Positions 1 to 64,000 of a stretch of DNA of 64,000 nt are shown piece by piece. A program made the position numbers and the translations under genes. Position 1 is the first letter of the stretch; every line of letters starts with the position of its first letter. The stretch is from Streptomyces fragilis (lineage in GTDB: Bacteria > Actinomycetota > Actinomycetes > Streptomycetales > Streptomycetaceae). The DNA lies in assembly GCF_003112515.1 (NCBI RefSeq), contig NZ_BEVZ01000002.1:1736001-1800000 (forward strand), given 5' to 3'. The notes under the pieces are model-generated. The model had not been told where the DNA came from. It made no database searches and saw nothing but the letters and a program-made list of their open reading frames with translations.

Positions 1-17
1 TCTGCACCGTGCTCTCC

Positions 18-1418
18 TCAGCCGTTGAGGGACCGCAGGGCCCCGTAGACACCGAGCACCCACAGCACCAGCGGCAGCAGGGCCATCGCCGCCGCCGAGT
101 GCAGCAGCTCCGCCCCACGGCCCCAGTACGGCACGAGCCGCCGGCCGGGCACGGTCCAGGACGCGATGGCGAGTCCGGCGGTCACGGCGAGCAGGCCCAC
201 CACGGTCAGCAGCCGCCCGAGGGAGCCGGAGTCCAGTGCCTGCGCGAACACCAGCAGGATCAGCGCCCAGGCGCCGGGCAGCGTCAGGAACAGGCGCTGC
301 CAGACGTTGCCCAGCCCCCTGGCGTGCAGGACCAGCAGCAGTGCCAGCGCCAGGGAGGTGAAGACCTCGGCCGGCCCGTCGCGGCGCGCCAGGACGGTCA
401 GGCAGCCGGCGCAGACCACGCCGACCGCCCCGTACAGCGAGCTCATCCAGCCGTCCGCCAGCACCGACCGGGAGGCGACGACCGCGGTGGGATGCGGTTC
501 GATGCCCTCCTGCAGCTGCTGGGCGTTGGTCGGCAGCGGAGGCATGCGCAGGCCCGCCATCCGGAAGGACAGACCGGGCACGAAGGCGCCGAGGAGCACG
601 GCGCCCAGCGCGGTGACACCGGCCACCTCGTGCGCGGCGAGACCGGCGGCCAGCATCAGGGCGCCCGCCAGCGCCCCGAACGCGGCGATCACGGCCGGTG
701 CGAGGAACAGCGCGGCGTACGCGGCCACCGCGGCGAGCGAGAGCACCGCCCCGCCGGCTCCGGCCGCCGACGCGGCGAGCACACGGGCGCCCAGCACCTC
801 CGCACCGTGCGGACCGGTGATGTCACCGCCCGGCAGCAGCCAGCCCGCCAGGGCCAGATAGGGGGTGACCATCAGCCCCAGGACCGCACCGGCCCCGCCG
901 TCGCCGACCGCCCGGCTGGCCGCGGCGGCGCCCGCCAGGAGCAGCAGCGCCGCGGCCGCCGCGCACAGCGCCCGGACGGAGCCGGAGCCGCCGGGCAGGG
1001 CGAGCACCACCAGCCCGACGGCGGGCGCCGCCATGGCCAGACCCCGCAGCAGGGCCCGGCCCGCCCACGGGGTCCAGCCGTACGGGCGGTCGCGCAGGGT
1101 GGTGGAGATGCCGTCGACCAGGTCGTCCAGACGCACCTCGGGCAGCGCCTCGACCCGGGGCCGCAGGTAGACGGTCTCGCCGTCGCGCAGCTCGAAGGAG
1201 TCGAGGGTGCGCTCCTCGTCCATCGGTTCGCCGCCCAGGCGCTGCAGCACCCAGCCGCCGTGCTCGACGCCGGCTTCCTCCAGGTCGTCGCCGGCGTAGC
1301 CGAGCACGGCGGGCAGCAGGTCGGCGACCGGTACGTCGGCGGGCACGGCCAGGTCGATCGTGCGGGCGGGGGCGCGTACGGTCAGGCGGCACAGACCGGC
1401 CACCTGGTTGTCACTCAT
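18..1418 (-). CDS. eccD: EccD-like type VII secretion integral membrane protein
   Basis: This 466-residue protein has the EccD architecture. A soluble N-terminal ubiquitin-like domain (about residues 8-90, ending near the motif DGETVYLRP) is followed by about 11 hydrophobic helices from about residue 125 to the C-terminus. In the family, EccD forms the membrane vestibule of the ESX/type VII translocon together with EccB, EccC and EccE. The start is ATG at 1418. The gene is divergent from eccC (226 bp apart), and mycosin and an EccA-like protein follow, so the assignment rests on both fold and context. EccB, EccE and WXG100 substrates are not visible here and presumably lie beyond the left edge. 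The family call is confident; which ESX subtype is not. Confidence 0.88.
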   Translation of the reverse strand: MSDNQVAGLCRLTVRAPARTIDLAVPADVPVADLLPAVLGYAGDDLEEAGVEHGGWVLQRLGGEPMDEERTLDSFELRDGETVYLRPRVEALPEVRLDDLVDGISTTLRDRPYGWTPWAGRALLRGLAMAAPAVGLVVLALPGGSGSVRALCAAAAALLLLAGAAAASRAVGDGGAGAVLGLMVTPYLALAGWLLPGGDITGPHGAEVLGARVLAASAAGAGGAVLSLAAVAAYAALFLAPAVIAAFGALAGALMLAAGLAAHEVAGVTALGAVLLGAFVPGLSFRMAGLRMPPLPTNAQQLQEGIEPHPTAVVASRSVLADGWMSSLYGAVGVVCAGCLTVLARRDGPAEVFTSLALALLLVLHARGLGNVWQRLFLTLPGAWALILLVFAQALDSGSLGRLLTVVGLLAVTAGLAIASWTVPGRRLVPYWGRGAELLHSAAAMALLPLVLWVLGVYGALRSLNG

Positions 1419-1499
1419 CGGTCTGGCTCACGCCTTCCGGGGTTCGCCGTCGCATGTCGACGGACACGCAACGGGCGTGCGGAACAGGGGGGTTGCTGG

Positions 1500-1528
1500 T
1501 TGGTGGTCAGCTGGCGTGATCGTAATAT
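1500..1528 (+). promoter_or_regulatory. Candidate promoter of eccC
   Basis: TTGGTG (1500-1505) and TAATAT (1523-1528) are separated by 17 bp in an unusually AT-rich patch of the eccD-eccC divergent spacer. This fits a housekeeping-sigma promoter reading towards eccC, with a transcript start near 1535 and a leader of about 110 nt. No operator palindrome was recognised. The assignment rests on hexamer match only. Confidence 0.5.
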
Positions 1529-1644
1529 CAAACATCTCTTCGGGGTGACCTCGCCCCCGGAGCAGCAGAGATCCCAGCATCAGTCACCCCACCCGTGAGC
1601 GCGCACCGTCGGCCCGGCGGCCGCTCCGTAAGGAGACCCGTACG

Positions 1645-4600
1645 GTGAGTGTGGTTCTGTTCCGCCGGCCCGCCCGCAGACGCGGCCCCGAGATGCCGGA
1701 CGGAGAACTGACCCTCCAGGAGCCGCCCACGCTCCCCGAGGTGGTCCCCGACTCGTCCGCCGTGTGGACCTACCTGCCGATGGCGCTCATGTCGGTGTCG
1801 ATGATGCTGATGTTCATGCGTCCCGGCATGGGCAGCGGCGGCAGCAGCTTCATCTACCTCGCCCTCGGCCTGATGGTCATCTCCTCCGCGGCCATGATGC
1901 TCGGCCAGGTGATGCGCCGTAACAGCGAGCGCAAGCAGCGCCTCAAGGGCGAGCGCCGGGACTACCTGCGCTACCTCACCCAGACCCGCCGCAAGGTGCG
2001 GACCGCGGTGATGGACCAGCAGCGCGCCCTGGCATGGCGCCACCCCGAACCGTCCGCGCTGTGGTCCCTGGTCGGGTCGACCCGGCTGTGGGAACGCCGC
2101 CCGCAGGACCAGGACTTCGGCGAGATCCGGGTGGCGGTGGGCGACCAGAAGCTCGGCCTGCGCCTCAACCCGACGGCCACGACCCCCGTCGAGGACCTGG
2201 AACCGCTCTCCGCGCACGCGCTGCGCAGCTTCATGCGTGCCTACAACACCGTCCCCGACCAGCCCATCGCCATCTACCTGCGGGCCTGGGCCCGGATCCT
2301 GTTCCGCGGCGACGAGGACCGCATCCGCGCCCTGGCCCGGGCGATCGTCGCCCAACTGGCCGCGTTCCACTCCCCGGACGACGTGTGGATCGCGCTGTGC
2401 GTGTCCGACGAGCGGCGCGCCGACTGGGAGTGGGCCAAGTGGCTGCCGCACCACCTGCACCCGCAGGAGAACGACGGCGCCGGACCCGCCCGGATGACCG
2501 GGTCCGCCTTCAACGAACTGGAGGACCTGCTGGGCGCGGAGTTCCTGGAGCGCCCGCCGTTCGACCCCGACGCGGTCCCCGGCCGCGAGGAGCCCTTCAC
2601 CGTGATCGTCATCGACGGCGGCACGGTCCCCGGCGGCCACCGCCTCGACGGCCCCGGCCTGCGCAACACCGTCGTCCTGGACCTCACCGGCGCCCTGACC
2701 TGGCGTCCCGGCCGGGTCACCCTCCGCTTCGACGTGAGCGGCGACGCCTTCCGCCTGGTACGCACCGACCGCGACCGCAAGGAGCAGACCACCCTCCTCG
2801 GGCGGCCCGACTCCTTCGGCCCGCGCGGCGCGGCCGCCCTGGCCAAGCGGATCTCGCCCTACCGGATGGGCATGGGCACGGACGCCTCCGAACCGCTGGC
2901 CACCGAGGTGGAACTGACCACCCTGCTCGGCATCCAGGACCTGTACCGGCACGACCCGCAGACCCTGTGGCAGCGCAGCACCGGCCCCGGCCGGCTGCGC
3001 GTGCCCATCGCGGTGGGCGTCGACGGCCAGCCGGTGGAACTGGACATCAAGGAGTCCGCCCAGGGCGGCACCGGCCCGCACGGCATGCTGATCGGCGCCA
3101 CCGGCTCCGGCAAGAGCGAGCTGCTGCGCACCCTGGTCCTGGCGCTGGCGCTCACCAACTCCTCCGAGACCCTCAACTTCGTCCTCGTCGACTTCAAGGG
3201 CGGCGCCACCTTCCTCGGCCTGGACGAGCTCCCGCACGTCTCGGCCGTCATCACCAACCTCGCCGACGAGGCTGCCCTGGTCTCCCGCATGCAGGACGCC
3301 CTGCACGGCGAACTGATCCGCCGCCAGGAACTGCTGCGCGCCGCGGGCAACTACACCTCCGCCCTGGAGTACGAGAAGGCACGCGCCGCCGGCGCCCCGC
3401 TCGCGCCGCTGCCCAGCCTGTTCGTCGTCGTCGACGAGTTCAGCGAACTGCTCGCGGCGCACCGGGAGTTCATGGAGCTCTTCGTGATGATCGGCCGACT
3501 CGGCCGAAGCCTCGGCGTGCACCTCCTGCTCGCCTCGCAGCGCCTCGACGAGGGCCGCATGCACCAGCTGGAGAGCCACCTGTCCTACCGGATCGGCCTG
3601 CGCACCTTCTCGGCGATGGAGAGCCGCGGCGTCCTCGGCGTGCCGGACGCCTACGAACTCCCGCCGGCTCCGGGCAGCGGCTACCTCAAGTCGGGCGTCG
3701 AGGCCCTGACCCGGTTCCGGGCCGCCTACGTCTCCGGCGCCTACCGGCACCGCCGCGGCAGCGCCGGCCAGGCCCGCGCCGCCGGCCAGACCGTGCCCTG
3801 GACGAGCGGCTACGTCGTGCCCCGGGCGATGCCCGAGCCGCCGGACCCCGACCCGGAGACCGAGGAGAGCGGGGACACGCTGCTGTCCGTCGCCGTCGAC
3901 AGGATGCTGGGCGCCGGACCGCCCGCGCACCAGGTGTGGCTGCCGCCGCTCGACCTGCCCGCCACCCTCGACCAGGTGCTGCCGCCGCTCACGCCCGACC
4001 CGGAGCTGGGCCTCACCACGGTGGGCTGGCCCGACCGCGGCCGGCTGAAGGTGCCCATCGGCATCGTGGACCGGCCGTTCGACCAGATGCGGGACCTGCT
4101 GACCGTCGACCTGTCCGGAGTCGGCGGGCACATCGCGATCGCGGGCGGCCCGCAGAGCGGCAAGAGCACCATGGTGCGGACCATCCTGACGGCCCTCGCC
4201 CTCACCCACACCCCGCGGGAGGTCCAGTTCTACTGCCTGGACTTCGGCGGCGGCACACTGGCCTCCCTCGCGGGGCTCCCGCACACGAGCGGCGTCGCGG
4301 CCCGGCTGGACTCCGAGCGGGTGAGCCGGACCATCGCCGAGGTGAACGCGCTGCTCGCGGCCCGGGAGAAGTTCTTCCTGGAGCAGGGCATCGACTCCAT
4401 GACCACCTTCCGGCGGCGCCGGGCCGCCGGGGAGTTCGCCGACCAGGAACACGGCGACGTGTTCCTCGTCATCGACGGCTGGTCCACGGTCCGCCAGGAC
4501 TACGACCGGCAGATCTCCACCTTCGGGGCGATCGCGGCCCGGGGCCTGAACTACGGCGTCCACCTCATCGTCACCACGGCACGCTGGGTGGAGCTGCCGT

Positions 4601-5610
4601 CGGCCGTGCGCGACCAGGCGGGCACGCACCTGGAGCTGCGCATGGGCGACCCCATGGACTCCGAGATCGACATGCGGCGGGCCGCGACGGTCCCCCGGGT
4701 CCCCGGCCGCGGCCTGACCCGGGAGGGCAAGCTGCACTACCTCACGGCGCTGCCCCGCATCGACGGCGTCGAACAGAGCGACGACCTCGGCGAGGGCGTC
4801 GCCGCACTGGTGAGCGCGGTCGCCGAGAGCTGGACGGGCCCGCCCGCGCCCCGGGTGCGGATGCTGCCCACCGAGCTGCCGGTGTCCGCGCTGCCCGCGC
4901 CGGAGGGCGACTTCCGGGTGCCGCTGGGCCTGGAGGAGAACGAACTCACCACCGTCTGGCACGACTTCGCCGAGAGCCCGCACATGGTGGTGATCGGCGA
5001 CACCGAGAGCGGCAAGACCAACCTGCTGCGGCTGACCGCCCAGGCCATCATGCGGCGGTACTCGCCCGCCGAGGCCCGCATCATGGTGGTGGACTACCGC
5101 CGCGAACTGGTCGAGGCGGTCCCCGACGAGTACCGGCTGGGTCACGCCGTCTCCATCGACGCCCTGCGCGACCTGGTGGACGGGGCGGCCCGGGCGGTGA
5201 AGGTCCGGGTGCCGGGACCCGACATCACCCCCGCCCGGATGCGGCTGGCCGACTGGTGGAACGGGCCGCGCCTGTTCGTCCTCGTCGACGACTACGACAT
5301 GCTCGGCTCCGGACCGATGAACGCCCCCTTCGACCCGCTGCTCGACCAGCTGGCACTGGGCTGGGAGGTCGGTCTGCACATGGTGGTCGCCCGCGCGGCC
5401 ACCGGCGCGGGACGCGCCATGGGCGACCACCTGATGCGAAGGCTCCAGGAGGTCAACACCCCGACGCTGCTGCTGTCCTGCCCGCCCTCCGAGGGGTACG
5501 TCGTCGGCAACGCCAAGGGCCGCCTGCTGCCCCCGGGCCGCGCCACCCGGATCGCCCGCCGGAAGACGGTCCAGGTGCAGACGGCGTTCCTGGGCGACCG
5601 GAAGAACTGA
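1645..5610 (+). CDS. eccC: EccC-type FtsK/SpoIIIE ATPase of type VII secretion
   Basis: This 1321-residue motor ATPase powers and selects substrates of the type VII (ESX) system. Two membrane helices lie near residues 45-90. Three FtsK/SpoIIIE ATPase modules follow, with P-loops at about 484-491 (GATGSGKS), 834-841 (GGPQSGKS) and 1118-1125 (GDTESGKT). Module 1 has an intact Walker B (VVVDEF). Module 2 has VIDGW and module 3 VDDYD, so the usual catalytic Glu is missing from both; this matches the known EccC pattern in which the first ATPase dominates. It is a single chain rather than a split EccCa/EccCb pair. The start is GTG at 1645, with AAGGAG at 1630-1635. Confidence 0.95.
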   Translation: MSVVLFRRPARRRGPEMPDGELTLQEPPTLPEVVPDSSAVWTYLPMALMSVSMMLMFMRPGMGSGGSSFIYLALGLMVISSAAMMLGQVMRRNSERKQRLKGERRDYLRYLTQTRRKVRTAVMDQQRALAWRHPEPSALWSLVGSTRLWERRPQDQDFGEIRVAVGDQKLGLRLNPTATTPVEDLEPLSAHALRSFMRAYNTVPDQPIAIYLRAWARILFRGDEDRIRALARAIVAQLAAFHSPDDVWIALCVSDERRADWEWAKWLPHHLHPQENDGAGPARMTGSAFNELEDLLGAEFLERPPFDPDAVPGREEPFTVIVIDGGTVPGGHRLDGPGLRNTVVLDLTGALTWRPGRVTLRFDVSGDAFRLVRTDRDRKEQTTLLGRPDSFGPRGAAALAKRISPYRMGMGTDASEPLATEVELTTLLGIQDLYRHDPQTLWQRSTGPGRLRVPIAVGVDGQPVELDIKESAQGGTGPHGMLIGATGSGKSELLRTLVLALALTNSSETLNFVLVDFKGGATFLGLDELPHVSAVITNLADEAALVSRMQDALHGELIRRQELLRAAGNYTSALEYEKARAAGAPLAPLPSLFVVVDEFSELLAAHREFMELFVMIGRLGRSLGVHLLLASQRLDEGRMHQLESHLSYRIGLRTFSAMESRGVLGVPDAYELPPAPGSGYLKSGVEALTRFRAAYVSGAYRHRRGSAGQARAAGQTVPWTSGYVVPRAMPEPPDPDPETEESGDTLLSVAVDRMLGAGPPAHQVWLPPLDLPATLDQVLPPLTPDPELGLTTVGWPDRGRLKVPIGIVDRPFDQMRDLLTVDLSGVGGHIAIAGGPQSGKSTMVRTILTALALTHTPREVQFYCLDFGGGTLASLAGLPHTSGVAARLDSERVSRTIAEVNALLAAREKFFLEQGIDSMTTFRRRRAAGEFADQEHGDVFLVIDGWSTVRQDYDRQISTFGAIAARGLNYGVHLIVTTARWVELPSAVRDQAGTHLELRMGDPMDSEIDMRRAATVPRVPGRGLTREGKLHYLTALPRIDGVEQSDDLGEGVAALVSAVAESWTGPPAPRVRMLPTELPVSALPAPEGDFRVPLGLEENELTTVWHDFAESPHMVVIGDTESGKTNLLRLTAQAIMRRYSPAEARIMVVDYRRELVEAVPDEYRLGHAVSIDALRDLVDGAARAVKVRVPGPDITPARMRLADWWNGPRLFVLVDDYDMLGSGPMNAPFDPLLDQLALGWEVGLHMVVARAATGAGRAMGDHLMRRLQEVNTPTLLLSCPPSEGYVVGNAKGRLLPPGRATRIARRKTVQVQTAFLGDRKN

Positions 5611-5738
5611 CCCCGCACCGCCACCCGCCCACGCCGTGCCACCCCCCCCCGGGGGCGGCACGGCGTACCGCCCCGGCGGGGGCGACCGGCGGGGATGCGG
5701 GCCGGTGCCGGACGCGACGGTGCCGGGCGCCGGACGCG

Positions 5739-6932
5739 TCAGCCGGCCGGCCGCCACCGTCGTGCCCGGCCCCGCGGGATCACCGCGGCGCCCGCCGCCA
5801 CCAGCAGGACCAGCCCGCCGCCGACCGACGCGATCACCACGGCACGGGTGCGGGGAGTCCGCGAGGGCTCCGCGGGCAGGACGGCGGCGGGCTGCCGCGG
5901 CACCGTGCCGGGGGTGTCGCTCAGGACGGCGGTGAGGGCGGCGTAGGCGTCCAGGCGCGGGGGAGAGGCCGGGTACGCCGTGTCGGTCAGCCGGCGCGAC
6001 ACCTCGGCCGCGCTCAGGCCGGGATGGCGCGCCCGTACGAGCGCCGCCGCACCGGCCACGTGCGCGGCCGCCAGGGAGGACCCGGAACCCAGGTAGTGCC
6101 CGGTGCCCTCGGGCCCGTTGCCGACCACCGCGACGCCGGGGGCCGCGAGGTCCGCCGACAGGGCGGTGGGCGCCCCGGCGGGCCGGCCGCCGCCGGAGCC
6201 GTGATCCATCACGGCCAGGACGTCCGGCGCCGAGGCAGGCCAGTACCAGCGCGGGGCGGCCTCCTCGTCCGCGTCCCGGGGCAGGGCGTCCGGGGCGAAC
6301 GGGGCGACGACCAGGGCGTCGTGCCCGGTGGCGTACTCCACCGCGTCGGTCAGTTCCTCCTTGCCGGTCGGCAGCGCCCGCGCGACGTAGATCACCTTCG
6401 CGCCGGACCCGGCGGCCGTCCTGATGCCGTCGGCGAGCAGGGCGGGAGTGGTCGTGCCGCGCTCCCCGGTGGCCCGCACCGCGAGGATCCTCGCCGCGGG
6501 CGCCACGCCCACGGCGCCCACGCCCTCGGCCGGGGCCGCGGCGATCAGTCCGGCGGCGAAGCTGCCGTGGCCGACGCAGTCGCCGCCCCCGCCCCCGGCC
6601 GTCTCCACCCGGCCGGACAGGGCCGGGATCGAGGTGCCGACACCGGTGTCCACCACCGCCACGGTCACCCCGGCCCCCCGGGACTGCTGCCACGCACGGG
6701 ACAGACCGAGGGCCCGGGTGGTCCACGGCTCGCTCTTCGCGGTCCTGCCCGACGCCGTCGCGCACGCCTCGTCCGGGGCCAGCTCCGTACGGACGACCGG
6801 CAGCTCCACCGGGCCGGAGTCGGCCGCGGCGGGTGTCGCACCGGAGGCGAGTAGGAGTACGGCGGCCAGCAGGGGGACGGCGGCCGGCACGGCGGCCGCG
6901 GCCGCACGCCCGGAGGTGGGGTCGCGTCGCAT
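5739..6932 (-). CDS. mycP: Mycosin (type VII secretion-associated S8 serine protease)
   Basis: This is a 397-residue membrane-anchored subtilisin-like protease. The N-terminus is an Ala-rich signal segment. The triad reads Asp95 (VVDTG), His122 (GHGSFAAG) and Ser286 (GSGSSLAAAH). A C-terminal membrane helix (AVVIASVGGGLVLLVAAGAAV) is followed by an Arg-rich tail. This is the mycosin layout: mycosins cap and stabilise the ESX translocon on the outer face and may trim substrates. The serine motif is GSSLAAA rather than the usual GTSxAxP. The start at 6932 is preferred because AGGA lies about 9 nt upstream; an in-frame ATG at 6941 lacks spacing to a ribosome binding site. The gene converges on eccC, which supports membership of the same system. 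Confidence 0.9.
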   Translation of the reverse strand: MRRDPTSGRAAAAAVPAAVPLLAAVLLLASGATPAAADSGPVELPVVRTELAPDEACATASGRTAKSEPWTTRALGLSRAWQQSRGAGVTVAVVDTGVGTSIPALSGRVETAGGGGGDCVGHGSFAAGLIAAAPAEGVGAVGVAPAARILAVRATGERGTTTPALLADGIRTAAGSGAKVIYVARALPTGKEELTDAVEYATGHDALVVAPFAPDALPRDADEEAAPRWYWPASAPDVLAVMDHGSGGGRPAGAPTALSADLAAPGVAVVGNGPEGTGHYLGSGSSLAAAHVAGAAALVRARHPGLSAAEVSRRLTDTAYPASPPRLDAYAALTAVLSDTPGTVPRQPAAVLPAEPSRTPRTRAVVIASVGGGLVLLVAAGAAVIPRGRARRWRPAG

Positions 6933-7118
6933 GGCGGGCATCCTATGGTGTCCGGCTCAGAGGTCCCGACGGTCCCCGCGGTGCGGAACGTCCAGGTGAA
7001 TACGCGTGAACTACCCATACCCGCCTGGTAGATGACCGGCACTCTCACGTAGCCTGCATCCGGCGCGTCCCGCCGTCCCACAGGGCCGACCGCGACGCCG
7101 GAACGAGGAGGATCAAGC

Positions 7119-10100
7119 TTGGCACGGCAGTTGCTCACCGTCTGCCCGGATCAGCCGGATAGTTTCGGGACCATCGGTGAAGCCCTGGCTCAGGCGCGCA
7201 GCGGCGCGGTCGTCCGGGTCAGGCCCGGCCGCTACCCGGAGAACCTGACCGTCCGCACCCGGGTGACGATCGTCGCCGAGGGCGAGCGCGGCAGCGTCGA
7301 GATCTGTCCCCGCAGGGGCAGCGCGATCGTCCTGGTCGCCGACGCGGTCATGCTCACCGACCTGACGCTGCGCGGCGGTTCCGAGGACGTACCGGTCGTC
7401 GACGCGGCACGCGGCCAGGTCGCCATGGACGGCTGCACCGTCGTCGGCTCCGGCTGGACCGCCCTGCTGGCCCGCGAGACGGGCTCCCTGGCCATGCGGG
7501 ACTGCCGGGTCAGCAACCCGGCCGGCGCCGGCGTGGTGGACACCACGGACACCGGCAGCGTCGTCGCCGACTGCGTGCTCGAGAACCTCGGCACCACCGC
7601 CGTCGTGATCAGCGACAACGGCCGCACCACCGTGCGGGGCTGCCGCATCCGCGACGCCCGCGGCAACGGCGTGCTCACCAACGGCGAGGCCCAGGGCCTC
7701 GTCGAGGACTGCGACGTCTCCGGCACGCAGAAGCCCGCCCTCGCCCTGGAGGGCAGCAGCAGCACCCTGGTGCGGCGCGTGCGCGTCCACGACGCGGCCG
7801 TCGGCGTGTACGTCACCAGCGACTCGCGTCCGGTGGTCGAGCACGTGACGGTCTCCGACACCTCCGGTCCCGGCTTCGTGGTGGCGACCGGCGCCGACCC
7901 GGAGGTGCTGCGCTGCCGCACCTCACGCACCAAGGGCAACGGACTGGCCGTCACCGAGCGCTCCCGCGGCACCTTCCGGGAGTGCGAGTTCGACACGGCG
8001 GGCGGACCGGCGATCCGCGTGATCGGCAGCAGCACGCCCACCCTGACCGACACCACGGTGCGCGACTGCGCGGACACCAAGGGCGCCGTGGTGCTGGAGG
8101 AGGACTCGGCCGCCGAGTTCGACCGGCTGGAGATAGCCGACGCGGCCGGCACCGCCGTCCTCATCCGCGGCGGTGGCAACCCGCTGGTCCGCCGCGCCCG
8201 GATCACCGCGCCCGGCGGGTGCGGCGTGGAGGTCGTGGACGACGGCCGCGGCCGGCTGGAGGACTGCGAGATCCTGGACGCCGGGGCGGCCGGCGTGCGG
8301 ATCGCCGGCGGCGGCAACCCGCACCTGCGGGACACCACGGTGCGCGGCGCGGCCGACGCCGGCATCCGGATCGGCGCCGACGGCCGGGGAACGGTCCGCG
8401 ACGCCCGGGTGCACGGCTCGGGCGCCTCCGGCGTCGCCGTGGACAAGGGCGGCGAGCTGTCCGTACTGCGCACCGAGATCACCGACGCGGGGGCGCACGG
8501 CGTGATGGCCGTCGACGGGGCCCGGCTGTCCCTCGACGCCTGCACGGTCACCGGCAGCCTCGGCGACGGCATCCGCATCGACAGCACCGAGCCGGTCACC
8601 GTCACGGGCTGTGCCGTGCGGGAGAACCGCGGCGCCGGCCTGAAGCAGACCCGCGCCAGTGACCGGTGCGCCGTGGAGGACCTGACCAGCGCGGGCAACG
8701 GCGCCCCCGACGTGTGGGGCGCCGAGGTCTTTGGCGCGGCGCCGGCGGGCGACGCGGGCGGCAGGGGCCGCGCCGCGAAGGCGGCTCCGTCCGGCCCGCT
8801 GGAGGAGCTGGAGTCACTGATCGGCCTCGCCGACGTCAAGCACCAGGTCCGCACCCTGGTCAACCTCAACCAGCTGGCGCAGCGCCGGGCCCGGCTCGGC
8901 ATGCCGGTCCCGCCGATGAGCCGCCACCTGGTCTTCTCCGGTCCGCCCGGCACCGGCAAGACCACCGTCGCCCGCCTGTACGGCGGCATCCTCACCGACC
9001 TGGGCGTGCTGCGCTCGGGGCACCTGGTCGAGGTGTCCCGGGCCGACCTGGTCGCCCAGGTCATCGGCGGTACGGCGATCAAGACGACCGAGGCGTTCAA
9101 CGAGGCGCTCGGCGGCGTGCTGTTCCTCGACGAGGCGTACACGCTGCTCTCGGACGGCAAGGGCAGCGGCGCCGACTTCGGCCGCGAGGCGATCGACACC
9201 CTGCTGAAGCTGATGGAGGACCACCGCGACGACGTCGTGGTGATCGCCGCCGGCTACACCGACGAGATGGCCGACTTCCTCAACTCCAACCCCGGTCTGG
9301 CCTCGCGCTTCACCCGCACCATCGAGTTCGCCAACTACTCGGTGGAGGAGCTCGTCACGATCACCGAGCGGATGTGCGAGGCCCACCACTACGTGCTGGA
9401 CCCGCGCACGCTGGACGCGCTCGCCCGGCACTACGGACAGATGGAGCGGGGCGCCACGTTCGGCAACGGCCGCGCCGCGCGCAGGGTGTTCGAGGAGATG
9501 GTGGACCGGCAGGCGTTCCGGCTCGGCTCGATGGCGGACCCGGCCGAGGCGGATCTGTCCCTGTTGCTGCCCGAGGACGTCGGCGCCGACGCGGGCGCCG
9601 CCGAGCAGGGCACGACCAGCTCCGAGGAACTCCTCGCCAGGCTCGAGGCCATGGTCGGCCTCGGGGCGGTCAAGCGCGAGGTGACCGACCTGGTGAACCT
9701 CCTGGCCACGACCCGCAGGCGGCGCGCGGCCGGGCTGCCCACGCCGAAGATCAGTCAGCACCTGGTCTTCTCCGGTCCGCCCGGCACCGGCAAGACCACC
9801 GTCGCCCGTCTGTACGCGGAGCTGCTGCACTCCCTGGGGGTGCTGCCCAAGGGCCAGCTCGTGGAGGTGGCCCGCGCCGACCTGGTCGGCCGGTACGTCG
9901 GTCACACCGCGCAGATCACCAAGGAGGTCTTCGAGCGGGCGCTGGGCGGCGTGCTGTTCATCGACGAGGCGTACACCCTCACCCCCGAGGGCGCGAGCAG
10001 CGACTTCGGCCGGGAGGCGGTGGAGACGCTGCTGAAGCTGATGGAGGACCACCGGGACGAGATCGTCGTCATCGCGGCCGGCTACACCGCCGAGATGCAG

Positions 10101-10442
10101 CGGTTCCTGGACTCCAACCCCGGCCTGTCCTCGCGGTTCACCCGCACCGTGGAGTTCGAGAACTACACCACCGAGGAACTCGTCGAGATCGTCACCACGC
10201 AGGCCGCGGACTCCGGCTACGACTGCCCGCCGGAGACCGTGGCGGCGCTCGGCCGGTACGTGGCGGCGATCCCGCGGGACCGCAACTTCGGCAACGCGCG
10301 CACCGGACGACGACTGGTGGAGGCGATGATGACACGGCAGGCCCGGCGGATCGGCACGCTGGCCGCGCCCGGCCTGGACGACCTGCGGCTGCTGCTTCCC
10401 GAGGACCTGCCCGTGGAGGACCCCGCCGGGATGCCGCGCTGA
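7119..10442 (+). CDS. Right-handed beta-helix protein fused to two CbxX/CfqX-type AAA ATPases (EccA-like)
   Basis: This 1107-residue protein has two halves. Residues about 1-540 form a long run of parallel beta-helix coils, with recurring short turns such as VRGCRIRD and VRDARVHGSGASGV. Residues about 560-1107 hold two closely similar AAA modules. P-loops are at 608-615 and 886-893 (both GPPGTGKT). Walker B motifs are at 671-672 and 949-950 (LFLDEAYTL, LFIDEAYTL). The AAA family (CbxX/CfqX) is that of EccA, the cytosolic ATPase of ESX systems, but EccA normally has a TPR-like N-terminus and one AAA domain. No signal peptide was seen. The start is TTG at 7119 with GAGGAG at 7105-7110. Context suggests a cytosolic chaperone or motor for type VII secretion; the role of the beta-helix is unknown. 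Confidence 0.85.
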   Translation: MARQLLTVCPDQPDSFGTIGEALAQARSGAVVRVRPGRYPENLTVRTRVTIVAEGERGSVEICPRRGSAIVLVADAVMLTDLTLRGGSEDVPVVDAARGQVAMDGCTVVGSGWTALLARETGSLAMRDCRVSNPAGAGVVDTTDTGSVVADCVLENLGTTAVVISDNGRTTVRGCRIRDARGNGVLTNGEAQGLVEDCDVSGTQKPALALEGSSSTLVRRVRVHDAAVGVYVTSDSRPVVEHVTVSDTSGPGFVVATGADPEVLRCRTSRTKGNGLAVTERSRGTFRECEFDTAGGPAIRVIGSSTPTLTDTTVRDCADTKGAVVLEEDSAAEFDRLEIADAAGTAVLIRGGGNPLVRRARITAPGGCGVEVVDDGRGRLEDCEILDAGAAGVRIAGGGNPHLRDTTVRGAADAGIRIGADGRGTVRDARVHGSGASGVAVDKGGELSVLRTEITDAGAHGVMAVDGARLSLDACTVTGSLGDGIRIDSTEPVTVTGCAVRENRGAGLKQTRASDRCAVEDLTSAGNGAPDVWGAEVFGAAPAGDAGGRGRAAKAAPSGPLEELESLIGLADVKHQVRTLVNLNQLAQRRARLGMPVPPMSRHLVFSGPPGTGKTTVARLYGGILTDLGVLRSGHLVEVSRADLVAQVIGGTAIKTTEAFNEALGGVLFLDEAYTLLSDGKGSGADFGREAIDTLLKLMEDHRDDVVVIAAGYTDEMADFLNSNPGLASRFTRTIEFANYSVEELVTITERMCEAHHYVLDPRTLDALARHYGQMERGATFGNGRAARRVFEEMVDRQAFRLGSMADPAEADLSLLLPEDVGADAGAAEQGTTSSEELLARLEAMVGLGAVKREVTDLVNLLATTRRRRAAGLPTPKISQHLVFSGPPGTGKTTVARLYAELLHSLGVLPKGQLVEVARADLVGRYVGHTAQITKEVFERALGGVLFIDEAYTLTPEGASSDFGREAVETLLKLMEDHRDEIVVIAAGYTAEMQRFLDSNPGLSSRFTRTVEFENYTTEELVEIVTTQAADSGYDCPPETVAALGRYVAAIPRDRNFGNARTGRRLVEAMMTRQARRIGTLAAPGLDDLRLLLPEDLPVEDPAGMPR

Positions 10443-10469
10443 GGCGCCTGTGCCGGCCGAGCACGGCCG

Positions 10470-10547
10470 GCACGCGGCGGCCGGCGGAAGCGGCACGCGG
10501 CGGAAGCGGCTCGCGGCGGAAGCGGCACGCGGCGGCCGGCGGAAGCA
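10470..10547. repeat. GC-rich tandem repeat, four units
   Basis: Four head-to-tail units of GCACGCGGCGGAAGCG (16 bp) lie here. The two outer copies carry a 7-bp insert (23 bp each): 10470-10492, 10493-10508, 10509-10524 and 10525-10547. The repeat is non-coding and sits just before the terminator hairpin. Confidence 0.8.
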
Positions 10548-10550
10548 GTC

Positions 10551-10594
10551 GGCCGGGGGCCGGTACCGGAGCGATCCGGTACCGGCCCCCGGCC
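10551..10594 (+). terminator. Strong hairpin terminator after the beta-helix/AAA gene
   Basis: A perfect 20-bp stem (10551-10570 with 10575-10594) closes on a GCGA tetraloop. There is no U-tract, as is common for streptomycete terminators. It ends the rightward gene that stops at 10442. Confidence 0.75.
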
Positions 10595-10666
10595 GTCGTG
10601 CGTGCCCGGAGGACGGACCCGTGCCCGCCCTCGCCGTGTGCGGGCCGGCGTCCCCCGTGGCCCGGG

Positions 10667-10897
10667 TCAGGACTCCTCGTCGTCCTCGTCGGCCGCCTCG
10701 TCCTCGACGCCCTTCAGCGGCTCGCCGGCACCGGTGCCGCCGCCGCTGTAGCCCTCCGTCGCGCTCGCCGTGCCGGGCACGACGCGCTCCTGCGCCTCCT
10801 GCTCCAGCCCGGAATGCGCGCCGGGGCCACGGTCGGGGGTCCGGTCGTCCCGCTGCTCGTCGTCGTCCCGCTGTCCGGGGCTCTCGGGTCCGGCCAT
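10667..10897 (-). CDS. Small acidic hypothetical protein
   Basis: This 76-residue product starts MAGPESPGQRDDDEQ and ends in an acidic cluster (EDEAADEDDEES). It is low complexity, predicted disordered, and has no signal peptide or Cys. The ATG at 10897 has GGGAG 8-10 nt upstream. A longer in-frame reading to 10978 has no ribosome binding site and is Arg-rich in a way unlike the rest. I do not recognise a family and infer no function. Confidence 0.6.
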   Translation of the reverse strand: MAGPESPGQRDDDEQRDDRTPDRGPGAHSGLEQEAQERVVPGTASATEGYSGGGTGAGEPLKGVEDEAADEDDEES

Positions 10898-11038
10898 GTT
10901 CTCGCTCCCATCCTCGAGGCGCCCGCCCACCCGTGCGGGTGGGCGGGCGCGGTGCGGCAGGCGGGTACCCGCCGTCACGGGCGGAAAACGAGGACGGCCG
11001 GGGCGCGGGAGGCCGTCCTCCCGCGCCCCGCTCGGCGG

Positions 11039-11587
11039 TCAGCTCACGCAGCCGATGTGGGCCAGGGCCTGCTTGAGCAGGACGCCGTGTCCGCCGGGCA
11101 TCTCGTTCTGGACCAGCGGGGAGGCGGCCTCCTGCGGGCTGAACCAGACCAGGTCCAGCGCGTCCTGCCGGGGTCTGCAGTCGCCGGCCACCGGAACGAT
11201 GTAGGCGAGCGAGACCGCGTGCTGGCGCGGGTCGTGGAACGGCGTGACGCCCTGGGTGGGGAAGTACTCGGCGACGGTGAACGGCTGCAGCGAGGCCGGC
11301 ACGCGGGGGAGCGCCACCGGGCCGAGGTCCTTCTCCAGATGACGCAGCAGCGCGTCCCGGACCCGTTCGTGGTGGAGGACGCGGCCGGAGACGAGGGAGC
11401 GGGTCACCGCTCCGTCCGGGCCGATCCGCAGCAGCAGTCCGACGCTGGTGACCTCACCGCTGTCGTCGACGCGCACGGGCACGGCCTCGACGTACAGGAT
11501 CGGCATCCGGGCGCGGGCGAGTTCGAGTTCGTCGGTGGTCAGCCAACCGGGCGTGGTTTCGGTCATGTCAGACACGCTGGCGATCAT
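11039..11587 (-). CDS. NUDIX-fold DUF4916 protein
   Basis: This 182-residue cytoplasmic protein resembles the actinobacterial DUF4916 family, a divergent NUDIX-fold group. Visible landmarks are MPILYVEAVPVRVD, VGLLLRIG and a NUDIX-like region HAVSLAYIVPVAGDCRPRQD followed by LVWFSP. The classical NUDIX box (GX5EX7REUXEEXGU) is not intact, so hydrolase activity is uncertain. The start at 11587 is chosen for GGGGAAAG immediately upstream. An alternative ATG at 11566 (MTETTPG) lacks a ribosome binding site but would remove only seven residues. Confidence 0.72.
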   Translation of the reverse strand: MIASVSDMTETTPGWLTTDELELARARMPILYVEAVPVRVDDSGEVTSVGLLLRIGPDGAVTRSLVSGRVLHHERVRDALLRHLEKDLGPVALPRVPASLQPFTVAEYFPTQGVTPFHDPRQHAVSLAYIVPVAGDCRPRQDALDLVWFSPQEAASPLVQNEMPGGHGVLLKQALAHIGCVS

Positions 11588-11775
11588 ACTTTCCCCGGCC
11601 GGTCGGTGGGCATGCCGCCTCGGAGGACCCCCGCACGGGGGACGGACCGGAAGGTGTGGCCGGGGTGTGCGCGGCCGCCGATCTTCCCCGGCGGCCCCGT
11701 GAGCGGGCAGGATCACCCCGGGCCACCGTACGTCCCACCGGGGCGCGGTACCGGGCCCCGCAGAAAGGAGAGCCG

Positions 11776-12993
11776 ATGCCCGAGGAAACGATCGCCGTCG
11801 TCGGCGCCGGCATCGTCGGCCTCGCCACCGCCCGCGAGATCGCCGCACGACGCCCCGGCACCCGGGTCGTCGTCCTGGACAAGGAACGGCGCGTCGCCGC
11901 CCACCAGAGCGGCCACAACTCCGGTGTGGTGCACGCCGGGATCTACTACCGGCCCGGCAGCCTCAAGGCGACCCTCTGCACCCGCGGGGTGGCCCTGCTG
12001 CGCGAGTACTGCCAGGACCGCCGCCTGCCCTACCAGGAGTGCGGCAAGCTCGTCGTGGCCGTCACCCCGGAGGAGGTCCCGCGTCTGGAGGCGCTGTACG
12101 CGAACGCCCTGGAGAACCGGGTGCCCGGGGTCCGGCAGGTCACGGGGGAGGGCATCCGGGAGATCGAGCCGCACGCCGCGGGACTGGCGGCCGTCCACTC
12201 CCCGCACACCGCGATCACCGACTACACGGCCGTCGCGCGCTCCTTCGCCGCGGACGTCGAGGCGGCCGGCGGGGAGATCCGCCCCGGCTTCCCCGTCGGA
12301 CGGATCCGCCGGCCCGCCCAGGGAGGCGTGGAGGTCATCTCCCGGGACGGCAAGTCCCTGGTCCACGCCGACCGCCTGGTGATCTGCGCGGGCCTGCAGA
12401 GCGACCGGGTCGCCCGGCTCGCGGGCGCCGGGGCCGACCCGCGCATCGTCCCGTTCCGGGGCGAGTACATGTCGGTCCGGCCACAGAAGGCCGGCATGGT
12501 GCGCGGTCTGCTCTATCCGGTGCCCGACCCCCGCTACCCGTTCCTCGGCGTCCACTTCACCCGGCGCGTCGACGGCACCGTGGAGGTCGGCCCGAACGCC
12601 GTGCTCGCCTTCTCCCGCGAGGGCTACCGCCTGACCGACGTCGACCCGCGCGAGCTGGCCCGCGTCGCCGCCTTCCCCGGCGCCTGGCGCCTGGCACGCA
12701 GGCACTGGCGCACCGGGGCCAGGGAGCTGCGCGGCTCGCTCTCCGTACGGGCCTACATGAAGGGCGCCGCCGCCTACGTCCCCGGCATCGGCCCCGCGGA
12801 CGTGGTCCGCGCGGGTGCGGGCGTCCGGGCCCAGGCCCTCGCCCGCGACGGCTCGCTGCTCGACGACTTCGTCGTCCAGCACCTCGGCCCCGTCACCGCC
12901 GTACGCAACGCACCCTCGCCCGCCGCCACCTCGTCCATGGCCATCGCCGAGCACATCGCCGACGCCGTACTCGACCGGACCGCCTCCGCCTGA
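11776..12993 (+). CDS. lhgO: L-2-hydroxyglutarate oxidase (FAD-dependent)
   Basis: This 405-residue FAD-dependent oxidoreductase is of the DAO/LhgO family. It oxidises L-2-hydroxyglutarate to 2-oxoglutarate and passes electrons to oxygen or quinones. The dinucleotide-binding motif VVGAGIVGLATA sits at residues 7-18. LhgO-type landmarks include SGHNSGVVHAGIYYRPGSLKA, YLPYQECGKLVVA-like text and the C-terminal RNAPSPAATSSMAIAEHIAD. The start is ATG at 11776 with AAAGGAG at 11764-11770; upstream in-frame codons give a Pro/Arg-rich non-homologous extension. The last codons and stop lie inside a 28-bp tandem repeat that continues downstream. The neighbouring genes do not suggest a pathway. Confidence 0.87.
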   Translation: MPEETIAVVGAGIVGLATAREIAARRPGTRVVVLDKERRVAAHQSGHNSGVVHAGIYYRPGSLKATLCTRGVALLREYCQDRRLPYQECGKLVVAVTPEEVPRLEALYANALENRVPGVRQVTGEGIREIEPHAAGLAAVHSPHTAITDYTAVARSFAADVEAAGGEIRPGFPVGRIRRPAQGGVEVISRDGKSLVHADRLVICAGLQSDRVARLAGAGADPRIVPFRGEYMSVRPQKAGMVRGLLYPVPDPRYPFLGVHFTRRVDGTVEVGPNAVLAFSREGYRLTDVDPRELARVAAFPGAWRLARRHWRTGARELRGSLSVRAYMKGAAAYVPGIGPADVVRAGAGVRAQALARDGSLLDDFVVQHLGPVTAVRNAPSPAATSSMAIAEHIADAVLDRTASA

Positions 12994-13083
12994 CCGCAGC
13001 GACCGGACCGCCTCTGCCTGACCGCCGCGCCCGGACCGCCTCCGCCCGACCGCGGCGCCCGAACCGCCTCCGCCCGACCGTCC
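12973..13083. repeat. Four-copy 28-bp tandem repeat spanning the lhgO stop codon
   Basis: Four copies begin at 12973, 13001, 13029 and 13057 with an exact 28-bp period. The shared core is GGACCGCCTCCGCC followed by TGACCGC or CGACCGC. The first copy encodes the lhgO C-terminus and stop; the others fill the spacer before the convergent lipoprotein gene. The copies differ by a few substitutions each. Confidence 0.85.
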
Positions 13084-13112
13084 CGCGTACGGCAGAGGCC
13101 CAGTGCGCTGGG

Positions 13113-14102
13113 TCAGCCCGTCGGGACGACCGCGCGGCGGATGTCGCCCAGCACCGTGCGCGCCGCGATGGGGCCGCCCGGGGCCTCCCAGGCCGAGCCG
13201 TCGACCACGGCCACCCGGTGCTTCTCGTCCGCCTCGAGGAGACGCCTCAGACCCGGGCGGGACCGTGCCGACGCGAAAGTTTCGACCGCCTCGCCGCGCC
13301 CGGCGCCGCGGACGCCGAAGAAGACGAAGTCGCCGTCCGTCCCCTCGCCCGGGGCGCGGCGCAGGCCCAACGAGCCCAGCGTGGAACGGACGTGGTCGGC
13401 GGCCGCCGGCGGGGTGAGCTCGCCGTCCGCCCACCGGACCACGCCCACCGACCTCCGGGTGCCGGCCAGCCGGGGCCGCACCGCCCGCGTCGCCTCGGCG
13501 AGCTCGGCGCCGTACTCGCTCAGCACCTGCCGCCCGGCCGCCGCCAGGTTCAGGGCGTGCGCCGTGGCGGTGAAGGCGCGCCTCCAGTCGTCCTCGCCGG
13601 TCGAGGTCACCACCGTGGGCGCCACGGCCTGCAGCCCGGCCAGGTCGTCGACCGCGCGGGTGGACTCGTCCACCAGGATGAGGTCCGGCTCCAGCGCCTC
13701 CAGCCTCTTCACCCGGACCCGGCCGTCCCGCGCCACCACCCGGGCCGGCACCGCCCGGTCGGCCAGGTAGGACGGCGTCCGGTCGCCGTCCGCCGCGAAC
13801 ACGGCAGTGCCGTACGGCTCGACGCCCAGGGCCAGTGCCGCGTCCAGGGTCGCCCGGCTCAGCGTCACCACCCGCCGGGGGCCCAGCGGCACCTCCACCG
13901 TCCGCCCGTGTGCGTCCACGATCCGGCGCGTGCCCACCGGGCCCGCCGTCTCGGAGTCCTCCGCCCCGTCCGCGGGACCGAGATCCTCGCCGGTGCACCC
14001 CGTGAGCAGCAGGGCACTCGAGACGGCGACGGCCACGGAGACGAGGACGGCCCGGCGAACGGCCCGGCTCCGGGGCCGGGTACGGGTCGGCGGCATCGGC
14101 AT
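13113..14102 (-). CDS. Iron-siderophore-type ABC substrate-binding lipoprotein
   Basis: This 329-residue lipoprotein starts with a basic stretch, a hydrophobic segment and the lipobox LLTGC, then an acidic linker. The body matches periplasmic-binding-protein family 2 (FecB/FepB type). Landmarks are VEVPLGPRRVVTL near the start, LEALEPDLILVDE in the hinge region and the single backbone helix fold. It should bind a ferric chelate or similar ligand outside the cell for an importer, but no permease or ATPase lies beside it, so it is an orphan here. The ATG at 14102 has AAGGAG 7 nt upstream; a second ATG two codons on is less well spaced. Transcription converges on lhgO. Confidence 0.8.
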   Translation of the reverse strand: MPMPPTRTRPRSRAVRRAVLVSVAVAVSSALLLTGCTGEDLGPADGAEDSETAGPVGTRRIVDAHGRTVEVPLGPRRVVTLSRATLDAALALGVEPYGTAVFAADGDRTPSYLADRAVPARVVARDGRVRVKRLEALEPDLILVDESTRAVDDLAGLQAVAPTVVTSTGEDDWRRAFTATAHALNLAAAGRQVLSEYGAELAEATRAVRPRLAGTRRSVGVVRWADGELTPPAAADHVRSTLGSLGLRRAPGEGTDGDFVFFGVRGAGRGEAVETFASARSRPGLRRLLEADEKHRVAVVDGSAWEAPGGPIAARTVLGDIRRAVVPTG

Positions 14103-14256
14103 GCAGGCGCTCCTTGCGAGGGGTGTGATCGGCACGGTACCGGCAGTGCGGCGTCCGGATCGACGCGGGCGCGTCGTGGCCGTCCGCCCGGGGCGCCGGT
14201 CACGGGCCGGAACGCGGTGTCCGGCGGAGATCGCTTCGCCTAGCATCGGCCTCCGC

Positions 14257-15030
14257 ATGGACACGATGACACTCTGGAACATCACCCCCTGGGGGTTCGC
14301 CGCGCTCGCCGCCGCGGCCTTCCTCGTCGGCTTCTCCAAGACCTCCGTCAGCGGCGCCAACACGGTGAGTCTGGCCGTCTTCGCGGCCGTCCTCCCGGCC
14401 CGGGAATCCGTCGGCATCCTGCTGCCGGTGCTGATCGCGGGCGACGTGCTCGCGGTGCTGGCCTACCGGCGGCACGCCCACTGGCCCACCCTGTGGAAGC
14501 TCTTCCCCGCGGTCGCGGTGGGCGTCGTCCTCGGCACCTTCTTCCTGATGTGGGCCGACGACGGCGCCGTGCGCGTCTCCATCGCCGTCACGCTGCTGGT
14601 GATGACCGCCATCACCGTGTGGCGGACCCGCCGCGGCCGGCCGGACGACGAACCCGACGCGGTGGTCACCCGCGCCGGACGGATCAAGGCCCGCTCCTAC
14701 GGCGTGCTGGGCGGCCTCACGACCATGGTCGCCAACGCCGGAGGCCCCGTGATGTCCATGTACCTGCTGTCCTCCGGCTTCAGGAAACTGGGCTTCCTGG
14801 GCACCTCGTCGTTCTTCTTCCTGATCGTCAACGTCGGCAAGGTGCCGTTCAGCGTCGGGCTCGGCCTGATCGACACGCGGGCGTTGCTGCTGGACGCCGC
14901 CCTGGTGCCGTTCGTGCTCCCCGGTTCCCTGCTCGGCAGGTGGGCGATCACCCGGATCAACCAGCGGCTGTTCGAACAACTCGTGATCGCCGCCACCGTG
15001 CTGGGGGCCGTGCAGCTGCTGCTGCGCTGA
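14257..15030 (+). CDS. TauE/SafE-family sulfite/anion exporter
   Basis: This 257-residue polytopic protein has about eight membrane segments. Family landmarks are FLVGFSKTSVSGANT after the first helix and the repeated NAGGPVMSMYLL element in the second half. Members export sulfite, sulfonates or other organic anions. Upstream, TAGCAT (14241-14246) fits a -10 box and would place the transcript start a few bases before the ATG at 14257, so the mRNA may be nearly leaderless; no clear ribosome binding site is visible. It is divergent from the siderophore-binding lipoprotein. The substrate cannot be named from sequence. Confidence 0.83.
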   Translation: MDTMTLWNITPWGFAALAAAAFLVGFSKTSVSGANTVSLAVFAAVLPARESVGILLPVLIAGDVLAVLAYRRHAHWPTLWKLFPAVAVGVVLGTFFLMWADDGAVRVSIAVTLLVMTAITVWRTRRGRPDDEPDAVVTRAGRIKARSYGVLGGLTTMVANAGGPVMSMYLLSSGFRKLGFLGTSSFFFLIVNVGKVPFSVGLGLIDTRALLLDAALVPFVLPGSLLGRWAITRINQRLFEQLVIAATVLGAVQLLLR

Positions 15031-15039
15031 CGCCGCCGC

Positions 15040-15561
15040 TCACCCCTCGCCCGGCCGGCCGCCCCGCAGCCGCGGGGCGCGTGCGCCCGCGTCCAGCGGG
15101 TCGCGCGCCGCCTCGACGTCGTCCGCCAGCGCCCTCGCCCACGCCACCACAGAGGTCAGGTCCATGCCGTGGACCCCGTCGCGGCCGGCGGCGCGGCACC
15201 AGGCCTCCACATGACCCGCCCCGCGCCGCAGCAGCCGCGCGCCGCCCGCGAGGTTGCCGCGCGCCGCGTGGGTGAGGCCCACCGCGGTCTGGGCCAGGCC
15301 GCGCCACAGGTCGCGCTCCTGCTCGGGGCCGGCCTTCCAGGCGTCCTCGAACACCTCGTGCGCGTGGAACGGCCGCCCCGCGTCCAGCAGCGCCTGCGCC
15401 TCGGCCACCGTCTCCCCGGGGGTGCGCACGACGCCCTCCGGCTGGCGGTCGACCCCCTCCGCCCCGTACGGCAGCGGCCGGCCCAGGCCGTCCCGCGGCC
15501 GCGCGTTGCGCGCCCGTCCCTCGTCGTCCCGGTCCCTCGGTCCCCTCGAAGAGCTGCTCAT
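15040..15561 (-). CDS. DUF309 domain protein
   Basis: This 173-residue protein has an Arg/Asp-rich N-terminal tail and a DUF309 helical domain from about residue 60. The diagnostic motif is RPFHAHEVFEDAW, followed by LWRGLAQTAVGLTHAARGN. The conserved His/Glu residues resemble a buried metal or ligand site, but the family's function is unknown. The ATG at 15561 (MSSSSRGPRD) is chosen because translation further upstream runs into the tRNA gene. It converges on the TauE/SafE gene with a 9-bp gap. Confidence 0.8.
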   Translation of the reverse strand: MSSSSRGPRDRDDEGRARNARPRDGLGRPLPYGAEGVDRQPEGVVRTPGETVAEAQALLDAGRPFHAHEVFEDAWKAGPEQERDLWRGLAQTAVGLTHAARGNLAGGARLLRRGAGHVEAWCRAAGRDGVHGMDLTSVVAWARALADDVEAARDPLDAGARAPRLRGGRPGEG

Positions 15562-15594
15562 CGGCCCATTGTCCCGCCCGGCCTCCCCACCCCC

Positions 15595-15624
15595 TTCGAG
15601 CAGGCCCCCGACGTGCGCTAAAGT
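15595..15624 (+). promoter_or_regulatory. Promoter of the first tRNA-Pro gene
   Basis: TTCGAG (15595-15600) and TAAAGT (15619-15624) are separated by 18 bp, about 40 nt before the tRNA. This is a plausible housekeeping promoter. Confidence 0.5.
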
Positions 15625-15665
15625 ACTCCTGAACGTGATCGCGCGGCCCGCCGCGGGAGAGCGAT

Positions 15666-15739
<74 letters not shown>

Positions 15740-15752
15740 CTGAGAAGTCGCA

Positions 15753-15792
15753 GGCGAAGGCCGCTCCGGAGCAATCCGGGGCGGCCTTCGCC
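15753..15792 (+). terminator. Hairpin terminator after tRNA-Pro copy 1
   Basis: An 18-bp stem (15753-15770 with 15775-15792, one G-T wobble) closes on a GCAA tetraloop, directly after the tRNA. Confidence 0.75.
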
Positions 15793-15932
15793 CGTTCCCG
15801 GGCGCCGATCGGCCTTTCGGCCCGATCGACAGCGCGCGGGCCCTTTTCCGGGCGGCGGGGGGAACGGGTTCACCCTCTGTTCGCCAGGTCGACGCGGTCG
15901 CTCGCGTGCCTTCGAAAAGCGAACGGGAGGTC

Positions 15933-15962
15933 TTGACAGTGTCCCTACAGCCTGCGAACTAT
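15933..15962 (+). promoter_or_regulatory. Promoter of the GH48 cellulase gene
   Basis: TTGACA (15933-15938) is a perfect -35 box. AACTAT (15957-15962) lies 18 bp downstream and serves as -10. The CebR-type operator starts at the last base of this -10, so repressor binding would block promoter use. The leader before the ATG is about 80 nt. Confidence 0.65.
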
Positions 15963-15975
15963 GGGAGCGCTCCCA
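15962..15975. promoter_or_regulatory. CebR-type operator
   Basis: The 14-bp perfect palindrome TGGGAGCGCTCCCA is identical to the operator of CebR, the LacI-family cellobiose/cello-oligosaccharide-responsive repressor of Streptomyces. It overlaps the promoter of the GH48 gene. It implies repression relieved by cello-oligosaccharides. cebR itself is not in the window. Confidence 0.9.
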
Positions 15976-16048
15976 CAGGTATGGGCGTCACCTCCCACCT
16001 TCCCGTCCGCCACGGGCCGAGAGGCCCTTGGGAAAGGAACGCACCCGC

Positions 16049-18967
16049 ATGCAGCTCCTCAGGAGACACCGGCCTCGCCTGCGCGGTCCAGCCACCGCGC
16101 TGGCCGCCTTACTGGCGTTACCCCTCACGATCTCCAACCTGTCCGCCGCGCCCGCGCACGCGGCCGCGGTCCAGTGCAGCGTGGACTACAAGACCAACGA
16201 CTGGGGCTCCGGCTTCACCGCCGAGCTCACCCTGACCAACCGGGGATCCGCCGCCCTCGACGGCTGGAGGATCACCTACGACTACGCCGGCAACCAGAAG
16301 CTGAGCAACGGCTGGAACGGCGTCTGGACGCAGTCCGGCAAGACGGTCACCGTCACCAACACGAGCTGGAACAAGACCCTCGCGGCCGGCGCGGCGACCA
16401 CGGCCGGCGCCCAGTTCAGCTACAGCGGGACCAACGCCGCCCCGACCTCGTTCGCCGTCAACGGCACCACCTGCACCGGGGCCCACCAGCCCCCGGTCGC
16501 CGTGCTGACCAGCCCGGCGCCCGGCGCGACGTACTCCGTGGGAACCGAGGTGCCGCTCGCCGCCACCGCGGCCGCCGCCGACAACGCGACCATCAGCAAG
16601 GTCGAGTTCTACAGCGACACCGCCCTGCTCGGCACCGACACCACCTCGCCGTTCGAGCTGAAAACCAGCACGCTTGCGGCCGGCGACCACTCGCTCTACG
16701 CCCGCGCCTACGACTCGCAGGGCGCCACCGGCGAGTCCTCGCCGGTCGGCATCAAGATCGTCTCGGGTCCGTCGGTCACGGCCACCCCGACCCAGCTGGG
16801 CGTCCGCCAGGGCACCAGCGCCACCTACGAGGTCAGCCTCTCCAAGCAGCCCTCGGCGAACGTGACCGTCACCACCGCGCGGGAGTCCGGCAACACGGGC
16901 CTCACCGTCAGCGGCGGCGCCAGCCTCACCTTCACCCCGCAGAACTGGAACGTCGCGCAGAAGGTGACCATCTCCGCGGCCGCCTCCGGCACCGGCTCCG
17001 CCGTCTTCGCCTCCTCCGCGAACGGTCACACCGCGGCCAAGGTGACGGCCACCCAGCTCTCGGCCGGCGGCACCTACGACGCCAAGTTCCTCGAGCTGTA
17101 CGGCAAGATCACCGACCCGGCCAACGGCTACTTCTCGCCCGAGGGCATCCCCTACCACTCGGTGGAGACGCTCATCGTCGAGGCGCCGGACCACGGTCAC
17201 GAGACCACCTCCGAGGCGTACAGCTACCTGATCTGGCTGCAGGCCCAGTACGGCAGGGTCACCGGCGACTGGACGCGCTTCAACAAGGCGTGGGAGACCA
17301 TGGAGAAATTCATGATCCCCACCAAGGCCGACCAGCCCACCAACTCGTTCTACAAGCCCGGTGAGCCGGCCACCTACGCGCCCGAGCACGACCTGCCCTC
17401 GCAGTACCCGGCCAGGCTGGACCCGTCCGCCAAGTCCGGCGCCGACCCGATCGCGGCCGAGCTGAAGAGCGCGTACGGCACGGACGACATCTACGGCATG
17501 CACTGGATCCAGGACGTCGACAACACCTACGGCTACGGCAACGAGCCCGGCAAGTGCAACGCCGGACCCACCGCCACCGGCCCGTCCTACATCAACACCT
17601 TCCAGCGCGGTCCGCAGGAGTCGGTCTGGGAGACCGTGACCCACCCCACCTGCGACAACTTCGCCTACGGTGGCAAGAACGGCTACCTGGACCTGTTCAC
17701 CGGCGACTCCTCGTACGCCAAGCAGTGGAAGTTCACCAACGCCCCCGACGCGGACGCCCGCGCCGTGCAGGCGGCCTACTGGGCCGACGTCTGGGCCAAG
17801 GAGCAGGGCAAGGGCTCCGAGGTCTCCACGACCGTCGGCAAGGCCGCCAAGATGGGTGACTACCTGCGGTACGCCCTCTTCGACAAGTACTTCAAGAAGG
17901 TCGGCGACTGCGTCGGCCCGACCACCTGCCCCGCGGGCAGCGGCAAGAACAGCGCCCACTACCTGCTCAGCTGGTACTACGCCTGGGGCGGCGCCACCGA
18001 CACCTCGGCGGGCTGGTCCTGGCGCATCGGCTCCAGCCACGCGCACGGCGGCTACCAGAACCCGATGGCGGCCTGGGCGCTGAGCAACTACGCCCCGCTC
18101 GCCCCGAAGTCCTCGACGGGCAAGACCGACTGGTCCACCAGCCTGAAGCGGCAGATCGAGTTCTACACCTGGCTGCAGTCCAGCGAGGGAGCGATCGCCG
18201 GCGGCGCCACCAACAGCTGGCAGGGCCGCTACGCCCAGCCGCCGTCCGGGACGCCGACCTTCTACGGCATGTACTACGACGAGAAGCCGGTCTACCACGA
18301 CCCGCCGTCCAACCAGTGGTTCGGCTTCCAGGCCTGGTCCATGGAGCGCGTCGCCGAGTACTACTACCAGACCGGTGACGCCAAGGCCGGCGCGGTCGTG
18401 AAGAAGTGGGTCGACTGGGCCGTCTCCAAGACCACGGTCAACCCCGACGGCACCTTCCAGTTCCCGTCCAACCTCCGCTGGGAAGGAGCCCCGGACACCT
18501 GGAACGCCTCGTCGCCCGGCGCCAACAACAACCTCCACGTCTCGGTGGTCGACTACACCAACGACGTGGGTGTGGCCGGCTCGTACGCCAAGGTCCTCAC
18601 CTACTACGCCGCGAAGTCGGGTGACGCCAAGGCCAAGACGACCGCCAAGGCGCTGCTGGACGGCATGTGGGACCACCACCAGGACGGTCTGGGCGTCTCC
18701 GTCCCGGAGACCCGGACCGACTACAACCGGTTCGACGACCCGGTGTACGTGCCCTCCGGCTGGACCGGCAAGATGCCCAACGGGGACACCGTCGACTCCT
18801 CGTCGACCTTCATCTCCATGCGCAGCTTCTACAAGAACGACCCGGCCTGGTCCAAGATCGAGGCCTACCTGAAGGGCGGCTCCGCGCCGGTCTTCACCTA
18901 CCACCGGTTCTGGGCGCAGGCGGACATCGCCACCGCGCTCGGGGCCTACGGCGAGCTGCTCGAGTAG
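16049..18967 (+). CDS. Secreted GH48 cellobiohydrolase with N-terminal CBM2
   Basis: This 972-residue exoglucanase should release cellobiose from cellulose chain ends. Domains in order: a signal peptide (cleavage near APAHA-AA, about residue 41); a CBM2 cellulose-binding module (about 42-145, with surface Trp in NDWGSGF, DGWRI and SNGWNGVW); two Ig/beta-sandwich linkers (about 150-335); and a GH48 catalytic domain (about 340-970). Glu385 in HGHETTSEA matches the family's general acid. The start is ATG at 16049 with GGAAAGGA 10 nt upstream. The CebR-type operator at the promoter fits cellulose-responsive control. The gene is monocistronic, closed by the hairpin at 18988-19024. GH48 enzymes are key components of cellulolytic actinomycetes. 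Confidence 0.96.
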
Positions 18968-18987
18968 CGGGCGCCGCACGGCAAGGG

Positions 18988-19024
18988 GGGGCTGCCCCGG
19001 AGCGATCCGCTCCGGGGCAGCCCC
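18988..19024. terminator. Bidirectional hairpin between the GH48 and sigma factor genes
   Basis: A perfect 17-bp stem (18988-19004 with 19008-19024) has a 3-nt loop. It sits between two convergent genes and could terminate transcription from both sides. Confidence 0.75.
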
Positions 19025-19046
19025 ATGTGCTCCTCCGGCGCGCCGG

Positions 19047-20204
19047 TCAGCCACCTCGGGCGGCGTTGAGCCGGGCCGCCCGCAGCGTCAGGTGGTCGCG
19101 TTCGGCAACGGAGGGCGCCCGCCGCGCGGCCTCGGCGTACAGCCGGGCCGCGGTGGCGGGATCGCCGTCCCGCTCGTGCAGGTACGCCGCCACCGCCGTG
19201 TGACGGGGGAGCGCGGCGTCCACCTCGGCCAGCGCCGCCAGCCCCGCGCGCGGCCCCTGCGCCTCACCGACCGCCACCGCCCGGTTCAGCCGGGCCACCG
19301 GGCTGCCGGTGAGGCCCACGAGCTCGTCGTACCACTCGACGATCTGCGGCCAGTCGGTCTCCTCGGCGCGCGGCGCGTCCGCGTGCAGCGCCGCCACGGC
19401 CGCCTGCGCCTGGTACTCGCCCAGCCGGTCCCGGGCCAGCGCCGCCTGCAGGATGCCGACGCCCTCGGCGATCGCCCGGGTGTCCCACAGCCCCCGGTCC
19501 TGCTCGGCCAGCGGCACCAGGCTCCCGTCCGGCGCGGTGCGGGCCGCCCGCCGGGCATGGTGCAGCAGCATCAGGGCGAGCAGCCCCGCCACCTCCGGGT
19601 GGTCGATCACCCGCGCGAGCTGCCGGGTCAGCCGGATCGCCTCCGCGGCCAGGTCCACGTCGCCCGAGTACCCCTCGTTGAAGACCAGGTAGAGGACCCG
19701 CAGCACCGTCGCCACGTCACCCGGCCGGTCGAGGCGGACCTCGGAGACGGTCCGCTTGGCGCGGCTGATCCTCTGCGCCATGGTCGCCTCCGGCACCAGG
19801 TACGCCCGGGCGATCTGCCGGGTGGAGAGCCCGCCCACGGCGCGCAGCGTGAGCGCCACCGCCGACGAGGACGTCAGCGACGGATGCGCGCACAGGAAGT
19901 ACAGCCACAGTGTGTCGTCCACCCCGGACACCGGGCCGGGCGCAGGCTCCTCCTCGACCAGATCCTCCCTGCGGCGCCGCGCGGCCTCCGCCCGGCGGGC
20001 GTCCAGGAACCGGCGCCAGGCGACCGTGACCAGCCACCCCTTCGTGTCCCGCGGGGGGTCGTCCGGCCACACGCGCACCGCCTCCAGCAGCGCGTCCTGG
20101 ACGGCGTCCTCGGCCGCCGCGAAATCGGCTCCGCGGCGGACGAGGACGGCGAGCACACCCGGCGTGAGGCTCCGCAGGAGGAGCTCGTCCATCGGCGCCG
20201 TCAC
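19047..20204 (-). CDS. ECF42-group RNA polymerase sigma factor with TPR-like C-terminal extension
   Basis: This 385-residue sigma factor has region 2 (about 15-75, with AAEDAVQDALLEAV) and region 4 (about 110-165, with LSTRQIARAYLVPEATMAQRISRAK). It then has a long helical extension of about 200 residues (DUF6596/TPR-like, with FNEGYSGD and LNRAVAVGEAQGP). This layout and the adjacent DGPF/YCII gene define the ECF42 group, which has no anti-sigma partner; the extension is thought essential for activity. The GTG at 20204 overlaps the YCII stop in GTGA, indicating translational coupling. An ATG at 20192 is possible. It is probably autoregulated through the TGTCGA promoter upstream of the YCII gene. 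Confidence 0.9.
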   Translation of the reverse strand: MTAPMDELLLRSLTPGVLAVLVRRGADFAAAEDAVQDALLEAVRVWPDDPPRDTKGWLVTVAWRRFLDARRAEAARRRREDLVEEEPAPGPVSGVDDTLWLYFLCAHPSLTSSSAVALTLRAVGGLSTRQIARAYLVPEATMAQRISRAKRTVSEVRLDRPGDVATVLRVLYLVFNEGYSGDVDLAAEAIRLTRQLARVIDHPEVAGLLALMLLHHARRAARTAPDGSLVPLAEQDRGLWDTRAIAEGVGILQAALARDRLGEYQAQAAVAALHADAPRAEETDWPQIVEWYDELVGLTGSPVARLNRAVAVGEAQGPRAGLAALAEVDAALPRHTAVAAYLHERDGDPATAARLYAEAARRAPSVAERDHLTLRAARLNAARGG

Positions 20205-20608
20205 TCCGTGACGGTCGGCGGGGCGCTGAGGAAGGGGCGCAGCTCGAGCCACTCGTGGATCGGCTCGCCGCCCGCCCCGGGCGCGGCCGACAGCTCGCCG
20301 GCCAGCTCCAGCGCGCGCTCGTAGCTGTCGACGTCGATGACCATCCAGCCGGCGATCAGGTCCTTGGTCTCCGCGAACGGCCCGTCGGTGACCGGCGGGC
20401 GGCCCTCGCCGTCGTACCGGACGAAGGTGCCCTCCGGCGCCAGCGCCTGCCCGTCCACGAACTCGCCGGTCTTCTCCAGACGGGCCGCGAAGTCGTGCAT
20501 GTACGCGATGTGGGCCTGGACCTCCTGCGGAGTCCACCGGTCCATCGGGACGTCGTTCACCGCGGCAGGGGCACCCCGGTAGTGCTTGAGGAGCAGGTAC
20601 TTCGCCAT
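20201..20608 (-). CDS. YCII/DGPF-domain protein, partner of the ECF42 sigma factor
   Basis: This 135-residue cytoplasmic protein has a YCII-type ferredoxin-like fold. The family signature is TDGPFAETKDLIAGWMVIDVDSYE, and the N-terminus reads MAKYLLLKHYRG. It is the first gene of a two-gene operon with the ECF42 sigma factor, with a 4-bp overlap. Such DGPF proteins are the hallmark neighbours and usual regulon members of ECF42 sigma factors; their biochemical role is unknown. The ATG at 20608 has GGGAG about 9 nt upstream. Confidence 0.88.
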   Translation of the reverse strand: MAKYLLLKHYRGAPAAVNDVPMDRWTPQEVQAHIAYMHDFAARLEKTGEFVDGQALAPEGTFVRYDGEGRPPVTDGPFAETKDLIAGWMVIDVDSYERALELAGELSAAPGAGGEPIHEWLELRPFLSAPPTVTE

Positions 20609-20658
20609 GGTGTTCTCCCAGGTCTCGTGGCGACCATTGTGGTCACTTCCACCCCGGG

Positions 20659-20685
20659 GACGGAGCCGGCCGACGGATCTCGACA
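20659..20685 (-). promoter_or_regulatory. Candidate ECF42-dependent promoter
   Basis: On the minus strand TGTCGA (20685-20680) and CGTC (20662-20659) are separated by 17 bp. From memory, the reported ECF42 motif in Streptomyces venezuelae is TGTCGA at -35 and CGA/TC at -10. It would start transcription about 45 nt before the YCII gene. Between it and the gene lies a 13-bp palindrome GACCATTGTGGTC (20632-20644). Confidence 0.65.
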
Positions 20686-20891
20686 TCGGCGGCCGAGATT
20701 TCTTCCCCCACCGCGCATTCTTCCGGCCCGGCGGAGAACCCGCCAGGTCACGGGTCCCCGCCGAGGACGACCCCGGGCGGGGCCCGCCGTCCGCGCGCTC
20801 AGCCGTTCGGGTCAGTCCGGGGCGTCACCGGGCCGGGCCGGCGGCAGACTCGGAAGACAGACACCGCCCGCGAGACCCGGAGGTCGCCACC

Positions 20892-21797
20892 ATGGTCCGC
20901 ACCGTCGTCGCCGGACTCGACGGGTCGCCCGAAAGCCGCGCCGCGATCGACTGGGCCGCCCGCGAGGCCCGCATGCGGGGAGCACCGCTGAAGATCGTGC
21001 ACGTCCACGAGCCCACCCCCACCCGGCTGGCGCAGGCACCCTTCCTCGCCGAGGAGACCCGGCAGGACTGGAGCCGCCGGGTCCCTCCGCAGGTCGCCGA
21101 CGCCGTGCGCCGCGAGCAGCCCGGCCTGGAGGTCACCGTCGAGGGCGTCGAGGGCCGCGCGGCCGTGGCGCTCGCCGAGCAGGCGGGCCCCGACAGCCTG
21201 CTGGTGCTCGGCTCCCGCGGACTCGGCGGGCTCGGCGGCTTCATCGCCGGCTCCGTCGGCCTCGGCGTCATCGCCCACGCGGAGTTCCCGGTCGTCCTGG
21301 TCCGGGCGGGCGAGTCCGCGGCCGACGAACACCTCACCGGCACCGGCGGACACCCCGGGGACAGCCTGCGGTACCGGCCGGTGGTCGTCGGAGTGGACCC
21401 CGAGGGCGCGCCCGACGCGGTCCTGCGGTTCGCCTTCGAGGAGGCGGCACGCCGCTCCACCGCCCTACGGGCCGTGCAGGCGTACAGCCTCCCGGCCTTC
21501 TACGAATGGGCCGGCTCCGTGGAGGGGGAGCAGTTCGGGCAGATGCGCCGGCAGCACGCCGAACTGCTGGACGAGGCCCTCGCCCCGTGGCGGAAGAGAC
21601 ACCCCGACGTGGAGGTGCGGCAGGAGAGCGAGCCCGCGAAGGCCTCCCTGCTGCTCACCCAGGCATCCCACGACGCCTCCCTGCTGGTCGTCGGCCACGG
21701 CATCCGCCGGCACGCCTTCGGCCTGCGCATCGGCGCCGTCGCCCACGCCGTCCTGCACCACGCCGTCGCCCCCGTGGCCGTGGTGCCCCACCGCTGA
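20892..21797 (+). CDS. Tandem-domain universal stress protein
   Basis: This 301-residue protein has two USP domains (about 1-145 and 155-300). The first carries the ATP-binding signature GSRGLGGLGGFIAGSVG. The second has a degenerate version, GHGIRRHAFGLRIG, so nucleotide binding may be one-sided. Tandem USPs of this kind are common in actinobacterial dormancy/hypoxia regulons. The start is ATG at 20892; upstream GGAGG lies in CCCGGAGGTCGCCACC. It is followed 87 bp later by phosphoketolase, suggesting a shared stress/fermentation transcription unit. No DevR-type box was recognised upstream. Confidence 0.85.
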   Translation: MVRTVVAGLDGSPESRAAIDWAAREARMRGAPLKIVHVHEPTPTRLAQAPFLAEETRQDWSRRVPPQVADAVRREQPGLEVTVEGVEGRAAVALAEQAGPDSLLVLGSRGLGGLGGFIAGSVGLGVIAHAEFPVVLVRAGESAADEHLTGTGGHPGDSLRYRPVVVGVDPEGAPDAVLRFAFEEAARRSTALRAVQAYSLPAFYEWAGSVEGEQFGQMRRQHAELLDEALAPWRKRHPDVEVRQESEPAKASLLLTQASHDASLLVVGHGIRRHAFGLRIGAVAHAVLHHAVAPVAVVPHR

Positions 21798-21884
21798 CGG
21801 GACGCGCAGCCCGCACCGCCCGCACCGCGCACCGCGTGCCGCCCGCGCGACCCGGTTCCGCCCGCCGAACGATGGAGTCACCCG

Positions 21885-24260
21885 ATGAGCACGGCCCCGC
21901 ACGAGGACGTCCTGCCCGACGAGGAACTGCGCACCCTGCTCGCGCACTGGCGGGCCGCCAACTACCTGTCGGCCGGGCAGATCTACCTGCTGGCCAACCC
22001 GCTGCTCACCGAGCCGCTGCGCCCCGAGCACATCAAGCCCCGGCTGCTGGGCCACTGGGGCACCTCACCGGGCCTCAACCTGGTCTACACGCACATGAAC
22101 CGGGTCATCCGCAAGCGCGACCTGGACGCCCTGGTCATCTGGGGGCCGGGGCACGGCGGCCCGTCGGTCGTCGCCAACTCCTGGCTCGAGGGCAGCTACA
22201 GCGAGACCTACCCCGACGTCTCCCTCGACGCGGAAGGCATGGAGCGGCTGTTCCGGCAGTTCTCCTTCCCCGGCGGCGTGCCCAGCCACGTCGCACCCGA
22301 GACGCCCGGCTCCATCCACGAGGGCGGCGAACTCGGCTACTCGCTGGCCCACGCCTACGGCGCCGCGTTCGACAACCCCGGCCTGCTGGTCGCCTGCGTG
22401 ATCGGTGACGGCGAGGCGGAGACCGGCCCGCTGGCCGCCTCCTGGCACTCCGACAAGTTCCTCGATCCCGTGCACGACGGCGCGGTGCTCCCGATCCTGC
22501 ACCTCAACGGCTACAAGATCGCCAACCCCACGGTCCTCTCCCGCCTGCCCGAGCACGAGCTCGACGCCATGCTGCGCGGCTTCGGCCACGACCCCGTCCA
22601 CGTCACCGGCGACGACCCGGAACAGGTCCACCGCGACATGGCGGCCGCCCTCGACCAGGTCCTCGACCGCATCGCGGTGATCCAGCGCACCGCCCGCGAG
22701 GAAGGCGTCACCGAGCGCCCCCGCTGGCCGATGATCGTGCTGCGCACCCCCAAGGGCTGGACCGGCCCCGCCGAGGTCGACGGCGTCCCCGTCGAGGGCA
22801 CCTGGCGCGCCCACCAGGTCCCGCTGGCCGGCGTGCGCGACAACCCCGGACACCTGGCGATGCTGGAGCAGTGGCTGCGCTCCTACCGCCCCGAGGAACT
22901 TTTCGGCGCCGACGGCGCACCGGTGGCCGAGGTCCTCGCCTGCGTGCCCGCGGGAGCCAAGCGGCTCGGCTCCAGCCCTCACGCCAACGGCGGCCTGCTC
23001 ACCCGGCAGCTGCCCGTGCCGCCGCTGGAGGACTTCGCGGTCCCCGTCGAACGGCCGGGCGCGGGCACGCACGAGCCCACCCGGGTGCTCGGCGCCATGC
23101 TCGAGCAGGTCATGAAGAACACCGCCGCACGCCGCGACTTCCGCCTCGTGGGACCCGACGAGACCGACTCCAACCGGCTCTCCGCGGTGTTCGGCGCCAC
23201 CGGCAAGGCGTGGCAGGCCGAGACCCTCCCCGGCGACGTCAACCTCGACCGGCACGGCCGGGTCATGGAGATCCTCTCCGAGCACCTGTGCCAGGGCTGG
23301 CTGGAGGGCTACACCCTCACCGGCCGGCACGGCCTGTTCTCCTGCTACGAGGCCTTCGTCCACATCGTCGACTCGATGGTCAACCAGCACATCAAGTGGC
23401 TGAAGACCTCCCGGGCGCTGTCCTGGCGGGCGCCGGTGCCCTCCCTGAACTACCTGCTGACCTCGCACGTGTGGCGGCAGGACCACAACGGCTTCTCCCA
23501 CCAGGACCCCGGCTTCGTGGACCACGTCCTCAACAAGAGCCCCGAAGTGGTCCGCGTCTACCTGCCGCCGGACGCCAACACCCTGCTGTCGGTGGCCGAC
23601 CACGCGCTGCGCAGCAAGGACTACGTCAACGTCGTCGTCGCGGGCAAGCAGCCCTGCTTCGACTGGCTGTCCATGGACGAGGCCAGGGTGCACTGCGCCC
23701 GCGGCGCGGGCATCTGGGACTGGGCCGGCAACGAACAGGGCCGCGAACCCGACGTGGTCCTCGGCTGCGCCGGCGACGTGCCGACCCAGGAGGTCCTCGC
23801 CGCCGCGAAGCTCCTGCGGCAGCACCTGCCCGACCTCGCCTTCCGGGTCGTCAACGTCGTCGACATGACACGGCTGCTGCCCAAGGAGGAACACCCGCAC
23901 GGACTCTCCGAGGCCGAGTACCATGGCCTGTTCACCTCCGACAAACCGGTCGTCTTCGCCTACCACGGCTACCCGTGGCTGATCCACCGGCTCGCCTACC
24001 GGCGGCGCGGGCACGCCCACCTGCACGTCCGCGGCTACAAGGAGGCCGGCACCACCACCACGCCGTTCGACATGGTCGTCCAGAACGACCTCGACCGGTA
24101 CCGGCTGGTGATGGACGTCATCGACCGGGTGCCCGGCCTCGCCGTGCGGGCCGCCGCCGTACGCCAGACCATGGCCGACGCGCGGGCCCGCCACCACCTC
24201 CACATCCGCGCCACCGGCGTGGACCTGCCGGAGGTCGCCGAATGGACCTGGAACGACTGA
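21885..24260 (+). CDS. xfp: Xylulose-5-phosphate/fructose-6-phosphate phosphoketolase
   Basis: This 791-residue thiamine-diphosphate enzyme splits xylulose-5-P (and/or fructose-6-P) with phosphate to acetyl-phosphate plus glyceraldehyde-3-P (or erythrose-4-P). Family landmarks are [29 protein letters not shown], the cofactor motif GDGEAETGP (about residue 175), and [19 protein letters not shown] in the second half. Length and order are those of full phosphoketolases. The start is ATG at 21885. It is sandwiched between a universal stress protein and a GH65 enzyme, a grouping that suggests carbon overflow or energy salvage under stress. An acetate kinase or phosphotransacetylase is not in the window. 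Confidence 0.95.
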
Positions 24261-24306
24261 CCCGACCCGCCGGGCCGCGAAGAGCGGCACGGTGCGAGGA
24301 GACGCC

Positions 24307-26691
24307 ATGGGCGAGTGGACCTGGGAGTACGAGGGCTACGACCCGGCGCAGGAGAAACTGCGCGAGTCGCTGTGCACCCTGGGCAACGGATACTTCGCCA
24401 CCCGGGGCGCCGTCCCCGAGTGCGCGCGGGACCGGGTCCACTACCCCGGCACCTACGTGGCCGGATGCTACAACCGGCTGGTCTCCGACATCGCCGGGCG
24501 GCACATCGACAACGAGGACGTCGTCAACCTGCCCAACTGGCTGCCGCTGCGCTTCCGCACCGGCACCGGCCACTGGTTCACCCCCGACACCCACACCGTC
24601 GAGGGCTACCGTCAGGCCCTCGACCTGCGCCGAGGCGTCCTGGAACGCACCATGCGCTACCTGGACGGCGACGGCCGCGCCGTCCGGGTCAGGCAGCTGC
24701 GCATCGTCCACATGGCCGACCCGCACCTGGCGCTGCTGCGCACCGAACTCACCCCCGAGGGCTGGTCGGGGGCGCTGGAGATCGAGTCCGCGCTCGACGC
24801 CGGCGTCACCAACGGCAACGTCGACCGCTACAAGGACCTCGCCTCCCGGCACCTCACCCACATCCAGCCCGGCATCACCGAGGAGGGCGTCGTCTGGGTG
24901 CGCTGCCGCACCACCACCAGCGACATCCGCGTCGCCCTCGCCGCCCGCACCGAGGCCGACGCCCCGGCGGAGGTCCTCACCGAACAGGGGGAGACGGGCA
25001 TCGCCCGGCTGATCCGCGTCACCGTCGCCGACGGCCACACCGTCACCGTCGACAAGACGGTCGCCCTCCACACCTCCCGGGATCCCGCCATCAGCGATCC
25101 GCTGCACGCCGCCCTCGACCGGGTCGGCCGGGCCGGCGGCTTCGAGACGCTGCTGGACACGCACGAGGCGGCCTGGGCACAGCTGTGGCGCGCCGCCGAG
25201 ATCGACGTCCCCGGCGAGGCCGGCCCCGTGCTGCGGGTCCACCTCTTCCACGTGCTGCAGGTCCTCTCCCCGCACACCGCCGAACTCGACGTCGGCGTGC
25301 CCGCGCGCGGCCTGCACGGCGAGGCCTACCGCGGACACGTGTTCTGGGACGAACTGTTCGTGCTGCCCTTCCTCAACCTGCACTTCCCCGAGGTCTCCCG
25401 CGCGCTGCTGACCTACCGTCACCGACGCCTGGAGCGGGCGCGGTTCAACGCCACCGACGCCGGCTACCGCGGCGCCCTGTATCCCTGGCAGAGTGGCAGC
25501 GACGGCCGGGAGGAGACCCAGCGGCTGCACCTCAACCCGCGCTCCGGCCGCTGGCTGCCCGACCACAGCCACCTCCAGCACCACGTCGGCTCCGCCGTCG
25601 CCTACAACGTCTGGCGCTACGCCGAGGCCACCGGCGACACCGGCTTCCTGCACGGCAAGGGCGCCGACATGCTCCTGCAGATCGCGCGCTTCTGGGCCGA
25701 CTTCGCCACCTTCGACAAGGAGCTCGGGCGCTACCGCATCCGCGGCGTCGTCGGCCCCGACGAGTACCACGAGGCCTACCCCGGAGCGGAGCGCCCCGGG
25801 CTCGACGACAACGCGTACACCAACGTCACCGCGTCCTGGGTGATCTGCCGCGCCCTCGACGTGCTCGCCCAGCTCCCCGAGCCGCTGCGCCGCGACATCA
25901 CCGAACGCACCGGCCTCGACGACGCCGAACTCGAACGCTGGGACGACGTCTCGCGCCGGCTGTACGTGCCCTTCCACTCCGGGGTCATCAGCCAGTTCGC
26001 CGGCTACGGCGAGCTCGAGGAACTCGACTGGCACGGCTACCGCGCCAGGTACGGCGACATCCGCCGGCTCGACCGGATCATGGAGGCCGAGGGCGACACC
26101 GTCAACCGCTACCAGGCGTCCAAGCAGGCGGACGTCCTGATGCTCGGCTACCTCTTCGCCCCGGGCGAGCTGCGCGCCCAGTTCCAGCGGCTCGGCCACG
26201 ACCTCGACGAGGAGACCTGGCTGCGCACCGTCGACCACTACCTGGCCCGCACCAGCCACGGCTCCACCCTGAGCAGCCTGGTGCACGGCTGGGTGCTGGC
26301 GCGGGCCCGGCGCACCCAGGCGTGGGAGTTCGTCCAGGAGGCGCTGGCCGGCGACATCGCCGACGTCCAGGGCGGCACCACGGGCGAGGGCATCCACCTG
26401 GGCGCCATGGCCGGCACCCTCGACCTGGTCCAGCGCTGCCTGCCCGGGCTCGGGACCGGCGCGGGCGCCCTGCGGTTCGACCCGGTGCCGCTGCCGCAGA
26501 TGTCCGAGTACCGGTTCTGCCTGCGCTACCGGGGGCACTGGGGCGTCAAGGTCCGGCTGCGCGGACAGGAACTGGAGGTCTCCGTGGCCGCGGCCGCCCA
26601 GGACCCCGTCACGGTCCACCTGGGGGAGTGGACGGAGTCCCTGGCCCCCGGGGAGACCCGCACGGTGTCCCTGCGGGAGGGCGCGGGATGA
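24307..26691 (+). CDS. GH65 glycoside hydrolase/phosphorylase
   Basis: This 794-residue cytosolic enzyme is of the maltose/trehalose/kojibiose phosphorylase family. An N-terminal beta-sandwich (about 1-260, with LGNGYFATRGA) leads into an alpha-barrel. The barrel contains FWDELFVLPFL and GVVGPDEYHE, where Glu486 is the expected general acid. A small C-terminal beta domain holds FRLRYRGHWGVKVRLRG-like text (CLRYRGHWGVKV). There is no signal peptide and no fused phosphoglucomutase domain. The start is ATG at 24307 with GAGGAG at 24295-24300, 46 bp after the phosphoketolase stop, so probably co-transcribed. The disaccharide substrate cannot be settled from sequence. Confidence 0.88.
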   Translation: MGEWTWEYEGYDPAQEKLRESLCTLGNGYFATRGAVPECARDRVHYPGTYVAGCYNRLVSDIAGRHIDNEDVVNLPNWLPLRFRTGTGHWFTPDTHTVEGYRQALDLRRGVLERTMRYLDGDGRAVRVRQLRIVHMADPHLALLRTELTPEGWSGALEIESALDAGVTNGNVDRYKDLASRHLTHIQPGITEEGVVWVRCRTTTSDIRVALAARTEADAPAEVLTEQGETGIARLIRVTVADGHTVTVDKTVALHTSRDPAISDPLHAALDRVGRAGGFETLLDTHEAAWAQLWRAAEIDVPGEAGPVLRVHLFHVLQVLSPHTAELDVGVPARGLHGEAYRGHVFWDELFVLPFLNLHFPEVSRALLTYRHRRLERARFNATDAGYRGALYPWQSGSDGREETQRLHLNPRSGRWLPDHSHLQHHVGSAVAYNVWRYAEATGDTGFLHGKGADMLLQIARFWADFATFDKELGRYRIRGVVGPDEYHEAYPGAERPGLDDNAYTNVTASWVICRALDVLAQLPEPLRRDITERTGLDDAELERWDDVSRRLYVPFHSGVISQFAGYGELEELDWHGYRARYGDIRRLDRIMEAEGDTVNRYQASKQADVLMLGYLFAPGELRAQFQRLGHDLDEETWLRTVDHYLARTSHGSTLSSLVHGWVLARARRTQAWEFVQEALAGDIADVQGGTTGEGIHLGAMAGTLDLVQRCLPGLGTGAGALRFDPVPLPQMSEYRFCLRYRGHWGVKVRLRGQELEVSVAAAAQDPVTVHLGEWTESLAPGETRTVSLREGAG

Positions 26692-26700
26692 CACGCCGGT

Positions 26701-26731
26701 TCACGACCACTCGCACACGTACGGTAGGCTT
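26701..26731 (+). promoter_or_regulatory. Promoter of the second tRNA-Pro gene
   Basis: TTCACG (26701-26706) and TAGGCT (26726-26731) are separated by 19 bp, starting 10 bp after the GH65 stop. This is a plausible tRNA promoter. The leader contains a short GGGGAAAACCCC hairpin (about 26770-26780). Confidence 0.4.
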
Positions 26732-26794
26732 GATCCGCACGATCACGCAGGACAACCCCGGTCATTTCGGGGAAAACCCCTGCTGAGAAGGCAA

Positions 26795-26868
<74 letters not shown>

Positions 26869-26880
26869 CACACTGCAGGG

Positions 26881-26928
26881 CACATCAGGGGCCGGTTCGG
26901 GATCTTTCCCGAACCGGCCCCTGATGTG
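26881..26928 (+). terminator. Perfect 22-bp hairpin terminator after tRNA-Pro copy 2
   Basis: Arms 26881-26902 and 26907-26928 pair without mismatch around a TCTT loop, and TT follows. This is the strongest hairpin in the window and isolates the sugar operon from upstream transcription. Confidence 0.8.
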
Positions 26929-27087
26929 TTCCCGGCACCGGTCGCATCGCCTCCGGAAATGTCAGGGTCACGTCATTTTCGGTGGGTCCCGGTCCGGGCC
27001 ACAACCGGTGACGTCCGGACATGGGCCGACGAGGCGGTACAAGCCGATCGGGGGGCGCCAGCCGTGGGGCGCGGGGCCTGTCGACGG

Positions 27088-27206
27088 TTCTTCGAAATGT
27101 TTCGGAGACTTGCCCCGAAGGCCCCCTGCGAATTTCGGAAAACTTTCGGAAACATAGTCATTGACTGCCGCTCTGCGCCGTGCGCATACTCACGACCGTT
27201 CGAAAC
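27088..27206 (+). promoter_or_regulatory. Repeated TTTCGGA elements and promoter of the sugar-uptake operon
   Basis: The 600-bp spacer before the binding-protein gene holds TTCGAAATG (27091-27099), TTTCGGAGAC (27100-27109), TTTCGGAAAA (27133-27142), TTTCGGAAA (27144-27152) and CGTTCGAAAC (27197-27206). A promoter TTGACT (27161-27166)-18 bp-CATACT (27185-27190) lies between them. The repeats flank the -35 and overlap the likely transcript start. This is the pattern expected for operators of a LacI- or ROK-type sugar regulator; CGAAA/TTTCG motifs are reported near streptomycete xylan genes. The transcript would have a leader of about 270 nt. The stretch 26929-27087 shows nothing recognisable. 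Confidence 0.55.
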
Positions 27207-27467
27207 CTCCCCGTTGCGGAGACGACTCCGCACGGTCCGTACCCGTCCACCCGGCACGTCCACCGCGTATGTCCGTAGCCCGCCAGCAGGGGGCGCCGCG
27301 ATCGTTGCGACTGGGCCACGTGCCCGAACCTCACCAATGCCACGGTCGGTCTGCCACGTGAAATGCCCGAATAGGTGCACGCGCACTGTTTGGGCGGCAG
27401 GCGATTACTTCACGTTCATTATTCACACGCACCTGTGCCGGTGACGACAAATCAGGGAGTTTCCAAG

Positions 27468-28760
27468 ATGGCGAGGAAAGTGCGCAGCATCAAGGCTGTT
27501 GCGATCGGCGTGGGCATCGTTCTCGCGGCCACCGCTTGCGCAGGCAACGGCGAGACCGGCGACGACGCCTCGTCCGGCGGCAAGGTCACGCTGACCGTGT
27601 GGGAGAACGCTTCCCCCGGCCCGGGCGCGGAGTACTGGCAGTCGGCCGTCAAGGAGTACATGGCGGAGAACCCGAAGGTCACGATCAAGCTGCAGCAGGT
27701 CCAGAACGAGGACTTCGACGGCAAGCTGCAGACCGCCCTCAACTCCAACTCCGCGCCGGACATCTTCCTGCAGCGCGGTGGCGGCAAGATGCGGGCCATG
27801 GTCGAGGCCGGCCAGCTCCAGGAGCTGCCGTTCACCGACGAGGACAAGGCCAACGCGGGCGCGCAGGTCGCCGGTGCCACGATCGACGGCAAGATCTACG
27901 CCGTCCCGCTGTCCACGAACCCGGAGGGCATCTACTACAGCAAGGAGCTCTTCGAGAAGGCCGGCATCAAGTCGACGCCGACCACGATGGCCGAGCTCGA
28001 GGACGCCATCGCCAAGCTGAAGAAGATCGACGTCGCCCCGATCGCGGTCGGCGCCAAGGACGCCTGGCCCGCCGCGCACTGGTACTACAACTTCGCCCTG
28101 CGCCACTGCAGCGAGGACGCGCTGAACAAGGCCGGCGCCGAGCTCAAGTTCGAGGACCCCTGCTGGACCAAGGCCGGCGAGGAGCTGCAGGACTTCCTCA
28201 AGATCGAGCCGTTCCAGAAGGGCTACCTGACGACCCCCGCCCAGCAGGGCGCCGGTTCGTCGGCGGGCATGCTCGCCAACCACAAGGCCGGCATGGAGCT
28301 CATGGGCAACTGGAACCCGGGCGTGATCGCGGGCCTCACCCCGGACAAGAAGCCGCTCCCCGACCTCGGCTGGTTCCCCTTCCCCGCTGTCGAGGGCGGT
28401 CAGGGTGACCCCACCGCCATGATGGGCGGCAGCGACGGCTACTCGGTCGCGAAGGCCGCGCCGAAGGAGGCCTTCGAGTTCCTCCAGTGGCTCGCCACGA
28501 AGGAGCAGCAGGAGAAGTACGCCAAGGGCTTCAGCACCATCCCGGTGAACAAGGCGGCCCAGGGCGTCGTCACCGACGAGTACAACAAGTCGGCGCTGGA
28601 GGCCTTCAACAAGGCGGCCTACTCCGTCATGTTCCTCGACACCCAGTACGGCCAGAACGTCGGCAACGCGATGAACACCGCCGTCGTGAACCTGATGGCC
28701 GGCAAGGGCACCCCCGAGGACATCGTCAAGAACACCAACGCGGCTGCCGCGAAGGGCTGA
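27468..28760 (+). CDS. Oligosaccharide ABC transporter substrate-binding lipoprotein
   Basis: This 430-residue solute-binding lipoprotein is of the family-1/CUT1 type. A basic N-terminus and hydrophobic segment end in LAATAC, and Cys is the lipidation site at about residue 24. The mature part shows typical motifs: LTVWENASPGPG, NSNSAPDIFLQRGGG, KIYAVPLSTNPEGIYYSKELFEKAG and GGSDGYSVAKAAPK. It would capture the sugar on the outer membrane face for the two downstream permeases. The ATG at 27468 has AGGGAG 8 nt upstream. A GH51 arabinofuranosidase at the operon end suggests arabino- or xylo-oligosaccharides. The ATPase is absent; streptomycetes commonly use the shared MsiK. Confidence 0.9.
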   Translation: MARKVRSIKAVAIGVGIVLAATACAGNGETGDDASSGGKVTLTVWENASPGPGAEYWQSAVKEYMAENPKVTIKLQQVQNEDFDGKLQTALNSNSAPDIFLQRGGGKMRAMVEAGQLQELPFTDEDKANAGAQVAGATIDGKIYAVPLSTNPEGIYYSKELFEKAGIKSTPTTMAELEDAIAKLKKIDVAPIAVGAKDAWPAAHWYYNFALRHCSEDALNKAGAELKFEDPCWTKAGEELQDFLKIEPFQKGYLTTPAQQGAGSSAGMLANHKAGMELMGNWNPGVIAGLTPDKKPLPDLGWFPFPAVEGGQGDPTAMMGGSDGYSVAKAAPKEAFEFLQWLATKEQQEKYAKGFSTIPVNKAAQGVVTDEYNKSALEAFNKAAYSVMFLDTQYGQNVGNAMNTAVVNLMAGKGTPEDIVKNTNAAAAKG

Positions 28761-28770
28761 GTAAGGAACC

Positions 28771-29799
28771 ATGAGCGACACCCTGGGCACTGGCACGGCC
28801 ACCGGCCGTCAGTCGCAGGGCACGCCCGAAGCCGGGGACGCGGCCAAGTCCGCGCCCCCGGCTTCGCCGCTGGCGACTGGACGTCGCCGCAGTGGCCGTG
28901 CCCGGATGCGACTCGAGATCGCGATTCTCTCCGGACCGGCGATCCTCGTCTTCCTGGCCTTCGTGATCTTCCCCGTGGCGCTGGCCGCGTACTACGGCTT
29001 CTACCGGTGGAAGGGATACGGAGACCCGACCGACTGGGTGGGGCTGGACAACTACAAGCTGATCCTCGGCGATCCCGCGTTCCAGGAGGTGCTGACGCAC
29101 AACCTGCTGATCGTGGTGCTCTCCCTGTTGATCCAGGGACCGCTGGCGATCGGCCTGGCGCTCCTGCTCAACCAGAAGATCCGCGGACGCTCGGTGATCC
29201 GCATCCTGATCTTCGTGCCCTACGTCATCTCCGAGATCATCGTCGGCACCGGCTGGGGTCTGCTGCTGCAGTCCAACGGCGCCCTCAACGACCTCCTGGG
29301 CAAGATCGGCCTCGAGTCCTGGCAGCACGACTGGCTGTCCGACCCGGACCTCGCCCTGTGGACGCTGATGGGCATCATCACCTGGAAGTACATCGGCTTC
29401 GCGGTGATCCTGATGCTCGCCGGCCTGCAGTCCATACCCGACGAGCTCTTCGAGGCCGCGGAGATCGACGGCGCCTCCTACTGGCAGATCCAGCGCCGCA
29501 TCACCCTGCCGCTGCTGGGTCCGACGATCCGCATCTGGGGCTTCCTGTCGATCATCGGATCGCTCCAGCTGTTCGACCTCGTCTTCATCATCTGGGGCCC
29601 GTACATCGCGGGCACCGCGGGGACGTCGACGATGGCGATCTACATGGTCGCCGAGGGCCGCAACGCGGCGAACTTCGGCTACGGCAGCGCCATCGCGGTC
29701 GTGATGTTCGTGATCTCGATGATCGTCGCGCTGTTCTACCAGCGCTTCGTCCTGCGCCGTGACCTGCAGGGCGCCGTCACCGAGGGAGGCGCGAAGTGA
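28771..29799 (+). CDS. CUT1 sugar ABC permease (MalF-like)
   Basis: This 342-residue permease has a disordered N-terminal tail of about 45 residues and six membrane helices. The cytoplasmic EAA loop is EAAEIDGASYWQIQRRITLPLLGP, the site that contacts the ATPase. The start at 28771 is 10 nt after the binding-protein stop, preceded by GTAAGGA. It overlaps the next permease by 4 bp. It forms the heterodimeric channel of the oligosaccharide importer. Confidence 0.92.
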   Translation: MSDTLGTGTATGRQSQGTPEAGDAAKSAPPASPLATGRRRSGRARMRLEIAILSGPAILVFLAFVIFPVALAAYYGFYRWKGYGDPTDWVGLDNYKLILGDPAFQEVLTHNLLIVVLSLLIQGPLAIGLALLLNQKIRGRSVIRILIFVPYVISEIIVGTGWGLLLQSNGALNDLLGKIGLESWQHDWLSDPDLALWTLMGIITWKYIGFAVILMLAGLQSIPDELFEAAEIDGASYWQIQRRITLPLLGPTIRIWGFLSIIGSLQLFDLVFIIWGPYIAGTAGTSTMAIYMVAEGRNAANFGYGSAIAVVMFVISMIVALFYQRFVLRRDLQGAVTEGGAK

Positions 29800-30698
29800 G
29801 CGCTACCACCGCCAAGTCCGCGAACCTCACGGGGATCGCGCGGCGCCGGCGCACCAACCGCGGCGACCAGGGCGCCAAGCAGAAGTGGGGCAACCCCTTC
29901 ACCTACATCGTCGCGCTGCTCTTCATCACGGCGTGCATCGCACCGGTGCTGTTCATCGTGCTCGGCGGGTTCCGCACCAACTCGCAGTTCACCACCGACC
30001 CGTCGGGCCTGCCGAGCCCGTGGTCCCTCGGCAACTACACCGACGTCCTCGCGACGCAGACGTTCTGGGGCCAGTTCGCCAACTCGGTCGTCGTCGGCCT
30101 GGCGAGCACGGCCGGCATCGTGGTGCTCGGCCTGATGGTCAGCTTCGTGATCGCGCGCTACGAGTTCAAGTTCAAGGGCGCGATGTACTCGCTGTTCGCC
30201 GCGGGCCTGATGTTCCCGCTGGTCATCGCGATCACGCCGCTGTACATCATGATCAAGAACCTGGGCCTGATCGACAACCTGCTGGGCATCATCATCCCGC
30301 AGATCGCGTTCGGCCTGCCGACGACCGTCATCATCCTGGTGCCGTTCCTCAAGGCGATCCCCAAGGAACTCGAGGAGGCCGCGTCGATCGACGGTACGAG
30401 CCGGCTCGGGTTCTTCTTCCGGATGGTGATCCCGCTGTCCACGCCCGGCGTGGTAACGGTCAGCATCCTGGGCTTCCTCGGCAGCTGGAACAACTACCTG
30501 CTGCCGCTGTACGTCCTGAACTCCGAGGCCAACTACACCCTGCCCCTCGGCGTCCAGGCGCTGTCCGCCTCGCAGTACTCCCAGGACACCGCGAAGATCC
30601 TCGCGTTCACCTCGCTCGCGATGCTGCCCGCCCTGATCTTCTTCTCGATCTTCGAGAAGAAGATCGTCGGCGGCCTGACCGGCGCCGTGAAGGGCTGA
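29796..30698 (+). CDS. CUT1 sugar ABC permease (MalG-like)
   Basis: This 300-residue permease has six membrane helices and the EAA loop EEAASIDGTSRLGFFFRMVIPLSTPG. The GTG start at 29796 overlaps the preceding stop (GTGA), indicating coupling. It partners the MalF-like subunit. The substrate specificity is inferred from the operon's GH51 enzyme, not from the permease itself. Confidence 0.92.
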   Translation: MSATTAKSANLTGIARRRRTNRGDQGAKQKWGNPFTYIVALLFITACIAPVLFIVLGGFRTNSQFTTDPSGLPSPWSLGNYTDVLATQTFWGQFANSVVVGLASTAGIVVLGLMVSFVIARYEFKFKGAMYSLFAAGLMFPLVIAITPLYIMIKNLGLIDNLLGIIIPQIAFGLPTTVIILVPFLKAIPKELEEAASIDGTSRLGFFFRMVIPLSTPGVVTVSILGFLGSWNNYLLPLYVLNSEANYTLPLGVQALSASQYSQDTAKILAFTSLAMLPALIFFSIFEKKIVGGLTGAVKG

Positions 30699-30824
30699 GC
30701 CGCACCCCGTCCGCACAGGACCGTCCCACGCCTGCCCCTGCCGTCCCCGCGGCGGGGGCAGGCCCCTTTGACCGCGGCGGCGCGCCCCGGCACGCCGCGC
30801 GCCGCCCCAGGAAGGACCCCCGCC

Positions 30825-32330
30825 ATGCCCCGCGCCCACATCGAGCTCGACCGGAAGGCCGTCGTCGCCCCCGTCCGGCGCCGCACCTTCGGCTCGTTCG
30901 TCGAACACCTCGGCCGCTGCGTGTACACCGGCATCTACGAGCCCGGGCACCCCAGCGCGAACGAGGACGGCTTCCGCATGGACGTCGTCGACCTCGTCAG
31001 GGAGCTCGGCAGCACGACCGTGCGGTACCCGGGCGGCAACTTCGTCTCCGGCTTCCGCTGGGAGGACTCGGTCGGCCCGCGCGAGCAGCGGCCGGTGCGC
31101 CGCGACCTCGCCTGGCGCTCGCTCGAGTCGAACCAGGTGGGTCTCGACGAGTTCGCCAGGTGGCTCAAGCTCACCGACTCCGAACTGATGCTCGCGGTCA
31201 ACGTCGCCACCCGGGGCATACTGCCGGCCCTGGACCTGCTCGAGTACGCCAACCACCCCTCCGGCACCACCCTGTCCGACCTGCGCATCGCCAACGGCAC
31301 CCCCGAGCCGCACGACGTGCGCATGTGGTGCCTCGGCAACGAGATGGACGGCCCCTGGCAGACCGGCTTCATGACGGCGGACGACTACGGGAAGATCGCC
31401 GCCCGGACCGCCGCCGCGATGAGGATGGCCGACAAGGACCTCGAACTGGTCGTCTGCGGCTCCTCCGGATCCGGCATGCCGACCTTCGGCGACTGGGAGC
31501 GCACGGTGCTCGAGCACACCTACGAGCACGTCGACTACGTCTCCTGCCACGCCTACTACCAGGAGCTCGACGGCGACCTCGGCTCCTTCCTCGCCTCCGC
31601 GACCGACATGGACTTCTTCATCGACACCGTCGTCGCGACCGCCGACCACGTGGGCGGCAAGAAGCGCTCGAAGAAGAGGATCGACGTCTCCTTCGACGAG
31701 TGGAACGTCTGGTACCTCAAGGAGCACCAGGAGCAGGAGGCACGGGAGACCGACCTGGAGTGGCGGCACGCCCCCCGCAAGCTCGAGGACGTCTACACCG
31801 TGGCGGACGCCGTGGTGGTCGGCAACCTGCTGATGACGCTGCTCAAGCGCAGCGACCGCGTCACCTCGGCGTCGCTCGCGCAGCTGGTCAACGTGATCGC
31901 GCCGATCATGACGGAGCCGGGCGGACCGGCCTGGCGGCAGACGACCTTCCACCCGTTCTCGATCACCAGCCGGCTCGCCTCCGGGGAGGTGATCCGGCCC
32001 GTGATCGAGGCGCCGGTCTACGAGACGGCGCGGTACGGCGAGGCGTCCCTCGTGGACGCCGTCGCAACCGTCGACGAGGACCGGGCCGCGGTGTTCCTGG
32101 TCAACCGCGACCAGCGGGAGACGGCCCACGTCACCATCGACGTGCGCGGCCTCGGGTCCTCGCGCGTCGTGGAGGCGCTCACGCTCGCCGACCCGGACGT
32201 GTACGCGAAGAACACGCTCGCCGAGCAGGACCGGGTGACGCCGGCCGCCAACGCGAGCGCGACCCTCGCCGACGGCACGGTCACCGTCGAACTCCCGCCG
32301 GTGTCCTGGACGGCGATCGCCCTGCGCTGA
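30825..32330 (+). CDS. GH51 alpha-L-arabinofuranosidase (intracellular)
   Basis: This 501-residue enzyme has the length and motifs of family 51. The acid/base Glu173 sits in MWCLGNEMDG and the nucleophile Glu292 in SFDEWNVWY. The early motif VRYPGGNFVSGFRWED is also diagnostic. There is no signal peptide, so it acts on imported short arabino-oligosaccharides, removing terminal arabinofuranosyl residues. The start is ATG at 30825 with GGAAGGA about 10 nt upstream. It follows the permease by 126 bp and is likely the last gene of the uptake operon. Confidence 0.94.
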   Translation: MPRAHIELDRKAVVAPVRRRTFGSFVEHLGRCVYTGIYEPGHPSANEDGFRMDVVDLVRELGSTTVRYPGGNFVSGFRWEDSVGPREQRPVRRDLAWRSLESNQVGLDEFARWLKLTDSELMLAVNVATRGILPALDLLEYANHPSGTTLSDLRIANGTPEPHDVRMWCLGNEMDGPWQTGFMTADDYGKIAARTAAAMRMADKDLELVVCGSSGSGMPTFGDWERTVLEHTYEHVDYVSCHAYYQELDGDLGSFLASATDMDFFIDTVVATADHVGGKKRSKKRIDVSFDEWNVWYLKEHQEQEARETDLEWRHAPRKLEDVYTVADAVVVGNLLMTLLKRSDRVTSASLAQLVNVIAPIMTEPGGPAWRQTTFHPFSITSRLASGEVIRPVIEAPVYETARYGEASLVDAVATVDEDRAAVFLVNRDQRETAHVTIDVRGLGSSRVVEALTLADPDVYAKNTLAEQDRVTPAANASATLADGTVTVELPPVSWTAIALR

Positions 32331-32394
32331 CCGTCCGGAACGCCTTTCGGCGGACATTCGACATTTTCGACGACACACGGTGAAGGAGCCGACG

Positions 32395-33714
32395 ATGAAC
32401 CGAGCCCCGGCCGGCGCGGCGTCCGGGGTGAGGCCCGCGGCGATCGCAGCACTCGGCGCACTGATGGCCGCGACGTTCTGCGTCTCGACCACCGAGAACC
32501 TCCCGGCCGGACTGCTCCCGGAGATCTCCGCCGGACTGGACGTCTCCCTGTCCGCGGCGGGCCAGCTGGTCACCGGGTACGCGGTGGTCGTGACGGTGCT
32601 GAGCGTTCCGCTGACGTACGCCACCCGCCGGGTCCCGCGCCGTCCCCTCCTCCTGGGCCTGATGGCGCTGTTCGTGGTCGCCTCCGTGGCGTCCGCCGCC
32701 GCGCCCACCTTCGGCCTGCTGCTCGCCTCGCGTGCCGTGACGGCACTGGTCCACGCCGTCTTCTGGGCGGTCGTCACGGTCACCGCGACCTCCCTCTTCC
32801 CGGTCTCGGTGCGGGGCCGGGTCGTCGCCATGGTCTTCGGCGCGACCTCGCTGGCGACCGTCCTCGGCGTGCCCGCCGGAAGCTGGATCGGGCAGCAGGC
32901 CGGCTGGCGGGCGGCGTTCTGGGTGCTCGCCGGGATCGGCCTGCTCGCGTTCGTCACCGTCGTCCTGTGCCTGCCGTCCACCGGGGCCGCGCGGGAGGAC
33001 GGCGACGGGCGGCGTGCGCCGGACGCGGCGCGCTACGTCGTCCTGGTGGTGACGATCGTGCTGGTCATGACCGGGCTCGGCGCGGCGTTCACGTACACGG
33101 TGCCGTTCCTCCTCGAGGTCAGCGGCTTCTCCACCGAGGCGATCAGCCCACTGCTGCTGGTGCGGGGCGCGGCCGGCGTCGCGGTGCTCTTCCTGGCCGG
33201 CCGCCTCGCGGACCGCTACCCGCGGCCGGCCACCGTCGTGCCGGTGGCGCTGCTGGCCCTCTCGCTGCTCGGCACCTACGCGTGGGGTTCCTCGCCGGTG
33301 GTCGCCGCGGTGCTGACGGCGATGTGCGGCGTCGCCCTGTTCGCCATGATCACCACGCTGACCAGCGAACTCCTCACGGTCGCACCCGGCGACCTGTTCA
33401 TCGCCTCGGCCGTCGGCAACGCGGCGTTCAACGCGGGCACGGCCGCCGGGGCGGCGGCCGGCGGCATGGTGCTGTCCGCCTCCGGCGTTCGCGCCGTGAT
33501 GCTGATCGGCGGTCTGCTGACGGCGGCGGGGCTAGCCGTACTGCTGGCCGACCAGCTGGTGGGCCGTGCCCGGGCGTCGCGCCCGACGGTCACCGGGCCC
33601 TCGGCCGGGCGTCGCGCGGAAGCGGGGGCCGGGCCGTCGGCGGGGCGGGGCGCGGAAGCGGGGGCCGGGCCGTCGGTGGAGCGGAATGCGGAAAGGGTCG
33701 CCGAGCGGTCGTAG
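32395..33714 (+). CDS. MFS drug-efflux-type transporter with repetitive C-terminal tail
   Basis: This 439-residue protein has 12 predicted membrane helices of the DHA1 type. Landmarks are TTENLPAGLLPEISAGLDVSLSAAGQLVTGYA and the loop YATRRVPRRPLLLG after helix 2. The closest style is the chloramphenicol/arabinose efflux (Cmx/AraJ) group. The last 45 residues are a charged, Gly/Ala-rich tail with a 12-residue repeat (AEAGAGPS twice), encoded by a 36-bp DNA repeat at 33615-33676. The start is ATG at 32395 with AAGGAG at 32383-32388. It lies 64 bp after the GH51 gene, so read-through is possible. The substrate is unknown; the araJ-like position beside an arabinose operon is noted but not decisive. 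Confidence 0.82.
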   Translation: MNRAPAGAASGVRPAAIAALGALMAATFCVSTTENLPAGLLPEISAGLDVSLSAAGQLVTGYAVVVTVLSVPLTYATRRVPRRPLLLGLMALFVVASVASAAAPTFGLLLASRAVTALVHAVFWAVVTVTATSLFPVSVRGRVVAMVFGATSLATVLGVPAGSWIGQQAGWRAAFWVLAGIGLLAFVTVVLCLPSTGAAREDGDGRRAPDAARYVVLVVTIVLVMTGLGAAFTYTVPFLLEVSGFSTEAISPLLLVRGAAGVAVLFLAGRLADRYPRPATVVPVALLALSLLGTYAWGSSPVVAAVLTAMCGVALFAMITTLTSELLTVAPGDLFIASAVGNAAFNAGTAAGAAAGGMVLSASGVRAVMLIGGLLTAAGLAVLLADQLVGRARASRPTVTGPSAGRRAEAGAGPSAGRGAEAGAGPSVERNAERVAERS

Positions 33715-33766
33715 ACGGGGGCGCGGAACGGTCACCGGGCGGTCGTGGGCCGGGACGCGGGAGCGG

Positions 33767-34642
33767 TCACCGCTCCGACCGGGTGAGCTCGTAGACGGCC
33801 GCCGAGTCCGGGTCACCGACGTAGACGTACAGGACGGGACGGTCCTCGCTCCCGCCCACCTCCCACTCACGGGTGACGCACCCGGGAACGCGGACGGTGA
33901 CCCGCTGCGCCCAGGCGTCGTCACCCGGGTCGAACGTCCAGGCACCCCGCCCGTCACAGGGGTCCGCGCGGGTCCCGTCGTCCTCGAACTGGGACAGCCC
34001 GGTGGCCGTCGCGGTGCCGTCCGCGTGGAGGACCAGGACCTCCGGATCACCGTTCGCCCAGGAGCCGGCGAGCGCCCTCGCCGTCATGGACGGCGGCTGG
34101 TAGGCGTCCACGACACCGGTCGCCAGCGCCAGCGCGCCGAGCACGCCGGCGCCCACCACCGTGCCGGCGCCCCAGAGCGCCACCCGGCCGACCGGCCGCC
34201 AGCTCCGCCCCGTCCCGCGGAGACGGGCCAGCAGCGCCGGGGGCAGCGAGAAGGCCACGACCGCCGCCCACAGTGCCGGCATCGCCGCCGTCGGCGTGAG
34301 GTCCGTCCGCCGCACGAACAGGAACGACGCGGGCAGGGCGACCAGCACCGCGGCCGGCAACACCCACCACCAGGCCCTCGGACGGCGGAACAGCCGCGCC
34401 AGACCGTCGCCCAGCCAGACCACCGGCATGACCACGACGTGCGAGAACAGGAGCCCGAACAGCACGCCCGCGACGGCGAGCAGCGGCAGGAAGACCAGCG
34501 TCAAGGTGCCCGGGACCACGCCCGGGGACTCCGTCGTGGCGAGCGCCACCAGGCCGGCCACCAGGCCCAGCATCACTTCGCACCCCAGCACCAGCATGGA
34601 CATCACCAGCATCCACGCGTAGTTCCGGCCTCGATGGGCCAT
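33767..34642 (-). CDS. Membrane protein of unknown function
   Basis: This 291-residue protein has about five membrane helices in its first 180 residues. A soluble C-terminal domain of about 100 residues follows, with ALAGSWANGDPEVLVLHADGTATATG, DPCDGRGAWTFDP and VYVGDPDSAAVYEL. The C-terminal part resembles extracellular lipocalin-like or META-type beta domains that read as a small barrel, including two Cys (DPCDG, VPGCVT) that could form a disulfide. The ATG at 34642 has GGGAGGGG upstream. I do not recognise a named family. It converges on the MFS gene. Confidence 0.7.
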   Translation of the reverse strand: MAHRGRNYAWMLVMSMLVLGCEVMLGLVAGLVALATTESPGVVPGTLTLVFLPLLAVAGVLFGLLFSHVVVMPVVWLGDGLARLFRRPRAWWWVLPAAVLVALPASFLFVRRTDLTPTAAMPALWAAVVAFSLPPALLARLRGTGRSWRPVGRVALWGAGTVVGAGVLGALALATGVVDAYQPPSMTARALAGSWANGDPEVLVLHADGTATATGLSQFEDDGTRADPCDGRGAWTFDPGDDAWAQRVTVRVPGCVTREWEVGGSEDRPVLYVYVGDPDSAAVYELTRSER

Positions 34643-34807
34643 GACCCCTCCCCGTCTCACGGCATGCCGAAGGACGCGGTCCGCGCGGGTGCGGCCGCCT
34701 GGATCATCCTGCCATGGTTTTGAACGTGTTCAACTCGCCGGAGGGGGGAACGACGAAGCCGCCCGCGTGAGGTGCACGCGGGCGGCAGGAATCAGCTGCG
34801 GGAGGGC

Positions 34808-35149
34808 TCAGGCGATCGCGTCCGCGCCCGGCCCCGCCTGCTGCACCACCTCGAACGACCACAGGGTGGAACCGCTCGCCGCCGGCTTCGGCCGCTCGCC
34901 GCCCTCGCCCTGACCGCCGCCCTGGTGGGCGGACTTCATCGGCCCCTCCATCCATGCCTCGAACGCGGCCTCGTCACGCCAGCGCGTGTACACGAGGTAG
35001 GTGTCGGTCCCCTCGACCGGGCGGAGCAGTTCGAACCACTCGAAGCCGTCGGAGTTCTCCACGGCGTGCGCCCGTGAGGCGAAGCGCTTCTCCAGGACCT
35101 CCCGCTGCTCGGCGGGCACGGACAGTACGTTGATCTTCACGACGCTCAT
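34808..35149 (-). CDS. Antibiotic biosynthesis monooxygenase-fold protein
   Basis: This 113-residue ABM/dimeric ferredoxin-like protein reads MSVVKINVLSVPAEQREVLEKRFASRAHAVENSDGFEWFELLRPVEG, then YTRWRDEAAFEAWM. Members are heme-degrading monooxygenases (IsdG/MhuD type) or small oxidases. The WFELLRP and FEAWM positions fit the heme-interacting group, but Asn and His ligands cannot be assigned confidently. The ATG at 35149 is preferred over an upstream ATG because the family begins here. It is a single-gene unit. Confidence 0.8.
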   Translation of the reverse strand: MSVVKINVLSVPAEQREVLEKRFASRAHAVENSDGFEWFELLRPVEGTDTYLVYTRWRDEAAFEAWMEGPMKSAHQGGGQGEGGERPKPAASGSTLWSFEVVQQAGPGADAIA

Positions 35150-35273
35150 GCCCTCATCCTGCCGCACCGCCCCGGAGTGCTGCCGGAGGCCTCGCGCGGC
35201 AGGTGTTTCTCGGGCATGGTGACCACAGGGCGACCGTCCCGGCGAGCGGTCCGGGCGCCTGTGGGGAGGGCGC

Positions 35274-35585
35274 GTGGCGGAGCCGTTGAGCGGCTGGATA
35301 TGGGCCCAGAACGCCCTGCCCTTCCTGCAGTTGCTGTCCCACTACGCCGGTTACGCCTTCGACGGCACCGACTGGGAGACCGTCGAGGCGGGCATCGAGG
35401 ACACCGACGACGACCGTGCGGACGGCTGGTACACCTACCCGCTGGTCGGCGCCCGGGCCGAGTTGGAGGTCGCGCTGGCCGTCGCCGCCGGCTCCGACGT
35501 CCTGGCGGTCACCGTCACCGGCCTGGAGGATCCCGAACTCCGGCTGCGCGCCGACACGTTGATCTCCGCCTTCGCGAGCATGTGA
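35274..35585 (+). CDS. Conserved-looking small hypothetical protein
   Basis: This 103-residue cytoplasmic protein begins MAEPLSGWIWAQNALPFLQLLSHYAGYAFDGTDW and has a beta-rich second half (LEVALAVAAGSDVLAVTVTGLEDPELRLRADTLI). The GTG at 35274 has GGGGAGGG 7 nt upstream. It ends 27 bp before the inositol-phosphatase-like gene and is probably in the same unit. I do not recognise the family. Confidence 0.7.
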   Translation: MAEPLSGWIWAQNALPFLQLLSHYAGYAFDGTDWETVEAGIEDTDDDRADGWYTYPLVGARAELEVALAVAAGSDVLAVTVTGLEDPELRLRADTLISAFASM

Positions 35586-35612
35586 GCGCGGCGAGCCGCC
35601 TATGCTCCCCGC

Positions 35613-36431
35613 ATGACGACGAGGAACGGGCCGGACGACGCCGAGGTGGCGGTCGCCGCCGCGCGGGCCGGGGCCGCCGTGGTACGGGACCTGTACGGCA
35701 GCGCTCCCGAGCGGCACGACAAGGGGAACGGCGACTTCGCCACAGCGGCGGACCTGGCGGCCGAGGAGGCGATCCGGGACGTCCTGCGCGCGTTTCGCCC
35801 CGGCGACGCCGTGACCGGTGAGGAGCGGGGAGCCACCGGAGCGGCGGAGGCCGGACGCAGGTGGCTCGTCGACCCCCTCTGCGGCACCCTCAACTACGCC
35901 GTGGACACCATGCTCGTCGGCGTCAACGTCGCCCTGCGGGACGGCGGGCGGGTCACGGCGGCCGCCACGGCCGACCCGTTCAGCGGCGAGGTGTACCTGG
36001 CCGACGGCGTCGGCGCCCGCCTGCTGGACCCCGACGGCACGGGGACGGGTCTGATTCCCTCGGCCGCGTCCGGCCTGGTCGACCTCAACCTCGATCCGCC
36101 GTTCCCGAACGCCCCCGCCTTCCGGGCCGCCCGGCTGCTCGACGACCCGGCGTTCACCGCGCGCTTCCGGCCCCGCGTGGTCTCCACGACGCTCGCCGTC
36201 GCCTGGGTCGCGGCAGGCCGACGAGCCGCCTACGTCACCGACGGGGACCTGCGCGACAGCGTCCACTTCGCCTCCGGCATCGCCCTGTGCCAGGCCGCCG
36301 GATGCGTCGTCACGGGGCTCGACGGCCGGCCCCCGTACACCGGCGCCAACGGCCTGATCGCCGCGGCCGACCAGGACACGCACGCGGCGCTGCTCGCCAT
36401 GGCCCGGATCCGGCTCCCCGCCGAGCGGTGA
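35613..36431 (+). CDS. Inositol monophosphatase-family protein with an altered metal site
   Basis: This 272-residue protein has the IMPase fold: NGDFATAADLAAEEAIRD, then GEE (Glu70-Glu71), then WLVDPLCGTLNY. The family metal motif is DPxDGTxNF; here Asp87 remains but the second Asp is Cys90. The later WDxAAG motif is also absent, replaced by SVHFASGIAL. Two of the metal-binding features are therefore missing, and the protein may be a weak phosphatase or a non-catalytic homologue. The ATG at 35613 follows the small upstream gene closely. The substrate is unknown. Confidence 0.8.
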   Translation: MTTRNGPDDAEVAVAAARAGAAVVRDLYGSAPERHDKGNGDFATAADLAAEEAIRDVLRAFRPGDAVTGEERGATGAAEAGRRWLVDPLCGTLNYAVDTMLVGVNVALRDGGRVTAAATADPFSGEVYLADGVGARLLDPDGTGTGLIPSAASGLVDLNLDPPFPNAPAFRAARLLDDPAFTARFRPRVVSTTLAVAWVAAGRRAAYVTDGDLRDSVHFASGIALCQAAGCVVTGLDGRPPYTGANGLIAAADQDTHAALLAMARIRLPAER

Positions 36432-36524
36432 GTGCGGCGGCGCCGATCGGCCGGACGGAGGACGTGGACGGGGCCCCGCGCGGAGGCGGTGCCAGACTCG
36501 GTCTCCGGACGCTGGAGGTGCGCG

Positions 36525-37601
36525 GTGGATCTCGACGCTGTCGCTCAGGAGCTGTACGGGACGCTCCCCGAGACGATCACCCGGATGCGCGACGAGCGCG
36601 CCGCCCGCGCCCGCGCGGAGGGCGACCGGGAGCTGGCGAAGCGGATCAAGGCCCTGCGGAAGCCGACGCTGTCGGCCTGGGCCTGCAACCTGCTGGTCCG
36701 GGAGCGCAAGGAGGAGACCGAACCGCTGCTGCGGCTGGGGGAGGCGTTGCGGCAGGCCCACCTCGACCTGGACGGCGGGGTGCTGCGGGACCTCTCACGG
36801 CAGCAGCACCTGCTGGTGTCCGCGCTCGCCCGGCAGGCGGTGGAGCTGACCGCGGCGGCGGGACACCGGGTGGGGGAGGGGGCCCGGGAGGAGGTCGAGG
36901 GCACGCTGCGCGCGGTGCTGGCGGACCCCGGGGCGGCCGCGGCCTGGGCCGAGGGGCGGCTGACCGGACCGCTCACCGCGACCCCGGGCTTCGGGGCCGT
37001 GCCGGCCGGCGGGACGCCGCCCGACCTGCGGCTGGTACCCGCGCCGAAGAGGGACGCGGCGGGTGCGGAACCCCAGGCGGGCCCGGCTGCCGGGGAAGGC
37101 GGCGCAACGACCGCGCGCCGGGGCGAGGGCGGTGCGCCGGACGCGGGCGGCGCGACACAGGGGGTCGGTGCCGCGGAGCGCGAATGCCGTGCCCGGGAGC
37201 GCGAGGCGGCCGAGCGTGAGGCGGCCGAGCGTGAGGCGGCCGAACGTGAGGCGGCCCGGCGCCAGGCCGCGGAACGGGCGCGGCGGCGTGAGCTGGCGGA
37301 GGCCCGCGCGGAGGCGGAGGAGGCCGCGCGGGCCCTCGGCGAGGCGGAGGAGGAGACGGCCGGCGCCGACCGCGCCGAACGTGAGGCGGTCGACCGCGTC
37401 GCCGCCCTCGAGGAGCGGGTCCGTGGCCTGGAGGAGGAACTGCACGCCGCCCGTGCCGAGACCCGCGAGGCCCGGGCGGCGGAACGCGCGGCCCGCGACC
37501 GGGCCCGTGCCGCCGCCCGTACCCTCCGCGACGCCCGCCACCGCGCCACCACCGCCGAGACCCGCGCCGCCCGCGCCACCCGCCCGGCCGACGACGCGTG
37601 A
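36525..37601 (+). CDS. Coiled-coil hypothetical protein
   Basis: This 358-residue protein starts VDLDAVAQELYGTLPETITRMRDERA and has an ordered helical first half. Landmarks are KRIKALRKPTLSAWACNLLVRERKEE and LSRQQHLLVSALARQAV. After a linker, about residues 205-355 are almost all Glu/Arg/Ala, including EAAER repeats, and would form a long coiled coil. The GTG at 36525 has GGAGGTG upstream. The KPTLSAWA...N motif looks conserved and may define a family, but I cannot name it. No membrane segment. Confidence 0.72.
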   Translation: MDLDAVAQELYGTLPETITRMRDERAARARAEGDRELAKRIKALRKPTLSAWACNLLVRERKEETEPLLRLGEALRQAHLDLDGGVLRDLSRQQHLLVSALARQAVELTAAAGHRVGEGAREEVEGTLRAVLADPGAAAAWAEGRLTGPLTATPGFGAVPAGGTPPDLRLVPAPKRDAAGAEPQAGPAAGEGGATTARRGEGGAPDAGGATQGVGAAERECRAREREAAEREAAEREAAEREAARRQAAERARRRELAEARAEAEEAARALGEAEEETAGADRAEREAVDRVAALEERVRGLEEELHAARAETREARAAERAARDRARAAARTLRDARHRATTAETRAARATRPADDA

Positions 37602-37701
37602 CGGCGGGCCGGGCGCCGCCGAGGACGCCGCGCCCCCTCGGACGACGGCGAGGGCGGCGACCCCCACGGGCTCGCACCGCGCGCCGTCGTCCGCACCGCG
37701 C

Positions 37702-40320
37702 TCAGGCCGCCCCGAAGGCCGTGAAGGTCCACCCCGTCGCCCGGTGGACCGCGTCGTCCGGGAGGGCCGCGCGGGCGTCGCGCAGCGCCTCGGCGAGGGA
37801 GAGGCCGCAGGCCAGGCCCTTGTGCAGGGCCAGCATCAGCGGCACCACCGCCGCGTCGTTGACCGGCGCGCTGCTCGCCACCACCCCCGCCGTGCCGAGC
37901 GGCAGTAAGGCGGTGACCAGGCCCAGCAGTTCGTCGGAGCCCACCGGCGCCAGCCGCGCCGTGTCGCAGCTGGACAGGATGAGCCGGTACGGACTGCTCT
38001 CCAGCCGCTCGAAGTCGTGCACGGTCAACGGCCCGTCGGCCATGCGCAGGGACGAGAACAACGGGTTGTCCGCCCGGAAGACGCCGTGCGCCGCGATGTG
38101 CGCCAGCGACGCGCCGTCCAGCGCCCGCAGCACCTCCCCGGCGCGTGCGCCGTCCCCCTCCAGCAGGGTCGGCCGCCCGTAGTGGTCGACCAGTTCCGGC
38201 ACCTCCGCGCCACCCGTCGCCAGCCCGGGACCGCGCACCAGGACGTGCCGGCCGCCCGCCGGCGGGGCCGTCTCCCGGGCGCGCAGCCAGGCGCCCGCCG
38301 ACGGCGACACGCTCACCACCCGCTCCCGCAGCGACGGCAGCAGCGCCCACGGCACCCGGTGCAGCCGCCCCGGCGGCACCACCACCGGCCCGGGACCGAG
38401 CCGCGCGGCCGCCTCACCGAGCAGCGCCTCCTCCAGGCGGCGCCCGGCCGCCTCCAGCAGGGGAAGCCGCGCCGCGCCGCCGGGATGCGCCAGCCGCCGC
38501 AGCCCGGCCTGCACCAGCTCCGCCTCCGCCTCCGCCCGCGACAGCCGGCCGCCGGTGAACAACCGCACCCGGCCGCCGCCGCACAGCAGCACCCGCACCC
38601 GGTCGTCCAGCACCACCAGTTCGACCAGCTGCGCGCCGTCGCGGTCCAGCCGCTCGAGCAGGGCCGCCGGGTCGAACCGGCGGCCGTCGCCGCCGGCCCC
38701 CGTGCCCCGGGCCCGCAGCGTCCGGGACCGTATCTCCCGCTCCAGGCGCCGCTGCTCACGCTCCAGCACCGGCACCGGACGGCCGTCCCGGCGCGCCTCC
38801 TCGGCCCGGGACGCGATCTCGCGGAACGACGCCAGGTCCGCCAGCAGCCCGGGATCGGCGGGCGGCCGGGCGGCCGGCGCCGCCAGCGCCGCCGCTCGCC
38901 ACCGCTCGCTCCACTCCAGCAGCCGCCGGGCGCCGCCCGAGGCCAGGGCGGCCTCCTGCGCCAGCGCCGCCAGCTCCTCGCCCTGCTCGGTGACCCGGGC
39001 CCGCAGCTCCGGCGCGCCCAGCGTGGTGCGGTGCGCGTCGAGCACGTCCAGCCCGTACCGGCAGGCCCGGAGCACACCGCGACGCGACCCGGCGGCACGG
39101 GCCCGCAGCGCCTGCGCCACCCAGCCCGTCACCCGCGCCTGCGGCGCACCGCCGTGCCGGGCCCTGGCGGCCAGAGCCAGATGCGCCTCCGCCTCCTCGG
39201 GCCGGTCGAGGGCCAGGGCGATCCGCCCGGCCAGCAGCGCGGCCTGCGGCGCCGACGGCGAGCCGAAGGAGGCCAGCCGCCCGGCGAGGGCCGCCGCCTC
39301 GGAGACCATCCGGCCGGTGCGCCGCCCCACCGCGAAACGGGCCTCGGCCAGCACCAGCCGGGCATGCGCCTCCCCCCACGGCCGCCGCTGCCGGGCGAAC
39401 AGCCGCACCGCCGCGGCCGCCCGGTCCACCGCCGTGTCCGGGGCGCCCGCCGCACCAGCCGCCTGGGCCGCCACCAGCAGCAGCTCCGCCTTGCGGGTGC
39501 GCTGCCCGCCGATCCTCTCCAGCGCCGCGATCGCCGCGTCCGCCTCGGCCAGCGCCTCAACCGCCAGGCCCGCCGCCCGCAGCACCTCGCAGCGCCGGAT
39601 GCTCAGCATGAACGTCGGGGTGCCCAGGGCGTCGTAACGCTCGGCGGCCTCGTCGAAGAGCCGCAGCGCCGCGGGGATGTCACCGGCGCGGAAGGCCGTC
39701 AGCGCCCGCGACTCGACCACGTCCGCCTTGTCGTGCTCCTGGCCGGTCGTCCCCCACAGCACCTCCGCCGCCGCGAAGTCCGCCTCCGCGCGGTCCACCG
39801 CCCCCAGCGCCAGGTGGACCGTCGCCCGCAGGGTCAGCGAACGCGCCACCCAGATCACGTCCCCGGCCTGCCGCAGCACCGGCACCGCGCGCCGGACGTC
39901 GTCCAGCGCCTCACCGTGGCGGCCGAGCACCCAGAACGAGTACGCCCTGCGGTACAGCACCCGCGCCCGGGTGTGCGCCGAGCCCCGGCCCACGCCCCGC
40001 TCGAACGCCGCCAGCCCCTGCCGGGTCCGGCCCGCGTGCACCAGCGCCACCCCGAGCGTGGCCAGCACGTCGGCCTCCCGGTCGGCGGAGCCCGCACGGG
40101 CCGCCAGGTCCCGGGCGCGCCGCAGATGGCGCAGCGCCACCTCGAGATCGCCGAAGTCCCGCTGCCAGATGCCGATCACCTGGTGGGCCACCGACGCGTG
40201 CTCCGGCGGGGGGCCGGACTCGAGGAGCCGTTCCGCCCTGCGCAGCGCCACGTCGGGCCTGGCGAAGACCATCGGCAGCAGTTCGAGGACGGTTCCGTTT
40301 CCCGCTGTCACCTGCCGCAT
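37702..40320 (-). CDS. TPR-CHAT protein (caspase-like protease)
   Basis: This 872-residue protein has an N-terminal helical repeat region (about 20-520, TPR-like units such as ALRHLRRARDLAARAGSADREADVLATLG). The C-terminal CHAT domain is at about 600-872. The caspase-type dyad is visible as His745 (LAHIAAHGVF) and Cys785 (LILSSCDTA), followed by GLVTALLPLGTAGVVAS. CHAT domains are clan CD peptidases used in bacterial signalling, suicide and CRISPR-associated cleavage; TPR repeats usually sense a partner. No signal peptide, so cytoplasmic. The ATG at 40320 has AGGG 9-12 nt upstream; a GTG at 40350 has no ribosome binding site. It is divergent, 110 bp away, from a subtilisin-like protease operon and is likely its functional partner. 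Confidence 0.9.
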   Translation of the reverse strand: MRQVTAGNGTVLELLPMVFARPDVALRRAERLLESGPPPEHASVAHQVIGIWQRDFGDLEVALRHLRRARDLAARAGSADREADVLATLGVALVHAGRTRQGLAAFERGVGRGSAHTRARVLYRRAYSFWVLGRHGEALDDVRRAVPVLRQAGDVIWVARSLTLRATVHLALGAVDRAEADFAAAEVLWGTTGQEHDKADVVESRALTAFRAGDIPAALRLFDEAAERYDALGTPTFMLSIRRCEVLRAAGLAVEALAEADAAIAALERIGGQRTRKAELLLVAAQAAGAAGAPDTAVDRAAAAVRLFARQRRPWGEAHARLVLAEARFAVGRRTGRMVSEAAALAGRLASFGSPSAPQAALLAGRIALALDRPEEAEAHLALAARARHGGAPQARVTGWVAQALRARAAGSRRGVLRACRYGLDVLDAHRTTLGAPELRARVTEQGEELAALAQEAALASGGARRLLEWSERWRAAALAAPAARPPADPGLLADLASFREIASRAEEARRDGRPVPVLEREQRRLEREIRSRTLRARGTGAGGDGRRFDPAALLERLDRDGAQLVELVVLDDRVRVLLCGGGRVRLFTGGRLSRAEAEAELVQAGLRRLAHPGGAARLPLLEAAGRRLEEALLGEAAARLGPGPVVVPPGRLHRVPWALLPSLRERVVSVSPSAGAWLRARETAPPAGGRHVLVRGPGLATGGAEVPELVDHYGRPTLLEGDGARAGEVLRALDGASLAHIAAHGVFRADNPLFSSLRMADGPLTVHDFERLESSPYRLILSSCDTARLAPVGSDELLGLVTALLPLGTAGVVASSAPVNDAAVVPLMLALHKGLACGLSLAEALRDARAALPDDAVHRATGWTFTAFGAA

Positions 40321-40430
40321 GGTAGTTGCCCTGGCCAGGGGTTTCAGCACGCACGATGTGAAGGCGGTGTATCAACCGCGATGCGGCAGACTCCTTCTGA
40401 CGACGTAGTACCCGAGGGGGAGGAAGCCCT

Positions 40431-41879
40431 ATGCCGGCCCGGCGGTTCCACGAGCAGTGCGAGCAGGTCCGACGTTCCATGCCCGACGTACCGCTGGCCG
40501 TGGACGAGGAGGCGGGGTTCCTCTACGAGCGCGGCCACCTGCTGGTGCGCGACGGGGAGGACGCCCGGCTGGTCGCCGACGCCCTGCGCGAGCGGCGCGC
40601 GGACATCCCCGGCGCCGCGGGCCGCGAACGGATAGGCGCCGCCGGGCCCGGCAACCGGTCCGGGGTGACGCGGATCAGGGTCGCCGAGCCGGCCGACGCG
40701 GCCCGGGCGGCCCGCGCGGGCGAGGCCGCCGACCCGGCGGTGGACGGCGCGCTGCGCGCGGTGCGCGCCCTGGAGGCCCGCGCCGGACGCCGCATGGTCT
40801 CCCGCAACCACGTCATCACGGTCGCCGTGAACGCCTGCCCCGGTGACGAGCCGGTGCCGGCCGCGCCGGGCGAGGGACCCAACCCGGCGCCCGCCCCTCG
40901 GGACCACGAGCCGGAGTCCGGCGTCGGCGTGCTGGTGGTGGACACCGGCCTCACCTCCGACCACGCCCGCTGCCCCGAACTCGCCCGCGTGCGCGGCGAC
41001 CTGGAGACCTCCGAGCGCGACGCCGACGGGGTGCTGCGCCAGTACGCGGGACACGGCACCTTCATCGCCGGCCTGCTGGCCGCCGTCGCCCCGCACGCCG
41101 ACATCACGGTCTCCAACGCGCTCAACGACGCCGGCGCCGTCCTGGAGTCCGAGTTCGGCCCGCTCCTGCTGGACGCCGCCGAGCGCGCCGGCTGGCCCGC
41201 CCTGATCAGCGTCTCCGCGGGCACCGCCACGGGCGACGACGAGGGCCTGCTGGGACTCGAGCGCTTCATGGCCGAACTGCTCGAGCACCCCGGCACCCTG
41301 CTGGTCGCCGCGGCCGGCAACAACGGCTCCGACACCCCGTTCTTCCCGGCCGCCTACGCCGCCCGGCCCCGCTACCGCAAGGCCGTGTTCTCCGTGGGCG
41401 CCCTGCGCGGCGACGGTGAGGCCAACGCCTGCTTCAGCAACCACGGCCGGTGGGTGAACGCCTACGCGCCCGGCGAGCGCCTCACCGCCCCGCTGACCGG
41501 CTTCGACGCCCCCGTCCCGTACGTCTACCAGCACTCCAGCTACGACGAGTGCCGGCACGGCGGCGACTACTCCTGCACCTGCCGCTTCCCGGTCCGCACC
41601 GGAGTGCTCAGCGCGGACGGCGAGGACGCCCCCGGCGAGCCGGAGCGCGTGGAGTTCACCGGCTACGCGCGCTGGAGCGGCACCTCCTTCGCCACACCGG
41701 TGGCAGCCGCCATGGTCGCCGCGCACATGGCCGCCCACAAGGAGAGCGACCCGCGCCGCGCCCGCCGCGACCTCCTCGCCTCCCTCGAGGACACCGCCGA
41801 GGTGCACGGCGCGCGGGTGGCCGCGCTGCGTCCGCCGACCTGGCGGCCCCTCGGCGCGCCCGCCGGGAGCGAACGTTGA
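40431..41879 (+). CDS. Cytoplasmic subtilisin-like (S8) protease with N-terminal domain
   Basis: This 482-residue protease has the intact triad Asp171 (VVDTGL), His208 (GHGTFIAG) and Ser419 (SGTSFATP), with oxyanion Asn297 (AAGNNGS). There is no signal peptide or membrane anchor, so it differs from mycosins and secreted subtilisins. The first 150 residues form a separate domain (GFLYERGHLLVRDGEDARLVADALRE ... NHVITVAVNACPGDEP), probably an inhibitory or targeting domain. Between Asn297 and Ser419 is an insertion with three Cys (DECRHGGDYSCTC). The ATG at 40431 follows GGGGGAGG. It heads an operon with an ECF sigma factor and a beta-rich protein and faces the CHAT gene. The protease call is firm; the role is inference. 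Confidence 0.9.
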   Translation: MPARRFHEQCEQVRRSMPDVPLAVDEEAGFLYERGHLLVRDGEDARLVADALRERRADIPGAAGRERIGAAGPGNRSGVTRIRVAEPADAARAARAGEAADPAVDGALRAVRALEARAGRRMVSRNHVITVAVNACPGDEPVPAAPGEGPNPAPAPRDHEPESGVGVLVVDTGLTSDHARCPELARVRGDLETSERDADGVLRQYAGHGTFIAGLLAAVAPHADITVSNALNDAGAVLESEFGPLLLDAAERAGWPALISVSAGTATGDDEGLLGLERFMAELLEHPGTLLVAAAGNNGSDTPFFPAAYAARPRYRKAVFSVGALRGDGEANACFSNHGRWVNAYAPGERLTAPLTGFDAPVPYVYQHSSYDECRHGGDYSCTCRFPVRTGVLSADGEDAPGEPERVEFTGYARWSGTSFATPVAAAMVAAHMAAHKESDPRRARRDLLASLEDTAEVHGARVAALRPPTWRPLGAPAGSER

Positions 41880-41941
41880 CCCCGTCCTTGACCCTCACCC
41901 GTACGGCGTACGATGGCGTGCCGTACACGAGGGGTGGGGGA

Positions 41942-42517
41942 GTGGAACGAGCGACAGTCGGCGCCTTGCTGAAGTCCGCGGTCGAGGGTGACCAGGACGC
42001 CTGGCGGGGCCTGGTGGACGGGCTCAGCCCGTTGGTGTGGTCCGTGGTCCGCGGGCACCGGCTCTCCGAGGCGGACGCCCACGAGGTCTACCAGATCGCC
42101 TGGTTCCGCTTCGCGCAGAACCTCGGCCGGATCCGCGAGCCGGAGAAGGCGGGCTCCTGGCTCGCCGCCACCGCCCGCCACGAATGCCTGAAGGTGCTCC
42201 GGGCGCAGCGCCGGTGGACGCCCACCGACGACCCGCAGGTGCTGGACCGCCCGTGCGACAGCTGCTCGCCCGAGCAGAAGGTCCTGGAGTCCGAGGAGGA
42301 GGCCGAACGCGCCGACCGGCACCGGACGGTCTGGGAGGAGTTCGACGCGCTCGGCGACCGCTGCCGGCAGCTGCTGCGCCTGATCATCGCCCAGCCGCCG
42401 CCCAGCTACCGCGAGGTGTCCGTCGCCCTGGGCATCGCGGTGGGTTCCATCGGACCTATTCGACAGCGGTGCCTGCGCCGGCTGCGCAAGCGCCTGACCG
42501 ACCGGGGGGTTCTGTGA
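41942..42517 (+). CDS. ECF-type RNA polymerase sigma factor in the CHAT/S8 locus
   Basis: This 191-residue sigma factor has region 2 (about 12-80, with EGDQDAWRGLVDGLSPLVWSVV and LSEADAHEVYQIAWFRFAQN) and region 4 (about 130-185, with RCRQLLRLIIAQPPPSYREVSVALGIAVGSIGPIRQRCLRRLRKRL). The helix-turn-helix GIAVGSIGPIRQRC contains GSIG-R-R, as in ECF factors recognising bespoke promoters. The GTG at 41942 lies 62 bp after the protease. The next gene overlaps it by 4 bp. No zinc-binding anti-sigma factor is present, so control may run through the neighbouring protein or by proteolysis. Confidence 0.88.
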   Translation: MERATVGALLKSAVEGDQDAWRGLVDGLSPLVWSVVRGHRLSEADAHEVYQIAWFRFAQNLGRIREPEKAGSWLAATARHECLKVLRAQRRWTPTDDPQVLDRPCDSCSPEQKVLESEEEAERADRHRTVWEEFDALGDRCRQLLRLIIAQPPPSYREVSVALGIAVGSIGPIRQRCLRRLRKRLTDRGVL

Positions 42518-43008
42518 ACGGCCCGCACGCCTTCGACGACACCGACGAGACCGGCGAGCTCCACGACGAGCGGCAGCTCCTGGAGATGGAGGCACTCCTG
42601 CGGGAGGCGGCCGAGGTCTGCGACCCGGTGCCCGCCGCGCTGCGCGAGACGGCCCTGGCCGCCTTCGCGCTGCACGACCTGGACGCCCGCCTCGCCGAGC
42701 TCACCTTCGACTCGCTGCTGGACGCCGCCCCCGTCAGGGGCGCCGAGGACACCCCGCGGATGCTCACCTTCGCGGCCGGCGACCTCACCGTCGACGTCGA
42801 GGTGGGCGAGGACGGGCTGCTCGGCCAGCTGCTGCCGCCCCAGGCGGCGGGCGTGGAGGTGCTGACCCGGCCCGCCCCGGACGCGGCGGCGCGGTGCGCC
42901 GCCGACGAGACGGGCGGGTTCTCGTGCGCGGTCGACGTCACCGGCCCGTTCGCCCTGCGGGTCCGGACCGGCGACGAAGTGGTCGTCACGGAGTGGCTGC
43001 GGGTCTGA
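42514..43008 (+). CDS. Acidic protein coupled to the ECF sigma factor, beta-sandwich-like C-terminus
   Basis: This 164-residue protein starts at GTG 42514 inside the sigma factor stop (GTGA), so it is translationally coupled. Residues 1-70 are acidic and helical (LLEMEALLREAAEVCDPVPAALRETALAAFALHDLDARLAELTFDSLLD). Residues 80-164 are beta-rich (LTVDVEVGEDGLLGQLLPPQAAGVEVLTR ... GPFALRVRTGDEVVVTEWLRV). There is no membrane helix or zinc motif. Position and composition suggest a partner or antagonist of the sigma factor. I infer a regulatory role only from context. Confidence 0.75.
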   Translation: MNGPHAFDDTDETGELHDERQLLEMEALLREAAEVCDPVPAALRETALAAFALHDLDARLAELTFDSLLDAAPVRGAEDTPRMLTFAAGDLTVDVEVGEDGLLGQLLPPQAAGVEVLTRPAPDAAARCAADETGGFSCAVDVTGPFALRVRTGDEVVVTEWLRV

Positions 43009-43081
43009 CCGCGACCGGGCGGCCGCCCACCCAGGGCGGCCGCCCGCCTGGGGCGGCCGCCCGCTTGGCGCGGCCGCCCGC

Positions 43082-44329
43082 TCACCAGGCGACCGGAAGC
43101 GCCTCGGGCCCGCGGATCATGGTGCGCCGCCGCCACGGCACCTCCTGCGCGGGCACCGCGAGCCGGAGCCCGGGCAGCCGCTCCAGCAGGGTGGTCACCA
43201 GCAGCTCCGTCTGCAGGCGGGCCAGGACCGCCCCCGTGCAGAAGTGCGGTCCGTTGCCGAAGGCCAGGTGCGGGTTGGGGTCCCGGGCCAGGTCGATCTC
43301 GTCCGGATCGGGGAAGACCTCCGGGTCCCGGTTGGCGGCCAGGTAGGACACGTACACCGGCTCGCCCGCCCGGATCGTCCGGCCCGCGAGCCCGACGTCC
43401 TCCAGCGCGATCCGGGCCAGGCCCACGGTGCTGCGGTGCGGGATCCAGCGCAGCAGCTCCTCCAGGGCGGCGTCCCGCCCGGCCGGACGGTCCAGCACCT
43501 CGCGCATCTTGGCCATCAGGTCCGGCCGGGTGAGCAGCAGGAAGAGCATCTGCCCGCAGTTGTGCGTGACCGCCTCGCCGCCGATCTGCAGCGGCCCGGC
43601 CACCCCGATCGCCTCCTCCTCGGTCAGCTCCCCGCGGCCCACGGCGGCGCCCAGCATCGACAGCACGCCGCCGCCCCGTCCGTCGCCGTCAGCGTCGGGG
43701 GAGCCCTCGCGACGGTCACGGATCGTCCGCGTGATCCAGCCGTACAGTCCCGCCTTGGCCCGCTCGGCGGCCTCGGCGCCGCCCGAGGTGGAGATGATCT
43801 GCCGGGTCCAGGCGCGCACCCGGTCCCGGTCGGCCTCCGGAACGCCCATCACCTCGCCCACCACGGCCAGCGGGTACGGCTCCAGCACCGTGGCGATCAG
43901 ATCGGCCGGCGGACCCTGCGCCAGCAGGCCGTCGACCAGCGGGTCGAGCAGCGCCTGCGCGCGCGGGCGGAGCCTGCGCATCGCCCCGACGGTGAAGGCG
44001 CCGGCGAAGGCGCGGCGCAGCCGGTTGTGGTCGGGCTGGTCGGCGAAGGCCAGCGAGCCCGGACGGGGCTTGAAGTGCGGGGCCAGCCGGGTGACCTGGC
44101 GGCGCGTCACCTCCGCACGGCCGAACCGCGGGTCGTTGGTGACGGCGCGGACGTCCTCGTGACGGGTGGCGAGCCAGGCCCAGCCCTCGCCGTGCGGCAG
44201 CCGGATCCTGGTCAGCGGGGCCTCACGCATCAGCTCGGCCAGCAACGGGTCGAAGCCGGGGCCGTCGATCTCCGGCGGCACCCAGTCCCGGACGGGCGGA
44301 GGAGGCGGTGCGGTCATCTCCTGAGTCAT
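43082..44329 (-). CDS. Cytochrome P450, CYP158A-like
   Basis: This 415-residue soluble P450 has heme-ligand Cys364 in HLAFGNGPHFCTG, the ExxR pair in EELLRW, and the I-helix GGEAVTHN. The sequence closely resembles biflaviolin synthase CYP158A2 of S. coelicolor as I recall it. Shared stretches include PPVRDW near the start, GEGWAWL, VTRLAPHF, LLQIGGEAVT-like text, LLRWIPHR and VYVSYLAANRDPEVFPDPD. CYP158A enzymes couple flaviolin molecules. The type III polyketide synthase RppA that supplies flaviolin is not in this window, a situation like that of the stand-alone paralogue CYP158A1. The start is ATG at 44329; an internal ATG four residues in is possible. Confidence 0.9.
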   Translation of the reverse strand: MTQEMTAPPPPPVRDWVPPEIDGPGFDPLLAELMREAPLTRIRLPHGEGWAWLATRHEDVRAVTNDPRFGRAEVTRRQVTRLAPHFKPRPGSLAFADQPDHNRLRRAFAGAFTVGAMRRLRPRAQALLDPLVDGLLAQGPPADLIATVLEPYPLAVVGEVMGVPEADRDRVRAWTRQIISTSGGAEAAERAKAGLYGWITRTIRDRREGSPDADGDGRGGGVLSMLGAAVGRGELTEEEAIGVAGPLQIGGEAVTHNCGQMLFLLLTRPDLMAKMREVLDRPAGRDAALEELLRWIPHRSTVGLARIALEDVGLAGRTIRAGEPVYVSYLAANRDPEVFPDPDEIDLARDPNPHLAFGNGPHFCTGAVLARLQTELLVTTLLERLPGLRLAVPAQEVPWRRRTMIRGPEALPVAW

Positions 44330-44503
44330 GGAACCACCCTGGGACGGCCCCGGCCGTCTGTCGCGCCCGGCTGCTCCGTGCGGTGCCGGAAGCGGCCGTC
44401 GAGCGCCGGAAACGGGCGGCGGTCTCCCAAAACGGGCGCCGCCCCGCCCGGAAATCCGGGCGGGGCGGCGCTCAGGGCCGGACGGCCGTGCGACCGGGTG
44501 AGG

Positions 44504-46726
<2,223 letters not shown>

Positions 46727-46860
46727 CGGGTGCTCCGCTCCACGTCTGCAACATTGCTCGACATCAAGATATCTCGTGATCGAGGCGACGCGACCCCCGG
46801 CCCGCCCTTCGGCCCCCGGACACGCCCGGACGCACGGCGACGGACGCGCGCCGCCCGCGG

Positions 46861-47919
46861 TCAGACGCGCTGGTGCGGCATGGACGCCGCGTCCTGGCTC
46901 CGCAGGGTGACGTCGTGGTGGGGCGGGGGCACGGCGATGCCCTCCGCCCGGAAACGGCGGTGCAGGCGCTTGATGAACTCGTGCTTGATCCGGTACTGGT
47001 CGCTGAACTCGCCGACGCCCAGGATCACCGTGAAGTTGATCCGCGAGTCCGCGAAGGTGTGGAAGCGGATCGCGGGCTCGTGCTCCGGCACCGCGCCCTC
47101 GACCTCCTTCATCACCTCGGTGACGACCTCCGCGGTCACCCGCTCCACGTGCTCGAGGTCGCTGTCGTAGCCGACCCCGGCCTGGACCATGATCGTCATG
47201 TCCTCGCCGGGACGGCTGAAGTTGGTCATGTTGGTGCCGGCGAGCTTCCCGTTCGGGATGATCACCAGGTTCTGCGACAGGTTGCGGATCGTGGTCTGCC
47301 GCCAGTTGATGTCGACGACGTACCCCTCCTCGCCGCTGGTCAGCCGGATGTAGTCGCCGGTGCGCACGGTCCGCGAGGCGAGGATGTGGATTCCGGCGAA
47401 CAGGTTGGCCAGGGTGTCCTGCAGCGCGAGCGCCACCGCCAGACCACCCACCCCCAGCGCGGTCAGCAGCGGGGCGATGGAGATGCCCAGCGACTGGAGG
47501 ATCACCAGGAAGCCCAGCGCCACCACCGAGACCCGGGTGATGTTCACGAAGATCGACGCGGACGAGGCCACCCCGGACCGCGACTGGGTGATCGCCCCGA
47601 CCATGCCGCCGACCCCGCGGGCCACCGTCAGCGTCACCACGGTGATCATCACCACGGTCAGGGCCTGGTTGACCGTCCGGCCCACCGCGTGCGTCAGCGG
47701 CAGCAGGGCCGCGGCCGCCGCGAGGCCGCCGAGGACCGCCGCCCACGGCACCATCGTGCGCAGCGCGCCGACGATCACGTCGTCGCCCTCCCAGCGGGTG
47801 CGTTCCGCGTGCCGGCCCAGCCAGCGCATCAGCATCCGCGCCAGCAGCGCCAGCACCAGGCCGGCGCCCACCGCGACGCCCGCGCGGATCAGGTCCTGCA
47901 GCTCCAGCGCCCGGTTCAC
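46861..47919 (-). CDS. MscS-family mechanosensitive channel
   Basis: This 352-residue protein has three to four membrane helices followed by the MscS core. The pore helix region is [26 protein letters not shown], and the beta domain begins with [25 protein letters not shown]. The C-terminal part is soluble ([21 protein letters not shown]). Such channels open on membrane tension and release solutes during osmotic downshift. The GTG at 47919 is chosen from the hydrophobic start. It is unrelated to its neighbours. Confidence 0.92.
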
Positions 47920-48153
47920 CGGACGCCTCCGGGGTTCGCCGCCGGACGGAGGGGGAGTCTCGTCACGTTGTCACCTGTTCGGTTCTCCGGGAAGGGTTCG
48001 GCCCGCCGCCCGGTCGACCGCGCGCCCCGGGCGGGGCGCCCTCATCCTGCCGCACCCGGCCGACGACCCGTCATCCGGCCTGCTCGGAAGGGCTCTTGGG
48101 ACGCGTTCCCGGCGCCCGCGCGCCCGCCGCGGGATCCGTCCGGGACAAAGGCG

Positions 48154-48184
48154 TTGACCTCGACCAAGCTGGAGGTTCTACCGT
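48154..48184 (+). promoter_or_regulatory. MerR/SoxR-type promoter-operator with 19-bp spacer
   Basis: TTGACC (48154-48159) and TACCGT (48179-48184) are separated by 19 bp, the long spacer typical of MerR-family activation. Between them lies the imperfect 18-bp palindrome CCTCGACCAAGCTGGAGG (48158-48175). This matches the SoxR box layout CCTCAAG-N4-CTTGAGG in size and outer bases. The predicted start point coincides with the ATG of the ABC exporter, implying a leaderless mRNA. No soxR gene is in the window. Confidence 0.7.
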
Positions 48185-48191
48185 TCCGGGC

Positions 48192-50093
48192 ATGAGTATG
48201 GAGACCACCGCCTGGACGCAGCTCCACAGCGTGATGAACGCCGACGAGCAGGCGCGCCACCGACCCCTCGCCCGCGCCACGCTGCGCCGCGTGGCCGCCT
48301 TCGCCCGCCCCCACCGCCGCCGGATCGCGCTCTTCCTGCTGCTCGGCGTGGCCACCGCGCTGCTCGCGGTCGCCGCCCCCGTCCTCGCCGGAGACGTCGT
48401 CGACACCATCGTCTCCGGCGGCGACGAGAGCCGGGTCGTGCGCCTCGCCCTGCTGATCGCGCTGATCGCCGTGGTGGAGGCCGGCCTCGGCGTCCTCGCC
48501 CGCCGCCTGTCCGCCACCCTCGGCGAGGGCCTGATCCTCGACCTGCGCACGGCCGTCTTCGACCACGTGCAGCGGATGCCCGTCGCCTTCTTCACCCGCA
48601 CCCGCACCGGGGCGCTGGTCAGCCGCCTCAACAACGACGTCATCGGAGCCCAGCGGGCCTTCAGCAACACCCTGTCCGGCGTGGTGAGCAACCTGGTCAC
48701 CCTGGTGCTCACCCTCGCCGTGATGCTCACCCTCTCCTGGCAGATCACGCTGCTCGCACTGGTGCTGCTGCCGGTCTTCGTGATCCCGGCCCGGCGCATG
48801 GGCTCGATGATGGCCCGCCTGCAGCGGGAGGCCGCCCAGCACAACGCGGCCATGGGGACGCGGATGACCGAGCGCTTCTCCGCCCCCGGCGCCACCCTGG
48901 TCAAGCTCTTCGGCCGACCCGAGGAGGAGTCCGCCGAGTTCGCCGAGCGCGCCCGCCGGGTCCGCGACATCGGCATCCGCACGGCCACCGCGCAGTCCGT
49001 CTTCATGACCGCCCTCACCCTGGTCTCCGCGCTCGCGCTGGCCCTGGTGTACGGGCTGGGCGGCTGGTTCGCGCTGCGCGGCAGCCTGGAGCCGGGCGCG
49101 GTGGTCGCCCTCGCCCTGCTGCTGACCCGCCTCTACGCCCCGCTCACCTCGCTGGCCGGGGCCCGGGTCGAGGTGATGACCGCGCTGGTCAGCTTCGAGC
49201 GGGTCTTCGAGGTGCTCGACCTCGAGCCGCTGGTCCGGGAGCGACCGGACGCCCGCGAGGTGCCGGACGGCCCGCTGTCCGTCGAGTTCGAGGACGTGCG
49301 GTTCGCCTACCCGTCGGCCGACAAGGTCTCGCTGGCCTCCCTGGAGGAGGTCGCCGCCCTCGACACCCGCGGCGGCCAGGAGGTCCTGCACGGCGTCTCC
49401 TTCCGCGCCGAGCCCGGGCAGACCGTCGCCCTGGTCGGCTCCTCCGGCGCCGGCAAGTCCACCGTCGCGCAGCTGCTGCCGCGCCTGTACGACGTCGACT
49501 CCGGCGCGGTGCGGGTGGGCGGCGTCGACGTCCGCGACCTCGGCGCCGCCTCACTGCGCGGCGCGGTCGGCATGGTCACCCAGGACGGCCACCTCTTCCA
49601 CGACACGGTGCGCGCCAACCTGCTGCTCGCCCGGCCCGACGCCGGCGAGGACGAACTGTGGGACGTGCTGCGCCGCGCCCGCCTGGAGGACCTGGTCCGC
49701 TCCCTCCCCGACGGGCTGGACACCGTGGTGGGGGAGCGGGGGTACCGGCTCTCCGGCGGCGAGCGCCAGCGGATGACCATCGCCCGGCTGCTGCTGGCCC
49801 GCCAGCGGGTGGTCCTCCTCGACGAGGCCACCGCGCACCTCGACAACACCTCCGAGGCGGCCGTCCAGGAGGCGCTCGCCGAGGCGCTCGAGGGGCGCAC
49901 CGCCCTGGTGATCGCCCACCGGCTCTCCACCGTCCGCGACGCCGACCTGATCCTGGTCGTGGAGGACGGCCGCGTCGTCGAGCGGGGCACCCACGACGAA
50001 CTCCTCGCCCGCGGCGGCCGGTACGCGGAACTCCACCGGGCCCGCGGGGAGTCGGTGGAGCCGGTCGAGCCGGTCGCCGAGGCGGCCGTCTGA
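48192..50093 (+). CDS. ABC exporter, fused membrane and ATPase domains (MsbA/MDR type)
   Basis: This 633-residue half-transporter has a six-helix membrane domain (about 30-330, with FFTRTRTGALVSRLNNDV) and an ATPase. The ATPase has Walker A at 416-423 (GSSGAGKS), signature LSGGERQR and Walker B VVLLDEATAHLD. It should dimerise to export lipids, drugs or redox-active compounds. The ATG at 48192 sits at the predicted transcript start of a SoxR-like promoter, so a leaderless message is likely; longer upstream readings have no support. In S. coelicolor an ABC exporter is among known SoxR targets, which fits. Confidence 0.93.
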   Translation: MSMETTAWTQLHSVMNADEQARHRPLARATLRRVAAFARPHRRRIALFLLLGVATALLAVAAPVLAGDVVDTIVSGGDESRVVRLALLIALIAVVEAGLGVLARRLSATLGEGLILDLRTAVFDHVQRMPVAFFTRTRTGALVSRLNNDVIGAQRAFSNTLSGVVSNLVTLVLTLAVMLTLSWQITLLALVLLPVFVIPARRMGSMMARLQREAAQHNAAMGTRMTERFSAPGATLVKLFGRPEEESAEFAERARRVRDIGIRTATAQSVFMTALTLVSALALALVYGLGGWFALRGSLEPGAVVALALLLTRLYAPLTSLAGARVEVMTALVSFERVFEVLDLEPLVRERPDAREVPDGPLSVEFEDVRFAYPSADKVSLASLEEVAALDTRGGQEVLHGVSFRAEPGQTVALVGSSGAGKSTVAQLLPRLYDVDSGAVRVGGVDVRDLGAASLRGAVGMVTQDGHLFHDTVRANLLLARPDAGEDELWDVLRRARLEDLVRSLPDGLDTVVGERGYRLSGGERQRMTIARLLLARQRVVLLDEATAHLDNTSEAAVQEALAEALEGRTALVIAHRLSTVRDADLILVVEDGRVVERGTHDELLARGGRYAELHRARGESVEPVEPVAEAAV

Positions 50094-50299
50094 CCACCGC
50101 GCGCGACCGCCGGGGGCGGGCCCCTCCGGGCGGCGCCCGCGCGGATCGCCGCCTCCCGCGGGGCGCCCGGTGCTTCCGGGTGTGCCGCGGGAGGCGGATA
50201 CGGCGTCGGGGTGAGTGGGACCGCCCGGAGCGGGCAGGCGTGGAAGGAGTCCAGAGCCGGCGCGGCGCCGCCGGCGCCGACTGGATGGGAGACGAAGTC

Positions 50300-50599
50300 A
50301 TGACCGAGCCGTTCCCCGCGCCCGGTCCCGCCCCCGACCCGGGGCCCGGACCGGACCCGTTCCCCGACCCCGTTCCCGAGCCCGGCCCCAACCCGGTGCC
50401 GGCGCCCGAACCGCCCGGGCCGCCCCCGCCGGGGCCGACGCCACCGCCGCCCCGCCCCACGCCGCCCGGCCCCGGGCCCACGCCGCCCGACCCCGTCCCG
50501 CCGGGGCCCTCGCCCTCGCCGATCCCGCGGCCGCCCGGGCCGGATCCCGCACCCGACCCGGAACCGGGGCCCCCGCGTTCCGGCGGGCCCTGGCTGTGA
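50300..50599 (+). CDS. Proline-rich hypothetical protein
   Basis: This 99-residue product is close to half proline, with Gly, Asp and Glu filling PxP repeats (PGPAPDPGPGPDP ...). It has no signal peptide, Cys or membrane segment and would be an extended polyproline rod. The ATG at 50300 has GGGAG 9 nt upstream and the reading frame ends cleanly. The biased DNA could also give open frames by chance, so I rate it a possible gene. Efficient translation would need EF-P. Confidence 0.45.
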   Translation: MTEPFPAPGPAPDPGPGPDPFPDPVPEPGPNPVPAPEPPGPPPPGPTPPPPRPTPPGPGPTPPDPVPPGPSPSPIPRPPGPDPAPDPEPGPPRSGGPWL

Positions 50600-50604
50600 C
50601 GTGA

Positions 50605-53054
<2,450 letters not shown>

Positions 53055-53312
53055 CGGCCGCGCTCCGGGTGCCGCTCCGGCCTGGATGTCTGCTGCACGA
53101 ACCACATCGTGCCGGTCATGCCCACCTCCGTCGTCGTACCGGAGGCGTTCTTCCGTCCTTCACGGGTCCTCCTGATGGTGGAGTACCCGGAAAGATCCGA
53201 TCCTCCCCCGGACGGGTGACACGGTCGTGCTCCCACGGCAGGCTTAGCAGGTCACAGGTGGGGGCACTCGGATCATGACCAAGGGGCGGGTGAACCGGTG
53301 AGAGGAGCGGCG

Positions 53313-54542
53313 ATGCGTCGTGGTGGGCCAACCGTACTCGGCATTGTGCTGGCGGGCGGTGAGGGAAAGCGCCTGATGCCGCTGACGGCGGACCGTGCCA
53401 AGCCGGCCGTCACCTTCGGCGGGACGTACCGCCTGGTGGACTTCGTGCTGTCCAACCTCGTGAACGCGGACATCCGGCACATCGCGGTGCTGACCCAGTA
53501 CAAGTCGCACTCGCTGGACCGCCACATCACCACCACCTGGCGCATGTCCAGCCTGCTCGGCAACTACGTCACCCCCGTGCCCGCCCAGCAGCGCCTGGGC
53601 AAGCAGTGGTACCAGGGCAGCGCCGACGCCATCCACCAGTCGCTGAACCTGATCCGCGACGAGGAGCCCGACTACGTCGTCGTCTTCGGCGCCGACCACG
53701 TCTACCGCATGGACCCCCGCGAGATGCTGCGCCAGCACATCGAGAGCGGAGCCGGAGCGACGGTGGCCGGCATCCGGGTGCCGCGCTCGGAATCCTCGCA
53801 GTTCGGTGTGATCACGCCGGGCGCCGACGGGCGCACCGTCGAGCGCTTCCTCGAGAAGCCGGCCGACCCGCCGGGCCTGCCCGACGACCCGGACTCCATC
53901 CTCGCCTCCATGGGCAACTACATCTTCACCACCGACGTGCTGGTGGAGGCCCTGCACCGGGACGCCGAGAACGAGGACTCCGACCACGACATGGGCGGCG
54001 ACATCCTGCCCATGCTCACCGCGAGCGGCGACGCCGCCGTCTACGACTTCAGCACCAACCACGTCCCCGGGGAGACCAAGCGGGACCAGGGCTACTGGCG
54101 GGACGTCGGAACCATCGACGCCTACTACGACGCCCACATGGACCTGCTCGCCGACCGGCCGGTGTTCAACCTGTACAACCGCGACTGGCCCATCTACACC
54201 CACCACCCGATGCTCTCCCCGGCCCGCTTCAGCGCCGCGGGCAACGCCACGGAGTCGATCGTCAGCCCCGCCTGCCTCATCAAGGGCCAGGTCACGCGAT
54301 CGGTGCTCTCCCCGGGCGTGGTCGTCGAACCCGACGCCGTGGTGCAGAACTCGGTGATCCACGACAACGTCCGCATCGGCCGGGGCGCGGTGGTCCGCAA
54401 CGCCATCCTCGACAAGAACATCGACGTCCCGCCCGGCGCCACCATCGGCGTCAACCCCGAGCGCGACGCCGAGCTGTACACCGTCTCCGACAACGGCGTG
54501 GTGGTCCTCGGGAAGGCGCAGCCCGTACCGGCTCCCATGTGA
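53313..54542 (+). CDS. glgC: Glucose-1-phosphate adenylyltransferase
   Basis: This 409-residue ADP-glucose pyrophosphorylase makes the glycogen precursor from glucose-1-P and ATP. Landmarks are the nucleotide loop [48 protein letters not shown], and a C-terminal left-handed beta-helix ([37 protein letters not shown]). The ATG at 53313 has AGGAG at 53303-53307. No other glycogen gene lies beside it. Confidence 0.95.
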
Positions 54543-54652
54543 CACCCCCATGTGACGCAGGACGCCTGGGCCGTCGCCCATTTGGCGGACGCTGTCGGCC
54601 CTCAGTATCCTCGCCACCTGGTGGGACGGAATCGGGACGAACGTTCGCGACG

Positions 54653-54681
54653 CGGCTCCCACCGCCTTCATGTGGGAGCCG
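54653..54681 (+). other. Stem-loop in the glgC-SDR spacer
   Basis: A perfect 10-bp stem CGGCTCCCAC / GTGGGAGCCG closes on a 9-nt loop, 57 bp before the SDR gene. It may terminate glgC or act in the leader of the next gene. Just upstream is the 10-bp palindrome CGAACGTTCG (54638-54647). Confidence 0.5.
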
Positions 54682-54738
54682 TGCGGTCACTCGATCGAGC
54701 TACGCGGCTGAGCGAGTGACACGAGGAACACAGCGGCG

Positions 54739-56367
54739 ATGACGGTGACGGACGACGGCCAGGGCACTGCCACGCGCGACCTGGGGGACCACGGGAGAGA
54801 AGCGGCGCGGATCCCCGCCCAGCAGGACCAGGGCGCCGAGAACCGGCGAGCCTCCGGTCACGGGGCCCAGGACCAGGGCGTCCCGGGCCAGGGCGCCGAG
54901 GACCAGGGCGCTGAGGACCAGGGCGCCGAGGACTGGGGTCCGGGCATCGACCCGGAGCGCCTGGCCGTCTGCCTGAGCGTCCTGGAGGAGCTCGACGGGA
55001 TAGCGGTGGACCACCCCGACGCCGTCGCGGTCCGCCGCGCCACCTCGCACATCTACCGGACGGTCAAGCAGCGTCGCCGCCAGGAGCGCCGCGCCGCCAA
55101 GACCGCGCACGACCGCGCCGTCACCGAGGCCACCGCCACCGGCTCCGCGCAGCGCATCGACGACGAGACGGCCGGCGTCCTGCCGTCCTCCTCCGTCGAC
55201 GACGGCCGCCGGATCGCCGGCGTGCTGCAGCGCCCGCGCTCCTGCTACACCTGCAAGGACCGGTACGTCGAGGTCGACTACTTCTACCACCAGCTCTGCC
55301 CGCGGTGCGCCGACGAGAACCGGGCCCGCCGCGACGCCCGCACCGACCTGACCGGCCGGCGCGCGCTGCTCACCGGCGGCCGCGCCAAGATCGGCATGTA
55401 CATCGCGCTGCGCCTGCTGCGGGACGGCGCCCACACCACGGTCACCACCCGCTTCCCCAACGACGCCATCCGCCGCTTCAAGGCGATGCCGGACAGCGAC
55501 GAGTGGATCCACCGCCTCGACATCGTCGGCATCGACCTGCGCGACCCCGCCCAGGCCGTCGCGCTGGCCGACTCGGTGGCGGCCCAGGGGCACCTGGACA
55601 TCCTCATCAACAACGCCGCCCAGACCGTGCGGCGCTCCCCGCAGGCCTACAGCGAGCTGCTGGCCGCCGAGTCGGCACCGCTGCCCAAGGGCGAACTGCC
55701 CGCCGCCCGGGTGATCGGCGCGTTCGGCTCCGGCGCCGTCGCGGCGCTGCCGGTGTCCGGCGGCGGGGCGATCAGCGCCCAGGACGTCACCGACCTCGCG
55801 CTGGTCTCCGGCTCGGCCTCGCTGGAGCGGATCGCCGCCGGCACCGCCATCGACGCGGGCGGTCTCGTCCCCGACCTGCACGACACCAACAGCTGGGTGC
55901 AGTCCGTCGAGCAGGTCACTCCGGTGGAGCTGCTCGAGGTCCAGCTGTGCAACTCCACCGCGCCGTTCATCCTCATCAGCCGGCTGCGGGAGGCGATGTC
56001 CGCCTCCCCGAACCGCCGGACCTACATCGTCAACGTCTCCGCGATGGAGGGCGTCTTCGAGCGCGGCTACAAGGGCGCCGGACACCCGCACACCAACATG
56101 GCCAAGGCCGCGCTGAACATGCTGACGCGCACCAGCGCCCAGGAGATGTTCGAGAAGGACCGCATCCTGATGACGGCCGTCGACACCGGCTGGATCACCG
56201 ACGAGCGCCCGCACCCGGACAAGGTGCGCCTGGCCGAGGCCGGTTTCCACGCGCCGCTGGACCTGGTCGACGGCGCGGCCCGGGTCTACGACCCGATCGT
56301 GCGGGGCGAGGCGGGCGAGGACCTGTACGGGGTCTTCCTGAAGGACTACGCGCCCGGCAAGTGGTGA
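54739..56367 (+). CDS. Atypical SDR oxidoreductase with N-terminal repeats and a zinc-type Cys motif
   Basis: This 542-residue protein has three parts. Residues 20-70 are a low-complexity tail with GAEDQ repeats. Residues about 75-195 are helical and end in CxxC-x14-CxxC (Cys169, 172, 187, 190), a likely zinc site. Residues about 205-540 are a Rossmann SDR domain with TGGRAKIG and INNAAQ. The catalytic YxxxK appears as THTNMAK-like text (HTNMAK), with Thr in place of Tyr, so ordinary dehydrogenase activity is doubtful. A 110-residue insertion (about 310-410) sits mid-fold. The ATG at 54739 is the natural start after the stem-loop. A regulatory or scaffold role is possible. Confidence 0.82.
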   Translation: MTVTDDGQGTATRDLGDHGREAARIPAQQDQGAENRRASGHGAQDQGVPGQGAEDQGAEDQGAEDWGPGIDPERLAVCLSVLEELDGIAVDHPDAVAVRRATSHIYRTVKQRRRQERRAAKTAHDRAVTEATATGSAQRIDDETAGVLPSSSVDDGRRIAGVLQRPRSCYTCKDRYVEVDYFYHQLCPRCADENRARRDARTDLTGRRALLTGGRAKIGMYIALRLLRDGAHTTVTTRFPNDAIRRFKAMPDSDEWIHRLDIVGIDLRDPAQAVALADSVAAQGHLDILINNAAQTVRRSPQAYSELLAAESAPLPKGELPAARVIGAFGSGAVAALPVSGGGAISAQDVTDLALVSGSASLERIAAGTAIDAGGLVPDLHDTNSWVQSVEQVTPVELLEVQLCNSTAPFILISRLREAMSASPNRRTYIVNVSAMEGVFERGYKGAGHPHTNMAKAALNMLTRTSAQEMFEKDRILMTAVDTGWITDERPHPDKVRLAEAGFHAPLDLVDGAARVYDPIVRGEAGEDLYGVFLKDYAPGKW

Positions 56368-56377
56368 CCCGGTCCAC

Positions 56378-56398
56378 GACGGCCCCCCGCGGGCCGTC
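56378..56398 (+). terminator. Hairpin terminator after the SDR gene
   Basis: Perfect 8-bp arms GACGGCCC / GGGCCGTC surround a 5-nt loop, 11 bp past the stop. The rest of the spacer to 56701 contains a GAGCGGG-AG-CCCGCTC inverted repeat (56467-56482), a weak -10-like TTACTC near 56497, and nothing else recognisable. Confidence 0.6.
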
Positions 56399-56701
56399 CG
56401 GGGCGGCCGGGGCTCCTCGGTGACCCGTCGGACGTGAGACGGTAACGCAAAGTTTTCGGCGCTATCGAGCGGGAGCCCGCTCATTTGGTTACTCTGGTGC
56501 TGACGGACGTCGTGGCGGGGCCGCACCTGCCCCCCACGGTCCGCCACCGGGCAGGCCGGGCACACCGGTCCGTCCGCGAAGAGATGCCGGCGCCACCGCG
56601 CTCGAACGGCCTCCCTACCGACCCGCACCCGGGAGGCGCCCGGGCGCCGAGCACAACGACGGCGCCGCGCCTCGAGGGTGACCCAACATGAGGAGTGCGC
56701 G

Positions 56702-56884
56702 GTGACACCGGAGAAGACGACGTCCACCACGGCGATCGCGAGTGAGAGGCCCGCCGGCCGGAGCCCGGCCGACGGCGACGGCCCCCTGGGCAGCCTGGAG
56801 GTGTGGGCCCGTTCCGCGCCCATCAGGCTGGCCGGCTACGAGGACGACCTCGCCGAGCCCCACATCCTGCCCAGCGTCGACTGA
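56702..56884 (+). CDS. Small acidic-tailed peptide of 60 residues
   Basis: The predicted product begins VTPEKTTSTTAIASERPAG and ends LAGYEDDLAEPHILPSVD. The GTG at 56702 has a strong GAGGAG 6 nt upstream (56690-56695), much better than expected by chance, and the frame ends before a convergent gene. There is no Cys, signal peptide or membrane segment. The conserved-looking Trp (LEVWARSAPIRLAGYEDD) and acidic C-terminal half recall ribosomal-peptide precursors, but no modifying enzyme is adjacent. I do not recognise a family; the function is unknown. Confidence 0.6.
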   Translation: MTPEKTTSTTAIASERPAGRSPADGDGPLGSLEVWARSAPIRLAGYEDDLAEPHILPSVD

Positions 56885-57036
56885 CGGCCGTCGGCGGCGC
56901 CGGAAGAACGGTGCGGAGCGAACGGCGGCCGGGCCACCACCGGCCGCCGTTCGCCGTTGGCCCTTCGCGGTTCGCCGTTCGCGGTTCGCCGTTCACCGGG
57001 CCGGCGGCCAGGCGCGCCGACCGGCGCGGCCCCCGG

Positions 57037-58443
57037 TCAGGACAGCCGGGTGGGCGGCAGGAAGTCGCGGACGTACTCGCGCACCCAGTACGCGCCCTCG
57101 GCGCGCCGCTCGGCACGGGTGGCGAAGCGGTAGCGGAAGAGCCGCGCGCGGATCCAGCGCGGCGGCGTTTCGGGCGGGAAGGGCGAGTGCCGCAGCAGCC
57201 GCAGCGTGTCCCGGTCGCCCTCGAGCAGTTTCTCCACCAGCGCCGTGAACCAGCGGGCCGGCACCGGCGACAGCGCCAGGAACCACATCAGCCAGTCGAG
57301 CCGCAGGTGGTACGGTGCGAACTGCCGCGGCCCGCGCCGCACGTCGCCCGGCTTGCCCCGGAACTCGTAGGCGCGCCAGTCGGAGTCCTGGCGCGGCCGC
57401 TCGTCGCCCGTGCCCTCCACGACCACCTCGTGCCGCACCCGGGTCACGCTGCCGAACGCCCCGTAGGTGTTCACCAGGTGCAGCGGGTCGAAGGACCGGT
57501 TCATCGCCTGGCCGCGGGAGAGCAGGTTGCGCGCCGGCTTCCGGCTCAGCCACAGCAGCCCCGCGGCCACCGCGAGAACGGTGATCTCGTACCAGAGCGG
57601 TGCTCCCGGATCACGGCGGGGTGCGGCGCCCCACGGCCAGGCGATCACCGGCAGCGCGATCACCACCGTCAGCCAGTTGAGCCAGGCGAAGTTGCCCGAG
57701 ACGATCAGCCACAGCTGGGTGACGACCATGACCGCGGCCGCCCAGGAGGCGACCGGCTGCGGGGTGAAGAGCAGGAACGGCACCGCCAGCTGGGTGACGT
57801 GGTTGGCGGCCGCCTCCACCCGGTGCACCGGGCGCGGCAGCAGGTGGAACAGACGGCTCAGCGGCCCGGGCATCGGCTGGGTCTCGTGGTGGTGGTACAG
57901 ACAGGTGAGCCGGCGCCAGCACTCGTCGCCGCGCATCTTGATCAGCCCGGCGCCGAACTCCAGCCGGAAGAGCAGCCAGCGCAGCAGGAACAGCACCACC
58001 ACCGGAGGGCCCACCTCGTCGTTGCCCAGCAGCACCGCGAGGAAGCCGGTCTCCAGCAGCAGCGACTCCCAGCCGAAGGCGTACCAGGTCTGGCCGATGT
58101 TCACCACCGACAGGTACAGGATCCACGGGAGCAGCCACAGCAGCATCGACGCCCACAGCGGCACCAGGTCGGCCGCTCCGGCCAGCAGCGCCGCCGAGAC
58201 GGCGCACCCCGTCCAGGCGCAGGCGGCGAAGAGCCGGTCGGAGAAGCGCAGCCGGAACAGCGTCGGCGCCTGCCGCCAGGTCGTCCGCCCGAGGAACCGG
58301 GGCGCCGGCGTCAGTCCCCGCTCCCCGATCAGCGGCCGGAACTGCAGGGCGGCGGTGAGGAAGGCGACCAGGTAGACGGCGGCCAGCCCCCGCTGGAAGA
58401 CCAGCCGGCCCATCCAGTACTCCGGTGCGGTGAACCACTCCAC
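57037..58443 (-). CDS. Lipase maturation factor-family membrane protein
   Basis: This 468-residue protein has seven to eight membrane helices in its first 300 residues. The family signature region includes WYAFGWESLLLETGFLA, RLEFGAGLIKMRGDECW and LTCLYHHHETQPMP. The soluble C-terminal domain has WRAYEFRGKPGDV and APYHLRLDWLMWF, typical of LMF1-like proteins. Animal LMF1 folds lipases in the ER; the bacterial role is unknown. The GTG at 58443 (VEWFTAPEY) has AAGGAG 10-15 nt upstream. It converges on the small peptide gene. Confidence 0.9.
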   Translation of the reverse strand: MEWFTAPEYWMGRLVFQRGLAAVYLVAFLTAALQFRPLIGERGLTPAPRFLGRTTWRQAPTLFRLRFSDRLFAACAWTGCAVSAALLAGAADLVPLWASMLLWLLPWILYLSVVNIGQTWYAFGWESLLLETGFLAVLLGNDEVGPPVVVLFLLRWLLFRLEFGAGLIKMRGDECWRRLTCLYHHHETQPMPGPLSRLFHLLPRPVHRVEAAANHVTQLAVPFLLFTPQPVASWAAAVMVVTQLWLIVSGNFAWLNWLTVVIALPVIAWPWGAAPRRDPGAPLWYEITVLAVAAGLLWLSRKPARNLLSRGQAMNRSFDPLHLVNTYGAFGSVTRVRHEVVVEGTGDERPRQDSDWRAYEFRGKPGDVRRGPRQFAPYHLRLDWLMWFLALSPVPARWFTALVEKLLEGDRDTLRLLRHSPFPPETPPRWIRARLFRYRFATRAERRAEGAYWVREYVRDFLPPTRLS

Positions 58444-58578
58444 GACCTCGGCTCTCCTTCCCGGCGGCCTCCGGGTGCCCGGGGCCGGCCGACCGTGACG
58501 CCCGCTTCCGTTTGCGTGAGCGCACCGGACGCGGCAGACAATGGTGACGAAGTGCCCCGAACCGAGTGGGAGGACACC

Positions 58579-58809
58579 GTGCGCGCACCGATCAGGGTCG
58601 CCGTCGTCGCCTGCGCCGCCGTGCCGCTCGCGCTGCTCGGCGCCCCGCCGGCGGGGGAGCGGCCCGGCGGGAGCGGCGTCGAGCGGGCCCGCGGGCCGGA
58701 GCACGGGGTCGTCGAGGGCGGGACGGTGTCAGGAGTGGCCCCGCGCGGGGTCGCCGTCGTGGACGCGGAGAGCGTCTTCGGCAGCCCCACCGATGTCTTC
58801 GGTGGCTGA
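58579..58809 (+). CDS. Small secreted or membrane-anchored hypothetical protein
   Basis: This 76-residue product begins VRAPIRVAVVACAAVPLALLGAPPAGERPGG, a signal-peptide-like start, and has a Val/Gly-rich tail ending SVFGSPTDVFGG. The GTG at 58579 has GGGAGGA 5-11 nt upstream. It lies 76 bp before the SpoIIE-type phosphatase, in the same direction. No family recognised. Confidence 0.55.
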   Translation: MRAPIRVAVVACAAVPLALLGAPPAGERPGGSGVERARGPEHGVVEGGTVSGVAPRGVAVVDAESVFGSPTDVFGG

Positions 58810-58885
58810 GCGGGGTCCCCGCCGGAGACCGGCCGGGGGGGAGAACGATTCGAAGAAGCGGACAAATGCTGGCAAGGTGGTCCCC

Positions 58886-60961
58886 ATGGCCGATGGGGAC
58901 ACCGAGGAGACACTCCCGCAGGAGTGGCCCGCCGGCCCCGAGCCGATCCTGGCGCTCAACCGGATGGGCACCTTCGACTGGGACCTCGACACGAGCCTGT
59001 TCCACATGGACGCCCTCGCCCACGAGATCTTCGACCTGCGTCCCGAGGAGTTCGACGGCACCCTGATGGGCCTCGCCCCCCGGGTGCCCCGCACCGAGGG
59101 CCTCCGCATGGAGGAGGCGGTCACCCGGGCGATGAGGGAGGGCGCCGAGAACTACGGCGGCTACTTCCGCGTCCGGTGCCGCGACGGCAGCATGCGCTGG
59201 ACCCACACCCAGGGCTACATCCGGCGCGACGACAGGGGCCGCCCCCGACGCGTCATCGGCATCGTCCGCGACGCCACCCAGGAGCTCAGGGAGAGCGAGG
59301 CGCGGCTCGAGCAGGCGGTCGAGGACGAGGCGCGCCGCCGCCAGACCGACGTCGTCCAGGCCCTCACCGCGGCCCTCTCCGCGGCCCGCACCGTCCGCGA
59401 CGTGCTGCGCGTCCTCGGCGAGGCGCACCAGCGGAACCCGCTGGGCGTGTCCATGGTGGTCCTCGGACTGGTGGAGGGCGACCGCGTCGTGCTGGTCACC
59501 GAGGAACCCCAGGAGGCCGTCCCCGGGGTCCGCATCACCCGGGTGGACGAGCCGTACCCGATGAGTGAGGTGGTCCGCACCCTGCGGCCCCGCTACATCG
59601 AGTCCGCCGAGGAGTTCGCGGCCGACTACCCGATCCTGTGGGAGAAGCTGATCCCCCTGCAGATCACCGCGGGCGTGTACCTGCCGCTGATCGCCGAGGG
59701 GAAGGCGGTCGGCGCCGTCGGCCTGCTCTACAGCGGCCGCCGGAGCTTCACCCCGCAGGACCGCGCGCTGTTCGGCGCGCTCGGCGGGAGCGTGGCCCAG
59801 AGCCTGCAGCGCGCCATGCTCTACGAGCAGCAGATGGACCTCGCCCAGGGACTCCAGCAGGCGATGCTGCCCCGCACCATCCCCAGCGTGCCCGGCGCCG
59901 ACATCGCCGTCCGCTACCGCTCCGCCGCCGCCGGGCGGCACATCGGCGGCGACTGGTACGACCTGATCCCGCTCCCCGGCGGCCGGGTCGGCGCCGTCAT
60001 CGGCGACGTCCAGGGCCACGACACCCACGCCGCCGCCGTCATGGGCCAGCTGCGGATCGTGCTGCGCGCCTACGCGGCCGAAGGGCACACCCCGGGCACC
60101 GTGATGGCCCGCGCCTCCGTCTTCCTCCACGAACTGGACACCGACCGCTTCGCCACCTGCCTGTACGCCGAGATCGACCCGACCACCGGGGTGGTCAGGA
60201 TGGTGCGCGCCGGACACCTCGACCCGATCCTGCGCGGCGGCGACGGCACCTGCCGGCGGATCCCCGTTGAGGGCGGGCTCCCGCTGGGGCTGTCCGCCGA
60301 GTTCGGCGCGCTCACCTACCCGGTCACCACCTTCGAGCTCTCCACCTTCCAGACCCTGGTGCTCTGCACCGACGGCCTGGTCGAACTCCCGGGGGACGAC
60401 CTCTCCGTCGGCCTGCGCGAGCTGATGGACTACATCTCCAAGGGCCCCGACGACGTCCGCGGGCTCGCCGACGCGCTGATCGAACGGGCCGACCGCAGGG
60501 GAGGCGACGACGACGTGGCCGTCCTGCTGCTGCGCCGCCGCGGCCCCGGCCGGCAGCGCAGCGGCGGACAGCTGAGGCAGCAGGTGGTGCCCGGCGACCC
60601 GGACGCGCTCGCCGAGACCCGCCACATGATCCGTGCGGCGGTGCGGGCCTGGGGCACCGCGGAGAGGGCCGACGAGATCGAGCTGGCGGCGGACGAGCTG
60701 ATCACCAACGCCCTGATGCACACCGAGGGGTGCGCCACCGTCACCCTGCGGGTGTTGCTCGGGCCGCAGCGGCTGCTGAGGATCGAGGTGGAGGACACAT
60801 CCAGCGCCCTGCCGCACCGGCGTGACCCCGGCCCGGTGGGCATGAGCGGCCGCGGGCTGATGCTGGTCGACCTGCTCGCCGACAGCTGGGGCGTCGAGGC
60901 CCGCGGCGGCGGCAAGTGCGTGTGGTGCGAGTTCTCGATGACGTGGCCCGAACCCGAGTGA
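58886..60961 (+). CDS. PAS-GAF-SpoIIE-type PP2C phosphatase with HATPase domain
   Basis: This 691-residue signalling protein has a PAS domain (about 20-140), a GAF domain (about 150-310) and a SpoIIE/RsbU-type PP2C phosphatase (about 325-550, GGDWYDLIPLPGGRVGAVIGDVQGHD and GGDDDVAVLLLRRR). The C-terminal RsbW/SpoIIAB-like ATPase domain (about 560-691) carries ELAADELITNALMHTEG and GRGLMLVDLLADSWG. Such proteins, abundant in Streptomyces, can both phosphorylate and dephosphorylate anti-anti-sigma factors and so tune alternative sigma factors in response to a ligand or light/redox input. The ATG at 58886 has AAGGTGG 5-11 nt upstream. Its partner is not visible here. Confidence 0.94.
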   Translation: MADGDTEETLPQEWPAGPEPILALNRMGTFDWDLDTSLFHMDALAHEIFDLRPEEFDGTLMGLAPRVPRTEGLRMEEAVTRAMREGAENYGGYFRVRCRDGSMRWTHTQGYIRRDDRGRPRRVIGIVRDATQELRESEARLEQAVEDEARRRQTDVVQALTAALSAARTVRDVLRVLGEAHQRNPLGVSMVVLGLVEGDRVVLVTEEPQEAVPGVRITRVDEPYPMSEVVRTLRPRYIESAEEFAADYPILWEKLIPLQITAGVYLPLIAEGKAVGAVGLLYSGRRSFTPQDRALFGALGGSVAQSLQRAMLYEQQMDLAQGLQQAMLPRTIPSVPGADIAVRYRSAAAGRHIGGDWYDLIPLPGGRVGAVIGDVQGHDTHAAAVMGQLRIVLRAYAAEGHTPGTVMARASVFLHELDTDRFATCLYAEIDPTTGVVRMVRAGHLDPILRGGDGTCRRIPVEGGLPLGLSAEFGALTYPVTTFELSTFQTLVLCTDGLVELPGDDLSVGLRELMDYISKGPDDVRGLADALIERADRRGGDDDVAVLLLRRRGPGRQRSGGQLRQQVVPGDPDALAETRHMIRAAVRAWGTAERADEIELAADELITNALMHTEGCATVTLRVLLGPQRLLRIEVEDTSSALPHRRDPGPVGMSGRGLMLVDLLADSWGVEARGGGKCVWCEFSMTWPEPE

Positions 60962-61010
60962 GACCGGGCCGGACCGGGCGGGCGGCGGCGCCCCGTGGCA
61001 GGCTGGGGGT

Positions 61011-61877
61011 ATGCCCGAACTGCCGGAGGTGGAGGCCCTCAGGGACTTCCTCCAGGACCAGCTGGTCGGGCGGGAGATCACCCGCGTGCTCCCGCTCGCC
61101 GTCAGCGTCCTGAAGACCTACGACCCGCCCCCCTCCGCCCTGGAGGGCCGGACGGTGGCTGCCGTGCACCGGCACGGCAAGTTCCTGGACGTCGCCACCG
61201 CCGACGGAGGGCCGCGCCTGGTGACCCACCTCGCCCGGGCGGGCTGGCTGCGGTGGTACGACAGCCTCCCCGCCACCCCGCCCCGCCCCGGCAAGGGCCC
61301 GATCGCCCTGCGGGCCGCACTCGACGACGGACAGGGCTTCGACCTGACCGAGGCCGGCACGCAGAAGCGCCTCGCCGTCTATGTCGTCCATGATCCCGCC
61401 CAGGTCCCCGGCGTCGCGGGCCTGGGACCCGACCCGCTGGCCGACGACTTCGACGAGGCCCGGTTCACCGGGCTGCTGGCGGGGGAACGGCGGCAGCTGA
61501 AGGGCGCGCTGCGCGACCAGAGCCTGATCGCCGGCGTCGGCAACGCCTACAGCGACGAGATCCTGCACGCCGCGCGGATGTCCCCGTTCAAGCTCACCGG
61601 TTCGCTGACGCCGGAGGAGACCCACCGGCTCTACGAGGCGCTGCGCTCGACGCTCACCGAGGCGGTGGAACGCTCCCGCGGGGTGGCCGCCGGACGGCTC
61701 AAGGCCGAGAAGAGGAGCGGCATGCGGGTGCACGGCAGGACGGGCGAACCCTGCCCCGTCTGCGGGGACACCGTCCGCGAGGTGTCCTTCAGCGACTCCT
61801 CGCTGCAGTACTGCCCCACCTGCCAGACCGGTGGCCGCCCGCTGGCCGACCGCCGCCTGTCGCGCCTGCTCAAGTGA
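61011..61877 (+). CDS. Fpg/Nei-family DNA glycosylase
   Basis: This 288-residue base-excision repair enzyme starts MPELPEVEALRDFL; Pro2 is the nucleophile and Glu3 the second catalytic residue. A Lys in HRHGKFLDV matches the beta-elimination region. The helix-two-turn-helix holds SLIAGVGNAYSDEILHAA. The C-terminal zinc finger is CPVCGDTVREVSFSDSSLQYCPTC. It removes oxidised bases and nicks the abasic site. The start is ATG at 61011, 49 bp after the phosphatase gene, so co-transcription is possible. Confidence 0.94.
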   Translation: MPELPEVEALRDFLQDQLVGREITRVLPLAVSVLKTYDPPPSALEGRTVAAVHRHGKFLDVATADGGPRLVTHLARAGWLRWYDSLPATPPRPGKGPIALRAALDDGQGFDLTEAGTQKRLAVYVVHDPAQVPGVAGLGPDPLADDFDEARFTGLLAGERRQLKGALRDQSLIAGVGNAYSDEILHAARMSPFKLTGSLTPEETHRLYEALRSTLTEAVERSRGVAAGRLKAEKRSGMRVHGRTGEPCPVCGDTVREVSFSDSSLQYCPTCQTGGRPLADRRLSRLLK

Positions 61878-61905
61878 ACCCCGGGCGCGCGCCCGCTCCC
61901 GGGCG

Positions 61906-61959
61906 GCGGCCCGAGGGCCCGGGGCGGCCCGAGGGCCCGGGGCGGCCCGAGGACCCGGG
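61906..61959. repeat. Three-copy 18-bp tandem repeat
   Basis: Three exact or near-exact copies of GCGGCCCGAGGGCCCGGG lie at 61906-61923, 61924-61941 and 61942-61959 (one mismatch in copy 3). Three GTTGCGGGCGG motifs follow at 61984, 62005 and 62021. The stretch fills the spacer between the glycosylase and the convergent hypothetical gene. Confidence 0.8.
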
Positions 61960-62036
61960 CGGTGGGCCCGCGGGGCGCGGAGCGTTGCGGGCGGAAGGCG
62001 TGGCGTTGCGGGCGGAGGGTGTTGCGGGCGGGGGCC

Positions 62037-62543
62037 TCAGAACAGGTGGATGGCCAGGTGGCCGAGCGGCAGGCCCAGCTGCCAGGCCGGGGTCCACCGC
62101 TGCGGACCGTCGTCCCCGGGCACCGGACCGCCGCCGGGCACCGCGTCCAGGTCCGGGGCCAGCAGTTCGGTCTCCTCCAGCCAGCGCCAGGCGGCCAGGG
62201 CCAGCCGCAGGTCCGGACCCGGCCGGCCGCCGCGCCCGCCGGCCTCCGCGGTCAGCGCGTCCAGCCGCCCGCGCACCCAGTCCTGCCACGGCTGGTCGTA
62301 GGCCGTCAGGGAACGCCAGGTCTCCAGCCGGGTCACCACCTGGACGCCGCTCAGTTCGCCCTCCAGGTCGGAGAGGAACACCGTCAGCGCCAGCGCCTCC
62401 CGTCCCGCCCGGTACTCGAAGGAGGCGGGCGGCATCAGGTCCCCGGAGCGCAGCAGCTCCTCGGCGATGTACTCGGCGTAGAGCCACGCCATCGGCACCG
62501 TCAGCCCGTCCGGCTCCGCGCGTCCTTCTCCTGTGTCCACCAT
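62037..62543 (-). CDS. Hypothetical protein
   Basis: This 168-residue cytoplasmic, mostly helical protein begins MVDTGEGRAEPDGLTVPMAWLYAEYIAEELL and has AWRWLEETELLAPDLD and ends GLPLGHLAIHLF. The start at 62543 has AGGCAGG upstream. There is no signal peptide. No family recognised. It lies upstream of an ECF sigma factor in the same orientation but 109 bp apart. Confidence 0.7.
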   Translation of the reverse strand: MVDTGEGRAEPDGLTVPMAWLYAEYIAEELLRSGDLMPPASFEYRAGREALALTVFLSDLEGELSGVQVVTRLETWRSLTAYDQPWQDWVRGRLDALTAEAGGRGGRPGPDLRLALAAWRWLEETELLAPDLDAVPGGGPVPGDDGPQRWTPAWQLGLPLGHLAIHLF

Positions 62544-62652
62544 GACTGCCTGCCTTCCTCCGGCCGTCCGCAACGAACCGATGGGAACAGCCGATTACTC
62601 AACCATGGTCATCGGCAAGGCGCTTTGCGAAGGCTTGACCCTGACCGCGGTT

Positions 62653-63201
62653 TCACCGCAGGTCGGGTGCGTATCCGGGAAGCACTCCGCGCAGGGCCCG
62701 CAGGGCGTAGTACGCACGGGACTTGACCGTCCCGGCGGGTATGCCGAGCGCGGCCGCGGCCTCCGCGACGCTGGCGCCCCGGAAGTACACCAGCACCAGG
62801 ACGTCGCGGTGCTCGGGCGACAGCCGCCGCACCGCCTCCCGTACGTCCAGGGCCGCCGCCGACCGCTCCGCGTGGTCCGCGCACACCCGCGCGTTCTCCA
62901 GCACCGCGTCGCCCACCTCTGCGGGGCGCGCCTGCCGTGCCCGGCGGGCGTCGATGGCCAGTCTGCGGGCCACCGTGAGCAGCCAGGGGCGCACGGACTC
63001 GAAGGCGTCGTCGTGGAGGGCCGCGGGGTTCTGCCAGGCCCGGACCAGCGTCTCCTGGACCAGGTCCTCGGCACGCTGGCGGTCGCCGTCGCAGAGCCTG
63101 AGCAGCAGGGCGAAGAGGGGGCGCCCGTGCTCCCGCTGGAGCCGCGCCAGCTCGTGCTCGGCGGTCGTTCCTCGGTTCATGGTGGTCGTTGCGGCCGTCA
63201 T
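62653..63201 (-). CDS. ECF RNA polymerase sigma factor
   Basis: This 182-residue sigma factor has region 2 (about 25-90, with LCDGDRQRAEDLVQETLVRAWQNPAAL and RPWLLTVARRLAIDARRAR) and region 4 (about 120-172, with LSPEHRDVLVLVYFRGASVAEAAAALGIPAGTVKSRAYYALRALR). The ATG at 63201 (MTAATTTMNRG) and the ATG at 63180 both lack a clear ribosome binding site, so the message may be leaderless. No anti-sigma gene is adjacent. The regulon is unknown. Confidence 0.9.
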   Translation of the reverse strand: MTAATTTMNRGTTAEHELARLQREHGRPLFALLLRLCDGDRQRAEDLVQETLVRAWQNPAALHDDAFESVRPWLLTVARRLAIDARRARQARPAEVGDAVLENARVCADHAERSAAALDVREAVRRLSPEHRDVLVLVYFRGASVAEAAAALGIPAGTVKSRAYYALRALRGVLPGYAPDLR

Positions 63202-63423
63202 GGCCGTATGGCACCGCACGGCGCGACGGCGAAACAGTGGGCGGGCGCGGATCTGCGGCGGACGGTCGAACGCGTCGCCGAGCGGTGCGACGAACGGTCG
63301 TCAGGAGCGGTGGAGCGGGGCGGTGGAGCGACACGCCGTGCCCTGTGCTCCACAAGGGTGCAATCACCCCCCGCCGCGCCCATCCGGGATGCGACGAGCG
63401 TTGGGCCGCGCGACTGATTAATC

Positions 63424-64000
63424 ATGAAATTGGATGAATTGCTTGTCCGACGCGGCGTGTCCCGCCGGAGCGCGCTGATCGCGGGGGCCTCCACCCTCAT
63501 GGCGGCGGGCACGGCGGGCGTCGTATCCCTCTTCTCCTCCGAGACGTCCTCCTCCGAGGCGTCGTCCGCCGGGACGGCGTCGCCCGGGGCCCCGTCGACG
63601 GGGGCTCCGTCGGCCGGGGCGGCGGGCGGGGCGCCCGGCCGGGCCGCCGGTGCGCCCGGAGCGCTCGGCCGGGCCCGCTCGCCCGTCTCGTCCTCCTACC
63701 GCCTGAGCCCGCTGGCGGGCTTCGCCCCGGTGCGTCCGGCCCGCACACCGGTCCGTGACGAACCGTTTCTGCGGGTCGGCGGCCTCGGCCGCACCGTCGT
63801 CCTCACCTTCGACGACGGCCCCGATCCCCGCTACACGCCCGAGATCCTGCGGACCCTGGGCGAACACGGGCTGCAGGCCATGTTCTTCGTCTGCGGGAAC
63901 ATGGCCAAGGCCAACCCGGACCTGCTGCGGCGGGTGTCCGCCGAGGGCCACGTGATCGGCAACCACACCTGGTCCCACCCGCTGCTCACCCGGCTCTCGC
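63424..64000 (+). CDS. Polysaccharide deacetylase (NodB homology), cut by the window end
   Basis: 192 residues are visible and the frame is open at the right edge. A Tat-like signal (SRRSALIAGASTLMAAGTAGVV) is followed by a Ser/Ala/Gly/Pro linker of about 80 residues. The catalytic NodB domain follows: Asp130-Asp131 in TFDDGPDP, and HTWSH (His181, His185) as metal ligands. It should remove N-acetyl groups from chitin, peptidoglycan or related polymers outside the cell. The ATG at 63424 follows the AT-rich palindrome GATTAATC with no ribosome binding site, so it may be leaderless. Confidence 0.9.
   Translation, partial: MKLDELLVRRGVSRRSALIAGASTLMAAGTAGVVSLFSSETSSSEASSAGTASPGAPSTGAPSAGAAGGAPGRAAGAPGALGRARSPVSSSYRLSPLAGFAPVRPARTPVRDEPFLRVGGLGRTVVLTFDDGPDPRYTPEILRTLGEHGLQAMFFVCGNMAKANPDLLRRVSAEGHVIGNHTWSHPLLTRLS

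Follow-up and report, generated by a model that had tools for sequence, protein, structure and literature searches.

A conserved actinobacterial gene set in which a TPR-CHAT protease and a partner serine protease probably release an ECF sigma factor

Why does Streptomyces fragilis place two proteases of different classes back to back, next to an ECF-type sigma factor and a small protein coupled to it? The locus lies in a 64,000-nucleotide stretch of contig NZ_BEVZ01000002.1, hereafter the window. The original prediction read the four genes as a protease cascade controlling the sigma factor, and its description of the locus is confirmed from the sequence: the genes, both protease active sites, the 110-bp divergent gap, and the GTGA overlap are all as proposed.

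37702..40320, minus strand: TPR-CHAT protease gene (CHAT), 872 aa from ATG, catalytic His745/Cys785, Pfam CHAT and TPR_12
40321..40430, 110 bp: divergent CHAT/S8 promoter region, bearing TGTATCAA
40431..41879, plus strand: partner serine protease, a subtilase (S8), 482 aa, Asp171/His208/Ser419, PF00082
41910..41939, plus strand: putative promoter/ribosome-site block CGTACGATGnCnnGnCGTACACGAGGGGTG, near-invariant by alignment, 5′ of the sigma gene
41942..42517, plus strand: SIG, ECF-type sigma factor, 191 aa, GTG start, TIGR02937
42514..43008, plus strand: CP, sigma-coupled protein, 164 aa, helical N-segment at about 19–67 and Ig-like β-sandwich at about 83–163

The expected lack of signal peptides in both proteases also holds by a crude hydropathy measure: neither N terminus is strongly hydrophobic, and the highest 19-residue means within the first 60 residues, based on hydropathy only, are 0.88 for CHAT and 0.24 for S8. 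No evident membrane segment occurs in any of the four window proteins (highest 19-residue means 1.01 to 1.88).

CHAT matches PF12770 (E 6.5e-25, 88.6 bits, cut-off 24) and, above cut-off, TPR_12 (E 5.3e-14). With its CHAT domain, TPR repeats, and intact His/Cys dyad it classifies as a clan CD peptidase, and it is the sole PF12770 match in its genome. S8 classifies as an S8 subtilase (PF00082, E 4.1e-15, 56.3 bits, cut-off 21.8). Its best NCBIfam match is a type VII secretion mycosin at 63 bits, under the cut-off of 279, its Foldseek matches are subtilisins, and its relatives of solved structure include intracellular serine proteases. An N-domain (about 1–130) precedes the junction 134–143, NACPGDEPVP, of which residues 134 and 136–143 are identical in 28/28 sequences and residue 135 in 27/28. 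A structure-based reading of the N-domain as a prodomain is weak because the predicted structure of S8 is of low quality (pLDDT 56), and the Foldseek matches were not used for this domain.

SIG qualifies as an ECF sigma factor by TIGR02937 (E 6.3e-19, 68.2 bits, cut-off 42.9); Sigma70_r2 scores above its cut-off (E 6.8e-11) and Sigma70_r4 below. CP, with a pI of 4.1, starts within the GTGA that spans the SIG stop codon. Searches of Pfam, NCBIfam, and PADLOC assign it to none of their families at E ≤ 1, and no relevant PDB sequence matches it up to E 10; within these limits it has no described anti-sigma domain, in line with the original prediction. Its AlphaFold model is that of a helical segment followed by an Ig-like sandwich, the latter mostly at pLDDT 82–96. 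The sandwich reaches a VIA-align Z of 7.8 (rmsd 2.3, 82 aligned) and a best Foldseek E of 6.4e-3. Many Ig-like VIA-align rows lie at Z under 8 and barely cover the helical part (under residue 65), and we leave the fold family of CP unplaced. As for its proposed role as sigma partner, the gene coupling and a sigma gene adjoining CP in 17/20 distant CP loci lend partial support to the pairing. Additionally, small proteins resembling the N-segment of CP may be encoded next to related sigma genes: such small ORFs lie convergent with 4/5 of these genes, two of the four being marginal (E about 0.05).

The arrangement is strongly conserved. Among the near loci, the best 80 of 196 relatives, 79 are titled Streptomyces, and 78 carry all four genes in one order, the other two beginning at contig ends; the SIG/CP −3 overlap is kept in 79 of these 80, the exception being L104, which we dropped where its CP frame differed. 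Near alignments A1, A2, and A4 comprise 27 of 79 loci, selected at under 82% S8 identity, and A3 comprises 23; SIG identity to 27 relatives is 66–96%. The active sites of both proteases are, as judged from the alignments, under strict constraint. The S8 triad is intact in 80/80 near sequences (window included; from the same best 80 of 196) and in all 10 distant sequences aligned, the CHAT dyad in 69/69 near (window included) and 12/12 distant ones. In distant genomes, the four genes are again linked with their order shuffled; alignments A5–A7 were assembled largely around CP, a choice biased towards linked copies.

Co-occurrence extends across the phylum. Of 396 genomes, 49 contain CP, 48 the TPR-CHAT family, and 44 both, and CP is present in 32/32 CHAT genomes outside family f18. 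At genus level (236 genera) the figures are 30, 28, and 27, for which a Fisher p value ignores phylogeny. CP and CHAT are not neighbours in 9 of the 44 genomes having both, two possibly through contig breaks, and four genomes outside f18 hold sigma-CP pairs lacking a CHAT match. Loss of the four-gene neighbourhood, or S8, CHAT, and sigma genes occurring independently of one another, had been named beforehand as fatal to a four-gene unit; neither was found, because the genes are linked in 78 of the 80 near loci, occur linked and reshuffled in distant genomes, are found together across the phylum also where they are not neighbours, and encode strictly constrained active sites. The comparison supports one functional unit at sequence level, in which sigma-CP and CHAT-protease are two sub-modules travelling together.

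The original prediction's description of exactly this set proved too narrow. The set itself is conserved, but the subtilase is replaceable: two loci (L160, L172) encode a NAL1-like serine protease in its place, and the f18 lineage may use an exported subtilase. NWHVLAG and GGDSGS motifs are visible in both NAL1-like proteases, and L160 matches PF25608 below cut-off (E 0.0015, 18.7 bits, cut-off 27). The long N-terminal extension that CHAT seems to carry in L172 is spurious, being read from the strand opposite the NAL1-like gene.

Tandem peptide repeats occur in 15/30 non-Streptomyces partner proteases (e.g. NPAYQG ×8) and are absent from the other 15, at an analyst-chosen score threshold of >8; L207 was screened by a cruder pattern, without a match, and the S8 of L230 was left out of the scan. 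By class, 13/28 CHAT-linked S8 and 2/2 NAL1-like partners bear repeats, the latter also of PxYQ type, and in the repeat-bearing subtilases the array sits upstream of the catalytic domain. None of 18 S8 controls unlinked to CHAT has repeats (20 stretches, two without an ORF by motif), nor does one unlinked NAL1-like control (L229); on this single control we rejected NAL1-like proteins as a generally repeat-bearing family. The repeat-bearing segment is peculiar to CHAT-linked proteases in this sample. Repeats are absent from the window S8, and none of the 79 Streptomyces partners (among the best 80 of 196 relatives) bears them. A search for further proteins with the NPAYQG array returned strong matches in four genomes, all the partner S8 itself, and a weaker one (G194:C3, E 3e-6) that is a different, GPTGV-type repeat.

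How does the module compare with known systems? Zymogen subtilases with an N-terminal propeptide, such as mycosins and intracellular subtilisins, share the catalytic domain; in contrast, the window S8 has no evident export signal and keeps conserved CHAT and sigma partners, and its relatives' repeats precede the catalytic domain. In the type III CRISPR system CalpL-CalpT-CalpS, a Lon-SAVED protease that senses cyclic nucleotides frees a sigma factor from its anti-sigma inhibitor. Sigma release by a protease is the likeness here, whereas neither a Lon-type protease nor cyclic nucleotide sensing is seen in the window module. In systems of the RseA/DegS type, a protease cascade on a membrane anti-sigma factor releases sigma, as far as the available parts of PMC8103513 describe it; the window proteins differ in having no evident membrane segment and in combining a caspase fold with a serine protease. 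EACC2 caspase-domain proteins likewise lie near an ECF sigma factor and a TPR protein (DUF1822), and autoproteolytic activation is proposed for them; in the available parts of that source the system is described with EACC2 and TRADD-N, not with a subtilase or CP (PMC8195603). Pfam reports no EACC2, TRADD-N, or DUF1822 in the four window proteins.

A further likeness is to the type III-E CRISPR system Craspase, made up of Csx29, Csx30, Csx31, and CASP-sigma, where a CRISPR array and Cas7-11 would be expected beside the TPR-CHAT gene. According to the available sections of PMC10028731, Csx30 binds an ECF-like sigma factor and keeps it inactive, and cutting of Csx30 by the TPR-CHAT protease Csx29 relieves this inhibition; in both systems the TPR-CHAT gene is accompanied by genes for an ECF-like sigma factor and a small partner. 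The window differs by a second protease of another class and by its 164-aa CP. Moreover, CHAT is not Csx29 (NF041237, E 0.36, 9.6 bits, cut-off 300), no CRISPR-like spaced repeats are present among the direct repeats of window positions 30000–50000, which also lack any Rfam match, and no Cas protein is among the 10 proteins scanned (the four of the module and six others nearby). For all its similarity to Craspase signalling, the module is a different system. By this domain scan the neighbourhood looks ordinary. A defence role rests on analogy, since the scanned parts of the window revealed neither defence genes nor a CRISPR array nor mobile elements. The gene set is not described in the open-access literature searched.

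We propose that CHAT, the serine protease, SIG, and CP probably form a signalling module, conserved in many actinobacteria, in which protein cutting releases sigma. For the order of events, we hold with roughly even confidence that CHAT activates the partner protease in the cytoplasm and that CP proteolysis then frees SIG. SIG would be kept inactive by the translationally coupled CP through its N-terminal helices. A signal acting on the TPR part would switch on CHAT, caspase-fold with a dyad intact by sequence, which would process the serine protease in the segment joining N-domain and catalytic domain, the position that the repeats occupy in many relatives. Once active, the serine protease would destroy or trim CP, either by itself or together with CHAT, leaving SIG free to drive its regulon. 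Counting against this cascade are the absence of repeats from the window S8, 79/79 near and 15/30 distant partners, the lack of a detectable relation between CP and known anti-sigma domains, and the existence of sigma-CP pairs without CHAT.

The same release could follow the Craspase order, an alternative we consider rather unlikely, with CHAT cutting CP directly, as Csx29 cuts the sigma-bound inhibitor Csx30 (PMC10028731, in the sections available), and the serine protease as a separate effector or feedback protease. CHAT and CP do occur without family S8 within 6 kb at 4 of 55 CHAT matches (G297, a second copy in G359, G480, and G411). However, G297 has a NAL1-like protease there, the G359 copy adjoins another S8, and a contig end truncates G411, so that only G480 is a clean case. 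Further, S8 keeps nearer to CHAT than CP does: within 6 kb of the 55 matches, which omit the second pieces of two split CHAT genes (G056, G150), family S8 is found in 48, CP in 38, both in 34, and neither in 3, with the S8 list cut at E 9.2e-38, a value chosen after viewing the results (82 genomes at 1e-30). The repeats, too, sit in the partner proteases, to which the repeat scan was applied.

The promoter regions bear on a third reading, improbable in our judgement, in which SIG-CP would respond to stress and switch on CHAT and the partner protease, the two acting jointly to kill the cell or arrest its growth. In its favour, SIG-CP and CHAT-protease co-occur even when far apart in the genome, a pattern that regulators and their targets can show, and predicted conflict systems include CHAT and caspase-like domains (PMC10907252 and PMC8195603, in the parts available). 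TGTATCAA is present in 71/79 CHAT/S8 gaps (among the best 80 of 196 relatives), and 49 of those 71 gaps have it 36–38 bp from where CHAT begins; it has a single copy in the 64-kb window, and the CHAT strand there reads the −35-like TTGATACA. The CGTACGATGnCnnGnCGTACACGAGGGGTG block aligns in 81/81 sequences with most columns invariant. Against sigma acting upstream, no motif common to this block and the CHAT/S8 gap was found, the block has a single genomic match when up to 3 mismatches are allowed, and the window neighbourhood looks ordinary. No promoter motif tying sigma to targets was found, and we dropped a motif-defined regulon. A hairpin over the ribosome site is foldable in the S8-SIG gap; an RNA switch 5′ of SIG is not claimed because its z is −1.11 against shuffles. 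Finally, chance neighbourhood or hitch-hiking of unrelated genes, conceivable because Streptomyces, the source of the near loci, can inherit linkage without function, is highly implausible given that the set persists in distant genomes despite shuffled order and co-occurs unlinked and at genus level.

Returning to the cascade through the partner protease, the tandem arrays suggest a speculative extension, to which we give little credence: they may serve as a recognition barcode, each TPR-CHAT reading its own hexapeptide unit in a cognate protease of either fold, with the array as a multi-hit activation site. Cleavage by CHAT would possibly also release many short peptide copies that bind TPR grooves and amplify the signal. 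The arrays make the rules of protease/substrate pairing directly testable, and a true barcode would mean that bacteria have a two-protease cascade which governs a sigma factor and relies on an evolvable peptide address code. If the cascade is true, the protease-gated sigma control of Craspase would be one branch of a wider, CRISPR-free mode of actinobacterial signalling in which a caspase-fold protease is linked to a protease of a different class, the serine type. Streptomyces would then offer a tractable system for learning which signals TPR-CHAT proteins detect and how the partner specificity of protease cascades evolves.

The module in the window comprises four genes:

37702-40320, minus strand: CHAT, a TPR-CHAT caspase-like protease (872 aa) bearing TPR repeats
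40431-41879, plus strand: S8, the partner subtilase (482 aa)
41942-42517, plus strand: SIG, an ECF-type sigma factor (191 aa)
42514-43008, plus strand: CP, the sigma-coupled protein (164 aa), acidic with a pI of 4.1

On re-examination of the window, all four genes agree with the original prediction in coordinates and active sites. The CHAT/TPR, subtilase, and ECF-type sigma identities are upheld by Pfam, NCBIfam, and PADLOC, none of which contains a family for CP. Besides CHAT, the genome has no PF12770 match. The predicted S8 structure is a poor model.

The proposed four-gene neighborhood is strongly conserved among near relatives, defined as the best 80 of 196 relatives from an S8-protein scan of GTDB species genomes (79 titled Streptomyces and one ‘Actinobacteria bacterium’). 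Order and orientation of CHAT, S8, SIG, and CP are identical in 78/80 of these loci; in the exceptions, L102 and L104, a contig end falls just before S8. The cytochrome P450 gene adjoining the window module has a counterpart in only 27/80 near loci, and thus the conserved unit stops at CP. Moreover, a SIG/CP overlap of -3 recurs in 79/80 loci, and, with the window counted, the S8 triad is complete in 80/80 sequences and the CHAT dyad in 69/69. A SIG at least 67% identical occurs in 11 of 121 sampled family genomes, every one from the window's own genus. On the far side of CHAT, a charged Ala/Glu/Arg-rich protein (36432-37601) with 15-bp tandem repeats at 37197-37276 belongs to no Pfam family and has a relative in just one of the 80 near loci (L032).

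Conservation extends to the DNA between the genes. The S8-SIG gap holds a block, CGTACGATGnCnnGnCGTACACGAGGGGTG, which is almost invariant across 81/81 aligned sequences and occurs once in the genome, allowing up to three mismatches. Within it, TACGAT is a possible -10 box; a likely ribosome site also falls in the block. The CHAT/S8 gap contains TGTATCAA in 71/79 loci, and for 49 of these 71 its distance to the CHAT start is 36-38 bp; read on the CHAT strand (TTGATACA), the element looks like a -35 box. No target motif common to the two elements emerges. In one divergent CHAT/S8 gap (L052), GTATCAA occurs three times at 17 bp spacing, suggesting a putative binding site and not merely a -35 box. 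Further, three copies of a 17-bp palindromic repeat of the GGGCGGCCGCCC type lie 3′ of CP between convergent genes (43017-43081) and may represent a terminator.

Outside the window's genus, SIG and CP stay paired while gene order is reshuffled. A first CP profile matched 26 of 396 phylum genomes; in the distant set, drawn from 20 of the 21 places where CP was matched beyond the genus, SIG adjoins CP in 17/20 loci and the full four-gene set lies within the stretch in 9/20. L117, reached via its sigma gene, also has the full set. Wider profiles (CP, E ≤ 1e-5; CHAT, E ≤ 1e-40; S8 family, E ≤ 9.2e-38, a cut-off chosen after the matches had been listed) detected CP in 49, CHAT in 48, and the S8 family in 46 of the 396 genomes. 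The families co-occur: CP is found together with CHAT in 44 genomes, S8 together with CHAT in 44, and all three in 40 (Fisher p, uncorrected for phylogeny: CP-CHAT 6e-48, CHAT-S8 3e-51, CP-S8 5e-42). At genus level (n=236), CP is found in 30, CHAT in 28, and both in 27. With the more divergent family f18 excluded, CP is present in 32/32 CHAT genomes and CHAT in 32/36 CP genomes. The 12 listed genomes of the window's own genus have either CP and CHAT (seven) or neither (five).

S8 lies within 6 kb of 48 of the 55 CHAT matches, and CP within 6 kb of 38; both are that close in 34 cases and neither is in three. In nine genomes, CP and CHAT are both present but sit on separate contigs or at a distance above 6 kb. 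In two of them (G269, G456), matches lie close to contig ends, and CP and CHAT may be neighbors; the divergent CHAT-S8 pair is retained in five of the other seven (G205, G236, G278, G303, G429). On one contig, CP and CHAT are 1.17 Mb apart in G236 and 25 kb apart in G303. Genome G161 (L153, L154, L229, L230, L187) has three copies each of CP, CHAT, and family S8, partly on separate contigs, and two of its CP genes lack a related sigma gene alongside. In family f39 (L156, L157, L159, L161), SIG-CP pairs adjoin genes that are cytochrome bc complex-like by N-terminal sequence, and CHAT is not adjacent.

In the CP model, an N-terminal block of three helices (pLDDT 60-78) precedes an eight-strand sandwich (pLDDT mostly 82-96), which as modeled resembles Ig/Fn3-like domains, a likeness limited to the common arrangement. 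When 2073 ORFs around other sigma relatives were searched with a profile of the N-segment, the matches ranking below the true CPs were four small ORFs of about 70-107 codons, convergent with SIG-related sigma genes 41-47% identical (L116, E 2e-5; L114, 0.003; and, marginally, L113, 0.05, and L112, 0.06). The latter two are credited because of their position beside sigma; L115 has no such ORF. We infer that the CP helices form the sigma-facing part.

In distant relatives, S8 frequently contains tandem peptide repeats in the segment joining its N-domain to the catalytic domain.

Repeat arrays in S8 of fetched loci
L165:12043-13512: NPAYQG x8
L168:3916-5385: NPAYQA x7
L169:12372-13829: NPGYQG x6
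L206: NPAYQS x4
L171:8456-10021: TPYPGG x11
L177:8357-9970: GYGDGV x7
L178: NPFTRS x3
L179: NPYGTRT-type x4
L188: HPFWVG-type x4
L180, two S8 copies, own unit each: PFTSGG, HPMYDG
L181, two S8 copies, own unit each: PFTSGG, HPLYDG

These hexa- or heptapeptides (DNA period 18 or 21 bp, 80-98% match) vary between lineages and between both S8 copies of a locus. They precede the catalytic His in 13/13 cases and the catalytic Asp in 7/7 where Asp was located by pattern. A NAL1-like serine protease divergent from CHAT replaces the subtilase in L160 (G297; 11331-12905, minus strand; PF25608 E 0.0015, below cut-off) and L172 (G349; 8053-9615, plus strand), with ten-residue PHYQ/PYYQ repeats in the loop following the catalytic His. 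Thus, 15/30 partner proteases carry arrays (S8 13/28, NAL1-like 2/2). Arrays are absent from 79 Streptomyces partner proteases, from 18 S8 proteins not linked to CHAT (13/28 vs 0/18, Fisher p 4e-4, phylogeny ignored), and from L229, the sole unlinked NAL1-like protein found. Strong matches to an NPAYQG-array probe in four genomes sit in partner S8. The window S8 has a single junction, NACPGDEPVP, in place of an array, almost invariant in 28 aligned sequences.

The module can be likened to the signaling mode of Craspase, the type III-E CRISPR protease system. It differs in that a nearby CRISPR-like array is absent and the window CHAT scores far under the Csx29 cut-off. A caspase-ECF sigma association involving other domains is already published (available part of PMC8195603); the four-gene set is not described in the available parts of PMC7159879, PMC8103513, and PMC10907252, nor was it found in the mostly open-access literature searched.

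By analogy with Csx29, the Craspase TPR-CHAT, which cuts the sigma inhibitor Csx30 (available part of PMC10028731), CHAT may cut CP directly. The reverse order, with SIG driving the proteases, may also apply. A hydrophobic segment close to the N terminus suggests that S8 of L174 and of the f18 loci L175, L176, and L189 may be exported; the cytoplasmic picture therefore leaves out some relatives. We favor an order in which CHAT would target its partner protease and SIG would be released through proteolysis of CP, because the SIG-CP and CHAT-protease pairs are constant and co-occur when apart, catalysis is intact in both proteases, and the CHAT-linked proteases have a repeat-bearing segment.
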